Assembly (NCBI RefSeq): GCF_028368855.1
Contig: NZ_JAQNCY010000008.1
Coordinates: 1-64,000, forward strand
Length of the DNA: 64,000 nucleotides
Reading direction: 5' to 3'
From: Leisingera sp. SS27
GTDB lineage: Bacteria; Pseudomonadota; Alphaproteobacteria; Rhodobacterales; Rhodobacteraceae
Positions 1 through 64,000 of this stretch are shown here, one piece after another. The translations under genes and the position numbers were made by a program. Position 1 is the first letter of the stretch. Each line of letters begins with the position of its first letter. A model generated the notes under the pieces. It saw nothing but the letters and a program-made list of their open reading frames with translations, was not told the DNA's origin and did no database searches.

Positions 1-149
1 TGGCGTTCGCCTGCTTCCATTCCCAGCATTTCCATGAGTGCGGCGACGTCGGGCATGTGCTCCGCAAGCATCTTCTTCAACTTGACGTTCTCGGCCTCCA
101 GGGCCTTCAGCCTCTTGGCCTCGAACACTTCCATACCGCCATACTTCGA
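1..149 (-). pseudogene. Fragment of a second IS3-family (IS407-like) orfA, C-terminal coiled coil
   Basis: In the frame starting at 149 the minus strand encodes a peptide beginning SKYGGMEVFEAKRL and continuing through KALEAENVKLKKMLAE. This matches the helix and leucine-zipper part that follows the helix-turn-helix of IS407-group OrfA proteins (family knowledge). No start codon or helix-turn-helix precedes it, because at 149 it is joined directly to the orfB start of another element. It runs on beyond position 1. It is a truncated remnant. Confidence 0.6.
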
Positions 150-306
150 AGAACGGCGTCTGCAAGAACTGCTCGTCGATCAGCCGCATCAAGTCGAGGT
201 TCTGTTCGCTCTCCCCCTTCGGCTCGTAGTAAAAGGACGAGCGCGCGATCGACAGCAGCCTGCACTGTTGTCCGATCGACAGCTCCGGGTGGTCAGGCTC
301 GATCAT
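150..306 (-). pseudogene. Truncated IS3-family orfB (DDE transposase) N-terminus
   Basis: The minus-strand ATG at 306 opens a frame reading MIEPDHPELSIGQQCRLL, then SIARSSFYYEPKGES and LMRLIDEQFLQTPFF. This is the HTH_21-type N-terminus of IS3 OrfB transposases. After about 52 residues the expected continuation (G-V/S-R plus the catalytic DDE core) is missing and the frame runs into sequence from another IS. It follows orfA by 9 bases. It is a broken gene and cannot encode a transposase. Confidence 0.65.
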
Positions 307-314
307 GCCGCGCC

Positions 315-608
315 TCACTTCCCACCCCAAGACTTCAGCTTTCGTTCCGAAAAAGAGCTGGCCACCGCCAACTCCCCGACTTTGGCGAGAAGCTCCTTCA
401 CCTGCTTTTCGCCGATCCCGGGCTTTTTCCGGGCGCCGCGCTCAAACACACCGGAGGCGCCTTTGAGCAATGCCCGATTCCATTGATGGATCATCGTCGG
501 ATGCTCCCCGAACCGGCTCGCCAGCTCGGCTGCGGTTTCCTCGCCCTTCAGGGCCTTCAGCGCAACCTTCGCCTTGAACTCCGGCGCGTGCTGCTTGCGT
601 TTCGGCAT
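315..608 (-). CDS. IS3-family transposase OrfA
   Basis: This 97-residue basic protein begins MPKRKQHAPEFKAKVAL and has the helix-turn-helix segment ELASRFGEHPTMIHQW near residues 30-45, as in IS3-family OrfA (HTH_Tnp_1), which binds the element ends. I chose the ATG at 608 over the one at 629 because the family starts at MPKRK. The C-terminus ends SFSERKLKSWGGK. The reading frame is intact, but its partner orfB is truncated, so transposition in cis is unlikely. Confidence 0.8.
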   Translation of the reverse strand: MPKRKQHAPEFKAKVALKALKGEETAAELASRFGEHPTMIHQWNRALLKGASGVFERGARKKPGIGEKQVKELLAKVGELAVASSFSERKLKSWGGK

Positions 609-660
609 CTCTGATCTCTTTCTCCTCAAAGATCAGCAGACTGCAAACCGTAGCTTATGT

Positions 661-687
661 CAGTGTCCGAATTTCGGGGGGAGATCA
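661..687 (-). repeat. Candidate IS3 terminal inverted repeat
   Basis: Read on the minus strand from 687, the sequence starts TGATCTCCCCCCGAAATT and ends CGGACACTG, about 55 bases before the orfA start. IS3-family ends typically begin with TGA or TG, and this is where the left end would be. The matching right end is not in the window, so the call rests on position and the TGA tip only. Confidence 0.45.
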
Positions 688-753
688 GTCCTTCTCGGGT
701 TTCTTCGCCGCCACCTATGGTCCTCAGTTTTCTAAACATAGGGACGGGCAACT

Positions 754-1264
754 TCTTTGAGGGAGGCACAGGAGGTCGCCGCCGAGAGGCTGCGCCGTGC
801 TGCAGAGGTGTACCGCATCGAGGGTGAGATCCGCGGCATGGTGGCCGGCCGGCGGCTGTCGGCCCGACAAGCCTGCATCGCGCCACTGGTCGCCGAGTTC
901 GGAGAATGGCTGTAGAGCCAGCGCCACCGGATCTCCTCAAAGTCGCATTTCGTTGAGAAATTGAGCTACATCCACCGCCAATGAGATCGGCCGCAGACTT
1001 TTCTCCACGATGGCCGCGTCGAGATCGAATCTAACGCTGTCTAAAACCTGATCGGTCCGATGGTTCTGACTAAGAAGAACGCAATTTTTGCCGGTGACGT
1101 ACGGGGAAGGCGACGGCGTCTAGTGTGATGCCGCACCGTTCACCGGTACGGCAAAGATCAAGGGCGTCGAGCCCCTTACCTACCTCAAGGCCACCTTTGA
1201 AGCCATCGCTGCAGGTCACACTGCCAGTCGGCTCGACGAAATCCTACCCTGGAACTTCCAGTGA
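754..1264 (+). pseudogene. Decayed IS66-family transposase (TnpC) C-terminal half
   Basis: The plus strand encodes, in pieces, the IS66 TnpC C-terminal half: EVAAERLRRAAEVYRIEG, then ARQACIAPLVAEFGEWL, then HDGRVEIESNAV (the diagnostic DGR-EI-SN-ER region with the last catalytic carboxylate), then VEPLTYLKATFEAIAAG and ASRLDEILPW. In-frame stops occur at 913-915 and 1042-1044, and a frameshift between about 1085 and 1145 moves the reading into the frame that ends at 1262-1264. The N-terminal part is absent. It is a non-functional relic beside the IS3 remnants. Confidence 0.8.
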
Positions 1265-1314
1265 TCAAGTTGAAAGCACGGTGCTCTCCAGACGCCGCTT
1301 GCGCCAATAGTGCG

Positions 1315-1968
1315 TCACTCCGGGGCCTTCACCTTGCGCAGGTAGGGGAAAATGGTCTCGAACTCGCCGAACTTCGCCTTGGCGTCCTCGTTTGAGACGG
1401 TGGGCGGGATGATCACGTCTTCGCCGGGAACCCAGTTTGCCGGGGTGGCAACACCCTTGCCGATCGACATCTGCAACCCGTCCAGCGCCCGCAGGATTTC
1501 AGCAAAGTTGCGGCCAACTGTCATCGGGTAGGTCATCGAAAGCTTCAGCTGTTTATCCGGGCCGATAATGAAAACCGATCGCACGGTGGCGCTGTCGGCA
1601 GGGGTGCGGCCGTCGGGCAGGTAGGCTTCGGCCGGCAGCATGTCGAATGCCTTGGACACTGCCAGCCCGTCATCGGCAATGATCGGAAAACCCGGTGCTG
1701 CCTTGCCGTATTCCTCGATGTCTTTCTTCCACTTCTTGTGGTCCTCGACACCATCGACCGAAACGCCGATCACCTTGGTGTTGCGCTTGGCCCATTCTTC
1801 ACCCAGCTGGGCAACTGCCGAAAACTCGGTGGTGCACACCGGGGTGAAATCCTTGGGATGGGAAAACAGAATCGCCCAGCTGTCGCCGATCCAGTCATGG
1901 AAAGTAATCGTGCCCTGGTCGGTTTCTGCGGTAAAATCCGGGACCGTGTCGTTAATGCGCAAACCCAT
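1315..1968 (-). CDS. 1-Cys peroxiredoxin (Prx6 type, AhpC/TSA family)
   Basis: This 217-residue cytoplasmic thiol peroxidase reduces hydrogen peroxide and organic hydroperoxides. The peroxidatic cysteine is Cys45 in DFTPVCTTEF, preceded by Thr42 and Pro43, and the conserved arginine lies in TVRSVFIIG. Length and the long C-terminal extension (NWVPGEDVIIPPTVS, then the FPYLRKV region) place it in the Prx6/1-Cys branch rather than AhpC. The ATG at 1968 has a strong AAGGAG ribosome site 8 bases upstream. It is monocistronic and divergent from the aldehyde dehydrogenase gene across 267 bases that may hold both promoters. Confidence 0.93.
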   Translation of the reverse strand: MGLRINDTVPDFTAETDQGTITFHDWIGDSWAILFSHPKDFTPVCTTEFSAVAQLGEEWAKRNTKVIGVSVDGVEDHKKWKKDIEEYGKAAPGFPIIADDGLAVSKAFDMLPAEAYLPDGRTPADSATVRSVFIIGPDKQLKLSMTYPMTVGRNFAEILRALDGLQMSIGKGVATPANWVPGEDVIIPPTVSNEDAKAKFGEFETIFPYLRKVKAPE

Positions 1969-2235
1969 GGCGGTATCTCCTTGTCAGTGAAATATTGAGT
2001 CGTCTTGACTGTTACCTAAGTACTCTAACGCAACGATAAAGCAGCCGTGCAAGGAAACCGCAAAATATCACGGCGCTCCGGGCCGAAAGTGGCCATGAAA
2101 TGCCATTGACACCGCCTGCGGTAATTTGATCAAATTGCGAGGCGAAGACCCTTGCCCCCTCCGGGGCGCAGTGACAGAGTGGCCGCGAAACCGGCAAACC
2201 GGAGCCAGGAATACGTCTGAAACGGGAGTTCCCAG

Positions 2236-3675
2236 ATGATCGAGAAACGTGACTTTTACATCAACGGCCAGTGGGTCGCCCCCTCTGCCGCCAACGACTT
2301 TGAGGTGATCAACCCCTCGACCGAAGAACCCTGTGCGGTTATCTCGCTGGGTTCTGAAGACGACACCAACGCAGCCGTGGCCGCGGCCAAGGCGGCTCTG
2401 CCTGGCTGGATGGCCACCCCAGTGGAGGAACGCATCGCGCTGGTCGAGAAGCTGATCGATGTCTATGAAGCCCGCGCGGAAGACCTCGCCCAGGCGATGT
2501 CACTTGAGATGGGTGCGCCCATCGATATGTCGCGCAGCTCGCAAGTGGGTGCTGGCAGCTGGCACCTGCGCAACTTCATCGCCGCGGCCAAGGAGTTCCC
2601 GTTTGACGCACCGTTGAATGAACGCAGCCCCAACGACCGTATCATTCACGAGGCAGTGGGTGTCTGCGCCCTGATCACGCCCTGGAACTGGCCGATGAAT
2701 CAGGTAACGCTCAAGGTCGGCGCCGCCGCAGTCGCGGGCTGCACCATGGTGCTGAAACCCTCGGAACAAAGCCCGCTGAATGCAATGATCTTTGCGGAAC
2801 TGATGGACGAGGCCGGCTTCCCGGCTGGCGTGTTCAACCTCGTGAACGGCGATGGCCCCGGCGTCGGATCGCAGCTGACCACCCATCCGGACGTGGACAT
2901 GATCTCCTTCACCGGCTCCACCCGCGCAGGCATCGCCATTACCCAGGCGGCAGCACCGACTCTCAAGAAGGTGGACCTTGAGCTGGGCGGCAAGGGCGCC
3001 AACGTGATCTTTGAAGACGCCGACGAAAAGGCCGTAAAGCGCGGTGTGCTGCACATGATGCAGAACACCGGCCAGAGCTGCAACGCGCCCAGCCGGATGC
3101 TGGTCCAGAACAGCATCTATGACCGCGTGGTTGCCGAGGTGGCTGAAGTTGCTGCCAAGGTAGAGGTCGGCCCGGCAAGCCAGGAAGGCCGCCACATTGG
3201 TCCGGTTGTGAACGAGATGCAGTGGAACAAAATCCAGGATCTGATCCAGAAAGGCATCGACGAAGGCGCCAAGCTGGTGGCCGGCGGCACCGGCCGTCCG
3301 GATGGTCTGAATAAGGGCTATTATGTGAAGCCCACCGTCTTTGCGGATGTGAACAACCAGATGACCATCGCCCGCGAGGAAATCTTTGGTCCGGTGCTGT
3401 CTATCATTCCCTTTGAAACCGAAGAGGAAGCGATTGAGATCTCCAATGACACGCCCTATGGGCTGACCAACTATGTGCAGACCCAGGATGGCGCCCGTGC
3501 CAACCGCATGGCCCGTGCGCTGCGCTCCGGCATGGTGGAGATGAACGGCAAGTCCCGCTCGGCAGGTTCGCCCTTTGGCGGCATGAAACAATCCGGCAAG
3601 GGCCGCGAAGGCGGCAAATGGGGCATTGAGGACTTCCTGGAAGTGAAAGCCGTCGGCGGCTGGGCTGCCGAGTAA
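2236..3675 (+). CDS. Aldehyde dehydrogenase family protein
   Basis: This 479-residue NAD(P)-dependent dehydrogenase should oxidise an aldehyde to the acid. The ALDH landmarks are complete: TPWNWPMNQ for the cofactor and oxyanion region, FTGSTRAG in the Rossmann fold, the general base Glu249 in LELGGKG, the nucleophile Cys282 in GQSCNAPSR, and EEIFGPVL. The closest impression is of the NAD-dependent aldehyde dehydrogenases often placed beside betaine or short aldehyde metabolism. The substrate cannot be read from the sequence. The ATG has a GGGAG site 10 bases upstream. It is a single gene closed by an intrinsic terminator. Confidence 0.92.
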   Translation: MIEKRDFYINGQWVAPSAANDFEVINPSTEEPCAVISLGSEDDTNAAVAAAKAALPGWMATPVEERIALVEKLIDVYEARAEDLAQAMSLEMGAPIDMSRSSQVGAGSWHLRNFIAAAKEFPFDAPLNERSPNDRIIHEAVGVCALITPWNWPMNQVTLKVGAAAVAGCTMVLKPSEQSPLNAMIFAELMDEAGFPAGVFNLVNGDGPGVGSQLTTHPDVDMISFTGSTRAGIAITQAAAPTLKKVDLELGGKGANVIFEDADEKAVKRGVLHMMQNTGQSCNAPSRMLVQNSIYDRVVAEVAEVAAKVEVGPASQEGRHIGPVVNEMQWNKIQDLIQKGIDEGAKLVAGGTGRPDGLNKGYYVKPTVFADVNNQMTIAREEIFGPVLSIIPFETEEEAIEISNDTPYGLTNYVQTQDGARANRMARALRSGMVEMNGKSRSAGSPFGGMKQSGKGREGGKWGIEDFLEVKAVGGWAAE

Positions 3676-3699
3676 TCCTTTTGCTTTGAGATGTTGGAG

Positions 3700-3727
3700 A
3701 GCCGCCTTCCGGGGCGGCTTTCTTTTT
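3700..3727 (+). terminator. Intrinsic terminator after the aldehyde dehydrogenase gene
   Basis: A GC-rich stem with arms agccgcc and ggcggct is followed by a T-rich tract ending near 3727. It lies 25 bases after the stop codon. Confidence 0.8.
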
Positions 3728-3877
3728 GCGCCATCGTGCGCGACGGGGCGGTGCTCCCGCGCCTTCAGGCCGCCCGGCTGCGCCGGACCGCATTCTGGCT
3801 TGGGCGTGGCCCGCGCTGCGCACGGGCAGGGGACTGCTGAGCGGTGCCTGACCCTCAATGGGTGCTGAGAGTTCTGG

Positions 3878-4171
3878 TCAGAAATAGGCTCTAAGCAAGC
3901 AGATTATGGCGATTCCAGCGCCCATCGTCAGCGGAAGGCTGCGGGTGATCAGTGCCACTGCCAAAGCGGCCGCGCCTGCGGTCCATTCCTGCGGCCCGCC
4001 CTGCATCAGCAGATAGGTGACCAGAGACAGGATCAGGCAGCCTGGCAATGCCTGCAGCCCTCGGGCCCAGGGACCGTGATCCGGCAGCCTCCGGCCCAGC
4101 AGGTAACCTGACAGCCGCACTGTGAAGGTGGCGGCAGAGAGACCTAGGATCAGGGTCCACGTCTCAGTCAT
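3878..4171 (-). CDS. azlD: AzlD-type small subunit of branched-chain amino acid exporter
   Basis: This 97-residue hydrophobic protein has about four membrane segments, including a stretch beginning LQALPGCLILSLVTYLL and one beginning AGAAALAVALITRSL. AzlD proteins pair with AzlC to export branched-chain amino acids or their analogues across the inner membrane. I chose the ATG at 4171 (METWTLILG-like start after an eight-base overlap with the azlC stop) over an upstream in-frame ATG inside azlC. The overlap ATGACTGA implies translational coupling. Confidence 0.85.
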   Translation of the reverse strand: MTETWTLILGLSAATFTVRLSGYLLGRRLPDHGPWARGLQALPGCLILSLVTYLLMQGGPQEWTAGAAALAVALITRSLPLTMGAGIAIICLLRAYF

Positions 4172-4877
4172 TTCCCAGCACCCCGGCAATCGTGGCTCCG
4201 CTCAGCCCGCCCAGGATCAGCGTCCATGTGGGATCCAGGGGCGTTAGCTCCCCGGCCAGCAGCACAACAGCAACGGATCCGGCCCAGGGCAGCAGCATCG
4301 CCATGCCGCTCCACAATGAACGCAGGATGGCGATGAAGGCGGCGGTGAACGCAAAGTCCATGCCCAAGGCGCGCGGCTCGGGCACTGCCGAGGCGAAGCC
4401 TGCCCCCGCCACCGTGGCCAGCACCCAGACCGCAACCAGCCCCAAACCGCCGCCCACCAGATACCAGTAGCCCGCGGGGCGGCCGCGGCTGCGCGTGGCG
4501 TGCATTAGCGCCCAGTTCTCATCCGTGGCCAGATGCACTCCCAAGAGGATCTGCCACCAGGGGCGCCCGGCAAGCTCATCCCGCAAGGACGCGGTGATCA
4601 GCAACAGCCGCAGGTTCAGCGCGAGGCCCGCCAGCAGCGCAGCACCGGCACCTGCCCCTGCCACCAGACGTTCGACCGCGATGATCTGCGAGGAGCCGGC
4701 AAAGACGATGGTTCCCATCACCCCTGTTTGCAGCCCGCTCATCTGCGCCTGTGCAGCCAACAGCCCGAAGGCCGCCCCGTAGACGGCGACGCCTACCGCC
4801 AGCGGCACGATGTCCCGCAATCCCGCCAGCAGCTGGCTGCGGGCGGCAGGTAGAACATTCAAGTCTGGCAGGGCCAT
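4164..4877 (-). CDS. azlC: AzlC family large permease subunit
   Basis: This 237-residue integral membrane protein belongs to the AzlC/YgaZ family, which exports valine and related amino acids together with AzlD. Seen features are the opening helix after MALPDLNVL, the conserved GAAFGLLAAQAQMS and MGTIVFAGSSQI segments, and DENWALMHATRSR between helices. The start at 4877 has an AGGAG site 8 bases upstream; in-frame ATGs farther upstream lie in the operator region and lack such a site. It is transcribed divergently from the XRE-cupin regulator, which probably controls it. Confidence 0.9.
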   Translation of the reverse strand: MALPDLNVLPAARSQLLAGLRDIVPLAVGVAVYGAAFGLLAAQAQMSGLQTGVMGTIVFAGSSQIIAVERLVAGAGAGAALLAGLALNLRLLLITASLRDELAGRPWWQILLGVHLATDENWALMHATRSRGRPAGYWYLVGGGLGLVAVWVLATVAGAGFASAVPEPRALGMDFAFTAAFIAILRSLWSGMAMLLPWAGSVAVVLLAGELTPLDPTWTLILGGLSGATIAGVLGND

Positions 4878-4938
4878 TGGCAGGCTCCTCTGGAAACAGG
4901 CGAAGCGTTCATTTAAACCGTTCGCGAGGCTTCTATAC

Positions 4939-4970
4939 CGAACGAACGATTTGTTCGTCAAGTCGAACGA
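4939..4970. promoter_or_regulatory. Candidate operator between azlC and the XRE regulator
   Basis: The intergenic region contains the inverted repeat acgaac-gattt-gttcgt at 4942-4958. The heptamer cgaacga occurs three times, at 4939, 4943 and 4964. Its position between divergent genes, directly beside the regulator start, suggests the binding site of that regulator (inference). Confidence 0.5.
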
Positions 4971-4982
4971 TTGGATGAAATA

Positions 4983-5537
4983 GTGAACACATCAGCGCCC
5001 CACAAGATGATAGCCGCGGCCATCAAGCGCGAGCGCAGCCGCGCGGGAAAGTCGCTTTCCGCTCTGGCTGCCGAGGCCGGCATCGCCAAATCGACGCTGT
5101 CCCAGCTGGAGGCAGGCAACGGAAATCCCAGCGTAGAGACGCTTTGGGCCTTGGCCGCCGCATTGGATGTTCCGCTGAGCCTGCTGTTTGAAACCGAGGC
5201 GCCTGCCACCCGGCTGATCCGCGCGGATGAGGGCGAGGTGCTGGCATCGGAGCAGTCGGACTTCGCCGCCGTGCTGCTGTCCCGCAGTCCGCCGAACGTG
5301 CGGCGGGATGTCTACCGGGTGGTCATGCAGCCCGGAGAGATCCGCCGCGCCCAGCCGCATCCGCGCGGAACGGTGGAGCATATGCTGGTCTGTTCCGGTC
5401 AGATGCGCGCCGGGCCGGAAGGCCAGGAGGAGCAGCTTTGGCCGGGTGATTACTATACATATCCTGGAGACCATCCGCATACCTACGAGGCGAAACAGCC
5501 CGACACGATGTTTCTGATAGTCATGGAGGCGCCTTAA
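4983..5537 (+). CDS. XRE-family transcriptional regulator with C-terminal cupin
   Basis: This protein of about 184 residues has an N-terminal helix-turn-helix (SALAAEAGIAKSTLSQLE, followed by GNGNPSVETLWALA) and a C-terminal cupin_2 barrel (HPRGTVEHMLVCSGQM and the DYYTYPGDHPHTYEA region). Such proteins sense small molecules and often regulate adjacent exporters or catabolic genes. It lies divergent from azlCD, so control of amino-acid export is likely. The start is uncertain: GTG at 4983 has a weak GGA upstream, TTG at 4971 or ATG at 5007 are alternatives. A very short leader would place the operator over its promoter, consistent with autoregulation. Confidence 0.85.
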   Translation: MNTSAPHKMIAAAIKRERSRAGKSLSALAAEAGIAKSTLSQLEAGNGNPSVETLWALAAALDVPLSLLFETEAPATRLIRADEGEVLASEQSDFAAVLLSRSPPNVRRDVYRVVMQPGEIRRAQPHPRGTVEHMLVCSGQMRAGPEGQEEQLWPGDYYTYPGDHPHTYEAKQPDTMFLIVMEAP

Positions 5538-5544
5538 TCAGGCT

Positions 5545-6198
5545 CTAAAACTGGGGTTTCACCCGGAATTTCAGCGACTCGCCGCTGTCGGGGTGCTTGA
5601 TCCGCAGCTCCTCCGAATGCAGCATCAGGCGCGGATGCTCCAGCGCGGCGCCCGTGGCATAAAGCGGATCACCCAAAATCGGGTGGCCCAGCGACAGCAT
5701 ATGCACCCGCAGCTGATGCGAACGCCCGGTCTTGGGGGTCAGCCGCACCCGAGTGGCATCGTCCTCATACTTCATCACCCGCCAGTCGGTGACAGCAGGC
5801 TTGCCGGTCTCGTGGCAGACCATTTGTTTGGGCCGGTTCGGCCAGTCGACGATCAGCGGCAGGTCCACGGTGCCGCTGCGCGGCTCCAGCCTGCCTGCAA
5901 TCCGCGCTACATAGGCTTTCTTCGCGGTGCGTTTCTCAAACTGCATCGACAGGTGCCGCTGCGCATGAGGAGTGAGAGCAAATACCATCACGCCGGAGGT
6001 GTCGCGGTCGAGCCGGTGCACCAGCAGTGCCTCGGGGAAGGCAGCCTGGATGCGGCTGATCAGGCAATCGGCCAGATGCTCGCCGCGGCCCGGAACTGAC
6101 AATAGGCCTGCAGGCTTGTTCACCGCCAGCAGCTCTGCGTCATGGTGCAGGATCTCCAGCGGGTCCTGCGGCGGGGTGTATTCGCTTGAAACGGCCAT
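5545..6198 (-). CDS. rluA: Dual-specificity RNA pseudouridine synthase RluA
   Basis: This 217-residue enzyme converts uridine to pseudouridine in 23S rRNA (U746 type) and tRNA (U32 type). The catalytic motif HRLDRDTSG carries the nucleophilic Asp. NKPAGLLSVPGRG, DLPLIVDWPNRPKQ and GRSHQLRVHML match Escherichia coli RluA closely, including the absence of an S4 domain, so RluA proper is favoured over RluC or RluD. I chose the ATG at 6198 (MAVSSEYTPPQD) because the family starts shortly before that PPQ. It is convergent with the XRE regulator gene. Confidence 0.92.
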   Translation of the reverse strand: MAVSSEYTPPQDPLEILHHDAELLAVNKPAGLLSVPGRGEHLADCLISRIQAAFPEALLVHRLDRDTSGVMVFALTPHAQRHLSMQFEKRTAKKAYVARIAGRLEPRSGTVDLPLIVDWPNRPKQMVCHETGKPAVTDWRVMKYEDDATRVRLTPKTGRSHQLRVHMLSLGHPILGDPLYATGAALEHPRLMLHSEELRIKHPDSGESLKFRVKPQF

Positions 6199-6335
6199 GG
6201 CGGCTTGCCTACTGCGTGGTCCCGGCAAGAGCAAGCCGCGCAGCGCCGCTTTCCTGCCTGCCGTGCCTTTGCTAAATTGACACCGTCCCGGCGATCCGGT
6301 AACCGGCGCGCCTCACATACACATGGGGACGATGC

Positions 6336-7262
6336 ATGGCACGCAAACGCAAAGGGCGCGATATTTCCGGCTGGCTGGTGGTGGACAAGCCCGCGGGCCT
6401 GACCTCGACAGCGGTTGTGAACAAGGTACGCTGGGCGCTTGAGGCCAAGAAGGCCGGCCATGCAGGCACCCTGGATCCCGAAGCGACCGGCGTTCTGGCT
6501 GTTGCGCTGGGCGAGGCGACCAAGACCGTTCCCTATATCACCGATGCCTTGAAGGCATATACCTTCACCGTGCGGCTGGGTCAGGCAACCAATACCGACG
6601 ACGCTGAGGGTGAAGTGATTGCCGAAAGTTCTGAGCGCCCCACTGATGAGCAGATCAAGGACGCGCTGCTGCCCTTCCTGGGTGAGATCATGCAGGTGCC
6701 GCCCAAGTTCTCCGCGGTGAAGATCGACGGCCAGCGTGCCTATAAGCTCGCTCGCGATGGTGAAGACGTGGAGATCGAGGCCCGCCCGCTGTGGGTTGAG
6801 GAACTGATCATGCTCGATCGCCCGGACGCGGACCATGTGGTGCTGGAGATGACCTGCGGCAAGGGCGGCTATGTACGCTCCATCGCCCGAGACCTTGGTG
6901 CCGCACTAGGTTGCCATGGCCATGTCAAGGAACTGCGCCGGATCTGGTCCGGCCCGTTTGATGCGGCTGAGGACGGGATTTCACTCGAAGAGATCGACCG
7001 CCTCGCCCGCACCCCGGATCTGGACGCCTATTTGCGCCCGTTGGAGGAGGGGCTGGCTGACCTGCCCGAGGTCAAGTGCACCCCCGAAGGGGCTGTGCGG
7101 CTGCGCAATGGCAACCCGGGCATGGTGATGCCCAATGATGAGGTTGAATACGGCGATGAGGCCTGGGCCTCGCTCGACGGTCATGCGGTTGCGGTCGGCG
7201 TCTACAAATCCGGAACCCTGCATCCCAGCCGCGTCTTCAATCAGGACAGCAGCGCCGGTTAA
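6336..7262 (+). CDS. truB: tRNA pseudouridine(55) synthase TruB
   Basis: This 308-residue enzyme makes pseudouridine 55 in the T-loop of tRNAs. [13 protein letters not shown] opens the domain, and the catalytic Asp47 sits in [13 protein letters not shown]. The motif I region and [16 protein letters not shown] are present. The C-terminal part ([10 protein letters not shown] onwards) is the TruB C-terminal domain. In many bacteria truB sits near rpsO in the nus-infB-rbfA-truB-rpsO cluster. Here RTX and DUF1643 genes separate truB from rpsO by about 3.3 kb, as if inserted between them (inference). Confidence 0.95.
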
Positions 7263-7298
7263 CAAAGCGTATCTTTTTGGGTCAGCTGCGTTGACCGG

Positions 7299-7318
7299 AT
7301 GTTTCGCGCGCGAAACAT
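7299..7318. repeat. Perfect 20-bp palindrome
   Basis: The sequence atgtttcgcgcgcgaaacat is perfectly self-complementary. It lies between the convergent ends of truB and an RTX gene, so a promoter-operator role is unlikely. It resembles the ParB site parS (half-sites tgtttc and gaaaca) but with a six-base rather than four-base centre. Confidence 0.6.
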
Positions 7319-7372
7319 TTGGGCAGTAGAGCTGACCTAATATCCTTGGGGGGGGGTGTTCTGCGGTCTTAC

Positions 7373-8680
7373 CTAGGCTTGCCTGGCTGTACTGTTGTCT
7401 CCGAACACAGAGTAATACTCTTGAGCGGTCAGGAGGATACTGGCCTGCGCGCCCTCCTCGGCACTGATCTGATTGCCCGCCGCATCGCGCCAACGGTCCT
7501 CGCTGGTGGAGTAGTTGTCATGGAAGGCGATACTGAGCCCGGACTGATCCCCGGGCAAGGTTGCGATGGCAATACCGTCCATGGCGATCAGAGTGCTGTC
7601 CTGATCCGCGTCGTAGCTGACGCTCAGTCCGGCGATTGCATCTTCGAAGCTGTAGCTGGGAATGGACCCGAAGCCGGCAACGACCGGGAAGTCGATCCGC
7701 AACTGATCCTCTGACGGATCGAAATCGGTGATTTCCGCCTCCTGAGTTCCGGCCTCGTACACATTTGCAAAGGCGTGGAAGGTGTCCGCCCCTGCGCCGC
7801 CTGTGGCCGTTGTCCCGGGACCGATCCACAGGCGGTCATCTCCAGTTCCACCGTCGAGCACATCACCGTCGTCACCCGCACGGGTCAGGTCACCGGGGTA
7901 GTGATTGTAGGACCCTTCATAGTGGATCGAGCCACTGCCGCTGTAGAGCGTATCGTCGCCTTCGCCGCCGGTAAGGGTGTCGGCACCGCCTTCGCCAAAG
8001 ATCACATCATCGCCTGCGGTGCCGTCCAGTGTGTCACTTTCCGAAGTGCCGCGGATCGCATCCAGGGCGAAGGGGGCGCTGAAGCCAGGGTTTTCAAAGC
8101 GCTCTGTCCAGGCAACGTCACCAATGCCGTTCAGAAAATCCACTTCCAAGACCTTTCCCTCTGCAAGCGAAACGCCGGGCAGGGTCAGGATCGTTTGGTT
8201 GTTGAGAGTGTCGATAAAGCGCAGGCCGCTGCCGTCCTCGGTCTCGATCAGTTCAACGTAACCGGAAGAATACGGCGTCAGTGCCAGCTGGTCGGTACCC
8301 AGTTCAAAATCCTCAATCACCGTTTCACGGCTGCCCGCATCGTCCAGAACGAAACGGTCCGCGCCGTGGCCGCCGGCGGCCGTATTGCCGGCACCCAGAT
8401 GCAGTTCATCATCTCCGCGGCCGCCAGCCAGGAGATCAAGGTCACCGGCGTTGCCTGTCAGCGTGTCGTTTCCATCTGCGCCGTCCAGGATGTCGTTCGT
8501 CCCGGCGGTGCCGGACAAGCTGATGTTTTGGGGCAGCGGATCAGGGCCCGCCGGTATTTCGGGAACAACTGGCGGTTCCGGTTCAGACCGCTCAGACGAT
8601 TCTTCTCCGGAAACGTCCGCGTTATCAAAACCAACCCCGATTGCGGAGCCAGCCAGTGCCAGAAAGATAAGAAGTTCCAT
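7373..8680 (-). CDS. RTX-repeat calcium-binding protein with N-terminal membrane segment
   Basis: This protein of about 435 residues starts MELLIFLALAGSAIGVGF, a single hydrophobic segment, followed by an acidic Glu/Pro-rich linker. Hemolysin-type GGxGxDxL nonapeptides then occur in three clusters, for example DGADGNDTLTGNAGD, GEGGADTLTGGEGDD and LDGGTGDDRLWIG. Between the clusters are beta-rich segments with DFELGTDQL and DFDPSEDQLRI, typical of C-terminal parts of secreted RTX proteins. Calcium-dependent folding outside the cytoplasm is expected from the family. No type I secretion genes are near. The start is the ATG at 8680; its ribosome site is weak. Confidence 0.8.
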   Translation of the reverse strand: MELLIFLALAGSAIGVGFDNADVSGEESSERSEPEPPVVPEIPAGPDPLPQNISLSGTAGTNDILDGADGNDTLTGNAGDLDLLAGGRGDDELHLGAGNTAAGGHGADRFVLDDAGSRETVIEDFELGTDQLALTPYSSGYVELIETEDGSGLRFIDTLNNQTILTLPGVSLAEGKVLEVDFLNGIGDVAWTERFENPGFSAPFALDAIRGTSESDTLDGTAGDDVIFGEGGADTLTGGEGDDTLYSGSGSIHYEGSYNHYPGDLTRAGDDGDVLDGGTGDDRLWIGPGTTATGGAGADTFHAFANVYEAGTQEAEITDFDPSEDQLRIDFPVVAGFGSIPSYSFEDAIAGLSVSYDADQDSTLIAMDGIAIATLPGDQSGLSIAFHDNYSTSEDRWRDAAGNQISAEEGAQASILLTAQEYYSVFGDNSTARQA

Positions 8681-8797
8681 ACCGCTCAGGTCAATAAATT
8701 GGTCAAATCCTTTGCGGGAAAAATCTGGCCGCGGATCAGTTGGAGGATGGCGAAAGCGGGCTTGGAAGGCAACCTTTGCTGTTCTAAAACCGCTACC

Positions 8798-9319
8798 ATG
8801 ATCACCCGCAGCCATACCAAGGGCGATGCGCCCTCGACCGCCGTGTATTCCGATTGCGAAACGTACCGCTACAGCCTGACCCGGATCTGGGAACCTGCTG
8901 GCCTGCGGGTGATGTTCGTAATGCTGAACCCTTCGACTGCAACAGAGGTGCAGAACGACCCAACCATTGAACGCTGCGAGCGCCGTGCCCGGGCACTGGG
9001 ATTCGGCGGATTCCGCGCAACCAACATCTTTGCCTGCCGCGTCACTGACCCGCGGGAGATGCGCAGGCTGGAAGCGCCTGAAGGGCCGGATAACATGGCG
9101 GCCGTTCTTGAAGGCATGGATTGGGCCGATACAGTCATCTGTGCCTGGGGCACACATGGCGCACACCGCGGACAGGGCGCGCTGGTCGAAGAGGCGCTCC
9201 GCTCGACAGGGAAGCCGCTGCATCATCTTGGCCTCAGCAAGGTAGGCCATCCCAAGCATCCCTTGTATATTCCCTACCGCCAGCAGCCGGAACTGTGGGC
9301 GGTCATCGCAGGCCACTGA
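8798..9319 (+). CDS. DUF1643 domain-containing protein
   Basis: This 173-residue protein matches DUF1643: RYSLTRIWEP near residue 25, VMFVMLNPSTATEVQNDPT, then IERCERRARALGFGG and TNIFACRVTDP, and a C-terminal HHLGLSKVGHPKHPLY. The family has no established biochemical role. It begins at the ATG at 8798 and is divergent from the RTX gene at 7373-8680, with 117 bases between starts. The second RTX gene follows in the same direction after about 96 bases. Confidence 0.85.
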   Translation: MITRSHTKGDAPSTAVYSDCETYRYSLTRIWEPAGLRVMFVMLNPSTATEVQNDPTIERCERRARALGFGGFRATNIFACRVTDPREMRRLEAPEGPDNMAAVLEGMDWADTVICAWGTHGAHRGQGALVEEALRSTGKPLHHLGLSKVGHPKHPLYIPYRQQPELWAVIAGH

Positions 9320-9415
9320 CCCGAATTAACCGGTGTTCCTGTTTTGTTTTGCAATTTGCCGTGCGCTGTGAAAGTGTGCTCGCGTGCGAGTAATACATCC
9401 GGGAGTTGATAGCCA

Positions 9416-10396
9416 ATGTTGTGGCTTGCAAGCATGTTGGGACTGGTGGCAATGGGCAGTGCGGTCCTGGTCAATGTCGACGGCACAGAGGATGAAGAGG
9501 GCGCCGGGCCTGAGGAGGATGGCCTGGACGGCGGTTATATTGAGCCTGGCGGTGAAGCCCCCGGTGATGGTGACACCATAACTGGCACTGATGCTGGCGA
9601 TGTGCTGGCAGGCAGCAGCGGATCAGACAGCATCAGTGGCGGCGGGGGGGATGACCAGATCGGTGGTTACGGCGGCGATGACTGGCTGGCTGGCGGCGAA
9701 GGCCACGATGTACTGCATGGCGATGGCGGCGACGACAGCCTGTTTGGCGGCGGCGGCGACGACCTTCTGCACGGAGAGGACGGCGCCGATATTCTGGAAG
9801 GCGGCGATGGGGCTGACAGCCTGTACGGCCATTTCGGAACGGACAGCCTGTTTGGCGGCGGCGGTGATGATGTGCTTCACGGCGGTCAGGACGGCGACTG
9901 GCTCGAGGGTGGCGGCGGCACGGATTCGCTGCACGGCAATGACGGCGACGACAGCCTGACCGGCGAGGCCGGCCAGGATGCGCTGTTCGGCGGCACAGGC
10001 AATGATGTTGTATCCGGTGCCGGAGATGGCGCTGAGCAGGATTTCTTGAACGGCGGCGATGGCGACGATACGCTGATCGCCGGGGCCGCGGATGTCCTGA
10101 CCGGCGGAGCAGGCGCGGACCAGTTTGCCGCAGGCATCTGGACCGGCACGTCGGAAGCTGTCCAGTTGATGGATTACGATGCCGCTGAGGATCAGCTGGT
10201 GCTGGTCTGGGACTTTGACGGCGGTGCCGAGCCATCCGTGGAGGTGCAGCAGAATCCCGATTTTGAGGGCGAGCACCTGGTCCTGGTGGATGGCGAGCCG
10301 GCTCTGCGTGTGTCTGGTGCCGATGAGCTGACCGCCAGCGATGTGGTGCTGATGGATACTGCCTCGGCTGCCGCAGCAGGAATGCTGCCGCAATAG
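9416..10396 (+). CDS. RTX-repeat calcium-binding protein with N-terminal membrane segment (second copy)
   Basis: This 326-residue protein has the same architecture as the one at 7373-8680: a start with a single hydrophobic segment (MLWLASMLGLVAMGSAVL), an acidic linker (DEEGAGPEEDGLDGG) and then about 14 tandem RTX nonapeptides such as GGGGDDQIGGYGGDD and GGDGADSLYG between residues 55 and 235. The C-terminal region has MDYDAAEDQLVLVWDF. GC content is extreme in the repeats because of the GGC/GAT codons. The ATG has a GGGAG site upstream. It is predicted to be membrane-anchored or exported and to bind calcium. Confidence 0.82.
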   Translation: MLWLASMLGLVAMGSAVLVNVDGTEDEEGAGPEEDGLDGGYIEPGGEAPGDGDTITGTDAGDVLAGSSGSDSISGGGGDDQIGGYGGDDWLAGGEGHDVLHGDGGDDSLFGGGGDDLLHGEDGADILEGGDGADSLYGHFGTDSLFGGGGDDVLHGGQDGDWLEGGGGTDSLHGNDGDDSLTGEAGQDALFGGTGNDVVSGAGDGAEQDFLNGGDGDDTLIAGAADVLTGGAGADQFAAGIWTGTSEAVQLMDYDAAEDQLVLVWDFDGGAEPSVEVQQNPDFEGEHLVLVDGEPALRVSGADELTASDVVLMDTASAAAAGMLPQ

Positions 10397-10561
10397 AGGC
10401 GGCAATCCCGGCGGGGATACCCGCACATATCCTTTGCCTTTGCTCTGGAATCATCTTATACGCCCGCATCTGCTTCGCTACGCGGCAGACAGCTCCATGG
10501 GCCTGTGCTGGACGACATCCCGGCCTGCGCCATCCACTCTAACCTTATGAAGGAGACCCCG

Positions 10562-10831
10562 ATGTCGATCACTGCGGAAGAAAAAGCGCGCCTGATGAAA
10601 GAATTCGCAACCAAAGAAGGCGACACCGGTTCTCCGGAAGTCCAGGTTGCAATCCTGACCTCGCGCATCAACACCCTGACTGAGCACTTCAAAACCCACA
10701 AGAAGGACAACCACGGCCGCCGTGGTCTCCTGAAAATGGTTGCTCAGCGCCGCAAGCTGCTGGACTACACCAAAGGCAAGGATGAGGCCCGTTACCAGGA
10801 CCTGATCAAGCGCCTGGGCATCCGCCGCTAA
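10562..10831 (+). CDS. rpsO: 30S ribosomal protein S15
   Basis: This 89-residue protein begins [15 protein letters not shown] and contains the S15 signature [16 protein letters not shown], followed by [19 protein letters not shown]. It binds 16S rRNA in the central domain of the small subunit. I chose the ATG at 10562 because of the preceding AAGGAG site and the family length. An intrinsic terminator follows immediately. S15 commonly represses its own translation, but no specific leader structure could be assigned here. Confidence 0.98.
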
Positions 10832-10853
10832 TCCGCGCGTATCCGGATTTCTG

Positions 10854-10885
10854 CGCCCGTTCCGAAAGGAGCGGGCGTTTTCTTT
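10854..10885 (+). terminator. Intrinsic terminator after rpsO
   Basis: A ten-pair stem (arms cgcccgttcc and ggagcgggcg, one G-T pair) with a gaaa tetraloop is followed by ttttctttt. Confidence 0.9.
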
Positions 10886-11464
10886 TGCGCTGCTCCGTTT
10901 GGTAAAGGCGTACGCCCGCGTCCATGGGCTCACTTGCTTGGCCGGGCTCCCCTTGGCTTTGGGCGCTGCGCACGCGCGGTTGTTGACGAAGGCAAGCCGA
11001 GTGATCTGCCCCCTGCGAAATCCCTCGCCATGATGCAGCGTCTGAGCTGGGTGCTCTGATGCGGATCTACGGTAAGCCCGAATGCATTGCGATTGAGCCA
11101 TTGAGGCACCATTGGCTCGAGCCCAATGGCGAGTGGGCGGACTACACCATCCGGGCCGCACAGAAATTGGCGGACCGGAATGCAATTCCGCGCCCCGCGC
11201 TTGCCCAGCCTGAAACGGCGGCTATCAAAATCAAACCCGAAGCTTCCCGATTTGAACGGGGAACCAGTGGAGGCAGGCCCTCTTCATCAATCCAGTGACG
11301 CTCCTGCGATTATTTCATTCCCCGGATGTGCAGCAGAGTAGTTTCGACACACTGCAAGCGTTTGAGCCTCGTCAGCTCACCACTGCTGAGCGCGAAAGGG
11401 CGGACTTGAGGTGCACGGGCAGTCACGACACACTCTGGGTCCGCTTTGGTGTGAAGGCGAACAC
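10886..11464. other. Gene-poor spacer of about 580 bases
   Basis: Between the rpsO terminator and the end of the minus-strand gene at 11465 no known gene family is visible. The only open frame worth noting is 11059-11298. No tRNA, repeat array or IS end was recognised. Confidence 0.5.
11059..11298 (+). CDS. Doubtful small hypothetical ORF
   Basis: This 79-residue frame begins MRIYGKPECIAIEPL and contains a plausible coding stretch, HHWLEPNGEWADYTIRAAQ. Its second half drifts into low-quality sequence ending in a serine run. There is no convincing ribosome site, and no family is recognised. It could be the remnant of a longer gene or not coding at all. It is listed because the spacer holds nothing better. 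Confidence 0.2.
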   Translation: MRIYGKPECIAIEPLRHHWLEPNGEWADYTIRAAQKLADRNAIPRPALAQPETAAIKIKPEASRFERGTSGGRPSSSIQ

Positions 11465-12334
11465 CTAGAACCACTGACCGGGTTCCATCAGTCCCAGATC
11501 CAGAAGCTGGCGCGAATGCCATTCAAACGGCGCGGAATTATGCCAGCGGAAGGTTTCGATATCGAACGTGGAGCCAGGATTCCGCTTGAGCGCTTTTGCG
11601 GTGCGGAAGGAGCAGACCGCAGCTGTCAGGTTGTGATGCCAGGGGCATGCATATGTGTTGTATTCCTGATCGTTAAAGGTGTGGTCCGGGCGCAGTTTCA
11701 GGCCCGGTTTGGCGCGAAACAGTGAAATCCGGTCTATTTTTCGGCTGGCTGCAGGGATGTGTTCTTCGAACCGCCAGCGAACTCCGCCAAAGAAATCCAG
11801 CTGCCGCTCGCGCGGATGTCCAGTTTCCTGATCTTTGCGCGACTGCGCATAGTAGCCGGATTTGTCGAGATACGCCTCTTCAAGTGACACCGCGCTTGGC
11901 CAAGTATTCAGATCGCCGGCATAGAGGTCAATTACATAGGTGAGCATCGCATCCCGGCGTTCCTCGGTGTGAAAGGTGAGCATCTCTCCGATCCCGCGGG
12001 ACTCGCAAAACGGGTAGAACAAGTATTCCGCATTATAGCAGTAGTAGAGCCAGCACCCTGGCTCAGCCGCAGCGATAACTGCGTTAACGGCGCCTGTGAC
12101 TGCCCCGTCCTTTCCGCAATCAAATGGCACCCTATGCACCATTGCACGCACATCCGGAGGCAAGTCGAAGGCATCCGGCATCAAGGCTGCCACCGCCGTG
12201 AAGCCGCTTTGAAGGTGATGGCGCAGAGTGGTGGCTATCTCCGTTTCATCTTCTATGAAGACCAGCGCCACCGGTCCCTTGGCGAGTAGCGTTTTGCCTT
12301 GTTTCAGGAAATCCTGCAGCGAGGAGTACATCAT
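11465..12334 (-). CDS. Uncharacterised protein, possibly glycosyltransferase-like
   Basis: This protein of about 289 residues has no motif I can assign firmly. The N-terminal half ([18 protein letters not shown], then [10 protein letters not shown] and [16 protein letters not shown]) looks like an alpha/beta fold that inspects an acidic pocket, and the C-terminal half is rich in Trp, His and Tyr ([33 protein letters not shown]). A retaining or inverting glycosyltransferase fold is a guess. I chose the tandem ATG at 12334; an upstream ATG at 12397 would add 21 residues. It is divergent from miaB. Confidence 0.6.
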
Positions 12335-12460
12335 GCCGTTCTGCCCTGCCTTTCTGGCCTTTGCAGCCAAAATCGGGTAAATGCCGCTCCATTGCAAGCT
12401 GCGGCATTTGCCTGTATTGCAAGCCGCTGTTTACCCACCCTGGCTGGAAGGCTGACCCGC

Positions 12461-13783
12461 ATGAGCGCCCCGAAAAAGCTGTTTATCAAGACCTATGGCT
12501 GTCAGATGAATGTCTATGACAGCGAACGTATGGCCGAGGCGCTGGGCGGCGAAGGTTATATCGAGACAAAATCTGCCGATGACGCCGATATGATCCTGCT
12601 CAATACCTGCCATATCCGGGAAAAGGCGGCGGAAAAGGTCTATTCTGAACTGGGCCGCTTCAAGGGGCTGAAGGCTGAGAAGCCGGATCTGAAGATCGGC
12701 GTCGCTGGCTGCGTCGCCCAGGCCGAAGGCGAGGAGATCATGCGCCGCCAGCCGCTGGTCGATCTGGTAGTGGGCCCGCAGAGCTACCACCGCCTGCCGG
12801 AGATGGAGGCCAAGGCACGGACAGGGGAGAAGGTGCTGGATACCGATTTCCCCGAAGAAGACAAGTTCGAGAAATTGAAAAACCGCCCCAAGGCCAAGCG
12901 CGGCCCGACGGCGTTTCTGACGGTGCAGGAGGGCTGCGACAAGTTCTGCGCCTTCTGCGTCGTGCCTTACACCCGGGGTGCCGAAGTCTCGCGCCCGGCA
13001 GACCGTATCCTGCGCGAGGCGCAGGACCTGGTCGAACGCGGTGTGCGCGAAATCACCCTGCTGGGCCAGAATGTGAACGCTTACCACGGTGCTGGGCCTA
13101 ACGGTGATCTGACATTGGCGCAGCTCATTTGGGAGTTGGATAAGATCGAAGGTCTGGAGCGTATCCGCTTCACCACATCGCACCCGAACGACATGCAGGA
13201 CGATCTGATTGAGGCACACGGTACTTGCGCCAAGCTGATGCCCTATCTGCATCTCCCGGTTCAAGCGGGCTCAGACAAGATCCTCAAACGGATGAACCGC
13301 TCCCACACTGCCGAAAGCTACATCCGCCTGATTGAGCGCATCCGTGCCGCGCGGCCTGACATCCTGATCTCCGGAGACTTCATTGTCGGTTTTCCGGAAG
13401 AGACTGAGGAAGACTTCCAGGCCACGATGGACCTGGTGGAGGAAGTGAAATACGGCACGGCCTATTCCTTCAAATACTCAACACGCCCAGGCACCCCGGC
13501 TGCAGAGCGCGCGCAGGTGGATCCTGCCGCGGCAGACGACCGGCTGCAGCGCCTGCAAACCTTGCTGACCCGGCAGCAGCGCGAAGTGCAGGACAGCATG
13601 GTTGGCCGTGAAGTCGGTGTGCTGTTTGAAAAGGCGGGCCGCTTGCCCGGGCAGATGGTGGGTAAGTCCGACTACCTGCATGCCGTGCATGTTGCTGATT
13701 GCAGCCGTGGTATCGGCGAACTTGCCCGGGTGCGTATTGTGTCTTCCGGAGCAAACTCCCTGGCTGGTGAACTGGTCGGCTGA
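12461..13783 (+). CDS. miaB: tRNA-2-methylthio-N6-dimethylallyladenosine synthase MiaB
   Basis: This 440-residue radical-SAM methylthiotransferase adds the 2-methylthio group to i6A37 of tRNAs reading UNN codons. The UPF0004 domain opens with [15 protein letters not shown] (Cys14) and has [10 protein letters not shown] and [11 protein letters not shown], which bind the auxiliary cluster. The radical-SAM cluster is Cys159, Cys163 and Cys166 in [18 protein letters not shown]-terminal TRAM domain follows. MNVYD and RGAEVSRP favour MiaB over RimO. I chose the ATG at 12461, which has a GGAAGG site; upstream frame has no family similarity. Confidence 0.96.
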
Positions 13784-14059
13784 CACCTTGTTTCGCTCGG
13801 CGAATCGCTGCGGCGACGGGCGGGAACAGTTGCAAGTCCGGGCGGTCCGGCTGATCTTCAGGAAGCGATTTGCATCGCGACTGGCAACAATGCCCCGGAG
13901 TTGGGTTGAGTGTTTTGCGGAAGTGTTTAATCGGCTTGTGCATTCGGCCGATTTTGAGAATGTTTTAACTAAAAATCAGGTAGATTTACCCGTATGGCCT
14001 AAGGGGTGGCCAGGTTTGAGACAGCTCCCTGGGGGGACTTAGGTGAAGGAATTTCGGTT

Positions 14060-14638
14060 GTGTTGACATTTAAACTGCACAAGGCGATTGCGCTGGCCGC
14101 TGCTGCCGCGGCTGCGCTCAGCATCGCCGCTGCGCCCGCGAGCGCCCAATCACAGCAGCGAACCATCAAAGGCGAACGCTATGTGCCGACCATCTGGGTC
14201 GACCCGGATGGCTGTGAGCATTGGGTGATGGACGATGGCGCTGAGGGCTACATGACGCCTCATGTCAAACCGGATGGCAAACCCGTTTGCCGCCGCGGCA
14301 ATATCTGCGGTGTGATGCCGACGGACCAGTTCTTTGCCACTGACAAACACTACATCAATGCAGCAGGCAGACAGCGCCTGCGGCAGTTCTTCCAGCAGGC
14401 GCAGGGCAACGGTGCGCGCGCCTTCATCGTTGCGGGCCACACCGACAGCAGAGCATCGGATGAATACAACATCCGCCTGTCCGAGCGCCGCGCAAATGCG
14501 GTGGCAGCGGTTGGCCGTTCGGCTGGTGCGCGCATTTCAGGTGTGCGTGCCTACGGCGAGCGCGATCCGCGGGTGCCCAATACCAGCGCTGCCAACATGG
14601 CACAGAACCGCCGTGTCGAAATCTATTGCCTGCGCTGA
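14060..14638 (+). CDS. OmpA-domain protein with N-terminal WVDP-GCEHW motif
   Basis: This protein of about 192 residues has a signal peptide (KAIALAAAAAAALSIAAAP, cleavage near ASAQS), then the motif WVDPDGCEHWVMDDGAEGY at residues 50-70 ending in PDGKPVC, and a C-terminal OmpA peptidoglycan-binding domain (IVAGHTDSRASDEYN, LSERRANAV, NRRVEIY). I chose the GTG at 14060, which has AAGGA 9 bases upstream and gives a good signal peptide. It should sit in the periplasm attached to the cell wall. The next gene, 9 bases on, encodes a lipoprotein with the same motif. Confidence 0.8.
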   Translation: MLTFKLHKAIALAAAAAAALSIAAAPASAQSQQRTIKGERYVPTIWVDPDGCEHWVMDDGAEGYMTPHVKPDGKPVCRRGNICGVMPTDQFFATDKHYINAAGRQRLRQFFQQAQGNGARAFIVAGHTDSRASDEYNIRLSERRANAVAAVGRSAGARISGVRAYGERDPRVPNTSAANMAQNRRVEIYCLR

Positions 14639-14647
14639 GGGGGAAGC

Positions 14648-14953
14648 ATGATGATGAAAAGAACGCTTGGTCTTGTTGCGGTTATTTCACTCCTTGGAGC
14701 CTGCAGCGAAGCATTTGATAAAACCCGCGATGGCCACGTTGGCGATGGCAGCAACAATCACCTGTCCAACCTGACAGCCGGCATCTGGGTTGACCCGAAC
14801 GGTTGTGAACACTGGATCATCGACGATGGGCTTGAGGGCTACGCTGACCTCCGCCGCACGCCCGACGGGAAGCCGGTCTGCAACAGTGATATTCCGCCCA
14901 CCCTGGCGACCGGCCCCTTCAAGGACGGTTCGACTTTTGGCGACCCGATCTGA
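14648..14953 (+). CDS. Small lipoprotein sharing the WVDP-GCEHW motif
   Basis: This 101-residue protein has a lipoprotein signal (MKRTLGLVAVISLLGAC, lipid-modified Cys near residue 19) and then WVDPNGCEHWIIDDGLEGY with PDGKPVC, almost identical to the motif in the upstream OmpA protein. The two Cys of the motif are conserved in both and might form a disulfide (inference). It is co-transcribed with the OmpA gene and closed by a terminator. The function is unknown. The tandem ATGs at 14648, 14651 and 14654 make the exact start uncertain. Confidence 0.8.
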   Translation: MMMKRTLGLVAVISLLGACSEAFDKTRDGHVGDGSNNHLSNLTAGIWVDPNGCEHWIIDDGLEGYADLRRTPDGKPVCNSDIPPTLATGPFKDGSTFGDPI

Positions 14954-14975
14954 GACATACAACTTGCTTGATTTG

Positions 14976-15006
14976 CAGCCGCCCTCCGGGGCGGCTGTTT
15001 TTGTTT
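14976..15006 (+). terminator. Intrinsic terminator after the lipoprotein gene
   Basis: An eight-pair stem (cagccgcc and ggcggctg, loop ctccgg) is followed by tttttgttt. Confidence 0.85.
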
Positions 15007-15094
15007 CAAAAATGTGATTTTGCGCAGCGCCTGCTTGCGCAAACGCTGCCGCAGAGGCAGACTGAAGAGGCAACGCCAGATTGAGGAGATCAGC

Positions 15095-16105
15095 TTGGCC
15101 ATCAGCGCCCTGAATGACCCGCAGACCCAGACCGCAACCCACGAAGTGCTGCTGGAATTTCCTGACAACCGATTGCTGATCGACCTGTGCGGCGAATATG
15201 ACCGCAACCTGGCTGACATTGAACAAAAACTGGGTGTGCAAATTGTCCGCCGCGGCAATCAATTGTCAGTGATGGGTGAGGATTCCGCACGGGAGCAGGC
15301 TGCTGGGGTGCTGACAGCGCTTTATGACCGCCTGGAAACCGGCCGCAGTGTCGAAAGCGGCGACATCGACCGCGAATTGCGCATGGGGACGGACACGGAT
15401 GATGCCGAACCCGATGGCCAGCTGCAGATGTTCCGCGGCGGCCGGGTTGAGATCAAGACCCGCAAGAAACTGGTGGAACCGCGCACTGACGCGCAAAAGG
15501 CCTATGTTCAGTCCCTGTTCGAGCACGAACTGGCTTTTGGCATCGGCCCCGCTGGCACCGGCAAAACCTATCTGGCCGTTGCCGTGGGTGTTTCGATGTT
15601 CATCACCGGCCATGTCGACCGCATCATCCTGTCGCGCCCGGCGGTGGAGGCCGGGGAAAAGCTCGGCTACCTGCCCGGCGACATGAAGGACAAGGTCGAT
15701 CCCTACATGCAGCCGCTTTATGACGCGTTGAACGATTTCCTGCCGGGCAAGCAGCTTGCCAAGCTGATTGAGGACAAGCGGATCGAGATCGCACCTTTGG
15801 CCTTCATGCGCGGCCGCACACTGTCCAACGCCTTTGTGGTGCTGGACGAGGCGCAAAATGCCACCACCATGCAGATGAAGATGTTCCTTACCCGCCTGGG
15901 CGAGGGCTCGCGCATGGTGATCACCGGCGACCGCTCGCAAGTTGACTTGCCGCGCGGAGTGCAGTCGGGCTTGGCCGATGCTGAGCGGCTGCTGAAAAGC
16001 ATTCCCAAGGTCAGCTTCAACTACTTCACTGCCCGTGATGTGGTGCGCCACCCGCTTGTGGCCGCGATCATTGAGGCCTATGACGCGGATTCGACACCGG
16101 CCTGA
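15095..16105 (+). CDS. phoH: PhoH family ATPase
   Basis: This protein of about 336 residues is a PhoH/YbeZ-type P-loop ATPase thought to act in RNA metabolism together with YbeY. Walker A is GIGPAGTGKTYLAVAV and Walker B is AFVVLDEAQNATTMQMK, with MVITGDRSQVDLP as the sensor region. The N-terminal part (NRLLIDLCGEYDRNL) is a KH-like domain. I chose TTG at 15095 because a GAGGAG site lies 6 bases upstream; a frame extends farther up through the preceding terminator and is unlikely. Genes ybeY, corC and lnt follow in the conserved phoH-ybeY-corC-lnt order. Confidence 0.93.
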   Translation: MAISALNDPQTQTATHEVLLEFPDNRLLIDLCGEYDRNLADIEQKLGVQIVRRGNQLSVMGEDSAREQAAGVLTALYDRLETGRSVESGDIDRELRMGTDTDDAEPDGQLQMFRGGRVEIKTRKKLVEPRTDAQKAYVQSLFEHELAFGIGPAGTGKTYLAVAVGVSMFITGHVDRIILSRPAVEAGEKLGYLPGDMKDKVDPYMQPLYDALNDFLPGKQLAKLIEDKRIEIAPLAFMRGRTLSNAFVVLDEAQNATTMQMKMFLTRLGEGSRMVITGDRSQVDLPRGVQSGLADAERLLKSIPKVSFNYFTARDVVRHPLVAAIIEAYDADSTPA

Positions 16106-16123
16106 CGGACGCACTCAATCGGG

Positions 16124-16172
16124 CTTCATCTTTGTGAAAATACTCCGGGGGTGCGGGGGCTGGCCCCCGCGT
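16124..16172. repeat. Roseobacter-type intergenic element with GC hairpin
   Basis: Between phoH and ybeY, a tttgtgaaaatactccggg segment is followed by the perfect hairpin gcgggggc-tg-gcccccgc at 16153-16170. Sequences of this style recur between genes in Roseobacter genomes (recollection, not checked). Only one copy was seen in this window. Confidence 0.45.
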
Positions 16173-16185
16173 ATGCAACCGCATC

Positions 16186-16686
16186 ATGACGCTCGACATC
16201 TCTATCGAAGACAGCCGCTGGCAGAGGGGCGGCCTTGAGCCGCTGGCGGAAGAAGCCATCGCTGTTGTGCTGGCGCATTTCGGCCTTGATCCGGAAGTCT
16301 GCGAAATCTCGCTCTTGGCCTGCGATGACGCCCGGATCGCTGAGTTGAACGCTGAGTTCCGGGAAAAGGACAAGCCTACCAATGTTCTCAGCTGGCCGGC
16401 AGAGGAGCTGGCGGCCGAGGAGGACGGCGGCACGCCTTTGCTGCCAGAGGCCGATTTTACCGGGGAAATCCCGCTGGGTGACATTGCCATTTCCTATGAT
16501 ACCTGCGCCCGGGAAGCTGCCGGAGCGGGCAAAAACCTGGCCAACCATACCCGTCACCTGCTCATTCACGGACTGTTGCATCTTTTGGGCTATGATCACA
16601 TTCGTGACCGCGATGCCGCATTGATGGAAGGGATTGAGGTCCTGCTACTTGGCAAACTGGGTATCGCGAACCCATATAATAGTTAG
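16186..16686 (+). CDS. ybeY: Endoribonuclease YbeY (rRNA maturation factor)
   Basis: This 166-residue zinc-dependent protein acts in 16S rRNA 3' end maturation and ribosome quality control. The diagnostic metal motif HLLIHGLLHLLGYDH carries three His ligands near residues 126-136, and NVLSWPAEEL and GDIAISYDT are the other family signatures. The length is normal. It stands between phoH and corC, its usual partners. The ATG at 16186 follows the hairpin element by 14 bases, and no strong ribosome site is visible. Confidence 0.95.
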   Translation: MTLDISIEDSRWQRGGLEPLAEEAIAVVLAHFGLDPEVCEISLLACDDARIAELNAEFREKDKPTNVLSWPAEELAAEEDGGTPLLPEADFTGEIPLGDIAISYDTCAREAAGAGKNLANHTRHLLIHGLLHLLGYDHIRDRDAALMEGIEVLLLGKLGIANPYNS

Positions 16687-16690
16687 GACG

Positions 16691-16709
16691 CCCCGTGACC
16701 GGGGTTTTT
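16691..16709 (+). terminator. Weak hairpin with T-tract between ybeY and corC
   Basis: The hairpin ccccg-tgac-cgggg is followed by five T residues, 12 bases before the corC start. The short stem suggests partial termination or a leader structure, not a full stop. Confidence 0.45.
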
Positions 16710-16720
16710 GGAATGGAAAG

Positions 16721-17620
16721 ATGGGCGACATAGAAGGCAGTTCTAACGCGGCGCAGGGCGCGCTGAAGGACATCAACGGCACGGCGGCGGATGCTCCGGC
16801 CTCGGAAAATACCGGATTGTGGACGCGGTTGCGCAACATGTTCAGCGCCGATCTGCAGGAAGGCCAGGACACCTGCGGCGAACAGCCGGCGCCGGGATCA
16901 GCTCCGCACGGAATGATCAACCTGCGCCGGATGCGGGTGGAAGATGTCGCAATCCCCTCTGCTGAAATTGCCGCGGTGCCGGTCACTGTCGCCAAGGATG
17001 ATCTGGTCGGCATTTTCCGGCAAAGCGGTTTTACCCGCATTCCCGTTTACGAAGGCACACTCGACACGCCTCTGGGCTTTGTCCACCTCAAGGATTTTTC
17101 GCTGACTCATGGGTTCAACGGCGGCACCTCGGAGTTCGATCTCTCCAAGATGCTGCGTCCGCTGCTGTTCGTGCCGCCGTCGATGCCGATCGGCGTGCTG
17201 CTGACCAAGATGCAGGCCGAACGCCGCCACATGGCGCTGGTGATCGACGAATACGGCGGTGTTGACGGGCTTGTCACCATCGAAGACCTGATTGAACAGG
17301 TGGTGGGCGAAATCGAGGACGAGCATGACGCCGACGAACTGCAGACTTGGTTCGAAGAGAAGCCCGGTTGCTACATCGCGCTGGCCCGCACCTCGCTGCC
17401 GGAGTTTGAGGCGGAGACCGGCCATTCGCTGACCAGCCACGATGACGTGGATGAAGAGGAGATCGACACGCTTGGCGGGCTGGTCTTCATGTTGTCCGGC
17501 CGCGTGCCTGCGCGCGGCGAGGTGATCGAACACCCCGAAGGTGCCGAGTTCGAAGTCATGGATGCCGATCCGCGCCGGATCAAGCGGCTGCGGGTACGGC
17601 TGCCGGACGCCGCCGCTTGA
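16721..17620 (+). CDS. corC: CBS-domain protein, CorC/HlyC family
   Basis: This 299-residue soluble protein has two CBS domains (about residues 70-195, including MLRPLLFVPPSMPIGVLL and MALVIDEYGGVDGLVTIED) followed by a CorC_HlyC transporter-associated domain (TLGGLVFMLSGRVPARGE). Such proteins bind adenosine nucleotides and have been linked to magnesium and cobalt efflux; the role in this organism is not known. It starts at the ATG at 16721 with GGAA 8 bases upstream. Its stop overlaps the lnt start (TGATG), so translation is coupled. Confidence 0.9.
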   Translation: MGDIEGSSNAAQGALKDINGTAADAPASENTGLWTRLRNMFSADLQEGQDTCGEQPAPGSAPHGMINLRRMRVEDVAIPSAEIAAVPVTVAKDDLVGIFRQSGFTRIPVYEGTLDTPLGFVHLKDFSLTHGFNGGTSEFDLSKMLRPLLFVPPSMPIGVLLTKMQAERRHMALVIDEYGGVDGLVTIEDLIEQVVGEIEDEHDADELQTWFEEKPGCYIALARTSLPEFEAETGHSLTSHDDVDEEEIDTLGGLVFMLSGRVPARGEVIEHPEGAEFEVMDADPRRIKRLRVRLPDAAA

Positions 17621-19116
17621 TGGCACTGGGGCTGCGGCAGGCCGCGCGCCAGCTGCGTCTGGCCCAAGCGGCTCTTGCCTTTGGCAGCGGCGGGCTGCTG
17701 TCCTTGGCGCTGGCTCCCTGGCATATGCTGATCGGGCTGCCGGTCGCACTGGCCGCGGCTGGCTGGCTGGTGATGCATGCGCACTCCGCCCGCTCCGCTG
17801 CGCTGGCTGGATGGCTGTTCGGGCTGGGCTATTTCACTTTCGGCCTTTCCTGGATCATAGAGCCGTTTCAGGTTGACCCCGACCGTCACGCCTGGATGGC
17901 CCCCTTTGCGCTTGTTTTCCTGGCAGCGGGTCTCGCCTTGTTCTGGGGGTTGGCCTTCGGCCTTTCTGTCCGTTTCAGCCGGGCTGCCGCACGGATACCG
18001 GTGCTGGTGTCACTGTGGTCCCTGGCGGAATTTGCCCGCGCCTATCTGCTGACCGGTTTTCCCTGGGCTGCTTTCGGCCAGTTCTGGATGGATACGCCTG
18101 CCGCTGATCTGCTGCCCTGGATCGGGCCGCAGGGGCTGGCGCTGCTGACACTTGTCGCAGCCTTGCCGCTGGCCTTGCTGAGGACGAAACCTGCCGCGTC
18201 TCTGCTGCCGCTGGGATTGGCTGTGGCCGCAGTTGCTGGCGTTCCCCGTCCCAGTGAAACAGCACGGACAGACCGCATAGTGCGGATCGTTCAGCCCAAC
18301 GCGCCGCAGGAGCTGAAATGGCATCCGGAGCACAGGTGGGAATTCGTCCGCCGCGCGCTGGCATTCTCTGCCGAGGAGCCGCGTCCTGACTTGATCGTCT
18401 GGCCGGAAACTGCGGTTCCGCAGCTGATGAACTATGCCGGAGACACTCTGCAGGCCATTTCTGAACAGGCCGGCGGGGTCCCGGTCCTGCTGGGTATCCA
18501 GCGGGAGGAGGGCGGTGCCTACTTTAATTCTGCGGTGCTTCTGGATGCTGATGGCCTGCCAATAGCAACTTATGACAAGGCGCATCTGGTGCCGTTCGGG
18601 GAGTATGTTCCCTTTGGCGACTTTATGGCCCGTTTCGGGATCCACGGTTTTGCCTCCCAGGCCGGAGCGGGTTATGCCGCTGGCCCGGGGGCCAGGGTAA
18701 TGGATCTGCCTATCGGCAGTGCGTTGCCGCTGATCTGCTATGAGGCCGTTTTCCCGCAGGATGTGAGCGCCGCCGAAACCCGTCCGGACATGCTGGTGCA
18801 GATCACCAACGACGCCTGGTTCGGCACCCGCTCAGGTCCCTATCAGCATCTGGTTCAGGCGCGGATGCGGGCGCTGGAGCAAGGGCTGCCGATGATCCGG
18901 GCGGCCAACACCGGTGTCTCGGCCATGATTGCGCCGGACGGTTCGCTGCTGGATCAGCTGCCGCTTGGGGAAGCCGGCTTCATTGACGCGGCCCTGCCCG
19001 CGCCGTTGCCGCCGACGCTCTACAGCCGGACCGGGGACTGGCCTGTTCTGTGGTTGTGTTTCTTGATCGCCGGTGCGGCAATCTTTCTTCCCCGTGCTCT
19101 TGCGCCGCGGTCATAG
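17620..19116 (+). CDS. lnt: Apolipoprotein N-acyltransferase
   Basis: This 498-residue inner-membrane enzyme transfers the third acyl chain to the N-terminal Cys of lipoproteins. The first 210 residues form a run of hydrophobic helices. The periplasmic nitrilase domain has the Glu-Lys-Cys triad in IVWPETAVPQ, YDKAHLVPFGEYVP and PLICYEAVFPQD. QITNDAWFGTRSGPYQHL is also typical. The start ATG overlaps the corC stop. A final membrane helix closes the protein. The product should modify the lipoproteins encoded elsewhere in this window. Confidence 0.96.
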   Translation: MALGLRQAARQLRLAQAALAFGSGGLLSLALAPWHMLIGLPVALAAAGWLVMHAHSARSAALAGWLFGLGYFTFGLSWIIEPFQVDPDRHAWMAPFALVFLAAGLALFWGLAFGLSVRFSRAAARIPVLVSLWSLAEFARAYLLTGFPWAAFGQFWMDTPAADLLPWIGPQGLALLTLVAALPLALLRTKPAASLLPLGLAVAAVAGVPRPSETARTDRIVRIVQPNAPQELKWHPEHRWEFVRRALAFSAEEPRPDLIVWPETAVPQLMNYAGDTLQAISEQAGGVPVLLGIQREEGGAYFNSAVLLDADGLPIATYDKAHLVPFGEYVPFGDFMARFGIHGFASQAGAGYAAGPGARVMDLPIGSALPLICYEAVFPQDVSAAETRPDMLVQITNDAWFGTRSGPYQHLVQARMRALEQGLPMIRAANTGVSAMIAPDGSLLDQLPLGEAGFIDAALPAPLPPTLYSRTGDWPVLWLCFLIAGAAIFLPRALAPRS

Positions 19117-19141
19117 GTGCTTAACTCTATCGGAATATAGA

Positions 19142-19170
19142 TTGACCCGCGCGGATGGGCCGCGTAATGC
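19142..19170 (+). promoter_or_regulatory. Predicted sigma-70 promoter of metK
   Basis: A -35 box TTGACC at 19142-19147 and a -10 box TAATGC at 19165-19170 are separated by 17 bases. Transcription would start about 5 bases before the riboswitch, which supports both calls. Confidence 0.6.
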
Positions 19171-19181
19171 GGCTTGATACC

Positions 19182-19226
19182 TGCCACAACGGCTTCCTGG
19201 CGTGGCAAGGATAAAACAATGGAGCA
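19182..19226 (+). promoter_or_regulatory. SAM/SAH riboswitch controlling metK
   Basis: The leader contains tgccac at 19182-19187 pairing with gtggca at 19202-19207, enclosing aacggcttcctggc, and then aatggagca at 19218-19226. This matches the compact SAM/SAH riboswitch described upstream of metK in Rhodobacterales. In that class the loop pairs with the downstream ggagca to form a pseudoknot that hides the ribosome site when S-adenosylmethionine or S-adenosylhomocysteine is bound. Here ggag is the metK ribosome site, 8 bases before the ATG. Confidence 0.88.
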
Positions 19227-19232
19227 CTTTTC

Positions 19233-20414
19233 ATGACCCGTACGAACTACACCTTCACTTCGGAATCGGTTTCCGAAGGCCACCCGGATAAGGTCTGCGA
19301 CCGCATTTCCGACGCGGTTCTCGATGCTTTTCTGGCGGAAGAACCCGAAGCACGCGTGGCGGCTGAGACCTTTGCAACCACGAACCGCGTTGTGATCGGG
19401 GGGGAGGTCGGGCTGTCCGATCAGGACAAGCTGCACGATTACATGGGCAAGATCGAAGATATTGCCCGCGCCTGCATCAAGGACATCGGCTACGAGCAGG
19501 ACAAGTTTCACCACGAAACCGTGGAAGTGACAAACTTGCTGCACGAGCAGTCCGCCCACATCGCGCAGGGCGTTGACGCCTCGGGTGAAAAGGACGAAGG
19601 CGCCGGCGACCAGGGCATTATGTTCGGCTTTGCCACCAATGAAACCGACGCGCTGATGCCGGCCCCGATCCAGTTCAGCCACGCGATCCTGCGCCGTCTG
19701 GCCGAAGTGCGCAAGAACGGCGCCGAGCCGGTGCTTGGCCCGGATGCGAAATCCCAGCTGTCGGTGGTCTACGAGGATGGCAAACCGATTGGTGTCAGCT
19801 CGCTGGTGCTGTCGACACAGCATCTGGATGAAAGCCTGACCTCGGCGGATATCCGTGCCATTGTTGAACCTTACATCCGCGAAACCCTGCCCGAAGGCTG
19901 GCTGACAGATGCCACCCAGTGGCACGTGAACCCGACCGGCAAATTCGTGATTGGCGGTCCGGATGGCGACGCAGGGCTGACCGGGCGCAAGATCATCGTG
20001 GATACCTATGGCGGTGCAGCACCGCATGGCGGCGGCGCGTTTTCCGGTAAGGACCCGACCAAGGTGGACCGTTCGGCGGCCTATGCCGCGCGTTATCTGG
20101 CCAAGAATGTGGTGGCCGCGGGCATGGCTGAGAAATGCACGATTCAGCTGTCCTATGCCATTGGCGTCTCTAAGCCTCTGTCGATTTATGCCGAAACCCA
20201 TGGCACGGGCGAGGTTGACCCGGCGGCGATCGAACGGGCGATTGATCAGGTCATGGATCTGACCCCGCGCGGTATCCGCTCGCATCTTGGCCTGAACAAG
20301 CCGATTTACCAGCGCACCGCAGCCTATGGCCATTTCGGGCGCGAGCCGGAAGCGGACGGCGGCTTCAGCTGGGAGCGCTTGGATCTGGCCGACGCTCTGA
20401 AAAAAGCGGTCTGA
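19233..20414 (+). CDS. metK: S-adenosylmethionine synthase
   Basis: This 393-residue enzyme makes S-adenosylmethionine from methionine and ATP in the cytoplasm. [20 protein letters not shown] opens the ATP site, [16 protein letters not shown] is the methionine-binding signature, and [16 protein letters not shown] is the phosphate-binding loop. The length is normal. Translation is predicted to be controlled by the SAM/SAH riboswitch in its leader, giving end-product feedback. A strong intrinsic terminator follows, so it is a single-gene unit. Confidence 0.98.
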
Positions 20415-20432
20415 GACCAGCAACGAAATTGG

Positions 20433-20463
20433 GGAGCGGGCCGTATGGCCCGCTCCTTTTTTT
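20433..20463 (+). terminator. Intrinsic terminator after metK
   Basis: A perfect ten-pair stem (ggagcgggcc and ggcccgctcc, loop gtat) is followed by seven T residues. Confidence 0.95.
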
Positions 20464-20587
20464 GTTTTTGCGGGCATGAAGAGCGGTGCGAAACATTCCT
20501 GCAGAATGCCTCAAGTGTTGGGGGTGGAGTGGCGCGAAAGCCTGCGCCATAGTGCCAGGCAGGATCCATTCAGCCGCCGGAGACGTG

Positions 20588-21244
20588 ATGCTGCGCGTGA
20601 TTTCTTTGCTTAGCTGCCTGCTTCTGGCGCCCGTCGCTGGCGCCAAGGAAACCTTGCCGCAAAAATTCAGCCTGAAGGGCAAGACGCTCGTCTATGACAC
20701 AGAAACAGATGTGACCGGCGATTTGGCCGAGATGACCGAAGAGGACGTCTCAAACCTGCGGGACATCCTGAAGAAGCGTCCGGAAGTCACGGAACTGCAG
20801 CTCAACAGCGTTGGCGGCAGCGTCTATGCAGGTGAAGAAATCGCCGGGCTGGTGCTGGAATACGAGCTGGACACTCTGGTTGACGGCACCTGCATCAGCG
20901 CCTGTGTTGATGTTTTTCTGGCAGGCGGGCGCAGGCGGATGACAATCGGATCCAGTATTGGCTTTCACCAGCGCAACTGGCCGGCAGAGGCCGTGCACAA
21001 ATACTACCGCAGCGAACGCAAACGCCGCCGCTGGTCCACTCCATTTGAACTCGGCTCCTGGATTTACCAAGACACCCAGAGCGAAGTCTACGAGCACCTC
21101 CGCTATATGGTGGAGCGCGGCGTCGATCCCGGCTTTGCCATTGAAACACTGCGCACGGACCCGGACGGCGAGTGGTATCCCAGCCGTCTGCGGCTGATCG
21201 CTGCAGGTGTCCTGCGTGAGCTGCGCCCGGGGCAAACCCCCTAG
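20588..21244 (+). CDS. Periplasmic ClpP/crotonase-fold protein (COG3904-like)
   Basis: This 218-residue protein has a signal peptide (MLRVISLLSCLLLAPVAGA) and then a ClpP-like fold: ELQLNSVGGSVYAGEEIAGL forms the oxyanion region and DGTCISACVDVFLAGG places a candidate nucleophilic Ser between two Cys, as in periplasmic COG3904 proteins. FHQRNWP may supply a histidine. The function of the family is not established. I chose the ATG at 20588, which gives the signal peptide; an upstream frame extension is rejected. It lies between metK and trmB. Confidence 0.78.
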   Translation: MLRVISLLSCLLLAPVAGAKETLPQKFSLKGKTLVYDTETDVTGDLAEMTEEDVSNLRDILKKRPEVTELQLNSVGGSVYAGEEIAGLVLEYELDTLVDGTCISACVDVFLAGGRRRMTIGSSIGFHQRNWPAEAVHKYYRSERKRRRWSTPFELGSWIYQDTQSEVYEHLRYMVERGVDPGFAIETLRTDPDGEWYPSRLRLIAAGVLRELRPGQTP

Positions 21245-21323
21245 ATGGCTTGACCCGCGGGCCTGCTTGCGGCACAGGGGCGGCCAGCCTTTCAAACAAC
21301 GCCTCGAACAGGAGCCCAGACGC

Positions 21324-22100
21324 ATGTCCGGCGACCAGAAGCCCCGCGACGACCAGTCCAAGGATGCCCGGCCCGCAGTTGAAAATGCGGCCGATAAACA
21401 CGCCAGCGGTGCGCCCTGGCGCAATTTCTATGGCCGGTTCAAAGGCAAGACCCTGAAGGACAGCCAGAAACGTTACCTTGACGAGGACCTGGCCAGCCTC
21501 AGCCCGGGCGCTGTCGGCTGGGAGGAAAACCCGGACCGTAACCCGCTGGACATTGAGGCGCTGTTCGGCGGCAAGGATGTCTGGCTGGAGGTCGGCTTTG
21601 GCGGCGGGGAGCATCTGGTGCATCAGGCGGTCAGCAACCCTGGCGTTGGCATTATCGGCGCTGAGCCATTTATCAACGGCGTGGCGATGCTGCTGGGCAA
21701 AATCCGCAATGCGGGCGCAGACAATATCGCCGTGCATCCCGGCGATGCACGCGACCTGATGGATGTGCTGCCGGAGGCCTCCATTTCGCGTGCCTTCCTG
21801 CTGTATCCTGACCCCTGGCCCAAGGCGCGCCACCACCGCCGCCGCTTTGTGACCCAAGAACATCTGGAGCCGCTGGCCCGATGCCTGAAGCCCGGCGCAA
21901 TCTTCCGGGTGGCGACCGATATCCCCGACTACGTGCGCCAGACGCTGGAGGAGGTGCCAAAAGCTGGTTTCGAATGGCTGGCCGAAGACCCCTCTGACTG
22001 GCGCCAGTCCTGGGATGACTGGATCTCCACCCGCTACGAGCAGAAGGCCCTGCGCGAGGGGCGCACCCCGCATTACCTGACCTTCCGCCGTTTGGACTGA
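21324..22100 (+). CDS. trmB: tRNA (guanine-N7)-methyltransferase TrmB
   Basis: This 258-residue enzyme methylates G46 of tRNA with S-adenosylmethionine. The SAM-binding loop is WLEVGFGGGEHLVHQ, IIGAEPFINGVAMLL follows, and the catalytic region LLYPDPWPKARHHRRRFV is diagnostic. A charged, probably disordered N-terminus of about 30 residues precedes WRNFYGRFKGKTL. The ATG at 21324 has AGGAG 10 bases upstream. It lies 80 bases after the ClpP-like gene and may be co-transcribed with it. Confidence 0.94.
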   Translation: MSGDQKPRDDQSKDARPAVENAADKHASGAPWRNFYGRFKGKTLKDSQKRYLDEDLASLSPGAVGWEENPDRNPLDIEALFGGKDVWLEVGFGGGEHLVHQAVSNPGVGIIGAEPFINGVAMLLGKIRNAGADNIAVHPGDARDLMDVLPEASISRAFLLYPDPWPKARHHRRRFVTQEHLEPLARCLKPGAIFRVATDIPDYVRQTLEEVPKAGFEWLAEDPSDWRQSWDDWISTRYEQKALREGRTPHYLTFRRLD

Positions 22101-22186
22101 GGCCAATTACGCTGGACCGGCCAGACCCAATCCGTTACCGATAGCGCAAACGAACAGACGAACGACCGACAGACGAAGGAAGCCCC

Positions 22187-23533
22187 ATGTCCGGACACGG
22201 CACGCCCATCCCGATGACCTCCCACCGTGCTGACCCGCTCAAGGGCATGGCAGAGGTGCCCGGCGACAAGTCAATTTCGCACCGGTCTCTGATTTTGGGC
22301 GCACTGTCGGTTGGCGAAACCAAGATCTCCGGCCTCTTGGAAGGGGAGGACGTGCTGGACACCGCCAAGGCGATGCAGGCCTTTGGCGCAGAGGTGGTCA
22401 ATCACGGCGGCGGCAACTGGTCGGTGTTCGGCGTCGGTGTTGGCGGTTTTGCGGAACCGGATAATGTGATTGACTGCGGCAACTCCGGCACCGGGGTTCG
22501 GCTGATCATGGGGGTGATGGCAACTTCGCCGATCACGGCGACCTTCACCGGCGATGCCTCCCTCAACAAGCGCCCGATGGCGCGGGTGACCGATCCGCTG
22601 GCGCTGTTTGGCACCCAGTCCGTGGGCCGCTCTGGCGGCCGCCTGCCGATGACCATCGTAGGGGCTGCCGATCCGGTTCCAGTGCGTTATGAGGTGCCGG
22701 TTCCGTCCGCGCAGGTGAAGTCAGCGGTACTGTTTGCTGGCCTCAATGCACCGGGCAAAACCGTGGTGATCGAGAAGGAAGCCACCCGCGATCATACCGA
22801 ACGGATGCTGGCCGGTTTTGGCGCAGAGATTACCACCGAGGAAACCGACGAGGGCCGCGTTATCACCCTGACGGGCCGACCGGAGCTGAAGCCGCAGGTC
22901 ATCGCCGTGCCGCGCGATCCGTCCTCCGCCGCTTTCCCGGTCTGTGCGGCGCTGATTACACCCGGCTCTGACGTGCTGGTGCCGAATATCGGCCTCAACC
23001 CGACCCGCGCCGGCCTCTACTACACTCTGCAGGACATGGGCGCGGATCTGACGTTCGAGAACATGCGCGAGGAGGGCGGCGAGCCGGTTGCCGATCTGCG
23101 CGCCAAGTTCTCACCCAATATGAAAGGCATCGAAGTGCCGCCAGAGCGTGCCGCCTCGATGATTGACGAATACCCGGTGCTATCGGTGGTCGCTTCCTTT
23201 GCCGAGGGCAAGACCATGATGGGGGGCGTCAAGGAATTGCGCGTCAAGGAAAGCGACCGCATCGACGCGATGGCCAAAGGGCTGCGCGCCAATGGCGTCA
23301 CCGTCGAGGAAGGCGAAGACTGGTGGGAAGTCGCCGGTCTCGGCATCGATGGTGTGCCCGGCGGCGGCACCTGCGAGAGCTTCCTGGACCACCGTATCGC
23401 GATGTCCTTCATGGTCATGGGCATGGGTGCGCAGAACCCGGTCTCTGTTGACGACGGCGGCCCGATTGCCACCTCCTTCCCGATCTTTGAAAGCCTGATG
23501 GGCGGGTTGGGTGCCAAGCTGGAGCGCACATGA
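22187..23533 (+). CDS. aroA: 3-phosphoshikimate 1-carboxyvinyltransferase (EPSP synthase)
   Basis: This 448-residue enzyme of the shikimate pathway joins phosphoenolpyruvate to shikimate 3-phosphate. [36 protein letters not shown] and [17 protein letters not shown] match the CP4-like (class II) branch rather than the Escherichia coli branch. In the active-site loop GNSGTGVRL, Gly101 takes the place of the Ala found in CP4. [15 protein letters not shown] and [12 protein letters not shown] complete the family signatures. Its stop overlaps the cmk start by four bases (ATGA). Confidence 0.96.
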
Positions 23534-24162
23534 GCGAAAGCTTCACTATCGCAGTCGACGGCCCCGCCGCCGCAGGCAAGGGCACACTGTCCAAGGCGCT
23601 CGCGGCCCACTATGGTTTCGGCCACCTGGATACCGGTCTTCTCTACAGGGCGGTCGGAGCCAGGATGCTGGATGGCGCTGCACCTGTAGAGGCTGCGCAG
23701 AACCTGACACCAGAGGATCTGGCGCGTGATGACCTGCGCGGGCCGGAAGTGGCCCAGGCCGCCTCCAAGGTGGCGGTGATTGCCGAGGTACGCGCTGCAC
23801 TGGTCGATTTCCAGCGGGCCTTTGCCCGCCGCGCAGGCGGCGCGGTCCTGGACGGGCGCGACATCGGCACCGTGATTTGCCCGTATGCGCAGGTGAAGTT
23901 CTTTGTCACTGCCAGCGCCGAAGTGCGCGCACGCCGCCGGTTCCTGGAACTGGCCGCTGCAGGCAAGGTGACAACCCTCGAAGAAGTGCTGGGCGACGTG
24001 AAGGCCCGCGACGACCGTGACATGAACCGGGCCGAGGCCCCGCTGCGTCCGGCAGCGGATGCCATACTGATCGACACCAGTGATCTGAGTATCGAGGAGG
24101 CCCTGGCCAAGGCGATGTCTGTGATTGAGGCGCGCCGCAAGGCCGGAGAGAAACTGCCCTAA
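23530..24162 (+). CDS. cmk: Cytidylate kinase
   Basis: This 210-residue enzyme phosphorylates CMP and dCMP with ATP. The P-loop is [17 protein letters not shown], the nucleotide-binding [10 protein letters not shown] follows, and [14 protein letters not shown] with [10 protein letters not shown] is the CMP-binding and lid part. It overlaps aroA by four bases, a common aroA-cmk (often followed by rpsA) arrangement. Here rpsA does not follow; the next gene is on the opposite strand. Confidence 0.95.
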
Positions 24163-24182
24163 AGGCCCGCGGATCGGCAAAA

Positions 24183-24208
24183 CCCGCAACTGACGCATCA
24201 GTTGCGGG
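24183..24208 (-). terminator. Hairpin terminator downstream of the YHS gene
   Basis: A perfect eleven-pair stem (cccgcaactga and tcagttgcggg, loop cgca) is followed on the minus strand by TTTTG. It serves the minus-strand gene ending at 24261; on the plus strand it lacks a T-tract after cmk. Confidence 0.65.
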
Positions 24209-24260
24209 CCAAAGGTGTTCAAGGTGAATTCTATACTTGCCCGCCGTCTGTCAGCCCGGA

Positions 24261-24740
24261 TTAGAGTGCACCAACGGCGGTGTGCTTGATTTCCGACCAC
24301 TGGCTGTCTGCGGTCTTGGCAGTGCCAGCCACGTCTTCCAGGAAAGCAGCGCGGGTGGCAGCGTTCAGGAACAGGAACAGCTTGCCGTCATGCACCAGAT
24401 ACTGGTCCGGGTCGCCATCGAACTTTTTGCCCACTGACACGCCATAGGAGCAGAAGCCGCCGTGCTGCGGCAGGTACTGCGCCGGGTTGGCTTCAAACGC
24501 GGTCTTGTTTTCCTCTGACGCGAAGTAATAGGAGGCGCCGTCGACGGTTGCGGAATAGGTGGCAACGCCCTCAACCGGGTTGCGGCTGTCCACCAGCGCC
24601 ACCAGGTCGACACCATGGGCCGCCAGCGGCGCGCCGCCGGCTGAGATGCCATTGGAGACGTTAACTTCATCGGCGGCAAAGGCCGGCGCAGCAAATGCTG
24701 CGGAAAGTGAAATCAGGGCGGTTGTCAGAAGTGTCTTCAT
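24261..24740 (-). CDS. Exported YHS-domain protein
   Basis: This protein of about 159 residues has a signal peptide (MKTLLTTALISLSAAFAAP, cleavage after AFA) and a YHS domain: AAHGVDLVALVDSRNPVEG, YYFASEENKTAFEANPAQYLP and GGFCSYGVSVGKKFDGDPD. YHS domains are often found with metals, particularly copper or heavy-metal handling, but the role of the stand-alone exported form is not established. I chose the ATG at 24740 because GAGGAAA lies 5 bases upstream; another ATG at 24752 overlaps that site. Confidence 0.85.
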   Translation of the reverse strand: MKTLLTTALISLSAAFAAPAFAADEVNVSNGISAGGAPLAAHGVDLVALVDSRNPVEGVATYSATVDGASYYFASEENKTAFEANPAQYLPQHGGFCSYGVSVGKKFDGDPDQYLVHDGKLFLFLNAATRAAFLEDVAGTAKTADSQWSEIKHTAVGAL

Positions 24741-24960
24741 GATTTTCCTCATCTGGTTCAGTGTGCAATCAGGCTCTACAGCCCGGTAATCTGAAGCTAG
24801 ATCCGATGAGCGGGACGATTAATCTCCGATCGTTCGTCTGAGTATGCAGATCGTTCCAAACTGTGCACTGGAGCAGCGCTTCGGGGTTCACTCATCTGTG
24901 CATGGCGGCCTGAGCCAGAGCGCATTAGCCTGAGAGGGAATGCGGAAAAGGGGTGTTTCC

Positions 24961-25485
24961 ATGGGTTGGCTGAGGGCAGTTTTTGTGGCGGGTATTCTGG
25001 CGGCGCCTGCGCTGGCGCAGGAGGAACCCGAGCCGCCGATGAGTTATGAGCGGCTGGGCCGGATCCTCTTTGCCCTCGATGACGCAGCGCAGCCGGTGGG
25101 GCGCGGGTTCCAGCTGACGATCTCAGGTGTTCCGGTGCTGGTGGTTACTGACCCGGCAGCGGACCGGATGCGGGCGATGGTGCCGCTGCGCCCTGCCGAA
25201 GGACTGACGGCAGAGGAACTGCTGCGGATGATGCAGGCGAATTTCGACACCGCGCTGGACGCGCGCTACGCGGTGGCCAAGGGGCAGCTCTGGGCGGTCT
25301 TCATTCATCCGCTGTCACCTCTTGAGAAGGACCAGCTGATTTCTTCGCTCGGCCAAACAGTCAATATCGCCCGGACCTATGGCACGCTCTATACCGGCGG
25401 GGCCATGCAGTTCGGCGGCGGCGACAGTCCGGGGATTCAGCGGCAGCTGATCGAGGAACTGCTGGAAAAGGGGGAAGAAATCTAA
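24961..25485 (+). CDS. Exported protein of unknown function, YbjN-like fold possible
   Basis: This 174-residue protein has a signal peptide (MGWLRAVFVAGILAAPALA, cleavage before QEEPEPP). The mature part (FQLTISGVPVLVVTD, MMQANFDTALDARYAVA and LWAVFIHPLSPLEKDQL) resembles the class I chaperone-like or YbjN-type sensory fold, by general pattern only. I chose the ATG at 24961, which has AAGGGG 8 bases upstream; ATG at 24940 is also possible. It lies divergent from the YHS gene and upstream of the amidohydrolase operon. Confidence 0.7.
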   Translation: MGWLRAVFVAGILAAPALAQEEPEPPMSYERLGRILFALDDAAQPVGRGFQLTISGVPVLVVTDPAADRMRAMVPLRPAEGLTAEELLRMMQANFDTALDARYAVAKGQLWAVFIHPLSPLEKDQLISSLGQTVNIARTYGTLYTGGAMQFGGGDSPGIQRQLIEELLEKGEEI

Positions 25486-25626
25486 AGTCAGCGGCCACCG
25501 CCGCAGTACGAGTTTCGACACGAAATACTGAAACAAGGACGAAAATCGTCTCCTGACGGCCTGAATTCTATGCACCAAGTCGCAGTTTGCAGCCTAATGT
25601 CGCTGCAAACGGCTTGGAGAGCGCTG

Positions 25627-26772
25627 ATGACCACATTTCAGGACCGCCTGACTGCACTGCGCCGGGATTTCCACCGCCACCCTGAGCTTGGCTTTCAGGA
25701 GGAGCGCACCAGGGCCAAGATCGCGGAGCATCTGCGCAACTTGGGGCTGGAGGTGCACGAAGGCGCCGGTGTTATAGGGTTGCTGCGTGCTGGCGGCGGA
25801 AACCGTGCCATCGGACTGCGGGCGGATATGGACGCCCTTCCGATCACCGAAATCTCAACCCACGGCTATGTCTCGGAAACACCAGGCAAGATGCACGCCT
25901 GTGGTCATGACGGGCATATGGCAATGCTCCTGGGCGCCGCCGAACGGCTGGTGCAGGAGCAGGGGTTTGACGGCACTGTCGTGTTGATCTTCCAGCCCAA
26001 CGAAGAACACGGTCTGGGCGCCCAGGCGATGATTGCCGAGGGCGTGCTGGAGCAGTTCCCGATTGAAGAGGTTTATGCGATCCATAATCTGCCGGGCGCA
26101 CCGGTAGGGCAGATCTCGACCCGCTCCGGCCAGATTTGCAACAGCGAGAGCCTGTTCGAAATCGCGATCCAAGGCCAGGGAGGCCACGCCTCAATGCCGC
26201 AGGCAGGGGTGGACGCCATCACTGTCGGTGCCGAAATGGTGCTGGCGCTGCAAACCATCGTGGCGCGCAAACTGGCGCCCGGATCCGGGGCCGTGGTGTC
26301 TGTGACGGAATTTCTGACCGACGGCCAGCGGAATGTGCTGCCGGGTCACGCCGTGCTTAAGGGCGACGTGCGTGCACGTGTTCCCGAAGACCGTGAGGCG
26401 GTTGAGCGCTTCATGCGCCAGATCGCAGCCGGTGTTGCCGCGGCGCATGCAGTCGAAGCCGAAGTGAGCTTCAACACCGAGTTCGTCGAAACCATCAACG
26501 CAGATGGTCCGGCGGAGGCTGTCTACCGCGCTGGTGAGGCTGCAGGCCGCGAAGTGGTCCGTAACCGCCCGCCGATGAGCTTTTCCGAAGATTTTGCTCA
26601 TTTCTCGGCGGCCGTCCCGGGCTGCTTCCTGCTGTTGGGCAACGGCGAAGAGGGGCCGTGCGGCCAGCCGCTGCATTCGGCGGATTATGATTTCAACGAT
26701 GCTCTGCTGCCGATTGGCGCAGAATTCTGGGTGCAGCTGGTGCGTGACCGGCTGCCCGTAGGAAAGGACTGA
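25627..26772 (+). CDS. M20 family metallo-amidohydrolase
   Basis: This 381-residue enzyme is of the hippurate hydrolase, IAA-amino acid hydrolase and N-acetyl-diaminobutyrate deacetylase (DoeB) type, which removes an acyl group from an amino nitrogen. Metal-binding signatures are KMHACGHDGHMAMLLGA, QPNEEHGLGAQAMIAEG (with the general base Glu) and SEDFAHFSAAVPGCF. RDFHRHPELGFQEERT begins the domain. I chose the ATG at 25627, which has GGAGAG upstream. It is separated by 2 bases from the next gene, the first of four cotranscribed catabolic genes. Confidence 0.9.
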   Translation: MTTFQDRLTALRRDFHRHPELGFQEERTRAKIAEHLRNLGLEVHEGAGVIGLLRAGGGNRAIGLRADMDALPITEISTHGYVSETPGKMHACGHDGHMAMLLGAAERLVQEQGFDGTVVLIFQPNEEHGLGAQAMIAEGVLEQFPIEEVYAIHNLPGAPVGQISTRSGQICNSESLFEIAIQGQGGHASMPQAGVDAITVGAEMVLALQTIVARKLAPGSGAVVSVTEFLTDGQRNVLPGHAVLKGDVRARVPEDREAVERFMRQIAAGVAAAHAVEAEVSFNTEFVETINADGPAEAVYRAGEAAGREVVRNRPPMSFSEDFAHFSAAVPGCFLLLGNGEEGPCGQPLHSADYDFNDALLPIGAEFWVQLVRDRLPVGKD

Positions 26773-26774
26773 CC

Positions 26775-27965
26775 ATGCTTGAAAAATTTAACGTTGCCAT
26801 CCGCCATGCGGCGGGAAATCCGAACACCGTAGAAGCGGCCTATTCGGTTCTCTCTGAGCAGGATTTTGCGAATGCGCAGGCGGAAATAACGGCCTGGGAG
26901 GGTTATGAGGCGACGCCGCTGGTGTCCTTGGCGGGTCTGGCCGGACAGATTGGCGTCGGGCGGATCGACTACAAGCACGAAGGCCCGCGGTTTGGCCTCG
27001 GCAGCTTCAAGGCGCTGGGCGGGTCATATGCGGCGCTGCGGGTGCTCCAGCGCGAGCTGACCAAACAGCTGGGCCGGGACGTCAGCCTGGAGGAAATCCG
27101 CAACGGTGCCCACAAGGACGCCTGTGCCGGGATCACCCTGGTTTCCGCCACCGACGGCAATCATGGCCGTTCTCTGGCCTGGGGCTGCCAGCGGTTCGGC
27201 GCGCCTTGCCGCATCTACATCCATGCCGAGGTCAGCGAGGGGCGCGCTGTGGCGATGCGCGAACTGGGCGCCGAAGTGATCCGCATTACAGGCGATTATG
27301 ACGAATCCGTCCTGCTGGCCAAGAAAGAGGCGGAGGAAAACGGCTGGTTTGTGGTCTCAGACACCTCCTGGGAAGGCTATACTGAGCCGCCGCGCGACGT
27401 GATGGCAGGCTATAGTGTGATGACCCGCGAGGCCTGCGAGGCACTGGCACAGGCGCCGACTCACGTATTCCTTCAGGGGGGCGTTGGCGGCTTGGCGGCA
27501 TCGGTCGCTGCGGCGCTGCGGCAGTTCTACGGTACGGCTTCCCCGCGGGTCGTGATTGTCGAGCCGGAGCTGGCGGCTTGCCTGTTCGACAGTGCCAAAG
27601 CCGGCAAGGCGACCAATTTCGCCATTCAGGAGGAAACCATCATGGCGGGCCTCTCCTGCGGCGAGCCGTCGGAAATGGCTTGGGAAATCCTGGCCGAGGA
27701 GGCTGCGGACTTCGTGACGATCCCTGACAGTATTGTAGCTCCCGCGGTGCGCTTGCTGGCAAATGCTGAAACCGGCGATCCGGTGGTGGAGGCAGGCGAA
27801 AGCGCGGTGGCGGGTCTGTCTGCCCTGATCGCCGCCTGCCAGTCGCCGGAAATGAAGGCTACCCAGGGTCTCGATGAAACCTCCCGCGTGCTGCTGATCG
27901 GCTCCGAAGGTGTCACCGACCCGGCGATTTTCGCTGCGATCATGGAAGGCAAAGACCATGTCTGA
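26775..27965 (+). CDS. dpaL: Diaminopropionate ammonia-lyase-like PLP enzyme
   Basis: This 396-residue fold-type II PLP enzyme matches diaminopropionate ammonia-lyase, which splits 2,3-diaminopropionate into pyruvate and ammonia. The Schiff-base lysine is Lys79 in GLGSFKALGGSYAALRV, and SATDGNHGRSLAWG and FLQGGVGGLAASVAAALRQ (phosphate-binding) are typical. SDTSWEGYTEPPRDVMAGY distinguishes it from threonine dehydratases. It sits between a deacylase and an M24 hydrolase, so the substrate in this pathway may be a related diamino acid. The stop overlaps the next start by eight bases (ATGTCTGA). Confidence 0.88.
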   Translation: MLEKFNVAIRHAAGNPNTVEAAYSVLSEQDFANAQAEITAWEGYEATPLVSLAGLAGQIGVGRIDYKHEGPRFGLGSFKALGGSYAALRVLQRELTKQLGRDVSLEEIRNGAHKDACAGITLVSATDGNHGRSLAWGCQRFGAPCRIYIHAEVSEGRAVAMRELGAEVIRITGDYDESVLLAKKEAEENGWFVVSDTSWEGYTEPPRDVMAGYSVMTREACEALAQAPTHVFLQGGVGGLAASVAAALRQFYGTASPRVVIVEPELAACLFDSAKAGKATNFAIQEETIMAGLSCGEPSEMAWEILAEEAADFVTIPDSIVAPAVRLLANAETGDPVVEAGESAVAGLSALIAACQSPEMKATQGLDETSRVLLIGSEGVTDPAIFAAIMEGKDHV

Positions 27966-29124
27966 CGCGCCTGTGCGCGGCTTCCCCGAGGCGGAATTCG
28001 CCGCGCGCACCGAAAAGGCTCAGGCGCTTATGGCGGCGCAGGGTTTGGACGGGCTGCTGCTGCTGACAGAACCGGAGGTGCGCTATTTCAGCGGGTTCCA
28101 CACGCTGTTCTGGCAAAGCCCGACCCGGCCCTGGTTCCTGTTCGTGCCGCCTGCGGGCAAACCGATTGCCATCATTCCAGAGATCGGCGCGGACCTGATG
28201 CGCCGGACCTGGATCAAGGACATCCGCACCTGGAGCGCGCCGGCTCCGCAGGATGATGGCATCAGCCTGCTGACAGAGCTGCTCGAGCCCATTGCCGGGC
28301 GCGGGGGCACCATTGGCCTGATGAAGGGGCACGAAACTTCGCTCAGAATGCCGCTGGGGGACTACGAGCGGCTGATCGCGGGGCTGCCGGGGCTCAAGGT
28401 GGCGGATGCCACGCCGATAGTGCGCGGCCTGCGGATGGTGAAATCCGCAGCCGAAATTGAAAAGCTGCGCCACATCTGCGGCATTGGCTCCCGCACCTTT
28501 GCCCAAGTGCCTCAGATCGCCCATGCAGGGCAGCCGTTCGAGGATCTGTTCCGCGCCTTCCGGCGCGAGGCGCTGGCGCAGGGGGCGGATGACGTGCCCT
28601 ACCTGGTCGGCGGTGCTTATCAGGGCGGCTACAGCGACGTGATCTCGCCGCCGACCACGCGGCCGCTTCAGGCAGGCGATATCGTGATGCTGGATACCGG
28701 CGCCACCTGGGACGGGTATTTCTGCGACTTCGACCGGAACTTCGCCATCGGCCGTGCTGATGATCTGTCGCGCCGCGCCTATGATGTGCTGTGGCGCGCC
28801 ACAGAAGCAGGTATTGCTGCAGCCAAACCCGGCGCCACCTGCCGCGATCTGTTCCGGGCGATGCAGTCCGTGATTGCCGAAATGGACGATCAGGGCGGTG
28901 ACGTTGGGCGTCTCGGCCATGGGCTGGGGATGCAGCTGACCGAATGGCCCTCGCATGCGGCATTCGATGAGACCGTGATTGAGGAAAACATGGTGCTGAC
29001 GCTGGAACCCTCGCTAGGCTATGGCGATGGCCGTATCATGGTGCATGAAGAAAACATCGTGGTGCGTGCGGACGGCGCAGAATTGCTGACCGTCCGTGCC
29101 GCGCCGGAACTGCCGGTGATCTGA
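27958..29124 (+). CDS. M24-fold metallohydrolase (creatinase/prolidase family, DoeA-like)
   Basis: This 388-residue protein has the N-terminal creatinase domain and a C-terminal pita-bread domain. Metal ligands appear complete: Asp246 in VMLDTGATWDGYF, Asp257 in FCDFDRNF, His321 in RLGHGLGMQLTEWPS, Glu350 in MVLTLEPSLGYGDG and Glu364 in MVHEENIVV. Members include Xaa-Pro peptidases, creatinase and ectoine hydrolase (DoeA/EutD). Its position after a deacylase and a PLP lyase favours a small cyclic or N-blocked amino acid as substrate over a dipeptide (inference). The ribosome site lies inside the preceding gene. Confidence 0.88.
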   Translation: MSDAPVRGFPEAEFAARTEKAQALMAAQGLDGLLLLTEPEVRYFSGFHTLFWQSPTRPWFLFVPPAGKPIAIIPEIGADLMRRTWIKDIRTWSAPAPQDDGISLLTELLEPIAGRGGTIGLMKGHETSLRMPLGDYERLIAGLPGLKVADATPIVRGLRMVKSAAEIEKLRHICGIGSRTFAQVPQIAHAGQPFEDLFRAFRREALAQGADDVPYLVGGAYQGGYSDVISPPTTRPLQAGDIVMLDTGATWDGYFCDFDRNFAIGRADDLSRRAYDVLWRATEAGIAAAKPGATCRDLFRAMQSVIAEMDDQGGDVGRLGHGLGMQLTEWPSHAAFDETVIEENMVLTLEPSLGYGDGRIMVHEENIVVRADGAELLTVRAAPELPVI

Positions 29125-29139
29125 AGGAGGCCCCGCGCC

Positions 29140-29895
29140 ATGAAGCTCCCCTATGACACGGACGCAGGTATTGGCAGCCGCGCCACCCTGGGTGTGATCG
29201 TGCTGGAGACCGACGAAACGCTGGAGCCGGAATTCTCCCGGATGATGGCGCAACCCGGCGTGGCGCTCTATCACAGCCGCATCCCGATGGTGCCGGAGGT
29301 GCGCCCGGAGACGCTGGCGCAGATGCAGGCAGACCTGCCTGCTTCGGCGCAGCTGTTTCCCTCCACGCCGGACTTTGACGTGATCGGCTATGGCTGCACC
29401 TCGGCCTCGACCGTGATCGGCTCCTCCAAGGTGGCTGAGGCCGTGCAGACCGTTCTGCCGAACGCCAAGGTGACCGATCCGCTGGCCGCTATCATCGCGG
29501 CAGGCAAGGCGCTGGGCGCTGCCAGGTTTGGATTTGTAACGCCATACCTGCCGGAGGTTTCGGCGCAGATGCGCGCCAAGCTGGAAGCGGCAGGTTTTGA
29601 CATTGCAGGCTTCGGATCGTTCGAGCAGATGGACGACCGGGTGGTGGCCCGGATCTCCGAGTCGGCAATTGCGGAGGCAGCCGCCCAGGTCGCCGGTCAG
29701 GAAGACTGCGATGCAATCGTGATCTCCTGCACCAACCTGCGCTGCCTGCGGATCATACCCGGGATTGAGGCTCAGACGGGTGTGCCGGTCATCTCCAGTA
29801 ACCAGGCGCTGGGCTGGCACATGCTGCGGCTGGCAGGCGTGACAGATCCGCAGCCGCAGTTCGGTAAACTGTTCACTCTGCCGCTTGCTGGCTGA
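29140..29895 (+). CDS. Aspartate/glutamate racemase-family protein (EutA or arylmalonate decarboxylase type)
   Basis: This 251-residue protein has the Asp/Glu racemase superfamily fold with two candidate catalytic Cys, Cys86 in YGCTSASTVIG and Cys197 in ISCTNLRCLRIIPG. LGVIVLETDETLEPEF and ALYHSRIPM recall maleate isomerase, arylmalonate decarboxylase and EutA of ectoine catabolism. Its ribosome site is AAGGAGG, 15 bases after the M24 stop. It closes the four-gene unit; an isomerase or racemase step on an amino acid intermediate is the most economical role. Confidence 0.85.
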   Translation: MKLPYDTDAGIGSRATLGVIVLETDETLEPEFSRMMAQPGVALYHSRIPMVPEVRPETLAQMQADLPASAQLFPSTPDFDVIGYGCTSASTVIGSSKVAEAVQTVLPNAKVTDPLAAIIAAGKALGAARFGFVTPYLPEVSAQMRAKLEAAGFDIAGFGSFEQMDDRVVARISESAIAEAAAQVAGQEDCDAIVISCTNLRCLRIIPGIEAQTGVPVISSNQALGWHMLRLAGVTDPQPQFGKLFTLPLAG

Positions 29896-30038
29896 TCGCT
29901 AAAATTGTCCGGGAATTGCCAGCTGGCAACCTGCGGCAGGCTGCCCCACGGGAGCGGCGCAGTCTGCGCTTGTAATCCGCGCGCAGGCTGCCACAGATTG
30001 TCTCCGGAAACCTGATTTGCTCCAGCGAGGAAGCCCGG

Positions 30039-31589
30039 ATGCCTGCCGCACGCCCCGAAAACCGGAATGTCCTGTTCGTTATCATTGACCAACTGCGCGC
30101 GGACTGCCTGTCGGGTGCGCTGGCGGACCATGTGGACCTGCCGAACATCCGCTCCTTCATGCAGGAGGCGGTATCGTTCAACCGGCATTTTTCTGTGACC
30201 AACCCCTGCGGACCATCGCGCGCGTCGATCCTGACCGGGCAGTACGCCATGAACCACCGCTCGGTCCGCAATGGCACGCCCCTGCGCCACGACACGCCGA
30301 ATATCGCCACCGAAATGCGCAAGGCCGGCTACCTGCCGATGCTGTTCGGCTATACCGATACATCGCAGGACCCCCGCGCATTTGACGCCAACGATCCGGC
30401 GCTCCGGACCTATGAATACCCGATGAACGGGTTTCATGAAGTGACCGAGATGCGGCTGGAGATGTCCTACCCGTGGCAGTCGCATCTGATGAGCCGCGGC
30501 TACGAATTCGAGACCTACTGGGACGTCTACAAGCCGGTTTCGCCGGACGGTGCTGCGCTCCGTCTGAACGGCCCGGCGCTGTACGCGGCAGAGGACAGCG
30601 ATACCGCATTTCTCACCAACTCATTTCTCAACACGATGCCGGCCCACAGCAAGGACAGCTGGTTTGCGCATCTGACCTACATCCGCCCGCACCCGCCGCT
30701 TGTGGCGCCGGCGCCCTACAACAGCATGTATGACCCCGCCAGCCTGCCGCTGCCGCAGCGGCTGGCAAATCCGGAAGAGGAAAGCGCACAGCACCCGTTC
30801 TTCGGCCCGCTGCTGCGCAAAAGCACCGCTGCCAGCTTTGTCGAAGGCTTCCCGGATCTGGAGCCAACGGATGAAAACATTCAAACCCTGCGTGCGGTCT
30901 ACCTGGGGCTGGCAACGGAAGTCGATCATCATGTCGGGCGGGTAATCCGGTTCCTGAAGGACAGTGGGCAGTATGACAGTACTATGGTGGTGATCACCGC
31001 TGACCATGGCGAAATGCTGGGCGACCGGCATTCCTGGGGCAAGATGACGGTCTATGATGCCGCCTACCACACGCCGCTGATCATCCGGCTGCCGGGCAAC
31101 GAGCAGAACGCGGGCGCCTGCCTGTCTCAGATCACGGAATCCATTGATGTGACACCGACCATTCTTAAGTGGGTGGGGCAGGAGGTCCCGAATTCCATGG
31201 ACGGGCGGTCTCTGCTGCCGCTCCTGCGCGGAGAGACACCGCAGGACTGGCGGCAGTATTCCTTCTCGGAGCTGGATTTCTCGGAGCCGCTTGAGCCGAC
31301 ACTGTGGCAGCAGGAGCTGGGCGCCACTGCCAGTGATTCCTGCCTTGGTATCCTGCGGGATGAGCGGTTCACGCTGGTCGAGTTCGCCGCCGACCTGCCG
31401 CCGATGCTGTTTGACAGCCAGGGACGGGGGGAAATGGAGAACGTGGCTGGGCAGGCGGAATATGCAGATGATCTGAACCGGCTGACCCGGCTCATGCTGC
31501 GCCACCGGATGAAGAACATGGACCATACGCTCTCGCTGACGGCGATCACGGGTGAAGGTCCCCGCAGCAAGCCTCGCTATCCGCAGTAA
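30039..31589 (+). CDS. Sulfatase or phosphonate monoester hydrolase
   Basis: This 516-residue protein is of the alkaline phosphatase superfamily. Cys57 in NPCGPSRASILTGQY fits the C-x-P-S-R motif that is converted to formylglycine. The metal ligands start with Asp17 in FVIIDQLRADCL, and ITADHGEMLGDRHSWGK gives the second set. TPTILKWVGQEVPN with MDGRSLLPLL is the typical C-terminal region. The CGPSR form is shared by arylsulfatases and phosphonate monoester hydrolases. No signal peptide is visible, so it probably acts in the cytoplasm, which favours the latter. The ATG has AGGAAG upstream. Confidence 0.87.
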   Translation: MPAARPENRNVLFVIIDQLRADCLSGALADHVDLPNIRSFMQEAVSFNRHFSVTNPCGPSRASILTGQYAMNHRSVRNGTPLRHDTPNIATEMRKAGYLPMLFGYTDTSQDPRAFDANDPALRTYEYPMNGFHEVTEMRLEMSYPWQSHLMSRGYEFETYWDVYKPVSPDGAALRLNGPALYAAEDSDTAFLTNSFLNTMPAHSKDSWFAHLTYIRPHPPLVAPAPYNSMYDPASLPLPQRLANPEEESAQHPFFGPLLRKSTAASFVEGFPDLEPTDENIQTLRAVYLGLATEVDHHVGRVIRFLKDSGQYDSTMVVITADHGEMLGDRHSWGKMTVYDAAYHTPLIIRLPGNEQNAGACLSQITESIDVTPTILKWVGQEVPNSMDGRSLLPLLRGETPQDWRQYSFSELDFSEPLEPTLWQQELGATASDSCLGILRDERFTLVEFAADLPPMLFDSQGRGEMENVAGQAEYADDLNRLTRLMLRHRMKNMDHTLSLTAITGEGPRSKPRYPQ

Positions 31590-31615
31590 GCGCTTCGGCA
31601 TGAACGACCCGCTTT

Positions 31616-31659
31616 TGCAAATCATTCTCAATTTCATTGACAGTTGCGAATGATTTGCA
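31616..31659. promoter_or_regulatory. Two Mur/Fur-like boxes upstream of sitA
   Basis: A near-perfect 15-bp palindrome TGCGAAT-G-ATTTGCA lies at 31645-31659 and a weaker one, TGCAAAT-C-ATTCTCA, at 31616-31630. The two also form an 11-bp inverted pair (tgcaaatcatt and aatgatttgca). They resemble the manganese-responsive Mur site of alphaproteobacteria, 40 bases upstream of a manganese importer. Confidence 0.7.
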
Positions 31660-31698
31660 ATAACAGTGCATCAGACACGCCTTCCAAGGGAGAATCGG

Positions 31699-32601
31699 AT
31701 GTTTCCGAAGTTGCTCAAGACCGTATCCGCCGCTGCCATCGCAGCCGTTGCTGCCAGCACCGCAATGGCTGAAGACAAGATGAAGGTCGTTACCACCTTT
31801 ACCGTGCTTGCCGATATGGCCGCCAATGTGGCGGGTGACGCGGCTGAGGTCGTCTCGGTCACCAAGCCCGGGGCAGAGATCCACGGCTATGAGCCGACCC
31901 CGCGCGACATTGTGCGTGCATCTGATGCAGACCTCATCCTGTGGAACGGCATGAACCTGGAGCTGTGGTTCGAGCAGTTCCTGTCGAACATGGAGGATGT
32001 GCCCTCTGTCACCCTGACTGACGGCATCGACCCGATCCCGATCGCAGCTGGTTCTTATGAGGGCAAGCCCAACCCGCACGCCTGGATGGGTTTGGATAAC
32101 GCGCTGATCTATATCGACAACATCGTCGAGGCCTTTGCCGAGCATGACCCGGAAAACGCCGCCGTCTATGTAAAGAACGCTGGCGAGTACAAAGACCGTT
32201 TGCGTGCCACCATCGAGCCGCTGCGCCGTTCCATTGCGGAAATCCCCGAGGACAAGCGCTGGCTGGTGACCTGCGAGGGTGCCTTCAGCTACCTGGCACG
32301 CGATTTCGGCATGAAGGAGCTGTACCTGTGGCCGATGAATGCCGATCAGGTCGGCACCCCGCAGCAGGTGCGCGGCGTGATTGATGGCGTGCGCGACAAT
32401 GACATCCCGGTGGTGTTCTGCGAAAGCACCGTGAACACCGCCCCGGCCGAACAGGTGGCCCGCGAAACCGGTGTGGCCTATGGCGGGGAGCTTTATGTCG
32501 ACTCGCTCAGTGAGGCGGACGGCCCGGTGCCGACCTATTTGGACTTGCTCAGGGTCACATCGGAAACGGTCGCCCGCGGATTGACCGAGGTCACCAACTA
32601 A
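31699..32601 (+). CDS. sitA: Manganese/iron ABC transporter substrate-binding protein
   Basis: This 300-residue periplasmic protein has a signal peptide ([18 protein letters not shown], cleavage before EDKMKVV) and is of the cluster A-I metal-binding type. Ligands expected from PsaA and SitA are in EIHGYEPTP (His), [12 protein letters not shown] (His), [13 protein letters not shown] (Glu) and [11 protein letters not shown] (Asp). The His-His-Glu-Asp set and absence of a His-rich loop favour manganese or iron over zinc. I chose the ATG at 31699, preceded by AAGGGAG. The gene lies behind Mur-like boxes and starts the sitABCD unit. Confidence 0.92.
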
Positions 32602-32621
32602 GCCTGTTTTCGTATCCAAGT

Positions 32622-32650
32622 GCCCCGCAACGCAGGTTGCGGGGCGTTTC
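32622..32650 (+). terminator. Hairpin between sitA and sitB
   Basis: A perfect ten-pair stem (gccccgcaac and gttgcggggc, loop gcag) is followed by gtttcattt. With its short T-tract it may stop part of the transcription or protect the sitA mRNA, giving more binding protein than transporter. Confidence 0.6.
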
Positions 32651-32695
32651 ATTTCACAAAACACGATTTCTGTGTGTAACTCAGCAGGACAGCCC

Positions 32696-33613
32696 ATGCT
32701 TGATGCCAGCGAGACCCGCACCATGAACACCAGCGCCGCACCTGCGGATGGCGGTATTGCCGCCAGTAACGTCACGGTCACCTACCGTAACGGCCACACC
32801 GCGCTGTGGGATGCCAGCTTTGCCATTCCCCGCGGCACCGTGACGGCACTGGTGGGGGTGAACGGCGCCGGTAAATCGACCCTGTTCAAGGCGATCATGG
32901 GGTTTGTTCCGGCAGCGCAGGGCGAAATCCGCATCCTTGGCATGACGGTCAAGGACGCGCTGCGCAAGAACCTTGTGGCCTATGTGCCGCAGTCCGAGGA
33001 GGTCGACTGGGCCTTCCCGGTGCTGGTCGAGGACGTGGTGATGATGGGCCGCTACGGCCACATGGGCTTTCTGCGCCGCCCCAAGGCGGCCGATCACGAG
33101 GCGGTCGATCAGGCGCTGCGCCGGGTCAACATGCAGGACTTCCGCCACCGCCAGATCGGCGAGCTGTCCGGCGGCCAGCGCAAGCGTGTGTTTCTTGCCC
33201 GCGCCCTGGCACAGGACGGGAAAGTGATCCTGCTGGACGAACCCTTTACTGGCGTGGACGTGAAGACAGAGGAGCAGATCATCGCCCTGCTGCGCGAGTT
33301 GCGGGACGAGGGCCGGGTGATGCTGGTCTCCACCCACAACCTGGGCAGCGTGCCGGAGTTCTGTGACCGAACCGTGCTGGTGAAGGGGACCGTGCTTGGG
33401 TACGGGCCGACTGAAACCACATTTACCCGGGAAAACCTGGAACACGCCTTTGGCGGCGTGCTGCGCCATTTTACCCTGGGCGGCGATGCGCTGCATGACG
33501 ATGGCGACACCCGCCAGGTCACCATCCTGACCGACGACGAGCGCCCCTTTGTCCAGTACGGCGAGAAGACCCAGACCAGCGAAAGCCAGGGCGAGGGCGG
33601 GGGGCAGCAGTGA
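32696..33613 (+). CDS. sitB: Manganese/iron ABC transporter ATP-binding protein
   Basis: This protein of about 305 residues energises the importer. Walker A is [16 protein letters not shown], the signature is [17 protein letters not shown], Walker B is [13 protein letters not shown], and the switch His follows in [10 protein letters not shown]-terminal extension of about 45 residues ([11 protein letters not shown] onwards, then [12 protein letters not shown]) is low in hydrophobic residues. I chose the ATG at 32696 with AGGA upstream; ATG at 32723 is an alternative. Its stop overlaps the sitC start (TGATG). Confidence 0.92.
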
Positions 33614-34491
33614 TGGAATACCTGCTGGAGCCCTTTACCTATGGCTATATGACCAACGCGATGTGGGTTTCGGCGCTGGTGGGCGGCGTCTGCGCCTTCC
33701 TGTCGGCCTATCTGATGCTCAAGGGCTGGTCGCTGATTGGCGATGCGCTCTCACATTCGGTGGTGCCGGGTGTGGCTGGTGCTTACATCCTGGGCCTGCC
33801 CTTTGCGCTTGGTGCCTTCATTGCGGGTGGGCTGGCTGCAGGAGCGATGCTGTTCCTGTCGGAACGCTCTGGCCTCAAGGTCGATGTGATTATCGGCCTG
33901 ATCTTCACCTCCTTCTTCGGGCTTGGCTTGTTCATCGTCTCGATCAGCCCGATGTCGGTCTCGGTCCAGACCATCACCATGGGCAATATCCTGGCGATCA
34001 CGCCGGAGGACACGCTGCAGCTGGCAATCATCGGCTTTGTTTCACTCGCCGTGCTGCTGGCCAAGTGGAAGGACCTGATGGTCACCTTCTTTGACGAAAA
34101 CCACGCCCGCACCATCGGCTTGCGCCCCGGCCTGCTCAAAGCGGTGTTCTTCGTGCTGTTGTCGGCCTCCGTGGTGGCGGCGATGCAGACCGTAGGCGCA
34201 TTCCTGGTGATCGCCATGGTGGTAACGCCGGGGGCGACCGCCTACCTGCTCTGCGACCGCTTCCCGCGGCTGATCCTAGTCTCGGTGCTGATTGGTGCCC
34301 TCACCAGCTTCTTCGGCGCCTATGCCAGCTACTTTCTGGATGGTGCCACCGGCGGCATCATCGTGACGCTGCAAACCGTGATCTTCCTTGTGATCTTTGT
34401 CTTTGCCCCGAAACACGGGCTGTTGGCGGCCAAGCGCAAGGCGCGCGAAGCGCTGAAGCGCGGCCCGGCCGCACAAGGGGGTGCTGCGTGA
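33613..34491 (+). CDS. sitC: Manganese/iron ABC transporter permease (first)
   Basis: This 292-residue inner-membrane protein belongs to the ABC-3 permease family with about eight to nine helices. GDALSHSVVPGVAGAYILG near residue 45 is the conserved region, ITMGNILAITPED and FFDENHARTIGLRPG are family features of the SitC type, and MVVTPGATAYLLCDRF lies near the ATPase contact. A basic tail (AAKRKAREALKRGP) ends the protein. It is coupled to sitB upstream and to sitD downstream through TGATG overlaps. Confidence 0.93.
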   Translation: MEYLLEPFTYGYMTNAMWVSALVGGVCAFLSAYLMLKGWSLIGDALSHSVVPGVAGAYILGLPFALGAFIAGGLAAGAMLFLSERSGLKVDVIIGLIFTSFFGLGLFIVSISPMSVSVQTITMGNILAITPEDTLQLAIIGFVSLAVLLAKWKDLMVTFFDENHARTIGLRPGLLKAVFFVLLSASVVAAMQTVGAFLVIAMVVTPGATAYLLCDRFPRLILVSVLIGALTSFFGAYASYFLDGATGGIIVTLQTVIFLVIFVFAPKHGLLAAKRKAREALKRGPAAQGGAA

Positions 34492-35351
34492 TGGACCTCG
34501 GTACGCTGCTGATGCCGTTCCAGTTTGCGTTTATGCAGAACGCCTTTCTGATCTCGCTGATCGTCTCTGTGCCGACGGCTCTCTTGTCCTGCTTTCTGGT
34601 GATGAAGGGCTGGGCACTGATGGGCGATGCGGTCAGCCATGCAGTGCTGCCGGGGATCGTGCTGGCCTATATCGTGGGCCTGCCGCTGATCCTCGGGGCC
34701 TTTGCCGCCGGTATGCTCTGTGCGGTCGCCACAGGCTTTCTGTCCGGCAACAGCCGGGTCAAGCAGGACACCGTGATGGGGGTGGTGTTTTCCGGCATGT
34801 TCGGGTTGGGCATCGTGCTTTACGTCTCGGTTGAGACCAACGCGCATCTGGATCACATCCTGTTCGGCAACATGCTGGGGGTGGAAGGGCATGAGCTCTG
34901 GACCGCGGGCATTATCTCTCTGGTGGTTGGTGCAGCGCTGGTCCTGAAGTGGAAAGACCTGCTGCTGCACAGCTTCGACCCTGCGCAGGCGCAGGCCTCC
35001 GGCCTGCCGGTCACGGTTCTGCACTACGGGCTGCTGGCGGCCTTGTCGCTGACCATTGTGGCGACGCTGTCGGCGGCGGGGCTGATTTTGGCCATCGGCT
35101 TGCTGATCGCGCCGGGTGCAATTGCCTTCCTGGTGGTGCGCAAGTTCTCAACCATGCTCTGGGTATCGGTTCTGGTCTGCATGGTCTCGATGCTGGCGGG
35201 AACTTATGCCAGCTTCTTCCTCGACAGCGCCCCGGCACCGACCATCGTGCTGATCCTAAGTGCGCTGTTCATCCTGGCTTTTGTGCAGCGCTTGTATTTG
35301 ACCCGCAAAACCTCGATGCAGCGCACCAGGGAAACCTCCGGAACCGCATGA
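34491..35351 (+). CDS. sitD: Manganese/iron ABC transporter permease (second)
   Basis: This 286-residue protein is the second ABC-3 family permease and is homologous to the upstream one: GDAVSHAVLPGIVLAYIVG corresponds to the same region, with LFGNMLGVEGHEL and IGLLIAPGAIAFLVVRKF. The two permeases are expected to form a heterodimer under SitB. The gene ends one base before the stop of the convergent LysR gene, and no terminator is visible between them. Confidence 0.93.
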   Translation: MDLGTLLMPFQFAFMQNAFLISLIVSVPTALLSCFLVMKGWALMGDAVSHAVLPGIVLAYIVGLPLILGAFAAGMLCAVATGFLSGNSRVKQDTVMGVVFSGMFGLGIVLYVSVETNAHLDHILFGNMLGVEGHELWTAGIISLVVGAALVLKWKDLLLHSFDPAQAQASGLPVTVLHYGLLAALSLTIVATLSAAGLILAIGLLIAPGAIAFLVVRKFSTMLWVSVLVCMVSMLAGTYASFFLDSAPAPTIVLILSALFILAFVQRLYLTRKTSMQRTRETSGTA

Positions 35352-35352
35352 G

Positions 35353-36267
35353 TCACTCGGTCCCGGGCCGGGCCATTTCCAGCAGCCATTGCCGCACCAG
35401 TTCTGCATTAGGAACCAGGTCCTGCGTCTTGGACCATACCAGATAGAACCCTGATCCGGTGGTCCAGGACCAGTCCTTGCGCGCTGCCAGCAGCCCCTGT
35501 TTGATCAGCGGTTCGGTCACATGCTGCCAGCCAAAGGCAAAACCCTCGCCCGCAATCGCCGCCTGCAGCACCAGCGCATAGTCGTTGAGGCGCAGGCCTG
35601 CAGCGGGCAGCCGCCCTGTGACCCCGAAATGGGCGAACCATTGCTGCCACCGGGGACGCTCCCGGATCGGCTCCTCCAGATGGATCAGCCGCTCATGCAG
35701 CAGGTTCGGCACGGTTGCTAGGTTCACCGCAGAAGCCATTACCCGCGGGCTGGCCACCGGAAAGATCACCTCAGGTGCAATCAGGGCTGAATGGCAATCC
35801 GGCCAGTTTCCATCCCCGCGCCGCACCGCCAGTGAAATGCCTTCGGTATTGATATCAGGCTCCCGGTCAGAGCTTTGCAGCCGCAGGTCGATATCGGGGT
35901 GCGCCTCGTGCAGCTGGGCCAGTCTTGGCATCACCCAGTAGTATGCAAAAGCGGAGGAGCAGTTGAGCGTCACATGGTCATTGCGCCCGAACTGCCGCAC
36001 CGCTTTGGCTGATGACAGGATGTCCTCCAGCGCTTTGGAGACATCTGTGTAAAGCCGCATTCCCGCCCCGGTCAGTTCCACCTTCCGGTGGCCGCGGCGG
36101 AATAAAACAACGCCCAAAGACGCCTCCAACTGCTTGACCGCCGCACTGACGGCAGGCTGCTGCACGTTCAGTTCCTCCGATGCACGGGTGAATGAACCGT
36201 GCCGGGCGGCGGCTTCGAACACGATCAGGTGGCGGGGGCTGGTGAGGAGTTTCCAGAGTTCTTGCAT
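35353..36267 (-). CDS. LysR-family transcriptional regulator (GcvA-like)
   Basis: This 304-residue regulator has the N-terminal winged helix with LIVFEAAARHGSFTRASEE and VQQPAVSAAVKQLEASLG, and a type 2 periplasmic-binding-like effector domain from about residue 95 (NCSSAFAYYWVMPRLAQ, HPDIDLRLQSSDREPD). That arrangement is like GcvA and AmpR. It is transcribed divergently from the mttB-type gene, with 93 bases between starts, the usual position for a regulator of that gene and the dehydrogenase behind it (inference). Confidence 0.9.
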   Translation of the reverse strand: MQELWKLLTSPRHLIVFEAAARHGSFTRASEELNVQQPAVSAAVKQLEASLGVVLFRRGHRKVELTGAGMRLYTDVSKALEDILSSAKAVRQFGRNDHVTLNCSSAFAYYWVMPRLAQLHEAHPDIDLRLQSSDREPDINTEGISLAVRRGDGNWPDCHSALIAPEVIFPVASPRVMASAVNLATVPNLLHERLIHLEEPIRERPRWQQWFAHFGVTGRLPAAGLRLNDYALVLQAAIAGEGFAFGWQHVTEPLIKQGLLAARKDWSWTTGSGFYLVWSKTQDLVPNAELVRQWLLEMARPGTE

Positions 36268-36360
36268 AACTGTGCATTATCTAAATCATCAGATTTTTCA
36301 ACCGTCACAACATCCGCGCCGGGTCTTATTGTTCCGCAACGCCTGAAGATGGAGAGCCCC

Positions 36361-37881
36361 ATGGCCCGACGCGCCCGCGCATCCCGTGACAGAAACACTG
36401 CCCCCGCCGACGTTCCGGCGTCGCCCTGGATCCAGCGCACGCTGCCGTTCTTTGACGCTCTGGATGAGGAGAAGCTGGTCAAGCTGGAAGCACAGGTTGA
36501 CTGGATATTCGAAGAAGTCGGCATTGCCTTCCGCGACGACCCGGAGGCGCTGCGGATCTGGAAGGAAGCCGGCGCCAGGATCGACGGCGATACAATCCGG
36601 GCTGATGCGCAGTGGATCCGCTCCCTTTGCGCCAAGGCGCCGCGGGAGTTCACGCAGCTGGCCCGCAACCCGGCGCGGTCGGTCACCATTGGCGGCAACA
36701 ACCAGGTGTTTGCCCCGATCTATGGCGCGCCGTTTGTGCGGGATCTGGAGGACGGGCGGCGCTATGGCGATATGGCGGCGTTCGAGAAACTGGTGAAGCT
36801 CACCTATATGCATCCGAACCTGCATCACGGCGGGTTTGTGATCTGCGAACCTTGTGACGTGCCGGTGAGCAAGCGCCACTTCGACATGCTGTTTGCCCAT
36901 ATGACGCTGAGCGACAAACCGCATCTGGGCGCCATCACCGAGATGTCCCGCGCACAGGACAGTGTCGACATGGCCGAAATCGTCTTTGGCAAGGACGTCA
37001 TGGACAACAACTGCGTGATCATGGGCAATGTGAACACCAATTCACCGCTCCTGGTGGACAAGGTGGTGACGGAGGCAATCAGGGTCTATTGCGGGCGGAA
37101 TCAGGGAATTGTGGTTGTTCCCTTTATCCTCTCGGGTGCCATGGGGCCGGTCTCTACTGCCGCCTCGGTGGCGCAGGCGATGGCGGAGGCGATGATGTGC
37201 TGCGCCTTTGCCCAGATCGTCCGTCCCGGCGCACCGTTTGTGCTGGGCAACTTCCTGTCGTCGATGTCGCTGAAGTCCGGCGCGCCGACGTTCGGGATGC
37301 CGGAGCCGGTGGTGTCGAACTATGCCATCGGCCAGCTGGCGCGCCGGGCCGGGCTGCCCTTGCGCTGCGGCGGGTCACTGACCGCCTCCAAGATCGAGGA
37401 TGCGCAGGCGGCCTATGAAAGCGCCGACTCGATGCATTCCACCATGCTGGCCGGGGCCAATTTTGTGCTGCATTCGGCGGGCTGGCTGGAAGGCGGGCTG
37501 TGCACCGGGTTTGAGAAGCTGATCATGGATGCGGACCGGCTGGGGTCCTACCAGAAGGTGCTGAGCCAGGGGCTGGATACCAGCGACGAGGCGATGGCCC
37601 GTGATGCCTACGCCGAAGTGGCGCCGGGCGGGCACTTCCTGGGTTCCGGTCACACCATGCGCAACTACCAGACCGCGTTTTATGAGCCGAAGCTGAGCGA
37701 CAGCGAGAATGTCGAGAGCTGGGAAGAAGGCGGGTCCAAGGACATGCGCCAGCGCGCCTATGAGCGCTGGAACCAGATGCTGAACGAGTATCAGGCGCCG
37801 CCAATGGATGAGGCGGTGAAAGAGGAACTGGCCGCCTATGTTGCCCGCCGCAAGGAGGAGATCCCGGATGCGTGGTTCTGA
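36361..37881 (+). CDS. MttB-family methyltransferase, non-pyrrolysine type
   Basis: This 506-residue protein matches the trimethylamine methyltransferase (MttB) superfamily: LEAQVDWIFEEVGIAF, TIGGNNQVFAPIYGAPFV, GNVNTNSPLLVDK and GSLTASKIEDAQAAYESAD. There is no in-frame amber codon, so it is of the non-pyrrolysine branch that includes glycine betaine and related quaternary-amine methyltransferases. These transfer a methyl group to a corrinoid protein, but no corrinoid protein gene lies nearby. I chose the ATG at 36361, with GGAGAG 6 bases upstream. The FAD dehydrogenase gene follows in the same direction. Confidence 0.88.
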   Translation: MARRARASRDRNTAPADVPASPWIQRTLPFFDALDEEKLVKLEAQVDWIFEEVGIAFRDDPEALRIWKEAGARIDGDTIRADAQWIRSLCAKAPREFTQLARNPARSVTIGGNNQVFAPIYGAPFVRDLEDGRRYGDMAAFEKLVKLTYMHPNLHHGGFVICEPCDVPVSKRHFDMLFAHMTLSDKPHLGAITEMSRAQDSVDMAEIVFGKDVMDNNCVIMGNVNTNSPLLVDKVVTEAIRVYCGRNQGIVVVPFILSGAMGPVSTAASVAQAMAEAMMCCAFAQIVRPGAPFVLGNFLSSMSLKSGAPTFGMPEPVVSNYAIGQLARRAGLPLRCGGSLTASKIEDAQAAYESADSMHSTMLAGANFVLHSAGWLEGGLCTGFEKLIMDADRLGSYQKVLSQGLDTSDEAMARDAYAEVAPGGHFLGSGHTMRNYQTAFYEPKLSDSENVESWEEGGSKDMRQRAYERWNQMLNEYQAPPMDEAVKEELAAYVARRKEEIPDAWF

Positions 37882-37938
37882 GTTAAGAAACTCTTCACCC
37901 ATTTCCACAGCTTATGCAGGAAATGCCGGATTGACCCG

Positions 37939-37982
37939 GCACCCCCTGTGCACCCCCCGTACACCACTTGTGCACCCCCTGG
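37939..37982. repeat. Four 11-bp tandem repeats upstream of the dehydrogenase gene
   Basis: Four direct repeats stand head to tail: gcaccccctgt, gcaccccccgt, acaccacttgt and gcaccccctgg, at 37939, 37950, 37961 and 37972. The array ends 51 bases before the next start codon. The 11-base period keeps all units on one face of DNA, which suggests iterated binding sites. Confidence 0.65.
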
Positions 37983-38033
37983 GTGCCGTTTGCCGCAATT
38001 CCCGCCTTGTGCCCCAGATCTGAGGACAAACCC

Positions 38034-40508
38034 ATGTCAGACAATTTTGCCCAATCGACGCTCAACATCCACAAGGAGGAGAGCACCGGAGACAAGAAAC
38101 TGCCGAGCCACGCCAAGGCGGTGATCATTGGCGGCGGTGTGGTTGGCTGTTCGATCCTGTTCCACCTGGCCAAATTCGGCTGGAAGGATGTTGTGCTGCT
38201 GGAACGGGATGAGCTGACCTCCGGCTCCTCCTGGCACGCGGCGGGGCAGATCCATACGATTTCGTCCGATCCCAACATCTCGCGCCTGCAGTCCTACACC
38301 ATCGACCTGTATAAGGAGATCGAGGAGACCTCCAGCCACTCCGTCGGTCTGCACATCACTGGCGGGTTTTATCTGGCGTCGAACAAGACCTGGTACGACT
38401 ACCTGAAGCGGGAACGCTCCAAGGCGCGTTACATGGGTTTGAACCAGGAGTTCATCAGCCCCAAGGAAGTGGCCGAGCGCCATCCGCTGATTGATCCGAA
38501 ACATTACCACGCGGCGCTGTGGGATGATCAGGACGGCGATCTGGACCCGTCGGGCGCGACCTATGCCTTTGCCAAGTCCGCCCGCGTGCATGGCGCGCAG
38601 TATTTCACCCATACGCCGGTGACCGGTACCACTCAGCGCGCCGACGGCAGCTGGGATGTGACCACTCCGCGCGGTGTGATCAATGCCGAGCACATCGTGA
38701 ACTGCGGCGGGCTGTGGGCGCGGGAAGTCGGCCACATGCAGGGCGTCAACCTGCCGGTGCAGCCGATGGAGCACCATTACCTGATCACCGACAAGATCGA
38801 CGCGGTGGCCAACCACCCGACCCGCCTGCCGGCCGGCATCGACTATGAAGCCAACATCTATTTCCGGCAGGAACGGCAGGGGATGCTGCTGGGCACCTAT
38901 GAGCCGAAGGGCACGCCCTGGAAGGTGGGCGGCACGCCCTGGGATTTCGGGCATGAGCTGCTGCAGCCGGATCTGGACCGGATTGCCGACCGTCTGGAGA
39001 TGTCGTTTGAGCGTATCCCGGCCATCGGGGAGGCGGGCATCAAGGATATGATCAACGGGCCGTTTACATTCGGTCCCGACGGCAACCCGATGATCGGCCC
39101 AGTGCCGGGCATGAAGAACTACTGGTGTGCCGTGGGCGTGATGGCGGGCTTCTGCCAGGGCGGCGGCGTGGGCCTGACCATGGCCGAATGGATGATCGAC
39201 GGTGAGCCGTCCATCGACGTCTGGGCGATGGATGTGGCGCGGTTCGGTGAGTTTGCGACGCCCGACTGGGGTACCGTGAAATCGACCGAGAACTACGAGC
39301 GCCGGTTTGTGATGACCTTCCCGAACGAGACGCTGCCGAAGGGGCGGATGCAGAAGACCACTGCGTTGTACGACCGTCTGGTCGCCAAGGGCGCGCGGAT
39401 GGGGCAGGGCTTTGGCCTGGAGAATGCGCTGTGGTTTGCTGATGGGCCGGAGGATGCGCATGAGGAGCCGACGTTTGAGCGCAACCGCTCGCATGAGTAT
39501 GTGGCGCGCGAGGTGAAGGCGGTGCGCGAGGCCGTGGGCGGCATCGAGATTGCCAACTTTGCCAAGCATGAATTCAAGGGCGCAGGCGCGCGGGCCTATC
39601 TGGACCGCGTGCTGGCGGGATACGTGCCGAAGCCGGGCCGCCTGACCCTGACACCGATGCTGACGCCGAAGGGAAAGCTGTACGGCGATCTGACTGTGGC
39701 CTGCCTGGGTGAGGAGCATTTCATGCTGTTCGGCTCCGGCGCCATGCAGGAGGCGCACCGCCGCTGGTTCGAGAAGGACCTGCCCGCGGATGTGTCGTAC
39801 CAGAACGTCTCTGACGACTGGCATGGTATTGCCCTGTCGGGTCCGAAGTCGCGGGAACTGCTGCAGCGGATTACGCGCGAGGATGTCTCGGGCGAGGCGT
39901 TCAAGTTCCGCGATCTGCGCCAGACCTTTGTCGGCGGCGTGCCGGTGATCCTGAACCGGATCAGCTTCTCGGGCGAGCTGGGCTATGAGATCTACTGCAA
40001 GCCGCAGTACCTGCTGCGCCTGGCGGAGGCGATCGAGGAGGCGGGCGCCGATCTGGGCTATCGCTGGTACGGGGCGCGCGCGCTGATGTCGATGCGTCTG
40101 GAGAAGGGCTGGGGCGTCTGGACGCTGGACTTCCGCCCCGATTTCGACGCGGCGGAGAGCGGCATGGATGTCTTCATCAACTGGAAGAAGGATTTCGTGG
40201 GCAAGGAAGCCGCGCTGAAGGCCAAGGAGGCTGGGGCAAGCCGCAAGCTGGTCACCATGACCATCGACGTGGACGGCATAGATGTGTCGAACGACGAGGC
40301 GATCCTGAAGGATGGCGAGGCGGTTGGCTACATCTCCTCGGGCGGCTATGCGCATCACGCAAAGACCTCTATGGCGATGGGCTATGTCTCGGCGGAGCAC
40401 GCCGCGGCCGGTACCAAACTGCAGATCGAGATCCTGGGCGAGATGTATGACGCCGAAGTGCTGGGCGCGCCGATTTATGACGCCAACGGCGCCAATATGC
40501 GCGCGTGA
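38034..40508 (+). CDS. FAD-dependent demethylating dehydrogenase with GcvT domain (dimethylglycine/sarcosine dehydrogenase type)
   Basis: This 824-residue protein has an N-terminal DAO domain (AVIIGGGVVGCSILFHLAK, DELTSGSSWHAAGQIH, where the His is the usual covalent-FAD neighbourhood), an FAO_M linker near residues 385-440, and a C-terminal GcvT aminomethyltransferase domain (ISFSGELGYEIYCKP, WTLDFRPDFDAAES). Enzymes of this build oxidise N-methyl groups and pass the one-carbon unit to tetrahydrofolate. Together with the mttB-type gene this suggests stepwise demethylation of a quaternary amine. The ATG at 38034 has a GAGGA site. The AraC-type gene follows after 22 bases. Confidence 0.9.
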   Translation: MSDNFAQSTLNIHKEESTGDKKLPSHAKAVIIGGGVVGCSILFHLAKFGWKDVVLLERDELTSGSSWHAAGQIHTISSDPNISRLQSYTIDLYKEIEETSSHSVGLHITGGFYLASNKTWYDYLKRERSKARYMGLNQEFISPKEVAERHPLIDPKHYHAALWDDQDGDLDPSGATYAFAKSARVHGAQYFTHTPVTGTTQRADGSWDVTTPRGVINAEHIVNCGGLWAREVGHMQGVNLPVQPMEHHYLITDKIDAVANHPTRLPAGIDYEANIYFRQERQGMLLGTYEPKGTPWKVGGTPWDFGHELLQPDLDRIADRLEMSFERIPAIGEAGIKDMINGPFTFGPDGNPMIGPVPGMKNYWCAVGVMAGFCQGGGVGLTMAEWMIDGEPSIDVWAMDVARFGEFATPDWGTVKSTENYERRFVMTFPNETLPKGRMQKTTALYDRLVAKGARMGQGFGLENALWFADGPEDAHEEPTFERNRSHEYVAREVKAVREAVGGIEIANFAKHEFKGAGARAYLDRVLAGYVPKPGRLTLTPMLTPKGKLYGDLTVACLGEEHFMLFGSGAMQEAHRRWFEKDLPADVSYQNVSDDWHGIALSGPKSRELLQRITREDVSGEAFKFRDLRQTFVGGVPVILNRISFSGELGYEIYCKPQYLLRLAEAIEEAGADLGYRWYGARALMSMRLEKGWGVWTLDFRPDFDAAESGMDVFINWKKDFVGKEAALKAKEAGASRKLVTMTIDVDGIDVSNDEAILKDGEAVGYISSGGYAHHAKTSMAMGYVSAEHAAAGTKLQIEILGEMYDAEVLGAPIYDANGANMRA

Positions 40509-40530
40509 GCCAAGACGGGGAGCGGATATC

Positions 40531-41514
40531 ATGACCCAAGCCATGCGAACGCTCCCCCAAGCTGCTGAGGCCGTTCCGGCCTGCCGCTGCATCTTCCTGC
40601 TGCTGCCGACCTTCTCGCCGCTGGACCTGTCCAGTGCGGTGGCGGCGCTGGAGGCGGCGAACATGCGTGACGGGACCGCGCGCTATGACTGGCGCGTGGT
40701 GAGCGAGGACGGGCTGCCGGTCACTGCCCCGAACGGGCTGGGCGTGGCCGTCGATGGCGGCCTGCCGGACCTGGTGCGCGGCAGCATGGTGTTTGTCTGC
40801 GGCGGCCAGGGGGTGGAGCCGGGCATCTCGCTGAAGGTGTTGGGCTGGCTCAGGAAGGCGCAGCGCATGGGGCTGCCGATGGCGGCGCTGGGCGGCGGCA
40901 TCATGGCGCTGGCACGGGCTGGGCTGCTTGCCGGGCGTCAGGCCTCTGTCCACTGGGCGCAGCGGGCCACTTTGGCTGAGATGCACCCGGATGTGGAGGT
41001 GAAAAGCTCGCTGTTCACCATCGACGGTAAGCTGATCACCTGCGCCGGCGGCACCGCCACGGTGGACATGATGCTGAACCTGATTTCAGATCATCACGGA
41101 TCGGACGTGGCAACGGCGGCGGCGGATCTGATGGTGTGTTCCTCAGCCCGCAAGGGCAGTCAGGACCAGACGGTTTCAGAATTCGGGCGCGCAGGCGTGC
41201 GGCATGAAAAACTGGCTGCAGCCCTCAGCCTGATGCGCAGCAATCTGGAAGAGCCGCTGACCCCCGGCGGCATTGCGGATCTGGTTGGCCTGTCGGTGCG
41301 CCAGCTGGAACGGCTGTTTTCCAAGTATCTGCAGACCACGCCCAAGGTCTATTACACCAAGCTGCGTCTGGACTACGCGCGCAGCCTGCTGCTGCAGACC
41401 AACATGCGGATTATTGATGTGGCGCTGGCCTCAGGCTTCAACAGCCAGACCCACTTCGCCAAGGTCTACCGGCGCTATTTCGGCAAGTCTCCGCATCAGG
41501 AGCGGCCGTTCTGA
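40531..41514 (+). CDS. GlxA-family AraC-type transcriptional regulator
   Basis: This 327-residue regulator has an N-terminal DJ-1/PfpI-like domain (FLLLPTFSPLDLSSAVAAL, FVCGGQGVEPGISLKVLG, TCAGGTATVDMMLNL) and a C-terminal AraC helix-turn-helix pair (IADLVGLSVRQLERLFSKY and IDVALASGFNSQTHFAKVY). GlxA-type regulators such as GbdR control choline, betaine and dimethylglycine catabolism, which fits the neighbouring genes. It lies 22 bases after the dehydrogenase, with GGGGAG upstream of its ATG, so it is cotranscribed. The tandem repeats upstream are a possible target (inference). Confidence 0.9.
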   Translation: MTQAMRTLPQAAEAVPACRCIFLLLPTFSPLDLSSAVAALEAANMRDGTARYDWRVVSEDGLPVTAPNGLGVAVDGGLPDLVRGSMVFVCGGQGVEPGISLKVLGWLRKAQRMGLPMAALGGGIMALARAGLLAGRQASVHWAQRATLAEMHPDVEVKSSLFTIDGKLITCAGGTATVDMMLNLISDHHGSDVATAAADLMVCSSARKGSQDQTVSEFGRAGVRHEKLAAALSLMRSNLEEPLTPGGIADLVGLSVRQLERLFSKYLQTTPKVYYTKLRLDYARSLLLQTNMRIIDVALASGFNSQTHFAKVYRRYFGKSPHQERPF

Positions 41515-41639
41515 GGGCGGTTGGCTTGCGCGGCGGTCGCATCCGTTGAAGCATCTGGAAAAACCGCGGTGCGGCAGGTGAAACGCGTCCGCATCAGCAC
41601 AAAACTTTGCTGTTGTGCATTCTGTCATTTCGGGAAGGG

Positions 41640-41716
41640 TGGTAGCGGAGGAGGGACTTGAACCCCCGACACGCGGATTATGATTCCGCTGCTCTAACCA
41701 ACTGAGCTACTCCGCC
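41640..41716 (-). tRNA. tRNA-Met (anticodon CAT), elongator type
   Basis: The minus strand folds as a 77-base cloverleaf: acceptor GGCGGAG pairs with CTCCGCT (one G-U at the end), D-arm GCTC-AGTTGGTTA-GAGC, anticodon stem GCGGA/TCCGC with loop ATCATAA giving CAT, T-arm GGGGG-TTCAAGT-CCCTC (one mismatched pair) and encoded CCA. The T-arm and GTAGCTCAG-type start match alphaproteobacterial elongator tRNA-Met. An initiator tRNA would lack this pairing pattern. tRNA-Ile with lysidine shares the CAT anticodon and is less likely. Confidence 0.93.
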
Positions 41717-41731
41717 GCTCTGTGTGGAGGC

Positions 41732-41760
41732 GATTTACGGAATGCCGCCAGCCGGGTCAA
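41732..41760 (-). promoter_or_regulatory. Predicted promoter of tRNA-Met
   Basis: On the minus strand TTGACC (41760-41755) and TAAATC (41737-41732) are 17 bases apart, and transcription would begin about 8 bases before the tRNA. Confidence 0.65.
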
Positions 41761-41770
41761 GCAGAAAAGC

Positions 41771-41791
41771 AGAAGAATCCCCGATTCTTCT
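41771..41791 (-). terminator. Possible terminator after paaX
   Basis: The inverted repeat agaagaat-ccccg-attcttct is followed on the minus strand by GCTTTTCTGC. It lies 119 bases after the paaX stop, so the match is suggestive only. Confidence 0.4.
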
Positions 41792-41909
41792 GAGATTTTT
41801 CGCAGTGATAGGATTTCTATATATTTTTCAGCGGGTTGGTTGCGCCTGGGGCCGGGTGCGATCCATCAGGGCGGCTGTTGCGGCGCGTGCGGACGGATGG
41901 CGGCAGTGC

Positions 41910-42710
41910 TTATTCGGACAGGCTGTCGAGGGCCGCGAGATCCGGACGCGGCAGCTTGTCCAGCAGGGCAAACACCAGGGCGCGGCAGGACTCGCCGGTC
42001 CAGTCCGCCGGGTGGAAACCGGATGGCAGATCCGGGTGGCGCAGGACCACACGGCGCCAGCGGTGCACAATCAGGGTCCGCAAGGTGCCGGTCTGCACAG
42101 GTGTCAGGACGGCGGGCGGTGCAGAGATTTGCTGCAGGTCCCGCTGCAGGGCGCCACAGGCCTGGCACAGGTGGTCCGGGAACAGGCGTGATTTCAGCCA
42201 ATCAGGCACCGCAATGGAGCTGACGCCCGCCGCAAGCAGATCATCCAGGTTTTGCGGCACAGGGCCGCGGCCCAGAGCGGTGGTGCGGTTGACCGCCACG
42301 TAGCTGGGCAGCATCAGCACCTCATCCAGGGTGGCCTGGCCGGCGCCGTCCTCTGCGATCAGCAAGTGCCATTCGCCTGGTACCGCCGCGCGGCGTTCAT
42401 AGATCCGCGGGGTGACTGCGGCGGATTGCTTGCGGCCGTATTCTGTCAGGTAGTGGACCGAGGCGCGGCCTGCGCGCGCGCTTTCGATCCAGCCGTCCTT
42501 GCGCAGCCGGTGCAGGGCCACGCGGATGGCCTCGGGCTTGATCCCCATCGGGGTAATGATGCGTGTCAGCGCCCCGCCGCTGATCTGGGCACCCTTGTCC
42601 TGGGCCAGATCACCGAACAGCGAAACAATGACCGACCAGACCCGCTGGTTCTGCGGGTCGTTCAGCTGTTGGACAGTGGCGTCAAACCAGGGGTTATGCT
42701 GTTCGTTCAT
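41910..42710 (-). CDS. paaX: Phenylacetate catabolism repressor PaaX-like
   Basis: This 266-residue regulator has the PaaX winged-helix domain (WSVIVSLFGDLAQDKGAQ, IRVALHRLRKDGWIESARAG with YLTEYGRKQS) and the PaaX C-terminal region (IYERRAAVPGEWHLLIAED, LRHPDLPSGFHPADWTGE). In other bacteria PaaX represses paa genes until phenylacetyl-CoA binds. I chose the ATG at 42710 (MNEQHNPWF); an upstream extension reads through a hairpin. It lies behind paaZ on the same strand. Confidence 0.85.
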   Translation of the reverse strand: MNEQHNPWFDATVQQLNDPQNQRVWSVIVSLFGDLAQDKGAQISGGALTRIITPMGIKPEAIRVALHRLRKDGWIESARAGRASVHYLTEYGRKQSAAVTPRIYERRAAVPGEWHLLIAEDGAGQATLDEVLMLPSYVAVNRTTALGRGPVPQNLDDLLAAGVSSIAVPDWLKSRLFPDHLCQACGALQRDLQQISAPPAVLTPVQTGTLRTLIVHRWRRVVLRHPDLPSGFHPADWTGESCRALVFALLDKLPRPDLAALDSLSE

Positions 42711-42726
42711 GGGGATAAATATAGAA

Positions 42727-42755
42727 CGCCCGGACTGGATAGACCAGTCCGGGCG
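42727..42755 (-). terminator. Perfect hairpin between paaZ and paaX
   Basis: A perfect twelve-pair inverted repeat (cgcccggactgg and ccagtccgggcg, spacer ataga) is followed on the minus strand by TTCTATATTT. It looks like an intrinsic terminator or attenuator between paaZ and paaX. It could also be an operator. Confidence 0.6.
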
Positions 42756-42793
42756 CACGGCTGCGTTACCGCAGCCTGCCGCTTTTGCGCAAG

Positions 42794-44830
42794 TCAGAAG
42801 GCGTTCATGGTCAGCAGTTCATATTCCGCCGCGATCTCATCATCCTGATTGGTCAAGGTCACGTGCCAGCGCACCTCGCCGTATTCCTCGTTGCGGGGGG
42901 TCTTCTTCTTGACCGACAGGCGGACCTTGATGCTTTCGCCCGCCGAAATAGGCTTCATGAAGCGCAGATTGTCGAGGCCGGTGTTGGCCAGAACCGGGCC
43001 CTCGTCCGGCTGCACGAACAGGCCTGCGGCAAAGGACAGGAGCAGGTACCCGTGTGCCACGCGGCCCGGGAAGAACGGGTTCCGCCTGGCGGCGTCGTCG
43101 TCCATGTGGGCATAGAAGGTGTCACCGGTAAAATGGGCGAAGGTCTCGATATCCTCCAGCGTCACGGTACGCGGTGCGGTGTGCAGGGTCTCGCCGATGG
43201 ACAGCTCGCCGAACTTGCGGGTGAAGGGGTGCGCCGGGCCTTCGATCTCGGTGCCGCCGGGGACCCATTTGTCTCCAATCGCGGACAGGATGTCGGGCGA
43301 GCCCTGGATGGCGGTGCGCTGCATGTAGTGTTTGACGCCGCGCACGCCGCCCATCTCCTCGCCGCCGCCGGCGCGGCCCGGGCCGCCGTGCACCATGTGG
43401 GGCAGGGGGGAGCCATGGCCGGTCGATTCCTTCATCGAGTCGCGGTTGTTGAAGTAGAGGCGGCCGTGATAGGCGCCGGCGCCGATGGCAACCTCGCGGG
43501 CGACATTGGCGTCATGGGTAATGACAGAGGCCACCAGCGAGCCCTGGCCGCGGTTGGCCAGATCAATGGCGTGGTCCAGATCGCGGTAGCCCATGATGGT
43601 GGAGACGGGGCCGAAGGCCTCTGTGTCGTGCACGCGCTGGGCGTTGTCCGGATCGGCGCAGTGGAACAGCATCGGCGGGACAAAGGCGCCTTTTTCGGCG
43701 TCGGCGTCGGCGCCGTCGACTGAGAAGTTTTCCGGGTCGCCAAAGACGCGCTCCGCCTCCTGGCCGATGATTTCAGCCTTTTCCAGCACGTCGCGTTTCT
43801 GGCTATTGGAGACCAGCGCGCCCATGCGGGTGGTATCGAGGCGCGGATCACCGATGACAGTCTTGGACAGGCGAGCGGACAGTGCCTCGATCACCGCGTC
43901 CACCTGCGCTTGCGGCGCGATGATGCGGCGGATGGCGGTGCATTTCTGGCCCGCCTTGGTGGTCATTTCGCGGCTGACTTCCTTGACGAACAAGTCGAAC
44001 TCCGGCGTGCCGGGCTGCGCGTCGGGGCCCAGGATGGACGCGTTGAGGCTGTCCTGTTCGGCCACAAAACGGACCGAGTTTTCCAGGATCACCGGGTTCG
44101 CGCGCAGTTTCAGTGCGGTATTGGCGGAGCCGGTGAAGCTGACCACGTCCTGCATGGTCAGGTGGTCCAGCATGTCGCCGAGGCCGCCGGAGACCAGTTG
44201 CAGCGCGCCCTCGGGCAGGATGCCGCTGTCGAGCATCAGTTTTACTGCCAGTTCCGTCACATAGCAGCTGTTGGTGGCGGGCTTCACGATGGCGGGAACA
44301 CCGGCGAGCAGGGTGGGGGCCAGTTTCTCCAGCATGCCCCAGACAGGGAAGTTGAAGGCGTTGATATGAACCGCGACACCGCGCAGCGGGGTGCAGATGT
44401 GCTGGCCCAGGAAGGTGCCGTTGCGGCTGAGCTGCTCTACGTCGCCGTCGAGGTAGACATGGCCGTCCGGCATCTCGCGGCGGCCCTTGGAGGCGAAGAC
44501 GAACATGGTGCCGATGCCGCCGTCGATGTCGATCATATGGTCGGACTGTGTGGCACCGGTGTTGAACGACAGGTCATAAAGCGCCTGCTTGTGCTGGTTC
44601 AGGTGGCCTGCCAGCGCCTTCAGCATCCGGGCGCGGTCGTGGAAGGTCAGCTTCCGCAGGTTGGCACCGCCCACCGCGCGGGCGTAGTCGAGCATTCCTT
44701 GCACGTCGAGTGCGTCATTGCCGGCTGACGCGATCACCTCGCCGGTGATGGCGCTGGCGATGTTGCGGGCGCCTGTGCCCGGTGCGACCCATTGACCCGC
44801 TGCAAAGCTGGAAATCTCTAGAAGGCTCAT
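42794..44830 (-). CDS. paaZ: Bifunctional oxepin-CoA hydrolase / aldehyde dehydrogenase PaaZ
   Basis: This 678-residue protein joins an N-terminal aldehyde dehydrogenase ([29 protein letters not shown], catalytic Cys in [12 protein letters not shown]) and a C-terminal MaoC-type hydratase ([38 protein letters not shown]). It opens the oxepin-CoA ring and oxidises the resulting semialdehyde to 3-oxo-5,6-dehydrosuberyl-CoA. The length matches PaaZ. The start is an ATG reading [15 protein letters not shown]. It is transcribed divergently from paaG through a shared 128-base control region. Confidence 0.93.
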
Positions 44831-44889
44831 CCTGTCGTCCTTTTCATCAGGCCGGCGCGGAGCCGGCTGGCTGGAATCCGATGCTGAGA

Positions 44890-44918
44890 TATATTGACCG
44901 TCCGGTCGGTTTATGCAA
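44890..44918 (-). promoter_or_regulatory. Shared paa control region with TetR-type operator
   Basis: A palindrome gaccg-tc-cggtc lies at 44896-44907. On the minus strand TTGCAT (44918-44913) and AATATA (44895-44890) are 17 bases apart and form a possible paaZ promoter, so the palindrome lies in its spacer. The form resembles TetR-family operators; the TetR gene at 47515 is the obvious candidate (inference). Confidence 0.6.
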
Positions 44919-44958
44919 GAAATTTGTCAGATGCGCCGCTGACGAGGGTGAGGGAGCG

Positions 44959-45744
44959 ATGAGCGATACGATTCTGGTTGAGGACCACGGCACCTGGGTG
45001 GAGATCACCCTGAACCGCCCGGACCGGCTGAACAGTTTCAACGAGGAGATGCACAACGCCTTGCGCGCCGCGCTGGAAGGCGCGCGCGACGGCGGCGCCC
45101 GCGCGGTGCTGCTGACCGGCGCCGGGCGCGGCTTCTGCGCCGGCCAGGATCTGGGCGACCGCGACCCGCGCAAGATGGACGGGCCGCCGGACCTGAGCCA
45201 GACCGTGCGCAAATTCTATGCGCCGCTGGTGCGGCTGATCCGTGAATTGAACTTCCCGGTGATCTGCGCGGTGAACGGCGTGGCCGCGGGGGCAGGCGCC
45301 AACCTGGCGCTGGCCTGCGACATGGTGCTGGCAGCGGAAAGCGCCAAGTTCATCCAGTCGTTTTCCAAGGTGGGCCTGATCCCAGACACTGGCGGCAGCT
45401 GGCATCTGCCGCGGCTGCTGGGCGAGGCGCGGGCCAAGGGTCTGGCGCTGACCGCTGAGCCGCTGCCTGCGAAGAAGGCAGAGGACTGGGGCCTGATCTG
45501 GAAAGCGCTGCCGGACGGCGAACTGATGGCAGAGGCCCGCGCCATGGCAGAGAAATTTGCCAATGGCCCGACGCTGGGGTTGGGGCTGACCAAGCAGTGC
45601 ATCCAGGCCGCGGCGGTCAACACCCTGTCCGACCAGCTGGAGATTGAGGCGGACGCGATGAAGACCTGCGGCGAAAGCGCGGATTACGCCGAGGGCGTCG
45701 CCAGCTTCCTGGAAAAACGCGCCCCCGCGTTCAAGGGCAAATGA
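44959..45744 (+). CDS. paaG: 2-(1,2-epoxy-1,2-dihydrophenyl)acetyl-CoA isomerase PaaG
   Basis: This 261-residue crotonase-fold enzyme isomerises ring-1,2-epoxyphenylacetyl-CoA to oxepin-CoA. The oxyanion-hole segments are GAGRGFCAGQDLGDRD and GVAAGAGANLALACD, and LIPDTGGSWHLPRLLGEA contains the PaaG-type catalytic Asp region. The ATG at 44959 has a GGGAG site, whereas a longer frame upstream lies in the control region. It is the first gene of the plus-strand paa unit and overlaps paaI. Confidence 0.92.
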   Translation: MSDTILVEDHGTWVEITLNRPDRLNSFNEEMHNALRAALEGARDGGARAVLLTGAGRGFCAGQDLGDRDPRKMDGPPDLSQTVRKFYAPLVRLIRELNFPVICAVNGVAAGAGANLALACDMVLAAESAKFIQSFSKVGLIPDTGGSWHLPRLLGEARAKGLALTAEPLPAKKAEDWGLIWKALPDGELMAEARAMAEKFANGPTLGLGLTKQCIQAAAVNTLSDQLEIEADAMKTCGESADYAEGVASFLEKRAPAFKGK

Positions 45745-46172
45745 CCATGACCCCCAAGGAACGCGCCGAAAAATCTGCTGCCGCGATGTGGGCAGAGGAC
45801 CAAGCGTCCAAATGGGCAGGGATGGAGATCACCCATGTGGATGAGGGCGAGGCCACGCTGGAGCTGACCATTGCGCAGCACCACTGCAACGGCCACGGCA
45901 TCTGCCACGGCGGCGTGACGTTCATGCTGGCTGACAGTGCCTTTGCCTTTGCCTGTAACAGCCGCAACCAGTCGACCGTGGCGCAGCACAACGTGATCAG
46001 CTTCACCGCGCCGGGACGGCTGGGTGACAAGCTGATTGCCACGGCCCGCGAGATTTCCCTGACCGGGCGCAGCGGCATTTACGACGTGACAGTGACCAAC
46101 CAGGACGGCCAGCAGATCGCTGAGTTCCGGGGCTTCTCCCGGGCGGTCAAAGGCCAGTTGTTTGACGAATAA
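45741..46172 (+). CDS. paaI: Hydroxyphenylacetyl-CoA thioesterase PaaI
   Basis: This 143-residue hot-dog-fold thioesterase hydrolyses dead-end hydroxyphenylacetyl-CoA, salvaging CoA in the paa pathway. The signature HHCNGHGICHGGVTFMLAD with the catalytic Asp, followed by FAFACNSRNQ, matches PaaI. NVISFTAPGRLGDKL is the second strand region. The first ATG overlaps the paaG stop by four bases. A second ATG at 45747 is equally possible. It is coupled in the paaG-paaI-paaK order. Confidence 0.93.
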   Translation: MTMTPKERAEKSAAAMWAEDQASKWAGMEITHVDEGEATLELTIAQHHCNGHGICHGGVTFMLADSAFAFACNSRNQSTVAQHNVISFTAPGRLGDKLIATAREISLTGRSGIYDVTVTNQDGQQIAEFRGFSRAVKGQLFDE

Positions 46173-46187
46173 GGTGTGGAGGACGCC

Positions 46188-47498
46188 ATGGAAGACCTGA
46201 GCCCCAAGAAGGGTGAATTGGACCCGATCGAGATCGCCTCGATCGACGAAATCCGCAGCCTGCAGCTGGAGCGGCTGAAGTGGTCGGTGCGCCACGCCTA
46301 TGACAACGTGGCGATGTACAAGCAGCGGTTTGACGAGGCCGGCGTGCATCCGGACGACCTGCAGGAGCTGTCCGACCTGGCCAAGTTCCCTTTCACCTAC
46401 AAGAACGACCTGCGGGACAATTACCCCTTTGGCTTGTTTGCCGTGCCGCGCAGTGAAATCATCCGCCTGCATGCGTCCTCCGGCACCACCGGCAAGCCGA
46501 CGGTGGTGGGCTATACCGCCAATGATATTTCGAACTGGGCGGATCTGGTGGCGCGGTCCCTGCGGGCGTCCGGCCTGCGCAAGGGCGACATGGTGCATAA
46601 CGCCTATGGCTATGGCCTGTTCACCGGCGGCCTGGGTGCGCATTACGGGATCGAACGGCTGGGGGCGACTGTGGTGCCGATGTCAGGCGGGCAGACCGAG
46701 AAGCAGGTCGGCCTGATAACCGATTTCAAACCCGATGGGATCATGGTGACGCCCTCCTATATGCTCAACATCCTGGAGCAGTACCACAAGGTTGGCATGG
46801 ACCCGCGCGAGTGCTCGCTGAAGGTGGGCATCTTTGGTGCTGAACCCTGGACCGACGCAATGCGCAAGGAGGTTGAAGACGCCTTTGATATGCATGCGGT
46901 CGATATTTATGGCCTCAGCGAGATCATGGGGCCGGGTGTCGCCAACGAATGCGTTGAGACCAAGGACGGCCCGGTGATCTGGGAGGATCATTTCCTGCCG
47001 GAGATCATTGACCCGCAGACCGGCGAGGTGCTGCCGGACGGGGAGCTGGGCGAGCTGGTGTTCACCACGCTGACCAAGGAAGGCCTGCCGATGGTGCGCT
47101 ACCGCACCCGCGACCTGACCCGCCTGCTGCCGGGCACCGCGCGGTCGATGCGGCGGATGGAGAAGATCACCGGGCGCAGCGACGACATGATCATCCTGCG
47201 CGGCGTCAACGTGTTCCCCAGCCAGGTGGAGGAGCAGCTGCTGGCGACCGGCGGCCTCGCGCCGTACTATCAGATCGAGCTCTACAAATCCGGCCGCATG
47301 GACGCGATGCGGGTGTTTGTGGAGGCCAACCCGGACGCAACCGACGAGCTGAGCAAGACCGCGGCAGCGCGGATGCTGACCAAGCGGATCAAGGATATGG
47401 TTGGCGTTTCGACCGAGATCATTGTAGGCGACCCGGGGTCCGTCGAGCGCAGCCAAGGCAAGGCCAAACGCGTCGTCGACAACCGCAGCCAGTCCTGA
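46188..47498 (+). CDS. paaK: Phenylacetate-CoA ligase
   Basis: This 436-residue AMP-forming ligase activates phenylacetate to phenylacetyl-CoA, the first step of the pathway. The P-loop-like motif is HASSGTTGKPTVVGYT, YGLSEIMGPGVANEC is the A5 motif, and RYRTRDLTRLLPG and GRSDDMIILRGVNVFPSQVE are the A7-A8 motifs. A C-terminal subdomain ends the protein. I chose the ATG at 46188 because GGAGG lies 6 bases upstream. It is followed after 16 bases by the TetR gene. Confidence 0.95.
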   Translation: MEDLSPKKGELDPIEIASIDEIRSLQLERLKWSVRHAYDNVAMYKQRFDEAGVHPDDLQELSDLAKFPFTYKNDLRDNYPFGLFAVPRSEIIRLHASSGTTGKPTVVGYTANDISNWADLVARSLRASGLRKGDMVHNAYGYGLFTGGLGAHYGIERLGATVVPMSGGQTEKQVGLITDFKPDGIMVTPSYMLNILEQYHKVGMDPRECSLKVGIFGAEPWTDAMRKEVEDAFDMHAVDIYGLSEIMGPGVANECVETKDGPVIWEDHFLPEIIDPQTGEVLPDGELGELVFTTLTKEGLPMVRYRTRDLTRLLPGTARSMRRMEKITGRSDDMIILRGVNVFPSQVEEQLLATGGLAPYYQIELYKSGRMDAMRVFVEANPDATDELSKTAAARMLTKRIKDMVGVSTEIIVGDPGSVERSQGKAKRVVDNRSQS

Positions 47499-47514
47499 AC
47501 CGGGAGAGTGAGCC

Positions 47515-48111
47515 TTGGCCCGTACGATCGCAAAAGACCACGATGAGAAACGCGCACAGATCCTGAAGTCGGCAGCCAAGGTGTTTGCCGACTCCGGCTA
47601 CGACCGGGCGTCGATGACCCAGCTGGCGCGCGAATGCGGGATCTCAAAGGCGAACATCTACCATTACTATGACAGCAAGGATGCCGTGCTTTATGGCCTC
47701 CTTGATACCTACCTTTGCGAGTTGCGCGACAGGGTCTGCGGAGTGGATCTGGCGGGCCTGAACGCAGAGGACCGGCTGCGCCGCATCGTGTCGGAGATCA
47801 TGCTGGCCTATCAGGGCGCCGACCATGAGCATCAGGTGCAGCTGGGCGCAATGGGGGCGCTGCCGGAGGAGCAGCAGAAGCATCTGCGCGGCTACCAGCG
47901 CGAGATGGTTCAATTCATGAGCGATGCGCTGAAGGATGTGGCGCCGGAGATTTTCAATGGTGACGCCGCCAAGCTGCGTGGCGCCACCATGTCTGTTTTT
48001 GGCATGCTGAACTGGTATTACATGTGGAACTCCGGCGCCGGCTCAAAGGCGCGCGAGGATTACGCCGGGCTGGTGGCGGACCTGACGCTGAGCGGGGTCA
48101 AGGGGCTCTGA
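47515..48111 (+). CDS. TetR-family regulator of the paa block
   Basis: This 198-residue regulator has a TetR helix-turn-helix near residues 30-55 (MTQLARECGISKANIYHYY with KDAVLYG). The C-terminal region is a TetR ligand-binding domain. In several groups a TetR protein called PaaR represses phenylacetate genes, and this gene is cotranscribed with paaK. I chose the TTG at 47515, which has GGGAG 9 bases upstream; no ATG is nearby. The palindrome upstream of paaZ and paaG is a likely target. Confidence 0.88.
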   Translation: MARTIAKDHDEKRAQILKSAAKVFADSGYDRASMTQLARECGISKANIYHYYDSKDAVLYGLLDTYLCELRDRVCGVDLAGLNAEDRLRRIVSEIMLAYQGADHEHQVQLGAMGALPEEQQKHLRGYQREMVQFMSDALKDVAPEIFNGDAAKLRGATMSVFGMLNWYYMWNSGAGSKAREDYAGLVADLTLSGVKGL

Positions 48112-48173
48112 CTGCGGCGCGGTTTTGCGTTTCCGCGTTTCTGCGCTAGCCTGTCCGGATACCGGAGGGTGCC

Positions 48174-48383
48174 ATGCAGAAACCTGAGAACTTCGAAAAC
48201 TTCTATTACAAGAAGGTGGGACTGGGCGAGGCCTGCGGCTGCGCCGAACGGGCCATCGACATGTATGAGTTCGACCGCACGGCCGGGAAGCCGAAGGCGG
48301 CCAGCGGCCGGCGCCGGTTCAGCTGGAAGGGTTTTGCGCTGAAATACGGGCTGCTGTCGCGCAAGAGGACACCGGCAGAGTAA
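48174..48383 (+). CDS. Small hypothetical protein
   Basis: This 69-residue protein starts with a good GGAGGG site 7 bases before the ATG and is closed by a terminator, so it is probably real. It begins MQKPENFENFYYKKVGLG and has two Cys in EACGCAERA. The C-terminal third is very basic (SGRRRFSWKGFALKYG). No family is recognised. It lies between the paa block and an OmpA gene. Confidence 0.7.
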   Translation: MQKPENFENFYYKKVGLGEACGCAERAIDMYEFDRTAGKPKAASGRRRFSWKGFALKYGLLSRKRTPAE

Positions 48384-48391
48384 CAGTGAAA

Positions 48392-48425
48392 CACCCGGCG
48401 GAATGTCCCGCCGGGTGCTGTTTCT
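48392..48425. terminator. Terminator between the small hypothetical gene and the OmpA gene
   Basis: A perfect ten-pair stem (cacccggcgg and ccgccgggtg, loop aatgtc) is followed on the plus strand by ctgtttcttct. It lies between convergent genes and may serve both. Confidence 0.8.
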
Positions 48426-48452
48426 TCTCAGATCCGGTCAGTTTCAGGCCTG

Positions 48453-50480
48453 TCAGCCCGGGTTGCCCAGCAGCCGGGTGATACGGCGCACCGCGACGCG
48501 GCGGTTGGCGCGTTCGGCTGCCAGGGTGCTGACCGCCAGGTCGCTTTCGCCATAGCCCTGCACAACCATGTTTTCCGGTGCCACGCCGAAATACTCCGTC
48601 AGCGCCAGGGCCACGGTTTCCGCGCGCCGGTCCGACAGGGCCAGATTGTAGGTCGCGGCGCCCACGGCATCGGTATGGCCTTCGATCAGGAACACCTCGC
48701 CCGGGTTGCGGTCAATCAGCTCGCGCAGCGCGTTGCCGAGGGTTGCCAGTTCTTCTGCCTCTTGCGGTCGGATCACTGAGGAGCCGGTGTCGAAATTCAC
48801 CGAATCCACGTTGATCACCGGGGTCAGGCGGCGCACCGCGTCAATGTTGCGGATCTGCGCCAGCGAGAAGCGGCGGTCAACGGTCTTGGCGTCCTGTGCG
48901 GCCAGTGCTGCGGCCAGATCCTCAGCCGAGACCGTGCCGGTGCTGGAGAAGGCGCGGCGGTTGTCCTGCGCCTGCGGCAGCTCATTGACCACCACGCGCT
49001 CAGCCTTCCGGGTGTCGTCGAACAGCACCACACTGCGGCCGTCCGGCAGCAGCTTGGTGCGGCGCAGCACCCGGCCGTCGGCGGAGCGGATGGTTTCCAC
49101 CTCGACCCCGTTCTCGCGCACCACCACGGTGCGGGTTGAGCCGTCCTGGAACCGGTAGGTGGTCACGTTGGAGCCCGGCTGGCGCAGCAGTGCATCATCA
49201 TCTTTCAGGACGCGGTACTGGCCGTCCTGCTCGACGATGGCGCGGTCGCCGGAGTTCGAGACCACCTTGCCGCCATTGTTCAGTAGCGTGCCGATTGCCA
49301 GCGCGCCAAGGCCGAGCAGGGCGTTGCGCTCGCGAGTGGAGAGGCCGCTGTCATCCTCAGTGGCGGCGTTGACCTGCGGGGCAGGTGCCTGGGCTTGTGC
49401 CTGGGCGGTTTCATTGACCCCGGTCTCGAATTCCTCGTCAGAGCTGCGCGCGGTTTCCTCGGTGACCACTTCTTCGGTTACTTCGGCCTCGCCTTCGGCA
49501 ACAGCGCCGTCCGCGGCCGCGGCGGCGGCTGCAGGCTCACCGGTTTCTTCGGCCAAAGCATCAGCCTGGGCCTGGCTGTCCTGTTCCACCAGCTCGGGAT
49601 TGTCCGTTTCTTCAGCCGTCCCGCCTTGAGACTGTGCAAGGTCCGCTGCGATTTCCTCGGCGCTGGCGCCGGCGGATGCCTCGCCGCTGATATCAGCCTG
49701 AGGATCGGTTTGCACCTCAGCCTCTGCCTGGGCCTGTTCCTCGGCTGCAGCCTGAGCCGCCGCTTCTGCTTCCGCCTGAGCCTGTTCTGTTGCAGCTTGT
49801 TCTGCAGCTGCGGCCTGTTCTTCTGCCGCAGCCTGCGCTTCTGCTTCCGCCTGAGCCTGTTCAGCTGCGGCTTGAGCTTCGGCCTCGGCTTGCGTTTGTT
49901 GCTCAGCTGCAGCCTGCGCTTCAGCTTCTTCTTGCGCCAAAGCCTCTGCCAGTGCCTGCGCTTCGGCTTCAGCCTGAGCTTCGGCCTCTACTTGCGCTTC
50001 GGCCTCTGCAGGCTGTTCCTGCGCGTCCTGCTGTCCTGTGGCTTCCGCCGCAGCTTCTGCCTGGGACTGATCTTCGCTGACGGTTTCGGTCTGGGCTTCT
50101 GCTGCGGCCTCTGCCTGCGCTTCGACGGCCTGATCCGCGGTTGCCGTTACCTCTGCCTCCGCAGCGCCGATGCCTGCCAGAACACTGGCAGACTGGAGGT
50201 CTGCGGGCAGGGCGGGGTCAAAGGCGCCTTCGCCATAGGCCTGGCAGAACTTGGCGATCTTGCCGGCCTTTTCCTCGACGTCCTGGCCGGCCTCCAGTTT
50301 CTTCTGCCGCCGTTCAGCACGCTTGCGGCAACGGTCCACAAGTTCGCCGATTTCTGCGGCGGACATCTGGCTGAGGTCAATCTGCTTGCCGCTCTGGTTC
50401 TGCGACAGGGCGGGCAGCGGGGCCGCCAGCGAGATCATCACTGCCAGCGCCGTGGATGATTTGAAAATTCCCGGTTTCAT
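48453..50480 (-). CDS. OmpA-family protein with long Ala/Glu/Gln-rich region
   Basis: This 675-residue protein has a signal peptide (KSSTALAVMISLAAPLPALS) and a short N-terminal helical domain (LVDRCRKRAERRQKKLEAG). It then has about 230 residues, from about 105, dominated by EAQAEAEAQA-type repeats, a hydrophobic segment (NALLGLGALAIGTLL), a DUF-like beta region and a C-terminal OmpA domain (SVNFDTGSSVIRPQEAEEL, IEGHTDAVGAATYNLAL, RANRRVAVRR). The OmpA domain should bind peptidoglycan. The low-complexity region may form a long helix or spacer. I chose the ATG at 50480 with AGGAA upstream. Confidence 0.85.
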   Translation of the reverse strand: MKPGIFKSSTALAVMISLAAPLPALSQNQSGKQIDLSQMSAAEIGELVDRCRKRAERRQKKLEAGQDVEEKAGKIAKFCQAYGEGAFDPALPADLQSASVLAGIGAAEAEVTATADQAVEAQAEAAAEAQTETVSEDQSQAEAAAEATGQQDAQEQPAEAEAQVEAEAQAEAEAQALAEALAQEEAEAQAAAEQQTQAEAEAQAAAEQAQAEAEAQAAAEEQAAAAEQAATEQAQAEAEAAAQAAAEEQAQAEAEVQTDPQADISGEASAGASAEEIAADLAQSQGGTAEETDNPELVEQDSQAQADALAEETGEPAAAAAAADGAVAEGEAEVTEEVVTEETARSSDEEFETGVNETAQAQAQAPAPQVNAATEDDSGLSTRERNALLGLGALAIGTLLNNGGKVVSNSGDRAIVEQDGQYRVLKDDDALLRQPGSNVTTYRFQDGSTRTVVVRENGVEVETIRSADGRVLRRTKLLPDGRSVVLFDDTRKAERVVVNELPQAQDNRRAFSSTGTVSAEDLAAALAAQDAKTVDRRFSLAQIRNIDAVRRLTPVINVDSVNFDTGSSVIRPQEAEELATLGNALRELIDRNPGEVFLIEGHTDAVGAATYNLALSDRRAETVALALTEYFGVAPENMVVQGYGESDLAVSTLAAERANRRVAVRRITRLLGNPG

Positions 50481-50561
50481 TTCGGTTCCTTTCTTGTTCC
50501 GGCACATGGCCGCACAAGGATAACGGATAAACACCGGGTTAGTTGCGCATCGCAGGCCAAA

Positions 50562-50590
50562 AAGAAAAGCCGCCCCGGGCCGGGGCGGCT
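50562..50590 (-). terminator. Intrinsic terminator after trpS
   Basis: A nine-pair stem (agccgcccc and ggggcggct) is followed on the minus strand by TTTTCTTTTT. It closes trpS, which ends at 50632. Confidence 0.85.
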
Positions 50591-50631
50591 TGGATCAGGC
50601 TGTTTTCCGCTGGCGGATGACGTGGCGGGCG

Positions 50632-51660
50632 TCAGACCGCCGGCGGCGGCACCATGCCGATGATGTCATAGGTCTGGCGCAGGATCGGTGCGGTGATTGC
50701 GCGGGCGCGTTCGGCGCCGCGGGCCAGGATCTTGTCGATCTCGTCCTGATGCTGCATCAGCCGCGCCATCTCGGTGGAGATCGGCGCCAGCTTGGAAACC
50801 GCCAGATCCGCCAGCATCGGTTTGAATTCGGAGAACTGGCGGCCGCCCACATCAGCCAGCACCTGTTCGACGGTCTGCTCGTTCAGGGCGGCGTAGATGT
50901 TCACGAGGTTGCGCGCTTCCGGGCGGTCCTCCAGTCCCTTCACTTCGGAGGGCAGCGCCTCGGGATCGGTCTTGGCCTTGCGGATTTTCTTGGCGATGGC
51001 GTCGGCGTCATCGGTCAGGTTGATGCGGCTGGCGTCCGAAGGGTCGGACTTCGACATTTTCTTGGAGCCGTCGCGCAGGGACATCACCCGGGTGGCTGCG
51101 CCTTCGATCACCGGCTCGGTCTCCGGGAAGAAGTTGACGCCGTAGTCATGGTTGAACTTGATCGCGATGTCGCGGGTCAGCTCCAGGTGCTGCTTCTGGT
51201 CCTCGCCCACCGGCACATGGGTGGCGTGATAGACCAGAATGTCGGCGGCCATCAGCGCCGGATAGGCAAACAGGCCCAGCGAGGCGTTCTGCTGGTTCTT
51301 GCCTGCCTTGTCCTTCCACTGGGTCATCCGCTGCATCCAGCCCATGCGGGCGACGCAGTTGAACACCCAGGCCAGCTGCGCGTGCTCGGGCACCTGGGAC
51401 TGGTTGATCAGGATCGAATCCTCAGGGTCGATGCCGGCGGCGATGAAGCCCGCGCAGAGCTCGCGGGTGGATTTCTGGAGGTCCGCGGGATCCTGCCAGA
51501 CGGTGATCGCATGCAGGTCAACCATGCAATAGATGGTCTCAACGTCCTTGGCCTGCCAGTCGACGAAGCGCTTCAACGCACCGAGGTAATTCCCCAAGTG
51601 CAGGTTGCCCGAAGGCTGGATCCCCGAAAACACGCGCGGGGTGAAGCTGGTTTCGCTCAT
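50632..51660 (-). CDS. trpS: Tryptophan-tRNA ligase
   Basis: This 342-residue class I aminoacyl-tRNA synthetase charges tRNA-Trp. The HIGH-type motif is [13 protein letters not shown], and the KMSKS motif is [10 protein letters not shown] near residue 195. [15 protein letters not shown] and [17 protein letters not shown] are also typical of bacterial TrpS. The length is normal. The start ATG lies 100 bases before the plus-strand rhomboid-like gene, divergently. Confidence 0.97.
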
Positions 51661-51759
51661 CGCGGAAACTCCCGTCTGGAATTATGCACCATCGTCGCTT
51701 ACCCATGGGGCCAGGATAGGTCAACAGGCGCGGGGCATTCCGTGCCGCAAGGAGTCCGG

Positions 51760-52446
51760 ATGAGCAGTGAGCCCCATAACGCCCCCGTCAACCCGCTGCC
51801 CGCCGCCGTGGTGGCGCTGGTGCTGATCATCATCGGCATCGAGGCGGTTTTCTCGCTGGGTGCGCGCGGCATCCTGGGCGGGCCGGAGGCAATCGGCTGG
51901 CGGCTGGAAGCGATCCAGTCCTATGCGTTTTCCGGTGATATCTTCTGGTGGATGCAGGAAAGCGGCCGCTGGGTGCCGGAGCATCTGATGCGTTTCCTGT
52001 CCTACATATTTGTGCATGGCGCTTTTACCCACGCGCTGTTTGTCTGCGTCTTTGTGCTGGCGATGGGCAAGATGGTGGGCGAAGTGATGGGTGACCTGGC
52101 GATGGTCGTCATCTTCCTGCTGTCCGGCGCCGGCGGGGCGCTGGGCTATGCGCTTCTGGTCAGCTCACCTGCGCCGCTGGTGGGCGGGTTTCCCGCGGTC
52201 TACGGGCTCATCGGCGCCTTCACCTTCCTGCTGTGGCGCTCGCTCGCGCTGGTTGGGGCGCAGCAGAGCCGGGCATTCACGCTGATTGCCTTTCTGATGG
52301 GGGCGCAGCTGTTGTTCGGGCTGCTGTTTGGCGGCCAGAAGGACTGGGTGGCGGACCTGGCAGGATTTGCCACCGGCTTCGGCCTGTCGTTTTTCCTGGC
52401 ACCGGGCGGCTGGGCACGGATCAGGAACCGCATCCGCCACGATTGA
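51760..52446 (+). CDS. Rhomboid-fold membrane protein lacking the catalytic dyad
   Basis: This 228-residue protein has about six membrane segments and the rhomboid order: SYIFVHGAFTHALFVCVFV (rhomboid helix 2 region), then VGGFPAVYGLIGAFTFLL, where rhomboid proteases have a GxSG motif, and DWVADLAGFATGFGLSFFL, where they have an active-site His. Here the Ser position is Phe144 and the His position is Asp199, so it should not be a protease. It may bind or chaperone membrane proteins (inference). The ATG at 51760 has AAGGAG upstream. Confidence 0.8.
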   Translation: MSSEPHNAPVNPLPAAVVALVLIIIGIEAVFSLGARGILGGPEAIGWRLEAIQSYAFSGDIFWWMQESGRWVPEHLMRFLSYIFVHGAFTHALFVCVFVLAMGKMVGEVMGDLAMVVIFLLSGAGGALGYALLVSSPAPLVGGFPAVYGLIGAFTFLLWRSLALVGAQQSRAFTLIAFLMGAQLLFGLLFGGQKDWVADLAGFATGFGLSFFLAPGGWARIRNRIRHD

Positions 52447-52563
52447 AACCGGGCTTCTCCCGCCCGCTGGTGACGCCCCTGGCGGGGCATCGCCAGCCGT
52501 TGGGCCGGGCCGCGCTGCCGCGCGGCGGCTATGCCGCCCTTGACACGGGACTGGCCGGGAGGG

Positions 52564-52761
52564 TCAGCCCTGTTTTTTGAGCGGGCAGGTGCTGAGGCCG
52601 AGAACCTGATATAGCGGGCAATAGCCCATGAGGCCGGTCGCCAGCGGCACCAGGCCGATGAGGCCCCACAGGGTTTGCGGGCCGATGAACACCAGCGACA
52701 GCAGGATCAGGCCAAGAAGGATGCGCAGGGCGCGGTCGAGGGTGCCTTCGTTACGGGGCAT
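52564..52761 (-). CDS. DUF2892 membrane protein
   Basis: This 65-residue protein begins MPRNEGTLDRALRILLG and has two hydrophobic segments and the DUF2892 pattern GLVPLATGLMGYCPLYQVLG with CPLKK near the end. Stand-alone forms often accompany sulfur or rhodanese genes, and the function is unknown. It lies 88 bases downstream of the Crp/Fnr gene on the same strand, with a 15-bp inverted repeat between them. Confidence 0.88.
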   Translation of the reverse strand: MPRNEGTLDRALRILLGLILLSLVFIGPQTLWGLIGLVPLATGLMGYCPLYQVLGLSTCPLKKQG

Positions 52762-52829
52762 TGCGTGGTCCTTTCGAACTCAGGTTGGAAATTCTGAGTC
52801 TATTTTAGACCGTGGCGGCACTGGCTGTC

Positions 52830-52844
52830 GGTGACAGAGTCACC
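52830..52844. promoter_or_regulatory. Inverted repeat between the Crp/Fnr and DUF2892 genes
   Basis: The perfect inverted repeat ggtgac-aga-gtcacc lies 69-83 bases upstream of the DUF2892 start. It resembles a Crp/Fnr-family site and may be bound by the product of the gene just upstream (inference). Confidence 0.4.
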
Positions 52845-52849
52845 AAAGC

Positions 52850-53437
52850 TCAGGTTTCATCCTCAGCCACCCGCTCCAGCCCGGCGCGGTCCAGGATGCG
52901 CAACTGCCCGCGCTGTGTTTCCACCAGGCCAAGGCGGGCGAATTCGCGCAGGCGGCGGGTCACGAAAGCGCGGCCCGAGGCGGTTTCGGCAGCCAGCGCG
53001 TCATGGGTTATGCGGACTTCGTCGCTTTCCTGTGCCAGCCGCAGCAGCACCCGGGCGAGCCGGGCGTCAAACCCGGTCAGGGCGACGTCCTCGACCAGTT
53101 GCTCGTAGTCGGCAAAGCGGCGGGCGACGGCGGTCAGCACTTCGCTGCGGAACGCCCCGTCCTTTGACATCGCCTGGCGAAAGGCAGCATGCGGGAGGAT
53201 CTCGCCCTCCAGCGCGGTCTCTGCCACGCCTTCCGCGGCGTAGCTGCGGCCGTCGGTGAGGCAGGCAAAGGTCTGCAGGCAGACGTCGCCCGGGCCGACG
53301 CGGTACAGCACGACTTCGCGGCCGTTGGCGGCGGTCAGGGTGACCTTAATGCGGCCTGCGGTGAGCCGGACAAAGCCGGGGCAGTCCTGCCCGGGGCGGA
53401 ACAGCACGGTGCCAGCAGGGCAGGACAGGCGGCTCAT
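52850..53437 (-). CDS. Crp/Fnr-family transcriptional regulator
   Basis: This 195-residue regulator has an N-terminal cyclic-nucleotide-binding-type barrel (CPAGTVLFRPGQDCPGFV, VLYRVGPGDVCLQTFACL) and a C-terminal winged helix (ITHDALAAETASGRAFVTRR, REFARLGLVETQRG). The N-terminal Cys residues (Cys6, Cys19, Cys53 region) are too few and unusually placed for the classical Fnr iron-sulfur cluster. The ligand is unknown. Its start overlaps the murJ stop (ATGA), and it is followed by DUF2892. Confidence 0.87.
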   Translation of the reverse strand: MSRLSCPAGTVLFRPGQDCPGFVRLTAGRIKVTLTAANGREVVLYRVGPGDVCLQTFACLTDGRSYAAEGVAETALEGEILPHAAFRQAMSKDGAFRSEVLTAVARRFADYEQLVEDVALTGFDARLARVLLRLAQESDEVRITHDALAAETASGRAFVTRRLREFARLGLVETQRGQLRILDRAGLERVAEDET

Positions 53438-54984
53438 GCGCGGTTCCGGCGGCTTAGGGCGGTGCGGAACTCCGACAGGCGGAAAGCGCCGAAGGCCTGG
53501 CCCGCGGCGAAGTAGACCGCGCCGCCCAGCAGCACCAGCCCCAGCAGGGACAGGTACCGCCAGTAGTCCAGCGTGAACAGCCAGCCCGCTGTGTGCGCCA
53601 CCGCGTAGAGCACCGCGCCCATCACGGCAGAGGCTGCGAGGATGCGCCAGGCGCGGCGGCGGAAGCGGGTGTCGAACCGGGCTTCCTCGCCCATGCCGAG
53701 GGCACCGAGCGCCAGCAGCGCCACCATCGCCCAGCCAGCTGCTGAGGCGGCGATGGCGGGAGCAATCCAGCCCAGCACCGGTTTCAGCCCGAAGGCCAGT
53801 CCAGCGTTCACCACCATGGCAACCAGGGCATAGCGGAACGGGGTCCTTGTGTCCTCGCGCGCGAAGTAGAGCGGCTGCAGCACCTTCTGCAGCATGAAGG
53901 CCGGCAGTCCCGCGCCATAAATGGCGACCGCAACGGCAATTGCGGCGACGTCCTCGGGGCCGGTGGCGCCGCGCTCGTAAAGCACGGAGACCAGCGGCAC
54001 CGGTACGGTGATGAAGGCCACAGCGGAGGGAACGGCCAGCAGCAGCGAAAACTCACCCGCGCGGGACAAGGCGTCTTGTGATCCAGAGGTGTCGCCGGCG
54101 CGCAGGCGGCGCGACAGGGCGGGCAGCAGAACGATGCCGACCGCGATGCCCACGACCCCCAGGGGCAGCTGGTACAGGCGGTCGGCGATGAACAGCCAGC
54201 TGGCGGCCTTTTCGATATCGGAGGCCACATACTGGCCGACGACCAGGTTGATCTGAGTGACCCCCATGGCGAGCGCGGCTGGCAGCGCCACCCGCATCAG
54301 ATCGCGCATCTCAGTATTCCAGCGGGGCAATCCGGGCCGCAGCGGGATGCCGGCCCGTTCCGCCGCTGACCAGACCAGGGCCAGCTGTGCAACACCTGCA
54401 ACCGGAATGGTCCAGACAAGCCAGACAACAACGTCGCCGCCCAGAACGGCCCCGGCTGTCATTGCAGCGCAGGCAAAGATGTTGAGGAGTACAGGAGCCG
54501 CGGCGGCGGCTGCAAACCGCCCCGTGGCGTTCAGCACGCCGGAAAACAGCGCCGCCAGCGACATGAACAGGATGTAGGGGAAGACGATGTAGCCGTATCC
54601 TACTGCCATATCAAACCGAGCGTCTCCGACGAAACCGCCGGCGGTCAGCCAGACCAGCCCGGGCATGAACACCATGCCAAGACCAACCAGTGCCAGCACC
54701 GCGGCGGCCAGCAGGTTGAAGGCCTGCTGGGCATAACTCCGGGCATCCTCGCCGGCCTCAAAACGCTTGGAAAAGGCCGGGACAAAGGCAGCGTTGAACG
54801 CACCTTCGGCAAAAAAGCGGCGGAACATATTGGGCAGGCGGAAGGCCACGATAAAGGCGTCCAGTACCGGCCCCGGACCGATGAAGGCGGCAATCAGAAT
54901 CTCACGGGCAAAGCCCAGCAGACGGCTGGCCAGCGTCCAGAACCCGACGGTCAGGAAGCCCGACAGCAATTTGATCGGTTTCAT
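53434..54984 (-). CDS. murJ: Lipid II flippase MurJ
   Basis: This 516-residue protein of about 14 membrane helices moves lipid II across the inner membrane for peptidoglycan synthesis. LASRLLGFAREILIAAFIGPG opens the family signature, and FRRFFAEGAFNAAFVPAFSK and LPLGVVGIAVGIVLLPALSR are diagnostic. The start ATG overlaps the glnD stop by four bases. The order glnD-murJ is common in alphaproteobacteria. Confidence 0.95.
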   Translation of the reverse strand: MKPIKLLSGFLTVGFWTLASRLLGFAREILIAAFIGPGPVLDAFIVAFRLPNMFRRFFAEGAFNAAFVPAFSKRFEAGEDARSYAQQAFNLLAAAVLALVGLGMVFMPGLVWLTAGGFVGDARFDMAVGYGYIVFPYILFMSLAALFSGVLNATGRFAAAAAAPVLLNIFACAAMTAGAVLGGDVVVWLVWTIPVAGVAQLALVWSAAERAGIPLRPGLPRWNTEMRDLMRVALPAALAMGVTQINLVVGQYVASDIEKAASWLFIADRLYQLPLGVVGIAVGIVLLPALSRRLRAGDTSGSQDALSRAGEFSLLLAVPSAVAFITVPVPLVSVLYERGATGPEDVAAIAVAVAIYGAGLPAFMLQKVLQPLYFAREDTRTPFRYALVAMVVNAGLAFGLKPVLGWIAPAIAASAAGWAMVALLALGALGMGEEARFDTRFRRRAWRILAASAVMGAVLYAVAHTAGWLFTLDYWRYLSLLGLVLLGGAVYFAAGQAFGAFRLSEFRTALSRRNRA

Positions 54985-57818
54985 GTATCCGCCCGTTTTG
55001 CGCCCTCGGCAATTGCCTCGCGCAGTTTCTTTTCCAGCGTCCGCTGCTTGGATTCGGCGTAGTATTTCAAGCCGAACATGTCCTTGACATAGAAGGCATC
55101 CACCACCTGCTCGCCATAGGTCGCGATCACCGCATTGGCAATGTAGACGTTGGCAGAGGCCAGGGTCCGGGCCAGATCATAGAGAAGCCCGGGCCGGTCG
55201 CGGGTGTCGACTTCGATAATGGTGTAGATTTCCGACCCTTCGTTGTCGAAGGTGATATGGGTCGGCACCTTGAAGGCTTTTTCGCGTTTCTTGATCTTGT
55301 CGCGGGATTTCAGCGCGTCGCGGGTGATCACCTCGCCCTTCAGGGTCTTTTCGATCATCTGTTTCAGCCGGTGCAGGCGGATCGGATCAAAGGGGTGGCC
55401 TTCGCTGTCCTGGATCCAGAAGGCATCGGTCACGTAACCGTCCTTGGTGGTGTAGGAGCGGGCATCGACCACATTGGCCCCGACAAGGGCAAGGGCACCG
55501 GCGATGCGGGCAAAGATGCCGGGATGGTCTTCCATCACGAAACAGGCGCGGGTCGCGTCGCGGTCCACATCCGGATAGAGCCGGATCATCACCTCGCCCG
55601 GGTCGCCCTTGGCGATGTATTCGCGCAGCATTTCGGCGAAATCCACATGCGCCGTAACGTGCAAGCCGTGCCAGTAGGGCGGATAGTGGCGTGCGGTCTC
55701 GGTCTTGAGGTCGGCCTTGGACCAATCCGGCAGTGCCTCGCGCAGGGCCTTCTTGGCGGACGCCCCCCGGTGCTCGCGGTTCAAAGCCTCCATGCCGCCC
55801 TCAAGCGCGGCGCGGGTTTGGCCATAGAGCGCGCGCAGCAGGGCCGCCTTCCAGTTGTTCCAGGTGTCCGGCCCGACGCCGCGGATATCGCAGACGGTCA
55901 GCAATAGCAGCAGATCAAGCCGTTTCACCGTTTGCACTGCCTTGGCAAAATCGCGCACTGTCCGCGGGTCGGCGATGTCACGCTTCTGCGCCATGTCCGA
56001 CATCAGCAGGTGATAGCGCACCAGCCATTCCACGGTTTCGCATTCCGAGGGCTTCAGCCCCAGCCGTGGCGCGACCTTGCGGGCGATCTGGGCGCCCAGG
56101 ATCGAATGATCCTGCTCGCGGCCCTTGCCGATGTCGTGCAGCAGCATCGCCACCATCATCACCTTTCGGTTGAGGCCTTTGCGGAGAATTCCAGACGACA
56201 GCGGCAGCTCGTCCTCCAGCTCGCCGCGTTCGATGGCAGCAAAGTTGGCGATCACCTGAATGGTGTGCTCATCCACCGTGTAGGAGTGATACATATTGAA
56301 CTGCATCATCGCCACGATGGGTTCGAATTCCGGAAGGAAAGCGGACAGCACGCCCAGTTCGTTCATGCGCCGCAGGGCGCGTTCGGAGTTTCCGTGTTTC
56401 AGCAGCAGGTCCAGGAAGAGCTTTCGCGCCTCCTTGTCGTTGCGCATGTCCTCGTCGATCAGATGCAGATTGGCTGTCACCAGCCGCATTGCATCCGGGT
56501 GGATCAGCATGCCGGTGCGCAGGGCTTCCTCGAACAGCCGCAAAAGGTTCAGCCGGTCTTGCAGGAATGCCTTGGGGTCGATCACGTCCAGCCGGTTGTG
56601 CACCACCTTGTAGCCGGGCTTGATCCGCGGGCGGCGGCGGAAGATCCGCTCCAAGAGCGGCGCGTTTTTCTGCTGGCTGGCCTCCAGCTTGGTCAGGAAA
56701 ATGCGGGTCAGGTCGCCGACGCGGGTGGCGTGGCGGAAATACTCCTGCATGAAGACTTCCACGCCACGGCGGCCTGCCTTATCCTCGTATCCCATGCGGC
56801 TGGCGACTTCGACCTGCAGGTCAAAGGTCAGCTGTTCGGTGGCGCGCCCGGTTGCCAGATGCAGATGCGACCGGACCGCCCAAAGAAAATTGGCGGCCTT
56901 GGTGAACAGCTCCATCTCCTCGGCGTGGAACAGTCCAAGCGGCACCAGCTCCCTGGCGTCCTTCACCTGGTAGAGATACTTGGCGATCCAGAACAGCGAC
57001 TGCAGGTCGCGCAGGCCGCCTTTACCCTCTTTCACGTTGGGCTCAACCATATAGCGCTGCCCCTGTTTCAGGTGGCGGGCATCGCGTTCGGCCAGTTTGG
57101 CCTCGACAAACTCCGGGGCGTCCTGGGAAAACAGCTCCTTTTTCAGGCGCTTGTCCAGTTCCTTGGCCAGCGGCGCATGGCCGGCCAGGAACCGGTGCTC
57201 CAGCATTGCGGTGCGGATGGTGTAATCCTCGCCGCCCAGCCGGATGCAGTCCTTGATGGTGCGGCTGGAATGGCCGACCTTCAGCCGCAGGTCCCACAGG
57301 ATGTAGAGCATGGATTCGATCACGCTCTCGGCCCAGGCGGTGATCTTGTACGGTGTCAGAAACAGCAGATCGACGTCCGAGGCCGGTGCCATTTCCCCCC
57401 GTCCGTAACCGCCAACCGCCATAACAGCGATCCTTTCGCCCCGGGTCGGGGTTGCCAGCGGGTGCAGCAGTTCGCTGGCCACGTACAGGGCTGTGGTCAC
57501 CAGCCCGTCGGTCAGGAACGTGTAGGAGCGTGTCAGATCCCGTGCCGCAAAAGGTTTTTTGGCAAAGGCCTCAGCAATGGCCGCGCGCCCGGCCTTGTTG
57601 GCCGCCTTGAGGATCTTCACGGTTTCCGCGCGCAGAGCCGCAGGGGCAGTGTCCTCTGCCAGTGCTTTGATCTGCGCGCGGATGCTGGCAGCGTCAAAAA
57701 TCTCCGCCGGGCCGCAGATCAGCGGGCCCAGCGGTTCAGGATGGCCGTTAACCGAGGGTTGCGCCAGGGCGGCAGGCTCAGAAGCCTGCGCCGCCGAAGC
57801 TGCTGGGTGCTGGGTCAA
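54981..57818 (-). CDS. glnD: Bifunctional uridylyltransferase/uridylyl-removing enzyme GlnD
   Basis: This 945-residue nitrogen sensor modifies and demodifies PII proteins. The nucleotidyltransferase motif is VGGYGRGEMAPASDVDLLFL near residue 135, the HD domain is MVAMLLHDIGKGREQDHS, and two ACT domains follow (HPGIFARIAGALALVGANV, DRPGLLYDLARTLASANVY), which sense glutamine. The only start covering the family N-terminus is TTG at 57818, which overlaps the end of the upstream lipoprotein gene by 41 bases and lacks a clear ribosome site, so the true start may lie farther in. Confidence 0.94.
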   Translation of the reverse strand: MTQHPAASAAQASEPAALAQPSVNGHPEPLGPLICGPAEIFDAASIRAQIKALAEDTAPAALRAETVKILKAANKAGRAAIAEAFAKKPFAARDLTRSYTFLTDGLVTTALYVASELLHPLATPTRGERIAVMAVGGYGRGEMAPASDVDLLFLTPYKITAWAESVIESMLYILWDLRLKVGHSSRTIKDCIRLGGEDYTIRTAMLEHRFLAGHAPLAKELDKRLKKELFSQDAPEFVEAKLAERDARHLKQGQRYMVEPNVKEGKGGLRDLQSLFWIAKYLYQVKDARELVPLGLFHAEEMELFTKAANFLWAVRSHLHLATGRATEQLTFDLQVEVASRMGYEDKAGRRGVEVFMQEYFRHATRVGDLTRIFLTKLEASQQKNAPLLERIFRRRPRIKPGYKVVHNRLDVIDPKAFLQDRLNLLRLFEEALRTGMLIHPDAMRLVTANLHLIDEDMRNDKEARKLFLDLLLKHGNSERALRRMNELGVLSAFLPEFEPIVAMMQFNMYHSYTVDEHTIQVIANFAAIERGELEDELPLSSGILRKGLNRKVMMVAMLLHDIGKGREQDHSILGAQIARKVAPRLGLKPSECETVEWLVRYHLLMSDMAQKRDIADPRTVRDFAKAVQTVKRLDLLLLLTVCDIRGVGPDTWNNWKAALLRALYGQTRAALEGGMEALNREHRGASAKKALREALPDWSKADLKTETARHYPPYWHGLHVTAHVDFAEMLREYIAKGDPGEVMIRLYPDVDRDATRACFVMEDHPGIFARIAGALALVGANVVDARSYTTKDGYVTDAFWIQDSEGHPFDPIRLHRLKQMIEKTLKGEVITRDALKSRDKIKKREKAFKVPTHITFDNEGSEIYTIIEVDTRDRPGLLYDLARTLASANVYIANAVIATYGEQVVDAFYVKDMFGLKYYAESKQRTLEKKLREAIAEGAKRADT

Positions 57819-58944
57819 TGATCACGACTTTCTGTTCCTGGATGGTGGCAACGGCCAGCCCGCGCTCATTGGTGCCGTCGGGCCGCAAGCGGAAGATGCC
57901 GCCCGCACCCTGGAAGCCAGCGCCCTGGGTCAGGGCACCTGCGGTCAGCGCGTCGGACTTGCCGGCCGCAACCAGCGCGCCAATGGCGGCAATGCCGTCA
58001 TAGGCCAGGCTGCCGATGGAATGCGGCGCAGCGCCGTAGCTGGCCTGGTAGCGGGCGCTGAACTGCTGAACTTTGCCCTGATCAGGCAGCGCAAACCAGC
58101 CGCCCTGAACGCCAGGCAGAGCCAGGGTCTGGGGTGGAATATCCCAGCGGGTCAGGCCGATGTACTGTTTATCCGCCGGGTCAACTCCGGCCTCGGGCAG
58201 CAGCTGCGCCAGCAACGGCAGCGCGCCTGCGGTGGTCGAGGTCAGGAAAACCGCATCTGCGCCACTTGCCTGAGACCGGATGCTGGGAATGGCGTTGATA
58301 ACACCCTGCTGCGACAGCTCGTAACCGACGCTGCCGGTGATGTTCACGCCGCTCTGGCCCGCGGCACGCTGGATCGCGCTGCGCCCGGCGCTGCCTGCAG
58401 CGTCATTGCCGCCGACAACCAGAATGTTGCGCTTGCCGTTGCGGGCGGCAAAGCTGGTCAGCCGGCGGGCCGTGTTGTCAAAGGTCGGTCCAAGGATAAA
58501 GACATTGCCGCCTGCAATTGCCGGGTTGTTCGAAAACGCCAGCACATTCACGCCGCGCTGGCGCGCCGCGATACCGGCGGCATTGGCAGCCTCGGCGTAG
58601 ACCGGGCCGAGGATCACGCGGGCCCCGTCCTTCAGCGCCTGCTGCGCGGCGCCAGAGGCCACTTCGGGGCTGCCTGCGGTGTCATAGACCCGCAGGTCGA
58701 TCAGCACGCCGTCCAGATCGGCAATGGCCATGCGGGCTGCGTTTTCCAGGCTCTTTGCCAGCACGGTGTCACCCTGCTGGGCAGAGCCGCGCGGCACCAG
58801 CAGCGCCACCGGGACCGGCTTGGAGGTGTTGATGGTCGGGCCGGTGCCGACGGCAATCGGGTCACAGGCGGTCAGGGCGATGGCGGAAATGGCGGCGGCG
58901 GCAGTCAGTGCTGCCTTGCGGGCGCGTTTGAAAACAGCAAACAT
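57778..58944 (-). CDS. LppC/LpoA-type penicillin-binding protein activator lipoprotein
   Basis: This 388-residue protein has a lipoprotein signal (KAALTAAAAISAIALTAC) and a periplasmic-binding-like fold: VPVALLVPRGSAQQGDTVLA, ARVILGPVYAEAANAAGI and ILVVGGNDAAGSAGRSAIQ. It matches the LppC family, whose member LpoA activates penicillin-binding protein 1a in Escherichia coli. A C-terminal overlap of 41 bases with glnD occurs. The gene is divergent from rsmI, which is a common pairing in proteobacteria (lpoA-rsmI-yraN). Confidence 0.9.
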   Translation of the reverse strand: MFAVFKRARKAALTAAAAISAIALTACDPIAVGTGPTINTSKPVPVALLVPRGSAQQGDTVLAKSLENAARMAIADLDGVLIDLRVYDTAGSPEVASGAAQQALKDGARVILGPVYAEAANAAGIAARQRGVNVLAFSNNPAIAGGNVFILGPTFDNTARRLTSFAARNGKRNILVVGGNDAAGSAGRSAIQRAAGQSGVNITGSVGYELSQQGVINAIPSIRSQASGADAVFLTSTTAGALPLLAQLLPEAGVDPADKQYIGLTRWDIPPQTLALPGVQGGWFALPDQGKVQQFSARYQASYGAAPHSIGSLAYDGIAAIGALVAAGKSDALTAGALTQGAGFQGAGGIFRLRPDGTNERGLAVATIQEQKVVIIDPAPSSFGGAGF

Positions 58945-59031
58945 AATGGCTTGAAACTCCGTTCTCCCGGCGCTGCGGCGCCGTGTGGGTTTAAGGGCGG
59001 ATCATAAACGACCAAAAAGGCGGGTCCAGCG

Positions 59032-59889
59032 TTGAATCACCAGAATGTCATATTGTCCCCCGGGCTTTACTTTGTTGCCACGCCGATCGGCACCGCCCGC
59101 GACATTACCCTGCGGGCGCTGGATGTGCTGGCCTCGGCCGATGTGCTTGCAGCTGAGGATACACGCTCGCTGCGCAAGCTGATGGAGATTCACGGCGTGC
59201 CTTTGGGCGGGAGGCGGATCATTGCCTACCACGACCACAGCGGCACCGGCGCGCGGGCCAAACTGCTGGAGGCGATAGGCGAGGGGAAGTCGGTTGCCTA
59301 CGCGTCAGAGGCCGGGATGCCGCTGATTGCCGACCCGGGTTTTGACCTCAGCCGTGCGGCGGCAGAGGCGGGCCATTCCGTCACGTGCGCTCCCGGCGCC
59401 TCTGCTGCGGCCACAGCGCTGACGCTGGCGGGGCTGCCCACGGATGCATTTTTCTTTGCAGGTTTCCTGCCGAATGCCTCTGGTGCGCGGCGCAAGCGTC
59501 TGGAAGAGCTGCGCGAAATCCCCGGCACGCTGATTTTCTATGAATCCCCGAAACGGGTTGCGGCCTCTGTTGCGGATATGGCGGCAGTGCTGGGCAATCG
59601 TCCTGCCGCGCTGTGCCGTGAGCTGACCAAGAAGTTTGAGGAGGTGCGCCGCGCGCCGCTAACGGAACTGGCTGCCGGGCTGGAGGAAACCCCGGTCAGG
59701 GGCGAGATCGTGCTGCTGGTCGACCGCGCGCAGGAGACAGAGGTCAGCGACGGCGATCTGGAGAGCGATCTGCTGGCCGCATTGCAGGGCAACTCGGTCA
59801 AGGATGCCGCGGGGATCGTTGCCGAGATGCACGGTCTGCCCCGGCGCAAGGTCTATCAGCTGGCGCTGCAAATGGCGAAGGGGGCGTGA
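59032..59889 (+). CDS. rsmI: 16S rRNA (cytidine-2'-O)-methyltransferase RsmI
   Basis: This 285-residue tetrapyrrole-methylase-fold enzyme methylates the 2'-OH of C1402 in 16S rRNA using S-adenosylmethionine. LYFVATPIGTARDITLRAL, LAAEDTRSLRKLM and SEAGMPLIADPGFDLSRAA are diagnostic, as is LIFYESPKRVAASVADMA. I chose TTG at 59032; no ATG is near and the ribosome site AAGG is weak. The gene is divergent from the LppC-type gene and 3 bases from yraN. Confidence 0.93.
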   Translation: MNHQNVILSPGLYFVATPIGTARDITLRALDVLASADVLAAEDTRSLRKLMEIHGVPLGGRRIIAYHDHSGTGARAKLLEAIGEGKSVAYASEAGMPLIADPGFDLSRAAAEAGHSVTCAPGASAAATALTLAGLPTDAFFFAGFLPNASGARRKRLEELREIPGTLIFYESPKRVAASVADMAAVLGNRPAALCRELTKKFEEVRRAPLTELAAGLEETPVRGEIVLLVDRAQETEVSDGDLESDLLAALQGNSVKDAAGIVAEMHGLPRRKVYQLALQMAKGA

Positions 59890-59892
59890 GCC

Positions 59893-60267
59893 ATGAGCCG
59901 GATCCGCCAGCACCGCGGGGCCCGCGCCCATCTGGCCGGTGAAGCGGCGGAGGAGATTGTCGCGCGCCACTATGAGAGCCGCGGCTACACCGTGGCTGAA
60001 CGGCGCTGGCGGGGTCCGGGCGGCGAGATTGACCTCATCCTGCGCGGCCCCGAAGAACTGGTTTTTGTCGAGGTGAAACACAGCGCCACCAGCGCCGGCG
60101 CGGCGCTGCGGATCACACCTCGGCAGGCAGAGCGGATCTATGCCAGTGCAGGGCAGTACCTGGACAACGAACCGCAAGGCCAGCTGACGCCGGTCCGGTT
60201 TGACGCGGCGCTGGTCGATGGCACCGGCGCGGTAGAGATCATCGAAAACGCTATCGGCTTTGACTGA
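59893..60267 (+). CDS. YraN family protein (UPF0102)
   Basis: This 124-residue protein has a restriction-endonuclease-like core: AEEIVARHYESRGYTVAER, then GEIDLILRGPEELVFVEVK with the Asp and Glu-x-Lys of the nuclease fold. The biological role of the family is uncertain; a Holliday-junction nuclease-like activity has been suggested. It follows rsmI after 3 bases, the usual order, and is likely translationally coupled. Confidence 0.93.
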   Translation: MSRIRQHRGARAHLAGEAAEEIVARHYESRGYTVAERRWRGPGGEIDLILRGPEELVFVEVKHSATSAGAALRITPRQAERIYASAGQYLDNEPQGQLTPVRFDAALVDGTGAVEIIENAIGFD

Positions 60268-60338
60268 TCCGCAGCTGCCCCATTGAACCCCGGCGTTCTG
60301 TGGGCCATGTATTCGGTCAGCTTACGAGGGATACTGCC

Positions 60339-61271
60339 ATGAAAATCGCCTTCCAGATGGACCCGGTCATGGGCGTGGACATCAACGCCGACAGCAGCTT
60401 CCGCCTGGCCGAAGAAGCCCAGGCGCGCGGCCATGAGCTGTTTTTCTATGGCCCGGATCAGCTGGCATACCAGGAAGGCCGCATTACCGCCCGCGGCCAG
60501 GACATGACCGTGCAGCGGGTGGCTGGCACACCTGCGGTTCTGGGCGAGGAACGCGAGGTTGATCTGGCGGATTTCGACGTGGTCTGGCTGCGCCAGGATC
60601 CGCCGTTTGACATGCATTACATCACCTCGACCCATCTCCTGGACATGCTGAAGGGGCAGGCGCTGGTGGTGAATGATCCGTTCTGGGTACGAAACTACCC
60701 GGAAAAATTGCTGGTCCTGAACTTCCCTGAGCTGACACCGCCGACCACCATCGCCCGCGACCTGCAGACCATCAAGGCGTTCAAGGAAAAGCATGGCGAC
60801 GTGATCCTGAAGCCGCTGTACGGCAATGGCGGCGCCGGCGTGTTCCGGCTGGACGCAAACGACCGCAACCTCACCTCGTTGCATGAGCTGTTCACCGGCT
60901 TCAGCCGCGAGCCGCTGATCGTGCAGAAATTCCTGCCCGATGTCAGTAATGGCGACAAACGGGTGATCCTGGTCGACGGGGAGCCGGTGGGCGCGATCAA
61001 CCGGGTGCCCGCGGCGGGTGAAACCCGGTCGAACATGCATGTGGGCGGCCGGCCTGAGAAGATCGGGCTGAGCGAGCGCGATCTGGAGATCTGCGCCGCC
61101 ATCGGTCCGCTCTTGCGCGAGAAAGGCCAGATCTTTGTCGGCATCGATGTGATCGGCGATTACCTGACAGAGATCAACGTGACTTCGCCGACCGGCATTC
61201 AGGAGCTGGAGCGGTTCGACGGTGTGAATATCGCGGAGAAAGTCTGGCAGGCGATCGAAGCGAAGGTCTGA
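60339..61271 (+). CDS. gshB: Glutathione synthetase
   Basis: This 310-residue ATP-grasp enzyme joins gamma-glutamylcysteine and glycine. FQMDPVMGVDINADSSF opens the family, VVNDPFWVRNYPEKL is the substrate region, DVILKPLYGNGGAGVFRL binds ATP, and EINVTSPTGIQELERFDG closes the catalytic loop. The ATG at 60339 has a GAGGG site. It lies 71 bases after yraN, an order also seen in other alphaproteobacteria. Confidence 0.96.
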   Translation: MKIAFQMDPVMGVDINADSSFRLAEEAQARGHELFFYGPDQLAYQEGRITARGQDMTVQRVAGTPAVLGEEREVDLADFDVVWLRQDPPFDMHYITSTHLLDMLKGQALVVNDPFWVRNYPEKLLVLNFPELTPPTTIARDLQTIKAFKEKHGDVILKPLYGNGGAGVFRLDANDRNLTSLHELFTGFSREPLIVQKFLPDVSNGDKRVILVDGEPVGAINRVPAAGETRSNMHVGGRPEKIGLSERDLEICAAIGPLLREKGQIFVGIDVIGDYLTEINVTSPTGIQELERFDGVNIAEKVWQAIEAKV

Positions 61272-61274
61272 GGT

Positions 61275-62777
61275 TCAGCCCGGCAGCCGGAAGCTCAGCG
61301 CCTCGGCGAAATGCTTGCGCTGCACTTGCTCCTCGCAGGCGAGATCCGCAATGGTGCGTGCGACCCGCAGCACCCGGTGATAGCCGCGCGCGCTGAGGCC
61401 GAAGCGTTCAGCCGCGCGGACCAGCAGGTCGCGGCTTTCTGCGTCAGGGGCTGCGATTTCCTCAAGCAGCGCGCCTTCGGCATCAGCGTTCTGGCGCAGG
61501 CCGGAATGGCTGCTGAAACGGGCGGTCTGCATTTCCCGTGCAATCGCCACCCGCTGGGCAATTTCGGCAGAACCTTCGGCACTGGGCGGCAGCTCCAGGT
61601 CGGCCACATCCACCGGCGGGACGTCCAGATGCAGGTCGAACCGGTCCAGCAGCGGGCCGGATATCCGGCCCAGGTAGTTCGCGCCGCATATGGGGGCCTG
61701 GGAACAGGCGCGGTTGGCATCCGCCAGATAGCCGCATTTGCAGGGGTTGGCGGCGGCCACCAGCATGAAGCGGCTGGGATATTTCACATGGGCATTGGCG
61801 CGCGCTACCATCACTTCACCGGTTTCCAGCGGCTGGCGCAGGGTTTCCGGCACCGGGCGGCCGAACTCAGGCAATTCGTCCAGAAACAGCACGCCGTTAT
61901 GGGCCAGGCTGATCTCGCCCGGCTGCGCCCGCCGCCCGCCGCCGGCAATTGCGGCCATGGACGCGGTGTGGTGCGGCTCACGGAACGGGCGTGCACGGCT
62001 GATGCCGCCTTCGTCGATCAATCCGCACAGGGAATGGATCATCGAGGTTTCCAGCGCCTCTGCCGGTGTGAGCGGCGGCAGGATCGAGGGCAGCCGCGCC
62101 GCCAGCATCGACTTGCCCGATCCTGGCGGGCCGACCATCAGCATATGGTGGCGCCCGGCGGCGGCGATTTCCAGCGCCCGCTTGGCAGTCTCCTGCCCTT
62201 TCACATCACGCAGGTCCTTGCCTCCCAGGCTGAGAATGGCCTCACCCGGCCTGGCAGGCTCAATGCGCCGCTGTCCTGTGAAATGCTGCACCACCTCTGT
62301 CAGCGTGGCGGCCCCGATCACCTGCGCGGCGTCGACCCAGGCGGCCTCCGGCCCTGAGGGTTTCGGGCAAAGCAGCATCCTGCCCTCCTCAGCGGCCGTG
62401 ACCGCAGCGGGCAGCGCGCCGGCCACCGGCATCAGCTGGCCGTCCAGCGACAATTCGCCAAGTGCAATGGTTTCCTCAGCCTTTTCCGCCGGAACGATGC
62501 CGATGGCGGCCAGCAACGCCAGCGCAATCGGCAAGTCGAAATGACTGCCTTCCTTGGGCAGGCCGGCGGGTGACAGATTGATGGTAATCCTGCGCGAGGG
62601 CAGGGCGATGGACATCGCCGCAAAGGCGGCGCGTACCCGCTCGCGCGCTTCCTGAACCGCCTTGTCAGGCAGGCCGACGACTGAGAAGGCAGGCAGCCCG
62701 GGCGCGACGGCGCATTGGACCTCGACCTGGCGGGCTTCGACGCCTTGAAAAGCAACCGTGTAGGACCGTGCTGTCAT
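61275..62777 (-). CDS. comM: YifB/ComM family Mg chelatase-like AAA+ ATPase
   Basis: This 500-residue protein has an N-terminal ChlI domain (LPAFSVVGLPDKAVQEARE), the Walker A motif MVGPPGSGKSMLAARLPSI, Walker B NGVLFLDELPEF, and a zinc-binding-like Cys cluster (AANPCKCGYL, then RACSQAPIC). A C-terminal Mg_chelatase_C domain follows (SARGYHRVLRVARTIADL). ComM in Vibrio cholerae is a branch-migration helicase in natural transformation; the general role of the family is DNA recombination. It is convergent with gshB, with the two stop codons 3 bases apart. Confidence 0.94.
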   Translation of the reverse strand: MTARSYTVAFQGVEARQVEVQCAVAPGLPAFSVVGLPDKAVQEARERVRAAFAAMSIALPSRRITINLSPAGLPKEGSHFDLPIALALLAAIGIVPAEKAEETIALGELSLDGQLMPVAGALPAAVTAAEEGRMLLCPKPSGPEAAWVDAAQVIGAATLTEVVQHFTGQRRIEPARPGEAILSLGGKDLRDVKGQETAKRALEIAAAGRHHMLMVGPPGSGKSMLAARLPSILPPLTPAEALETSMIHSLCGLIDEGGISRARPFREPHHTASMAAIAGGGRRAQPGEISLAHNGVLFLDELPEFGRPVPETLRQPLETGEVMVARANAHVKYPSRFMLVAAANPCKCGYLADANRACSQAPICGANYLGRISGPLLDRFDLHLDVPPVDVADLELPPSAEGSAEIAQRVAIAREMQTARFSSHSGLRQNADAEGALLEEIAAPDAESRDLLVRAAERFGLSARGYHRVLRVARTIADLACEEQVQRKHFAEALSFRLPG

Positions 62778-62892
62778 CTCTCCCCGCCTCCTGAAAGGTC
62801 AGGGAGAGATGCTTGGAAATCGTGGTTTCCAATTGGTTAACGGGAGTGGCGATGTGCCGCGAATTCACGCAGATTTCGCGGAGGCTTCAGTT

Positions 62893-63576
62893 TCAATCCA
62901 GCGACCAGGGCCGCTTCGGCAGATCCATCGCGTAGGGTTGCGGGTCATAGCTGACCTCATGGGCCAGGGTCTGCCAATGCAGGACCGCCGGATCGGAGAG
63001 CAGGAGCTTGCAATAGGCGCGGGTTTCTGCGGAAACCGGCAGGCCATATCCTAAGATCCGGGCCGCAACCGGTGTGTAAAACACATCTGCCAGAGAATAA
63101 TCCCCGAACAGGTAACCGCTGCTGTGGCCGGACACCTTGCGGGCGTGGGCAAACAGCGCCTCGATCCGCTCCAGGTCGGCGTTTACACTGCGCGACACCT
63201 CGAAACCTTCGCAGATGTGCGCCAGCTGCATCGGGCATTCGCCGCGCAGTGCTGAAAACCCGCCAACCATTTCCGCTGCCAGCCAGCGCGCCGTTGCGCG
63301 CTCCGCCGGATCGGACGGCCACAGGCCGGCATCCGGGTGGCGTTCGGCCAGGGTTTCGGCAATGGCCAGGCTTTCGCCCACCACCAACCCATCCGGCGTG
63401 CGCAACGCGGGCACCAGCCGCGCCGGGGCCAGATGCGCCATGTCCTGCGCCATGGTTCCGGAATACAGCCCCACCATATGCACGGTGTGGGGCAAGGAGA
63501 ATTTTTCGAGCATGAGCCAGCCGCGCAATGACCAGCTGGAGAACATGCGGTCGCCAATATAGATTTCATAAGCCAT
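62893..63576 (-). CDS. Glutathione S-transferase family protein
   Basis: This 227-residue protein has a thioredoxin-fold N-terminal domain with RMFSSWSLRGWLMLEKF, where the SSW-S pattern suggests a serine-type active site, and PALRTPDGLVVGESLAIAE (the cis-Pro and Ser-type glutathione region). A helical C-terminal domain follows (FGDYSLADVFYTPVAARIL). The substrate is unknown. The ATG at 63576 is preceded by a weak AGC-CATGG context. Its neighbours are ComM and a histidine phosphatase on the same strand. Confidence 0.88.
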   Translation of the reverse strand: MAYEIYIGDRMFSSWSLRGWLMLEKFSLPHTVHMVGLYSGTMAQDMAHLAPARLVPALRTPDGLVVGESLAIAETLAERHPDAGLWPSDPAERATARWLAAEMVGGFSALRGECPMQLAHICEGFEVSRSVNADLERIEALFAHARKVSGHSSGYLFGDYSLADVFYTPVAARILGYGLPVSAETRAYCKLLLSDPAVLHWQTLAHEVSYDPQPYAMDLPKRPWSLD

Positions 63577-63634
63577 GGCTGGAGGCTAGCGCGGGGCCGC
63601 GCATTTCAAAATGGAATGTTTGTGATGGCACACG

Positions 63635-64000
63635 TCACGGCAGGTGATTGATCTTTCCGGCCTTCCAGCCATCCGGCCCGAGGGAAACCTCACTGACCGA
63701 AAGGTTGTCGATCCGGTGGGCAAAGGCTTCCTCTGCCGTTAGCATCTCCGCCCGCTGGATCTGGGTCAGGATCTGCCCGAAATGGCCGACCACGATCAGG
63801 TCGCGGCCCCGGTGCGCATCGACCAGCCGGTCAATCGCAGCGTTGACCCGGTTGCAGACCTGATGCCAGCTTTCACCGTCAGGCGGGGTCACGTCTCCCG
63901 GAGTTTCCCAATAGGCGCGGATGCGCTCGGGGTCCTCGGCGTCGACTTCGGCCCAGCTGCGCAGTTCCCAGGCGCCGAAATGGATTTCGCGCAACGCCTC
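63635..64000 (-). CDS. Histidine phosphatase family protein (partial, N-terminus outside the window)
   Basis: The visible 121 residues are the C-terminal two-thirds of a phosphoglycerate-mutase-like histidine phosphatase. The pattern ALREIHFGAWELRSWAEV and DLIVVGHFGQI with the second catalytic-region His are present. The N-terminal RHG motif lies outside the window. The reading frame is open to the edge (GAG-GCG-TTG), so the TTG at 63994 is not the start. Close relatives include CobC-type alpha-ribazole phosphatases, but the assignment cannot be made without the N-terminus. Confidence 0.85.
   Translation of the reverse strand, partial: EALREIHFGAWELRSWAEVDAEDPERIRAYWETPGDVTPPDGESWHQVCNRVNAAIDRLVDAHRGRDLIVVGHFGQILTQIQRAEMLTAEEAFAHRIDNLSVSEVSLGPDGWKAGKINHLP

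Follow-up and report, generated by a model that had tools for sequence, protein, structure and literature searches.

A putative ectoine-type catabolic operon with a predicted diaminopropionate ammonia-lyase in Leisingera sp. SS27

In Leisingera sp. SS27 (Rhodobacteraceae, assembly GCF_028368855.1) an M24-family hydrolase and an M20 deacylase, a pair reminiscent of ectoine degradation, are encoded together with a lyase of the diaminopropionate type. This raises the question whether the genes belong to the ectoine route or form a route of their own, and which compound is degraded. The window analysed is a stretch of 64,000 nucleotides, positions 1–64,000 of the forward strand of NZ_JAQNCY010000008.1.

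Layout and surroundings of the four genes

A preliminary description of the locus had reported an M20 deacylase, a diaminopropionate ammonia-lyase-like enzyme, an M24 hydrolase with intact metal ligands and a two-Cys racemase-type protein, joined by 2-base and 8-base junctions. Open reading frames and family profiles agree with this set (Table 1), and ligands and cysteines are indeed present (see below). The junctions are a 2-base gap between the M20 and lyase genes (26773–26774) and an 8-base overlap of the lyase and M24 genes (27958–27965); a 15-base gap ahead of the EutA-like gene (29125–29139) had gone unmentioned. For the M20 frame an alternative ATG is possible upstream, at 25570.

Table 1. 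Genes of the operon and their positions in the window
Predicted product	Position	Strand	Length and basis
M20 deacylase (TIGR01891 amidohydrolase family, nearest equivalog DoeB2)	25627..26772	+	381 aa; profile matches
Diaminopropionate ammonia-lyase (DAPAL; PLP fold type II)	26775..27965	+	396 aa; NF006058 above cut-off, alignment to 4d9g
M24-family metallohydrolase, distinct subfamily	27958..29124	+	388 aa from ATG 27958; M24 with Creatinase_N
EutA-like two-Cys racemase/isomerase-type protein	29140..29895	+	251 aa; Amdase and Asp/Glu racemase models

The four genes are followed on their 3' side by a sulfatase-type hydrolase and then by a Mn/Zn-type ABC transporter. The sulfatase-like gene (30039–31589) adjoins the operon in all four Leisingera loci (L117–L120, 85–95% identity); among the other 76 of the best 80 of 528 confirmed loci, a single weak match was found (L189, 30%). 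Since this gene is rarely near the module outside Leisingera, it was excluded from the operon. No riboswitch ahead of the operon scored above the Rfam gathering scores, and a promoter scan gave zero matches on the plus strand, other promoter and terminator results being near background. The window as a whole contains just two Rfam matches, a SAM-SAH riboswitch at 19178 and one tRNA.

Family assignment of the encoded proteins

The lyase is assigned to the diaminopropionate ammonia-lyase family, with the corresponding predicted activity. It scores 474.7 bits against NF006058, above the curated cut-off of 276, and stays below the cut-offs of the YgeX-type equivalog TIGR03528 (322.9 of 532.25 bits) and of the EutB model (48.4 of 413 bits). 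When the protein is aligned with the E. coli-type enzyme 4d9g, K79, D127 and D196 correspond to K77, D120 and D189, and residues matching K77, D120, Y168 and D189 are present in 66 of 66 rows of operon-type lyases (here, as for the M24 and EutA-like proteins, distinct aligned rows were counted). In the E. coli lyase, K77 is the PLP Lys, and D120 and D189 are the two catalytic Asp residues. The combination of a DAPAL with an M20 enzyme and the aligned catalytic residues resemble E. coli YgeX/YgeY. Unlike that pair, the window proteins miss both equivalog models (for the M20 protein, 33.3 of 321 bits against the YgeY model NF009555), and hence a YgeX/YgeY-type operon was rejected. M24 and EutA-like partners are not known to be part of the E. 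coli ygeX region.

The M20 protein exceeds the cut-off of TIGR01891 (309.8 versus 153.75 bits) and reaches 323.5 bits against the DoeB2 model NF038260, below the cut-off of 550; no DoeB/EutE or DoeB2 deacetylase above a curated cut-off is encoded within the operon. For the fourth protein, which the preliminary description had not linked with ectoine, the best NCBIfam match is EutA (TIGR02990, 201.3 bits, below the cut-off of 318). C86 is found in 135 of 135 EutA-like rows and C197 in 134, the remaining row having a gap. Thus, the M24, M20 and EutA-like proteins all lie below the ectoine equivalog cut-offs.

In the M24 protein the metal ligands D246, D257, H321, E350 and E364 can be read from the sequence, and this DDHEE set is conserved in all 151 distinct rows of the subfamily. 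All 151 also carry Thr at position 328 in place of the His of the VHE/IHE motif, which is seen in four of four peptidase alignments compared. The His of the peptidases' PHG motif aligns with position 227 (alignment to 1wy2), where 141 of 151 rows have Asp and none has His; His occurs at position 226 in 27 of the 151 rows and at positions 228–232 in none. These His residues, located here on the alignments, are catalytic in M24 peptidases. Against the DoeA model TIGR02993 the protein scores 52.3 bits (cut-off 613). It shares 25% identity with the DoeA of SS27, in which its ligands D, D, H, E and E are replaced by E, P, Y, M and T. Score, identity and metal site therefore rule out DoeA, and the lost His (T328) disfavours an ordinary peptidase. 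The solved structures nearest by sequence are dipeptidases, mostly of the Xaa-Pro type; a fold search with the predicted model matches prolidases, DoeA and creatinase alike, without separating them. The pLDDT of this model is 87.7 overall and below 50 at residues 316–323 and 325–329, which include H321 and T328. An SPTRPW motif is not exclusive to the subfamily: among 23 distant M24 rows, 18 share its Arg and 17 its Pro.

Recurrence of the module and its relation to ectoine genes

The M24 subfamily was found in 101 of 198 genomes, each standing for a genus of the family and drawn evenly; kinship was corrected for on the M24 tree only. Within 3 kb of the 103 M24 places, a lyase gene lies at 82, an EutA-like gene at at least 84, both at at least 70 and neither at seven, the EutA counts being lower bounds because EutA-like matches were listed down to about 155 bits. 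At the 17 places of operon-type lyases in the 198 genomes, M24 is close by in 11, M20 in 10 and an EutA-like gene in at least 14. Close relatives of the M20 protein (69% identity or more) were found in 21 genomes, each of which also has the M24 gene; nine of these relatives sit apart from lyase and M24. The gene set is shared by many genera and extends to another class, and the module is also present in other Alphaproteobacteria and in Vibrionaceae. The gene set is not a chance association. Separation of the genes in relatives, which the preliminary description had named as counter-evidence, is borne out in part, namely for the nine M20 genes and the lyase places without partners.

Among the best 80 of 528 loci (some genomes occur twice: L086/L147, L087/L154), 17 have neither of two lyase types within 8 kb, some of them being short contigs. 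Leisingera sp. ANG1 (L119) retains the M20, M24 and EutA-like genes with no lyase match between them, and in Ruegeria THAF33 M20-DAPAL is present without an M24 or EutA-like gene annotated alongside. In a quickly built M24 tree supported by SH-aLRT only, the lyase was swapped between DAPAL and the second type at least four times; L107, L111 and L112 are labelled DAPAL there, as their records annotate, which lowers the number of swaps from five to four. M20 is kept in 11, and the EutA-like gene likewise in 11, of the 12 loci with the second lyase type among these 80.

Genuine ectoine genes are encoded elsewhere in SS27. On contig C28, DoeA (C28:64789, 820 bits), DoeB beside it (623.6 bits, cut-off 402.7), a regulator and an aminotransferase lie together, away from the operon; the window set is therefore a second, parallel one. 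In one relative (G036, locus L078) M20-DAPAL-M24-EutA-ABC transporter-DoeA are collinear on one strand. A sister trio is located beside DoeA in G141, G129 and G024, and in G141 and G024 it continues from EutB-EutC-aminotransferase, facing DoeA. The module is thus close to DoeA in these four inspected loci. By coordinates, eight pairs picked and rechecked by eye have M24 and DoeA within 10 kb, out of 83 genomes with both; in the other 75 they are apart. DoeA is present in 83 of 101 genomes with M24 versus 44 of 97 without it (Fisher p 6.6e-8, kinship uncorrected).

The window contains no ectoine-type transporter, and to this extent the preliminary statement that none is adjacent holds. Beyond the window it does not, since relatives carry linked transporters of ectoine, BCCT, amino acid or polyamine type. 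The linked TRAP binding protein matches best UehA (3FXB, 6e-61), followed by the TeaA structures 3GYY and 2VPN; the best matches of the linked ABC and polyamine-type binding proteins are EhuB 2Q88 (5e-25) and the solved structure 8jv1, respectively. At the pocket positions of TeaA, UehA and EhuB, as located on the alignments, changes are found in six of six TRAP rows of these UehA/TeaA paralogues (five genomes) and in ten of ten rows of EhuB-like proteins. SS27 itself has an EhuB-like ABC transporter on contig C3, whereas a search for UehA-like TRAP proteins at E 1e-30 gave no match; a TRAP system beside a module-type Lrp gene on its contig C2 is of another kind. Module-type Lrp/AsnC regulators are near in 44 of the best 80 of 528 loci.

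With the EutA-like protein, the ectoine-type transporters, Lrp/AsnC and nearby DoeA of relatives, the proposed resemblance to ectoine catabolism is stronger than was first recognised. Like the Doe/Eut route (Halomonas doeABCD), the operon combines an M24-fold hydrolase, a deacylase, an EutA-type protein and a PLP fold II lyase/dehydratase. The eut clusters carry an asnC gene as well (PMC5924519), and relatives of the operon additionally have an Lrp/AsnC regulator and TRAP/ABC transporters of the UehA and EhuB type. Unlike that route, the operon lacks DoeA, EutE/DoeB, EutB, EutC, an aminotransferase and Ssd, its M24 protein keeps metal ligands absent from DoeA, its lyase is of the diaminopropionate type and its deacylase is M20, not M14. 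The earlier idea that the same two reactions could take place is not supported in that form, the M24 protein being far from DoeA in score, identity and metal site.

Passages of PMC13188858 describe putative ectoine clusters of Bacillaceae, found via EutD searches, in which the eutA and eutB genes adjoin an "additional eutD homolog". Likened by description only, they share with the module a second M24-type gene by eutA/eutB and nearby BCCT, Ehu or Ueh transporters; "diaminopropionate" has 0 occurrences in the searched passages of that paper. The module may bear on this extra eutD-like gene.

Proposed pathway and alternatives

We favour, at about even chances, a parallel ectoine-type catabolic operon that ends in cleavage of 2,3-diaminopropionate, with a putative substrate. 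An ectoine-like solute would be imported by a system encoded elsewhere, possibly the EhuB-like transporter on C3. The EutA-like protein may set the stereochemistry, the M24 metallohydrolase would open a ring or cleave an amide, and the M20 enzyme would then take off the acyl group. Finally, the lyase would split the 2,3-diaminopropionate thus released, or a closely similar 2,3-diamino acid, into pyruvate and two ammonia. The sequences themselves show the gene set and its recurrence, the ectoine-type transporters and DoeA linked to it in relatives, the conserved catalytic residues of the lyase and the metal site of M24; we infer the order of steps, the substrate and ring opening by M24 rather than cutting of an open-chain amide. 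This pathway is supported by the lyase score and conserved lyase residues, the EutA-like and DoeB2-like partners, the recurrence of the module, the linked transporters and the collinear run in G036, as well as by the exchange of lyase types with retention of M20 and EutA-like genes, the separate DoeA set in SS27 and three genomes, 99–100% complete, with an operon-type lyase and no DoeA. Counting against it are the lack, to our knowledge, of a natural ectoine analogue built on diaminopropionate, the missed ectoine equivalog cut-offs, the frequently unlinked M20 gene, THAF33 and ANG1, the 17 of 80 loci without a lyase, the distance of M24 from DoeA in 75 of 83 genomes, the missing UehA-like TRAP protein in SS27 and the non-exclusive SPTRPW motif.

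The main rival, which we regard as possible but rather unlikely, is an alternative branch of 5-hydroxyectoine degradation. DoeA from elsewhere would open the ring and M20 would deacetylate the product; EutA-like protein and lyase would replace EutABC via elimination from 3-hydroxy-2,4-diaminobutyrate, with M24 as an accessory. The genome of SS27 fits in having DoeA and DoeB and neither EutB nor EutC above cut-off (best 196 of 413 and 160.5 of 471.65 bits; the C7 pair among the matches is the beta-hydroxyaspartate pair BhcB/BhcD). The trio behind EutB-EutC-aminotransferase and the co-occurrence of DoeA and M24 point the same way. However, EutB and EutC coexist with the trio in G141 and G024, and the trio is therefore no simple replacement for them. 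Furthermore, no DoeA match (E 1e-100) was found in 18 of 101 genomes with M24 and in 3 of 17 with an operon-type lyase, and both residues matching D120 and D189 are retained in this lyase. Routine utilisation of peptides or N-acyl amino acids, with M24 as a prolidase-like dipeptidase, M20 as an aminoacylase, the lyase as a general scavenger of 2,3-diaminopropionate or serine and the fourth protein as an amino acid racemase, is distinctly unlikely: the intact metal ligands and the nearest structures by sequence and by fold would suit it, but the invariant T328, the absence of His at 227 (although 226 is His in 27 rows) and the types of linked transporters, among which no oligopeptide permease was noticed, argue against it.

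Breakdown of N-methylated or N-carbamoylated diaminopropionates is improbable, too. It would account for sister loci (Form C) in which M20-DAPAL-M24 is joined with a FAD/GcvT-type oxidase, as an N-methyl form might need, and with EhuB-like proteins that keep the aromatic residues and Arg of the pocket and have Ile/Val for Glu at position 21 (ten of ten rows). A ureido form would match a further DAPAL locus (L083), paired with an N-carbamoyl-type hydrolase above the curated cut-off. Yet just 10 of the best 80 of 528 loci have a FAD/GcvT gene close to M24, the window operon has none, and two rhizobial loci with the N-carbamoyl-type hydrolase have no M20 of the window kind in their (incomplete) gene table. 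Returning to the favoured diaminopropionate route, an extension of it is speculative and unlikely to be correct in full: operon and sister forms might degrade an unrecognised natural cyclic compatible solute, an ectoine analogue with 2,3-diaminopropionate as its backbone (for example a 2-methyl-imidazoline-4-carboxylate, possibly N-methylated in sister clusters). A novel type of metal-dependent M24 enzyme would open its ring, and ectoine-derived transporters would import it. If the proposal is true, retention of the route by so many marine genera would imply that such a solute is common in seawater.

Ectoines serve marine bacteria as nitrogen-rich nutrients. The parallel module described here, whose M24 gene is present in 101 of the 198 genera sampled in the family and which extends to other Alphaproteobacteria and Vibrionaceae, has transporters derived from the ectoine ones and suggests another solute of a similar kind, produced by some cells and consumed by others. 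In addition, the module delimits an M24 subfamily beside DoeA and creatinase in which the metal site is kept and the peptidase His is lost. The recurrence in many sea bacteria hints at a nutrient that is so far unnamed.

Operon layout and protein families

The preliminary description had placed four genes in one operon, and open reading frames in agreement with it were found (see table). The first two are 2 bases apart, the second and third overlap by 8 bases, and 15 bases separate the third from the fourth. The window lies on contig 29 of its own genome (4.8 Mb, 30 contigs). By the M24 protein, the closest named relative among the matches listed is Leisingera sp. ANG-M7 (98%).

The window lyase scores 474.7 bits, above the curated diaminopropionate ammonia-lyase (DAPAL) cut-off of 276, but it does not reach the threshold for the E. 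coli-type equivalog (322.9 of 532 bits). The M20 protein passes a general amidohydrolase model. DoeB2 (acetyl-diaminobutyrate deacetylase; 323.5 of 550) is the equivalog that it matches best, and EutA of ectoine use (201.3 of 318) is the best model for the fourth protein, both below cut-off. Thus, two of the four proteins have an ectoine-use protein as best equivalog, although both fall outside these families.

A hydrolase of sulfatase type (458 of 900 bits against the PehA model) is located downstream of the operon in four of four Leisingera loci. Elsewhere in the window, a SAM-SAH riboswitch lies just upstream of an S-adenosylmethionine synthetase-like gene.

Coordinates of the operon and of other features mentioned in the text
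Feature	Location	Strand	Source
M20	25627-26772	+	window ORF
Diaminopropionate ammonia-lyase	26775-27965	+	window ORF
M24	27958-29124	+	window ORF
Racemase-type (EutA-like) protein	29140-29895	+	window ORF
SAM-SAH riboswitch	19178-19226		window
S-adenosylmethionine synthetase-like gene	19233-20414		window
Sulfatase-type hydrolase	30039-31589		window
MttB-like methyltransferase, then oxidoreductase	36349-40508		window
MocR-type EhuR, DoeA (820.7 over 613), DoeB (623.6 over 402.7), aminotransferase	C28		own genome
Form C-like sister cluster without M20 and lyase (L085)	C3:12001-32000, 8397-19999		own genome (G000)
Lrp gene and neighbors (L278)	C2:4001-24000, 5798-10875		own genome (G000)
M20, DAPAL, M24, EutA-like, four ABC genes, DoeA, collinear (L078)	C34:52001-72000, 1459-11777	-	G036

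The M24 protein

The M24 protein is only remotely related to DoeA (52.3 of 613 bits). At the five metal positions it carries D, D, H, E and E, in contrast to E, P, Y, M and T in the DoeA of the same genome; identification as DoeA is ruled out by score and metal positions. The metal residues (D246, D257, H321, E350, E364) and T328 are invariant in 151 distinct M24 rows. At the position of T328, all four solved M24 peptidases in the alignments have His, as part of a VHE or IHE motif. When aligned to 1wy2, the peptidase PHG motif has its His at position 227, where 141 of the 151 rows carry Asp and none carries His. A His at position 226 occurs in 27 of 151 and is hence unconserved. S54, P55, R57, P58 and W59 are found in 149 or 150 of the 151 rows and T56 in 134, the R-P pair being frequent among distant M24 rows as well. 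By these residues, an ordinary peptidase is improbable, and the protein forms an M24 kind of its own. In a fold search, the AlphaFold model (pLDDT 87.7, pTM 0.87) gives comparable matches to prolidases, DoeA and creatinase.

Recurrence, locus forms and lyase types

Sampling one genome per genus of the family (198 in all) gave the M24 subfamily (E 1e-60) in 101. At its 103 places, an EutA-like gene lies within 3 kb at at least 84 and a lyase at 82; both occur at at least 70 and neither at 7, the EutA counts being lower bounds. The majority lyase is a second type, PLP2 (81 places, 67 of these within 500 bases of M24). The window-type lyase occurs at 17 places, near M24 at 11, M20 at 10 and an EutA-like gene at at least 14. 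A closely related M20 (69% identity or more) was found in 21 genomes, all with M24; in 9 of the 21 its gene lies apart from lyase and M24. Among 398 phylum genomes M24 is present in 24, of which 18 belong to the family (own included), 4 to the rest of the class and 2 to other classes. The M20 relatives of L224, L225, L226 and L228, which lie away from the lyase, adjoin a different M24-fold protein of cluster k8; it shares 25% identity with the window M24 in the two scored. Leisingera sp. ANG1 (L119) has M20, M24 and EutA-like genes, with no lyase match between M20 and M24.

Three main forms were distinguished among the named loci (best 80 of 528). In form A, an Lrp/AsnC regulator faces M20-DAPAL-M24-EutA. 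In form B, PLP2, in some loci with a TRAP transporter, faces M20-M24-EutA. Form C combines M20-DAPAL-M24 with an FAD/GcvT-type oxidase, an EutA-like gene, a UTRA-type regulator and an EhuB-like ABC transporter. Within 8 kb of M24 in these 80 loci, some on short contigs, are M20 (45), EutA-like (65), Lrp (44), DAPAL (51), PLP2 (12), either lyase (63), TRAP (5), Ehu-like transporter (6) and FAD/GcvT genes (10). Annotated plasmids across classes give a similar picture, among them those of Aliiroseovarius crassostreae, Phaeobacter sp. G2 (EutA-like gene not annotated) and Roseovarius pelagicus (form C). Photobacterium sp. TY1-4 has all four gene kinds plus TRAP; in Vibrio cortegadensis, M24 and M20 flank a BCCT transporter and the lyase is on the opposite strand. 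In Sinorhizobium alkalisoli and Agrobacterium pusense, DAPAL-M24 is accompanied by a Zn hydrolase and an amino acid ABC transporter; a transporter of this type also occurs in Aminobacter, together with an EutA-like gene, M24 and an M20. Ruegeria THAF33 has M20-DAPAL only. Other diaminopropionate lyases (L082, L083, L084, L097; genomes G137, G107, G153, G007) neighbor carbon-nitrogen hydrolase-type (4/4), N-carbamoyl hydrolase-type (3/4) and TRAP (3/4) genes, with clusters named from L083, and perhaps represent a separate route for ureido compounds.

Residues aligned with E. coli K77, D120, Y168 and D189 are kept in 66 of 66 rows of the operon-type lyase. PLP2 keeps K77, Y168 and D189 and has Ala at D120 in 46 of 46 rows aligned there (three more are gaps); the motif is SAGNH in 15 of 15 form B rows (13 loci), TDGNH in the window and STGNH in the EutB of L241. 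The two Asp (D120 and D189) act on the D- and L-enantiomers of the substrate; if this division holds, PLP2 would accept one enantiomer only, which would fit the frequent racemase-type partner. In a quick tree built from 128 M24 rows, the lyase type swaps at least four times (shuffled mean 30), including a swap adjoining the clade of the window. Since the partners remain unchanged, the interchangeable lyases probably act on the same intermediate.

Relation to ectoine use

The linked transporters are partly of ectoine stock. Best solved matches of the Photobacterium TRAP binding protein are UehA 3FXB (6e-61), 3GYY and TeaA 2VPN; in the C3 cluster of the own genome, the ABC binding protein matches EhuB 2Q88 best (5e-25), below the EhuB cut-off (173.8 vs 190.9). 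Among the residues assigned to the ectoine pocket, Glu, Arg, Trp and one Phe are conserved in six TRAP rows of the module (from five genomes, one of them represented twice), with F66 replaced by His and F209 by Tyr. In ten EhuB-like rows, Arg and three aromatic residues are retained, with E21 replaced by Ile or Val. Consequently, the binding proteins would suit a ligand resembling ectoine rather than ectoine proper. The structures 3FXB, 2VPN and 2Q88 are UehA, TeaA and EhuB with ectoines (PMC5924519), and ectoine pockets bind via cation-pi contacts, salt bridges and hydrogen bonds (PMC2871039). At L278, the neighbors of a module-type Lrp (71%) are a putative regulator gene, a different kind of TRAP transporter and a small protein resembling universal stress proteins.

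DoeA (E 1e-100) occurs in 127 of the 198 family genomes, namely in 83 of 101 with M24 vs 44 of 97 others (Fisher p 6.6e-8, no kinship correction). Where a genome has both (83 cases), coordinates place them no more than 10 kb from each other in 8 and apart in 75. In G036, polyamine-type ABC genes separate the EutA-like gene from DoeA (649.9 bits, above cut-off). DoeA at this threshold is missing in 18 of the 101 M24 genomes and in 3 of 17 with the operon-type lyase (G076, G169, G184); thus, the module cannot always depend on it.

The own genome carries the canonical ectoine pathway away from the window. Its sister cluster L085 comprises a UTRA regulator, EutA-like, M24 (55%), FAD/GcvT oxidase and EhuB-like ABC transporter genes, then another M24-like and an EutA-like protein. 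The oxidoreductase following the MttB-like gene (229 of 525 bits) in the window is 32% identical to the FAD/GcvT protein of this cluster; methylamine or betaine use is possible for these genes.

In G141 and G024 a PLP2-M24-EutA trio continues from EutB, EutC and an ectoine-type aminotransferase and faces DoeA and an ArgE-type deacetylase. Aminotransferase, DoeA and ArgE also occur at the trio locus of G129, where EutB and EutC were not found within the 19 kb read. Neither was found at cut-off in the own genome (best matches 196 of 413 and 160 of 472); two C7 matches considered for them are instead BhcB and BhcD of the beta-hydroxyaspartate cycle. An alternative hydroxyectoine branch, the main rival reading, is rather unlikely. 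Plain peptide use is improbable, and N-methyl or N-carbamoyl compounds are slightly less likely still.

No published account of operon or module was found in the accessible parts of the open-licence literature searched. A Bacillaceae study (PMC13188858) describes, next to eutA and eutB, an 'additional eutD homolog', which may be a cousin. The full reading, in which an ectoine-like solute would be hydrolyzed by M24 and M20 and a diaminopropionate then cleaved, stands at about an even chance. Best supported is the conclusion that the operon is catabolic and of the ectoine type, with a terminal step of its own.
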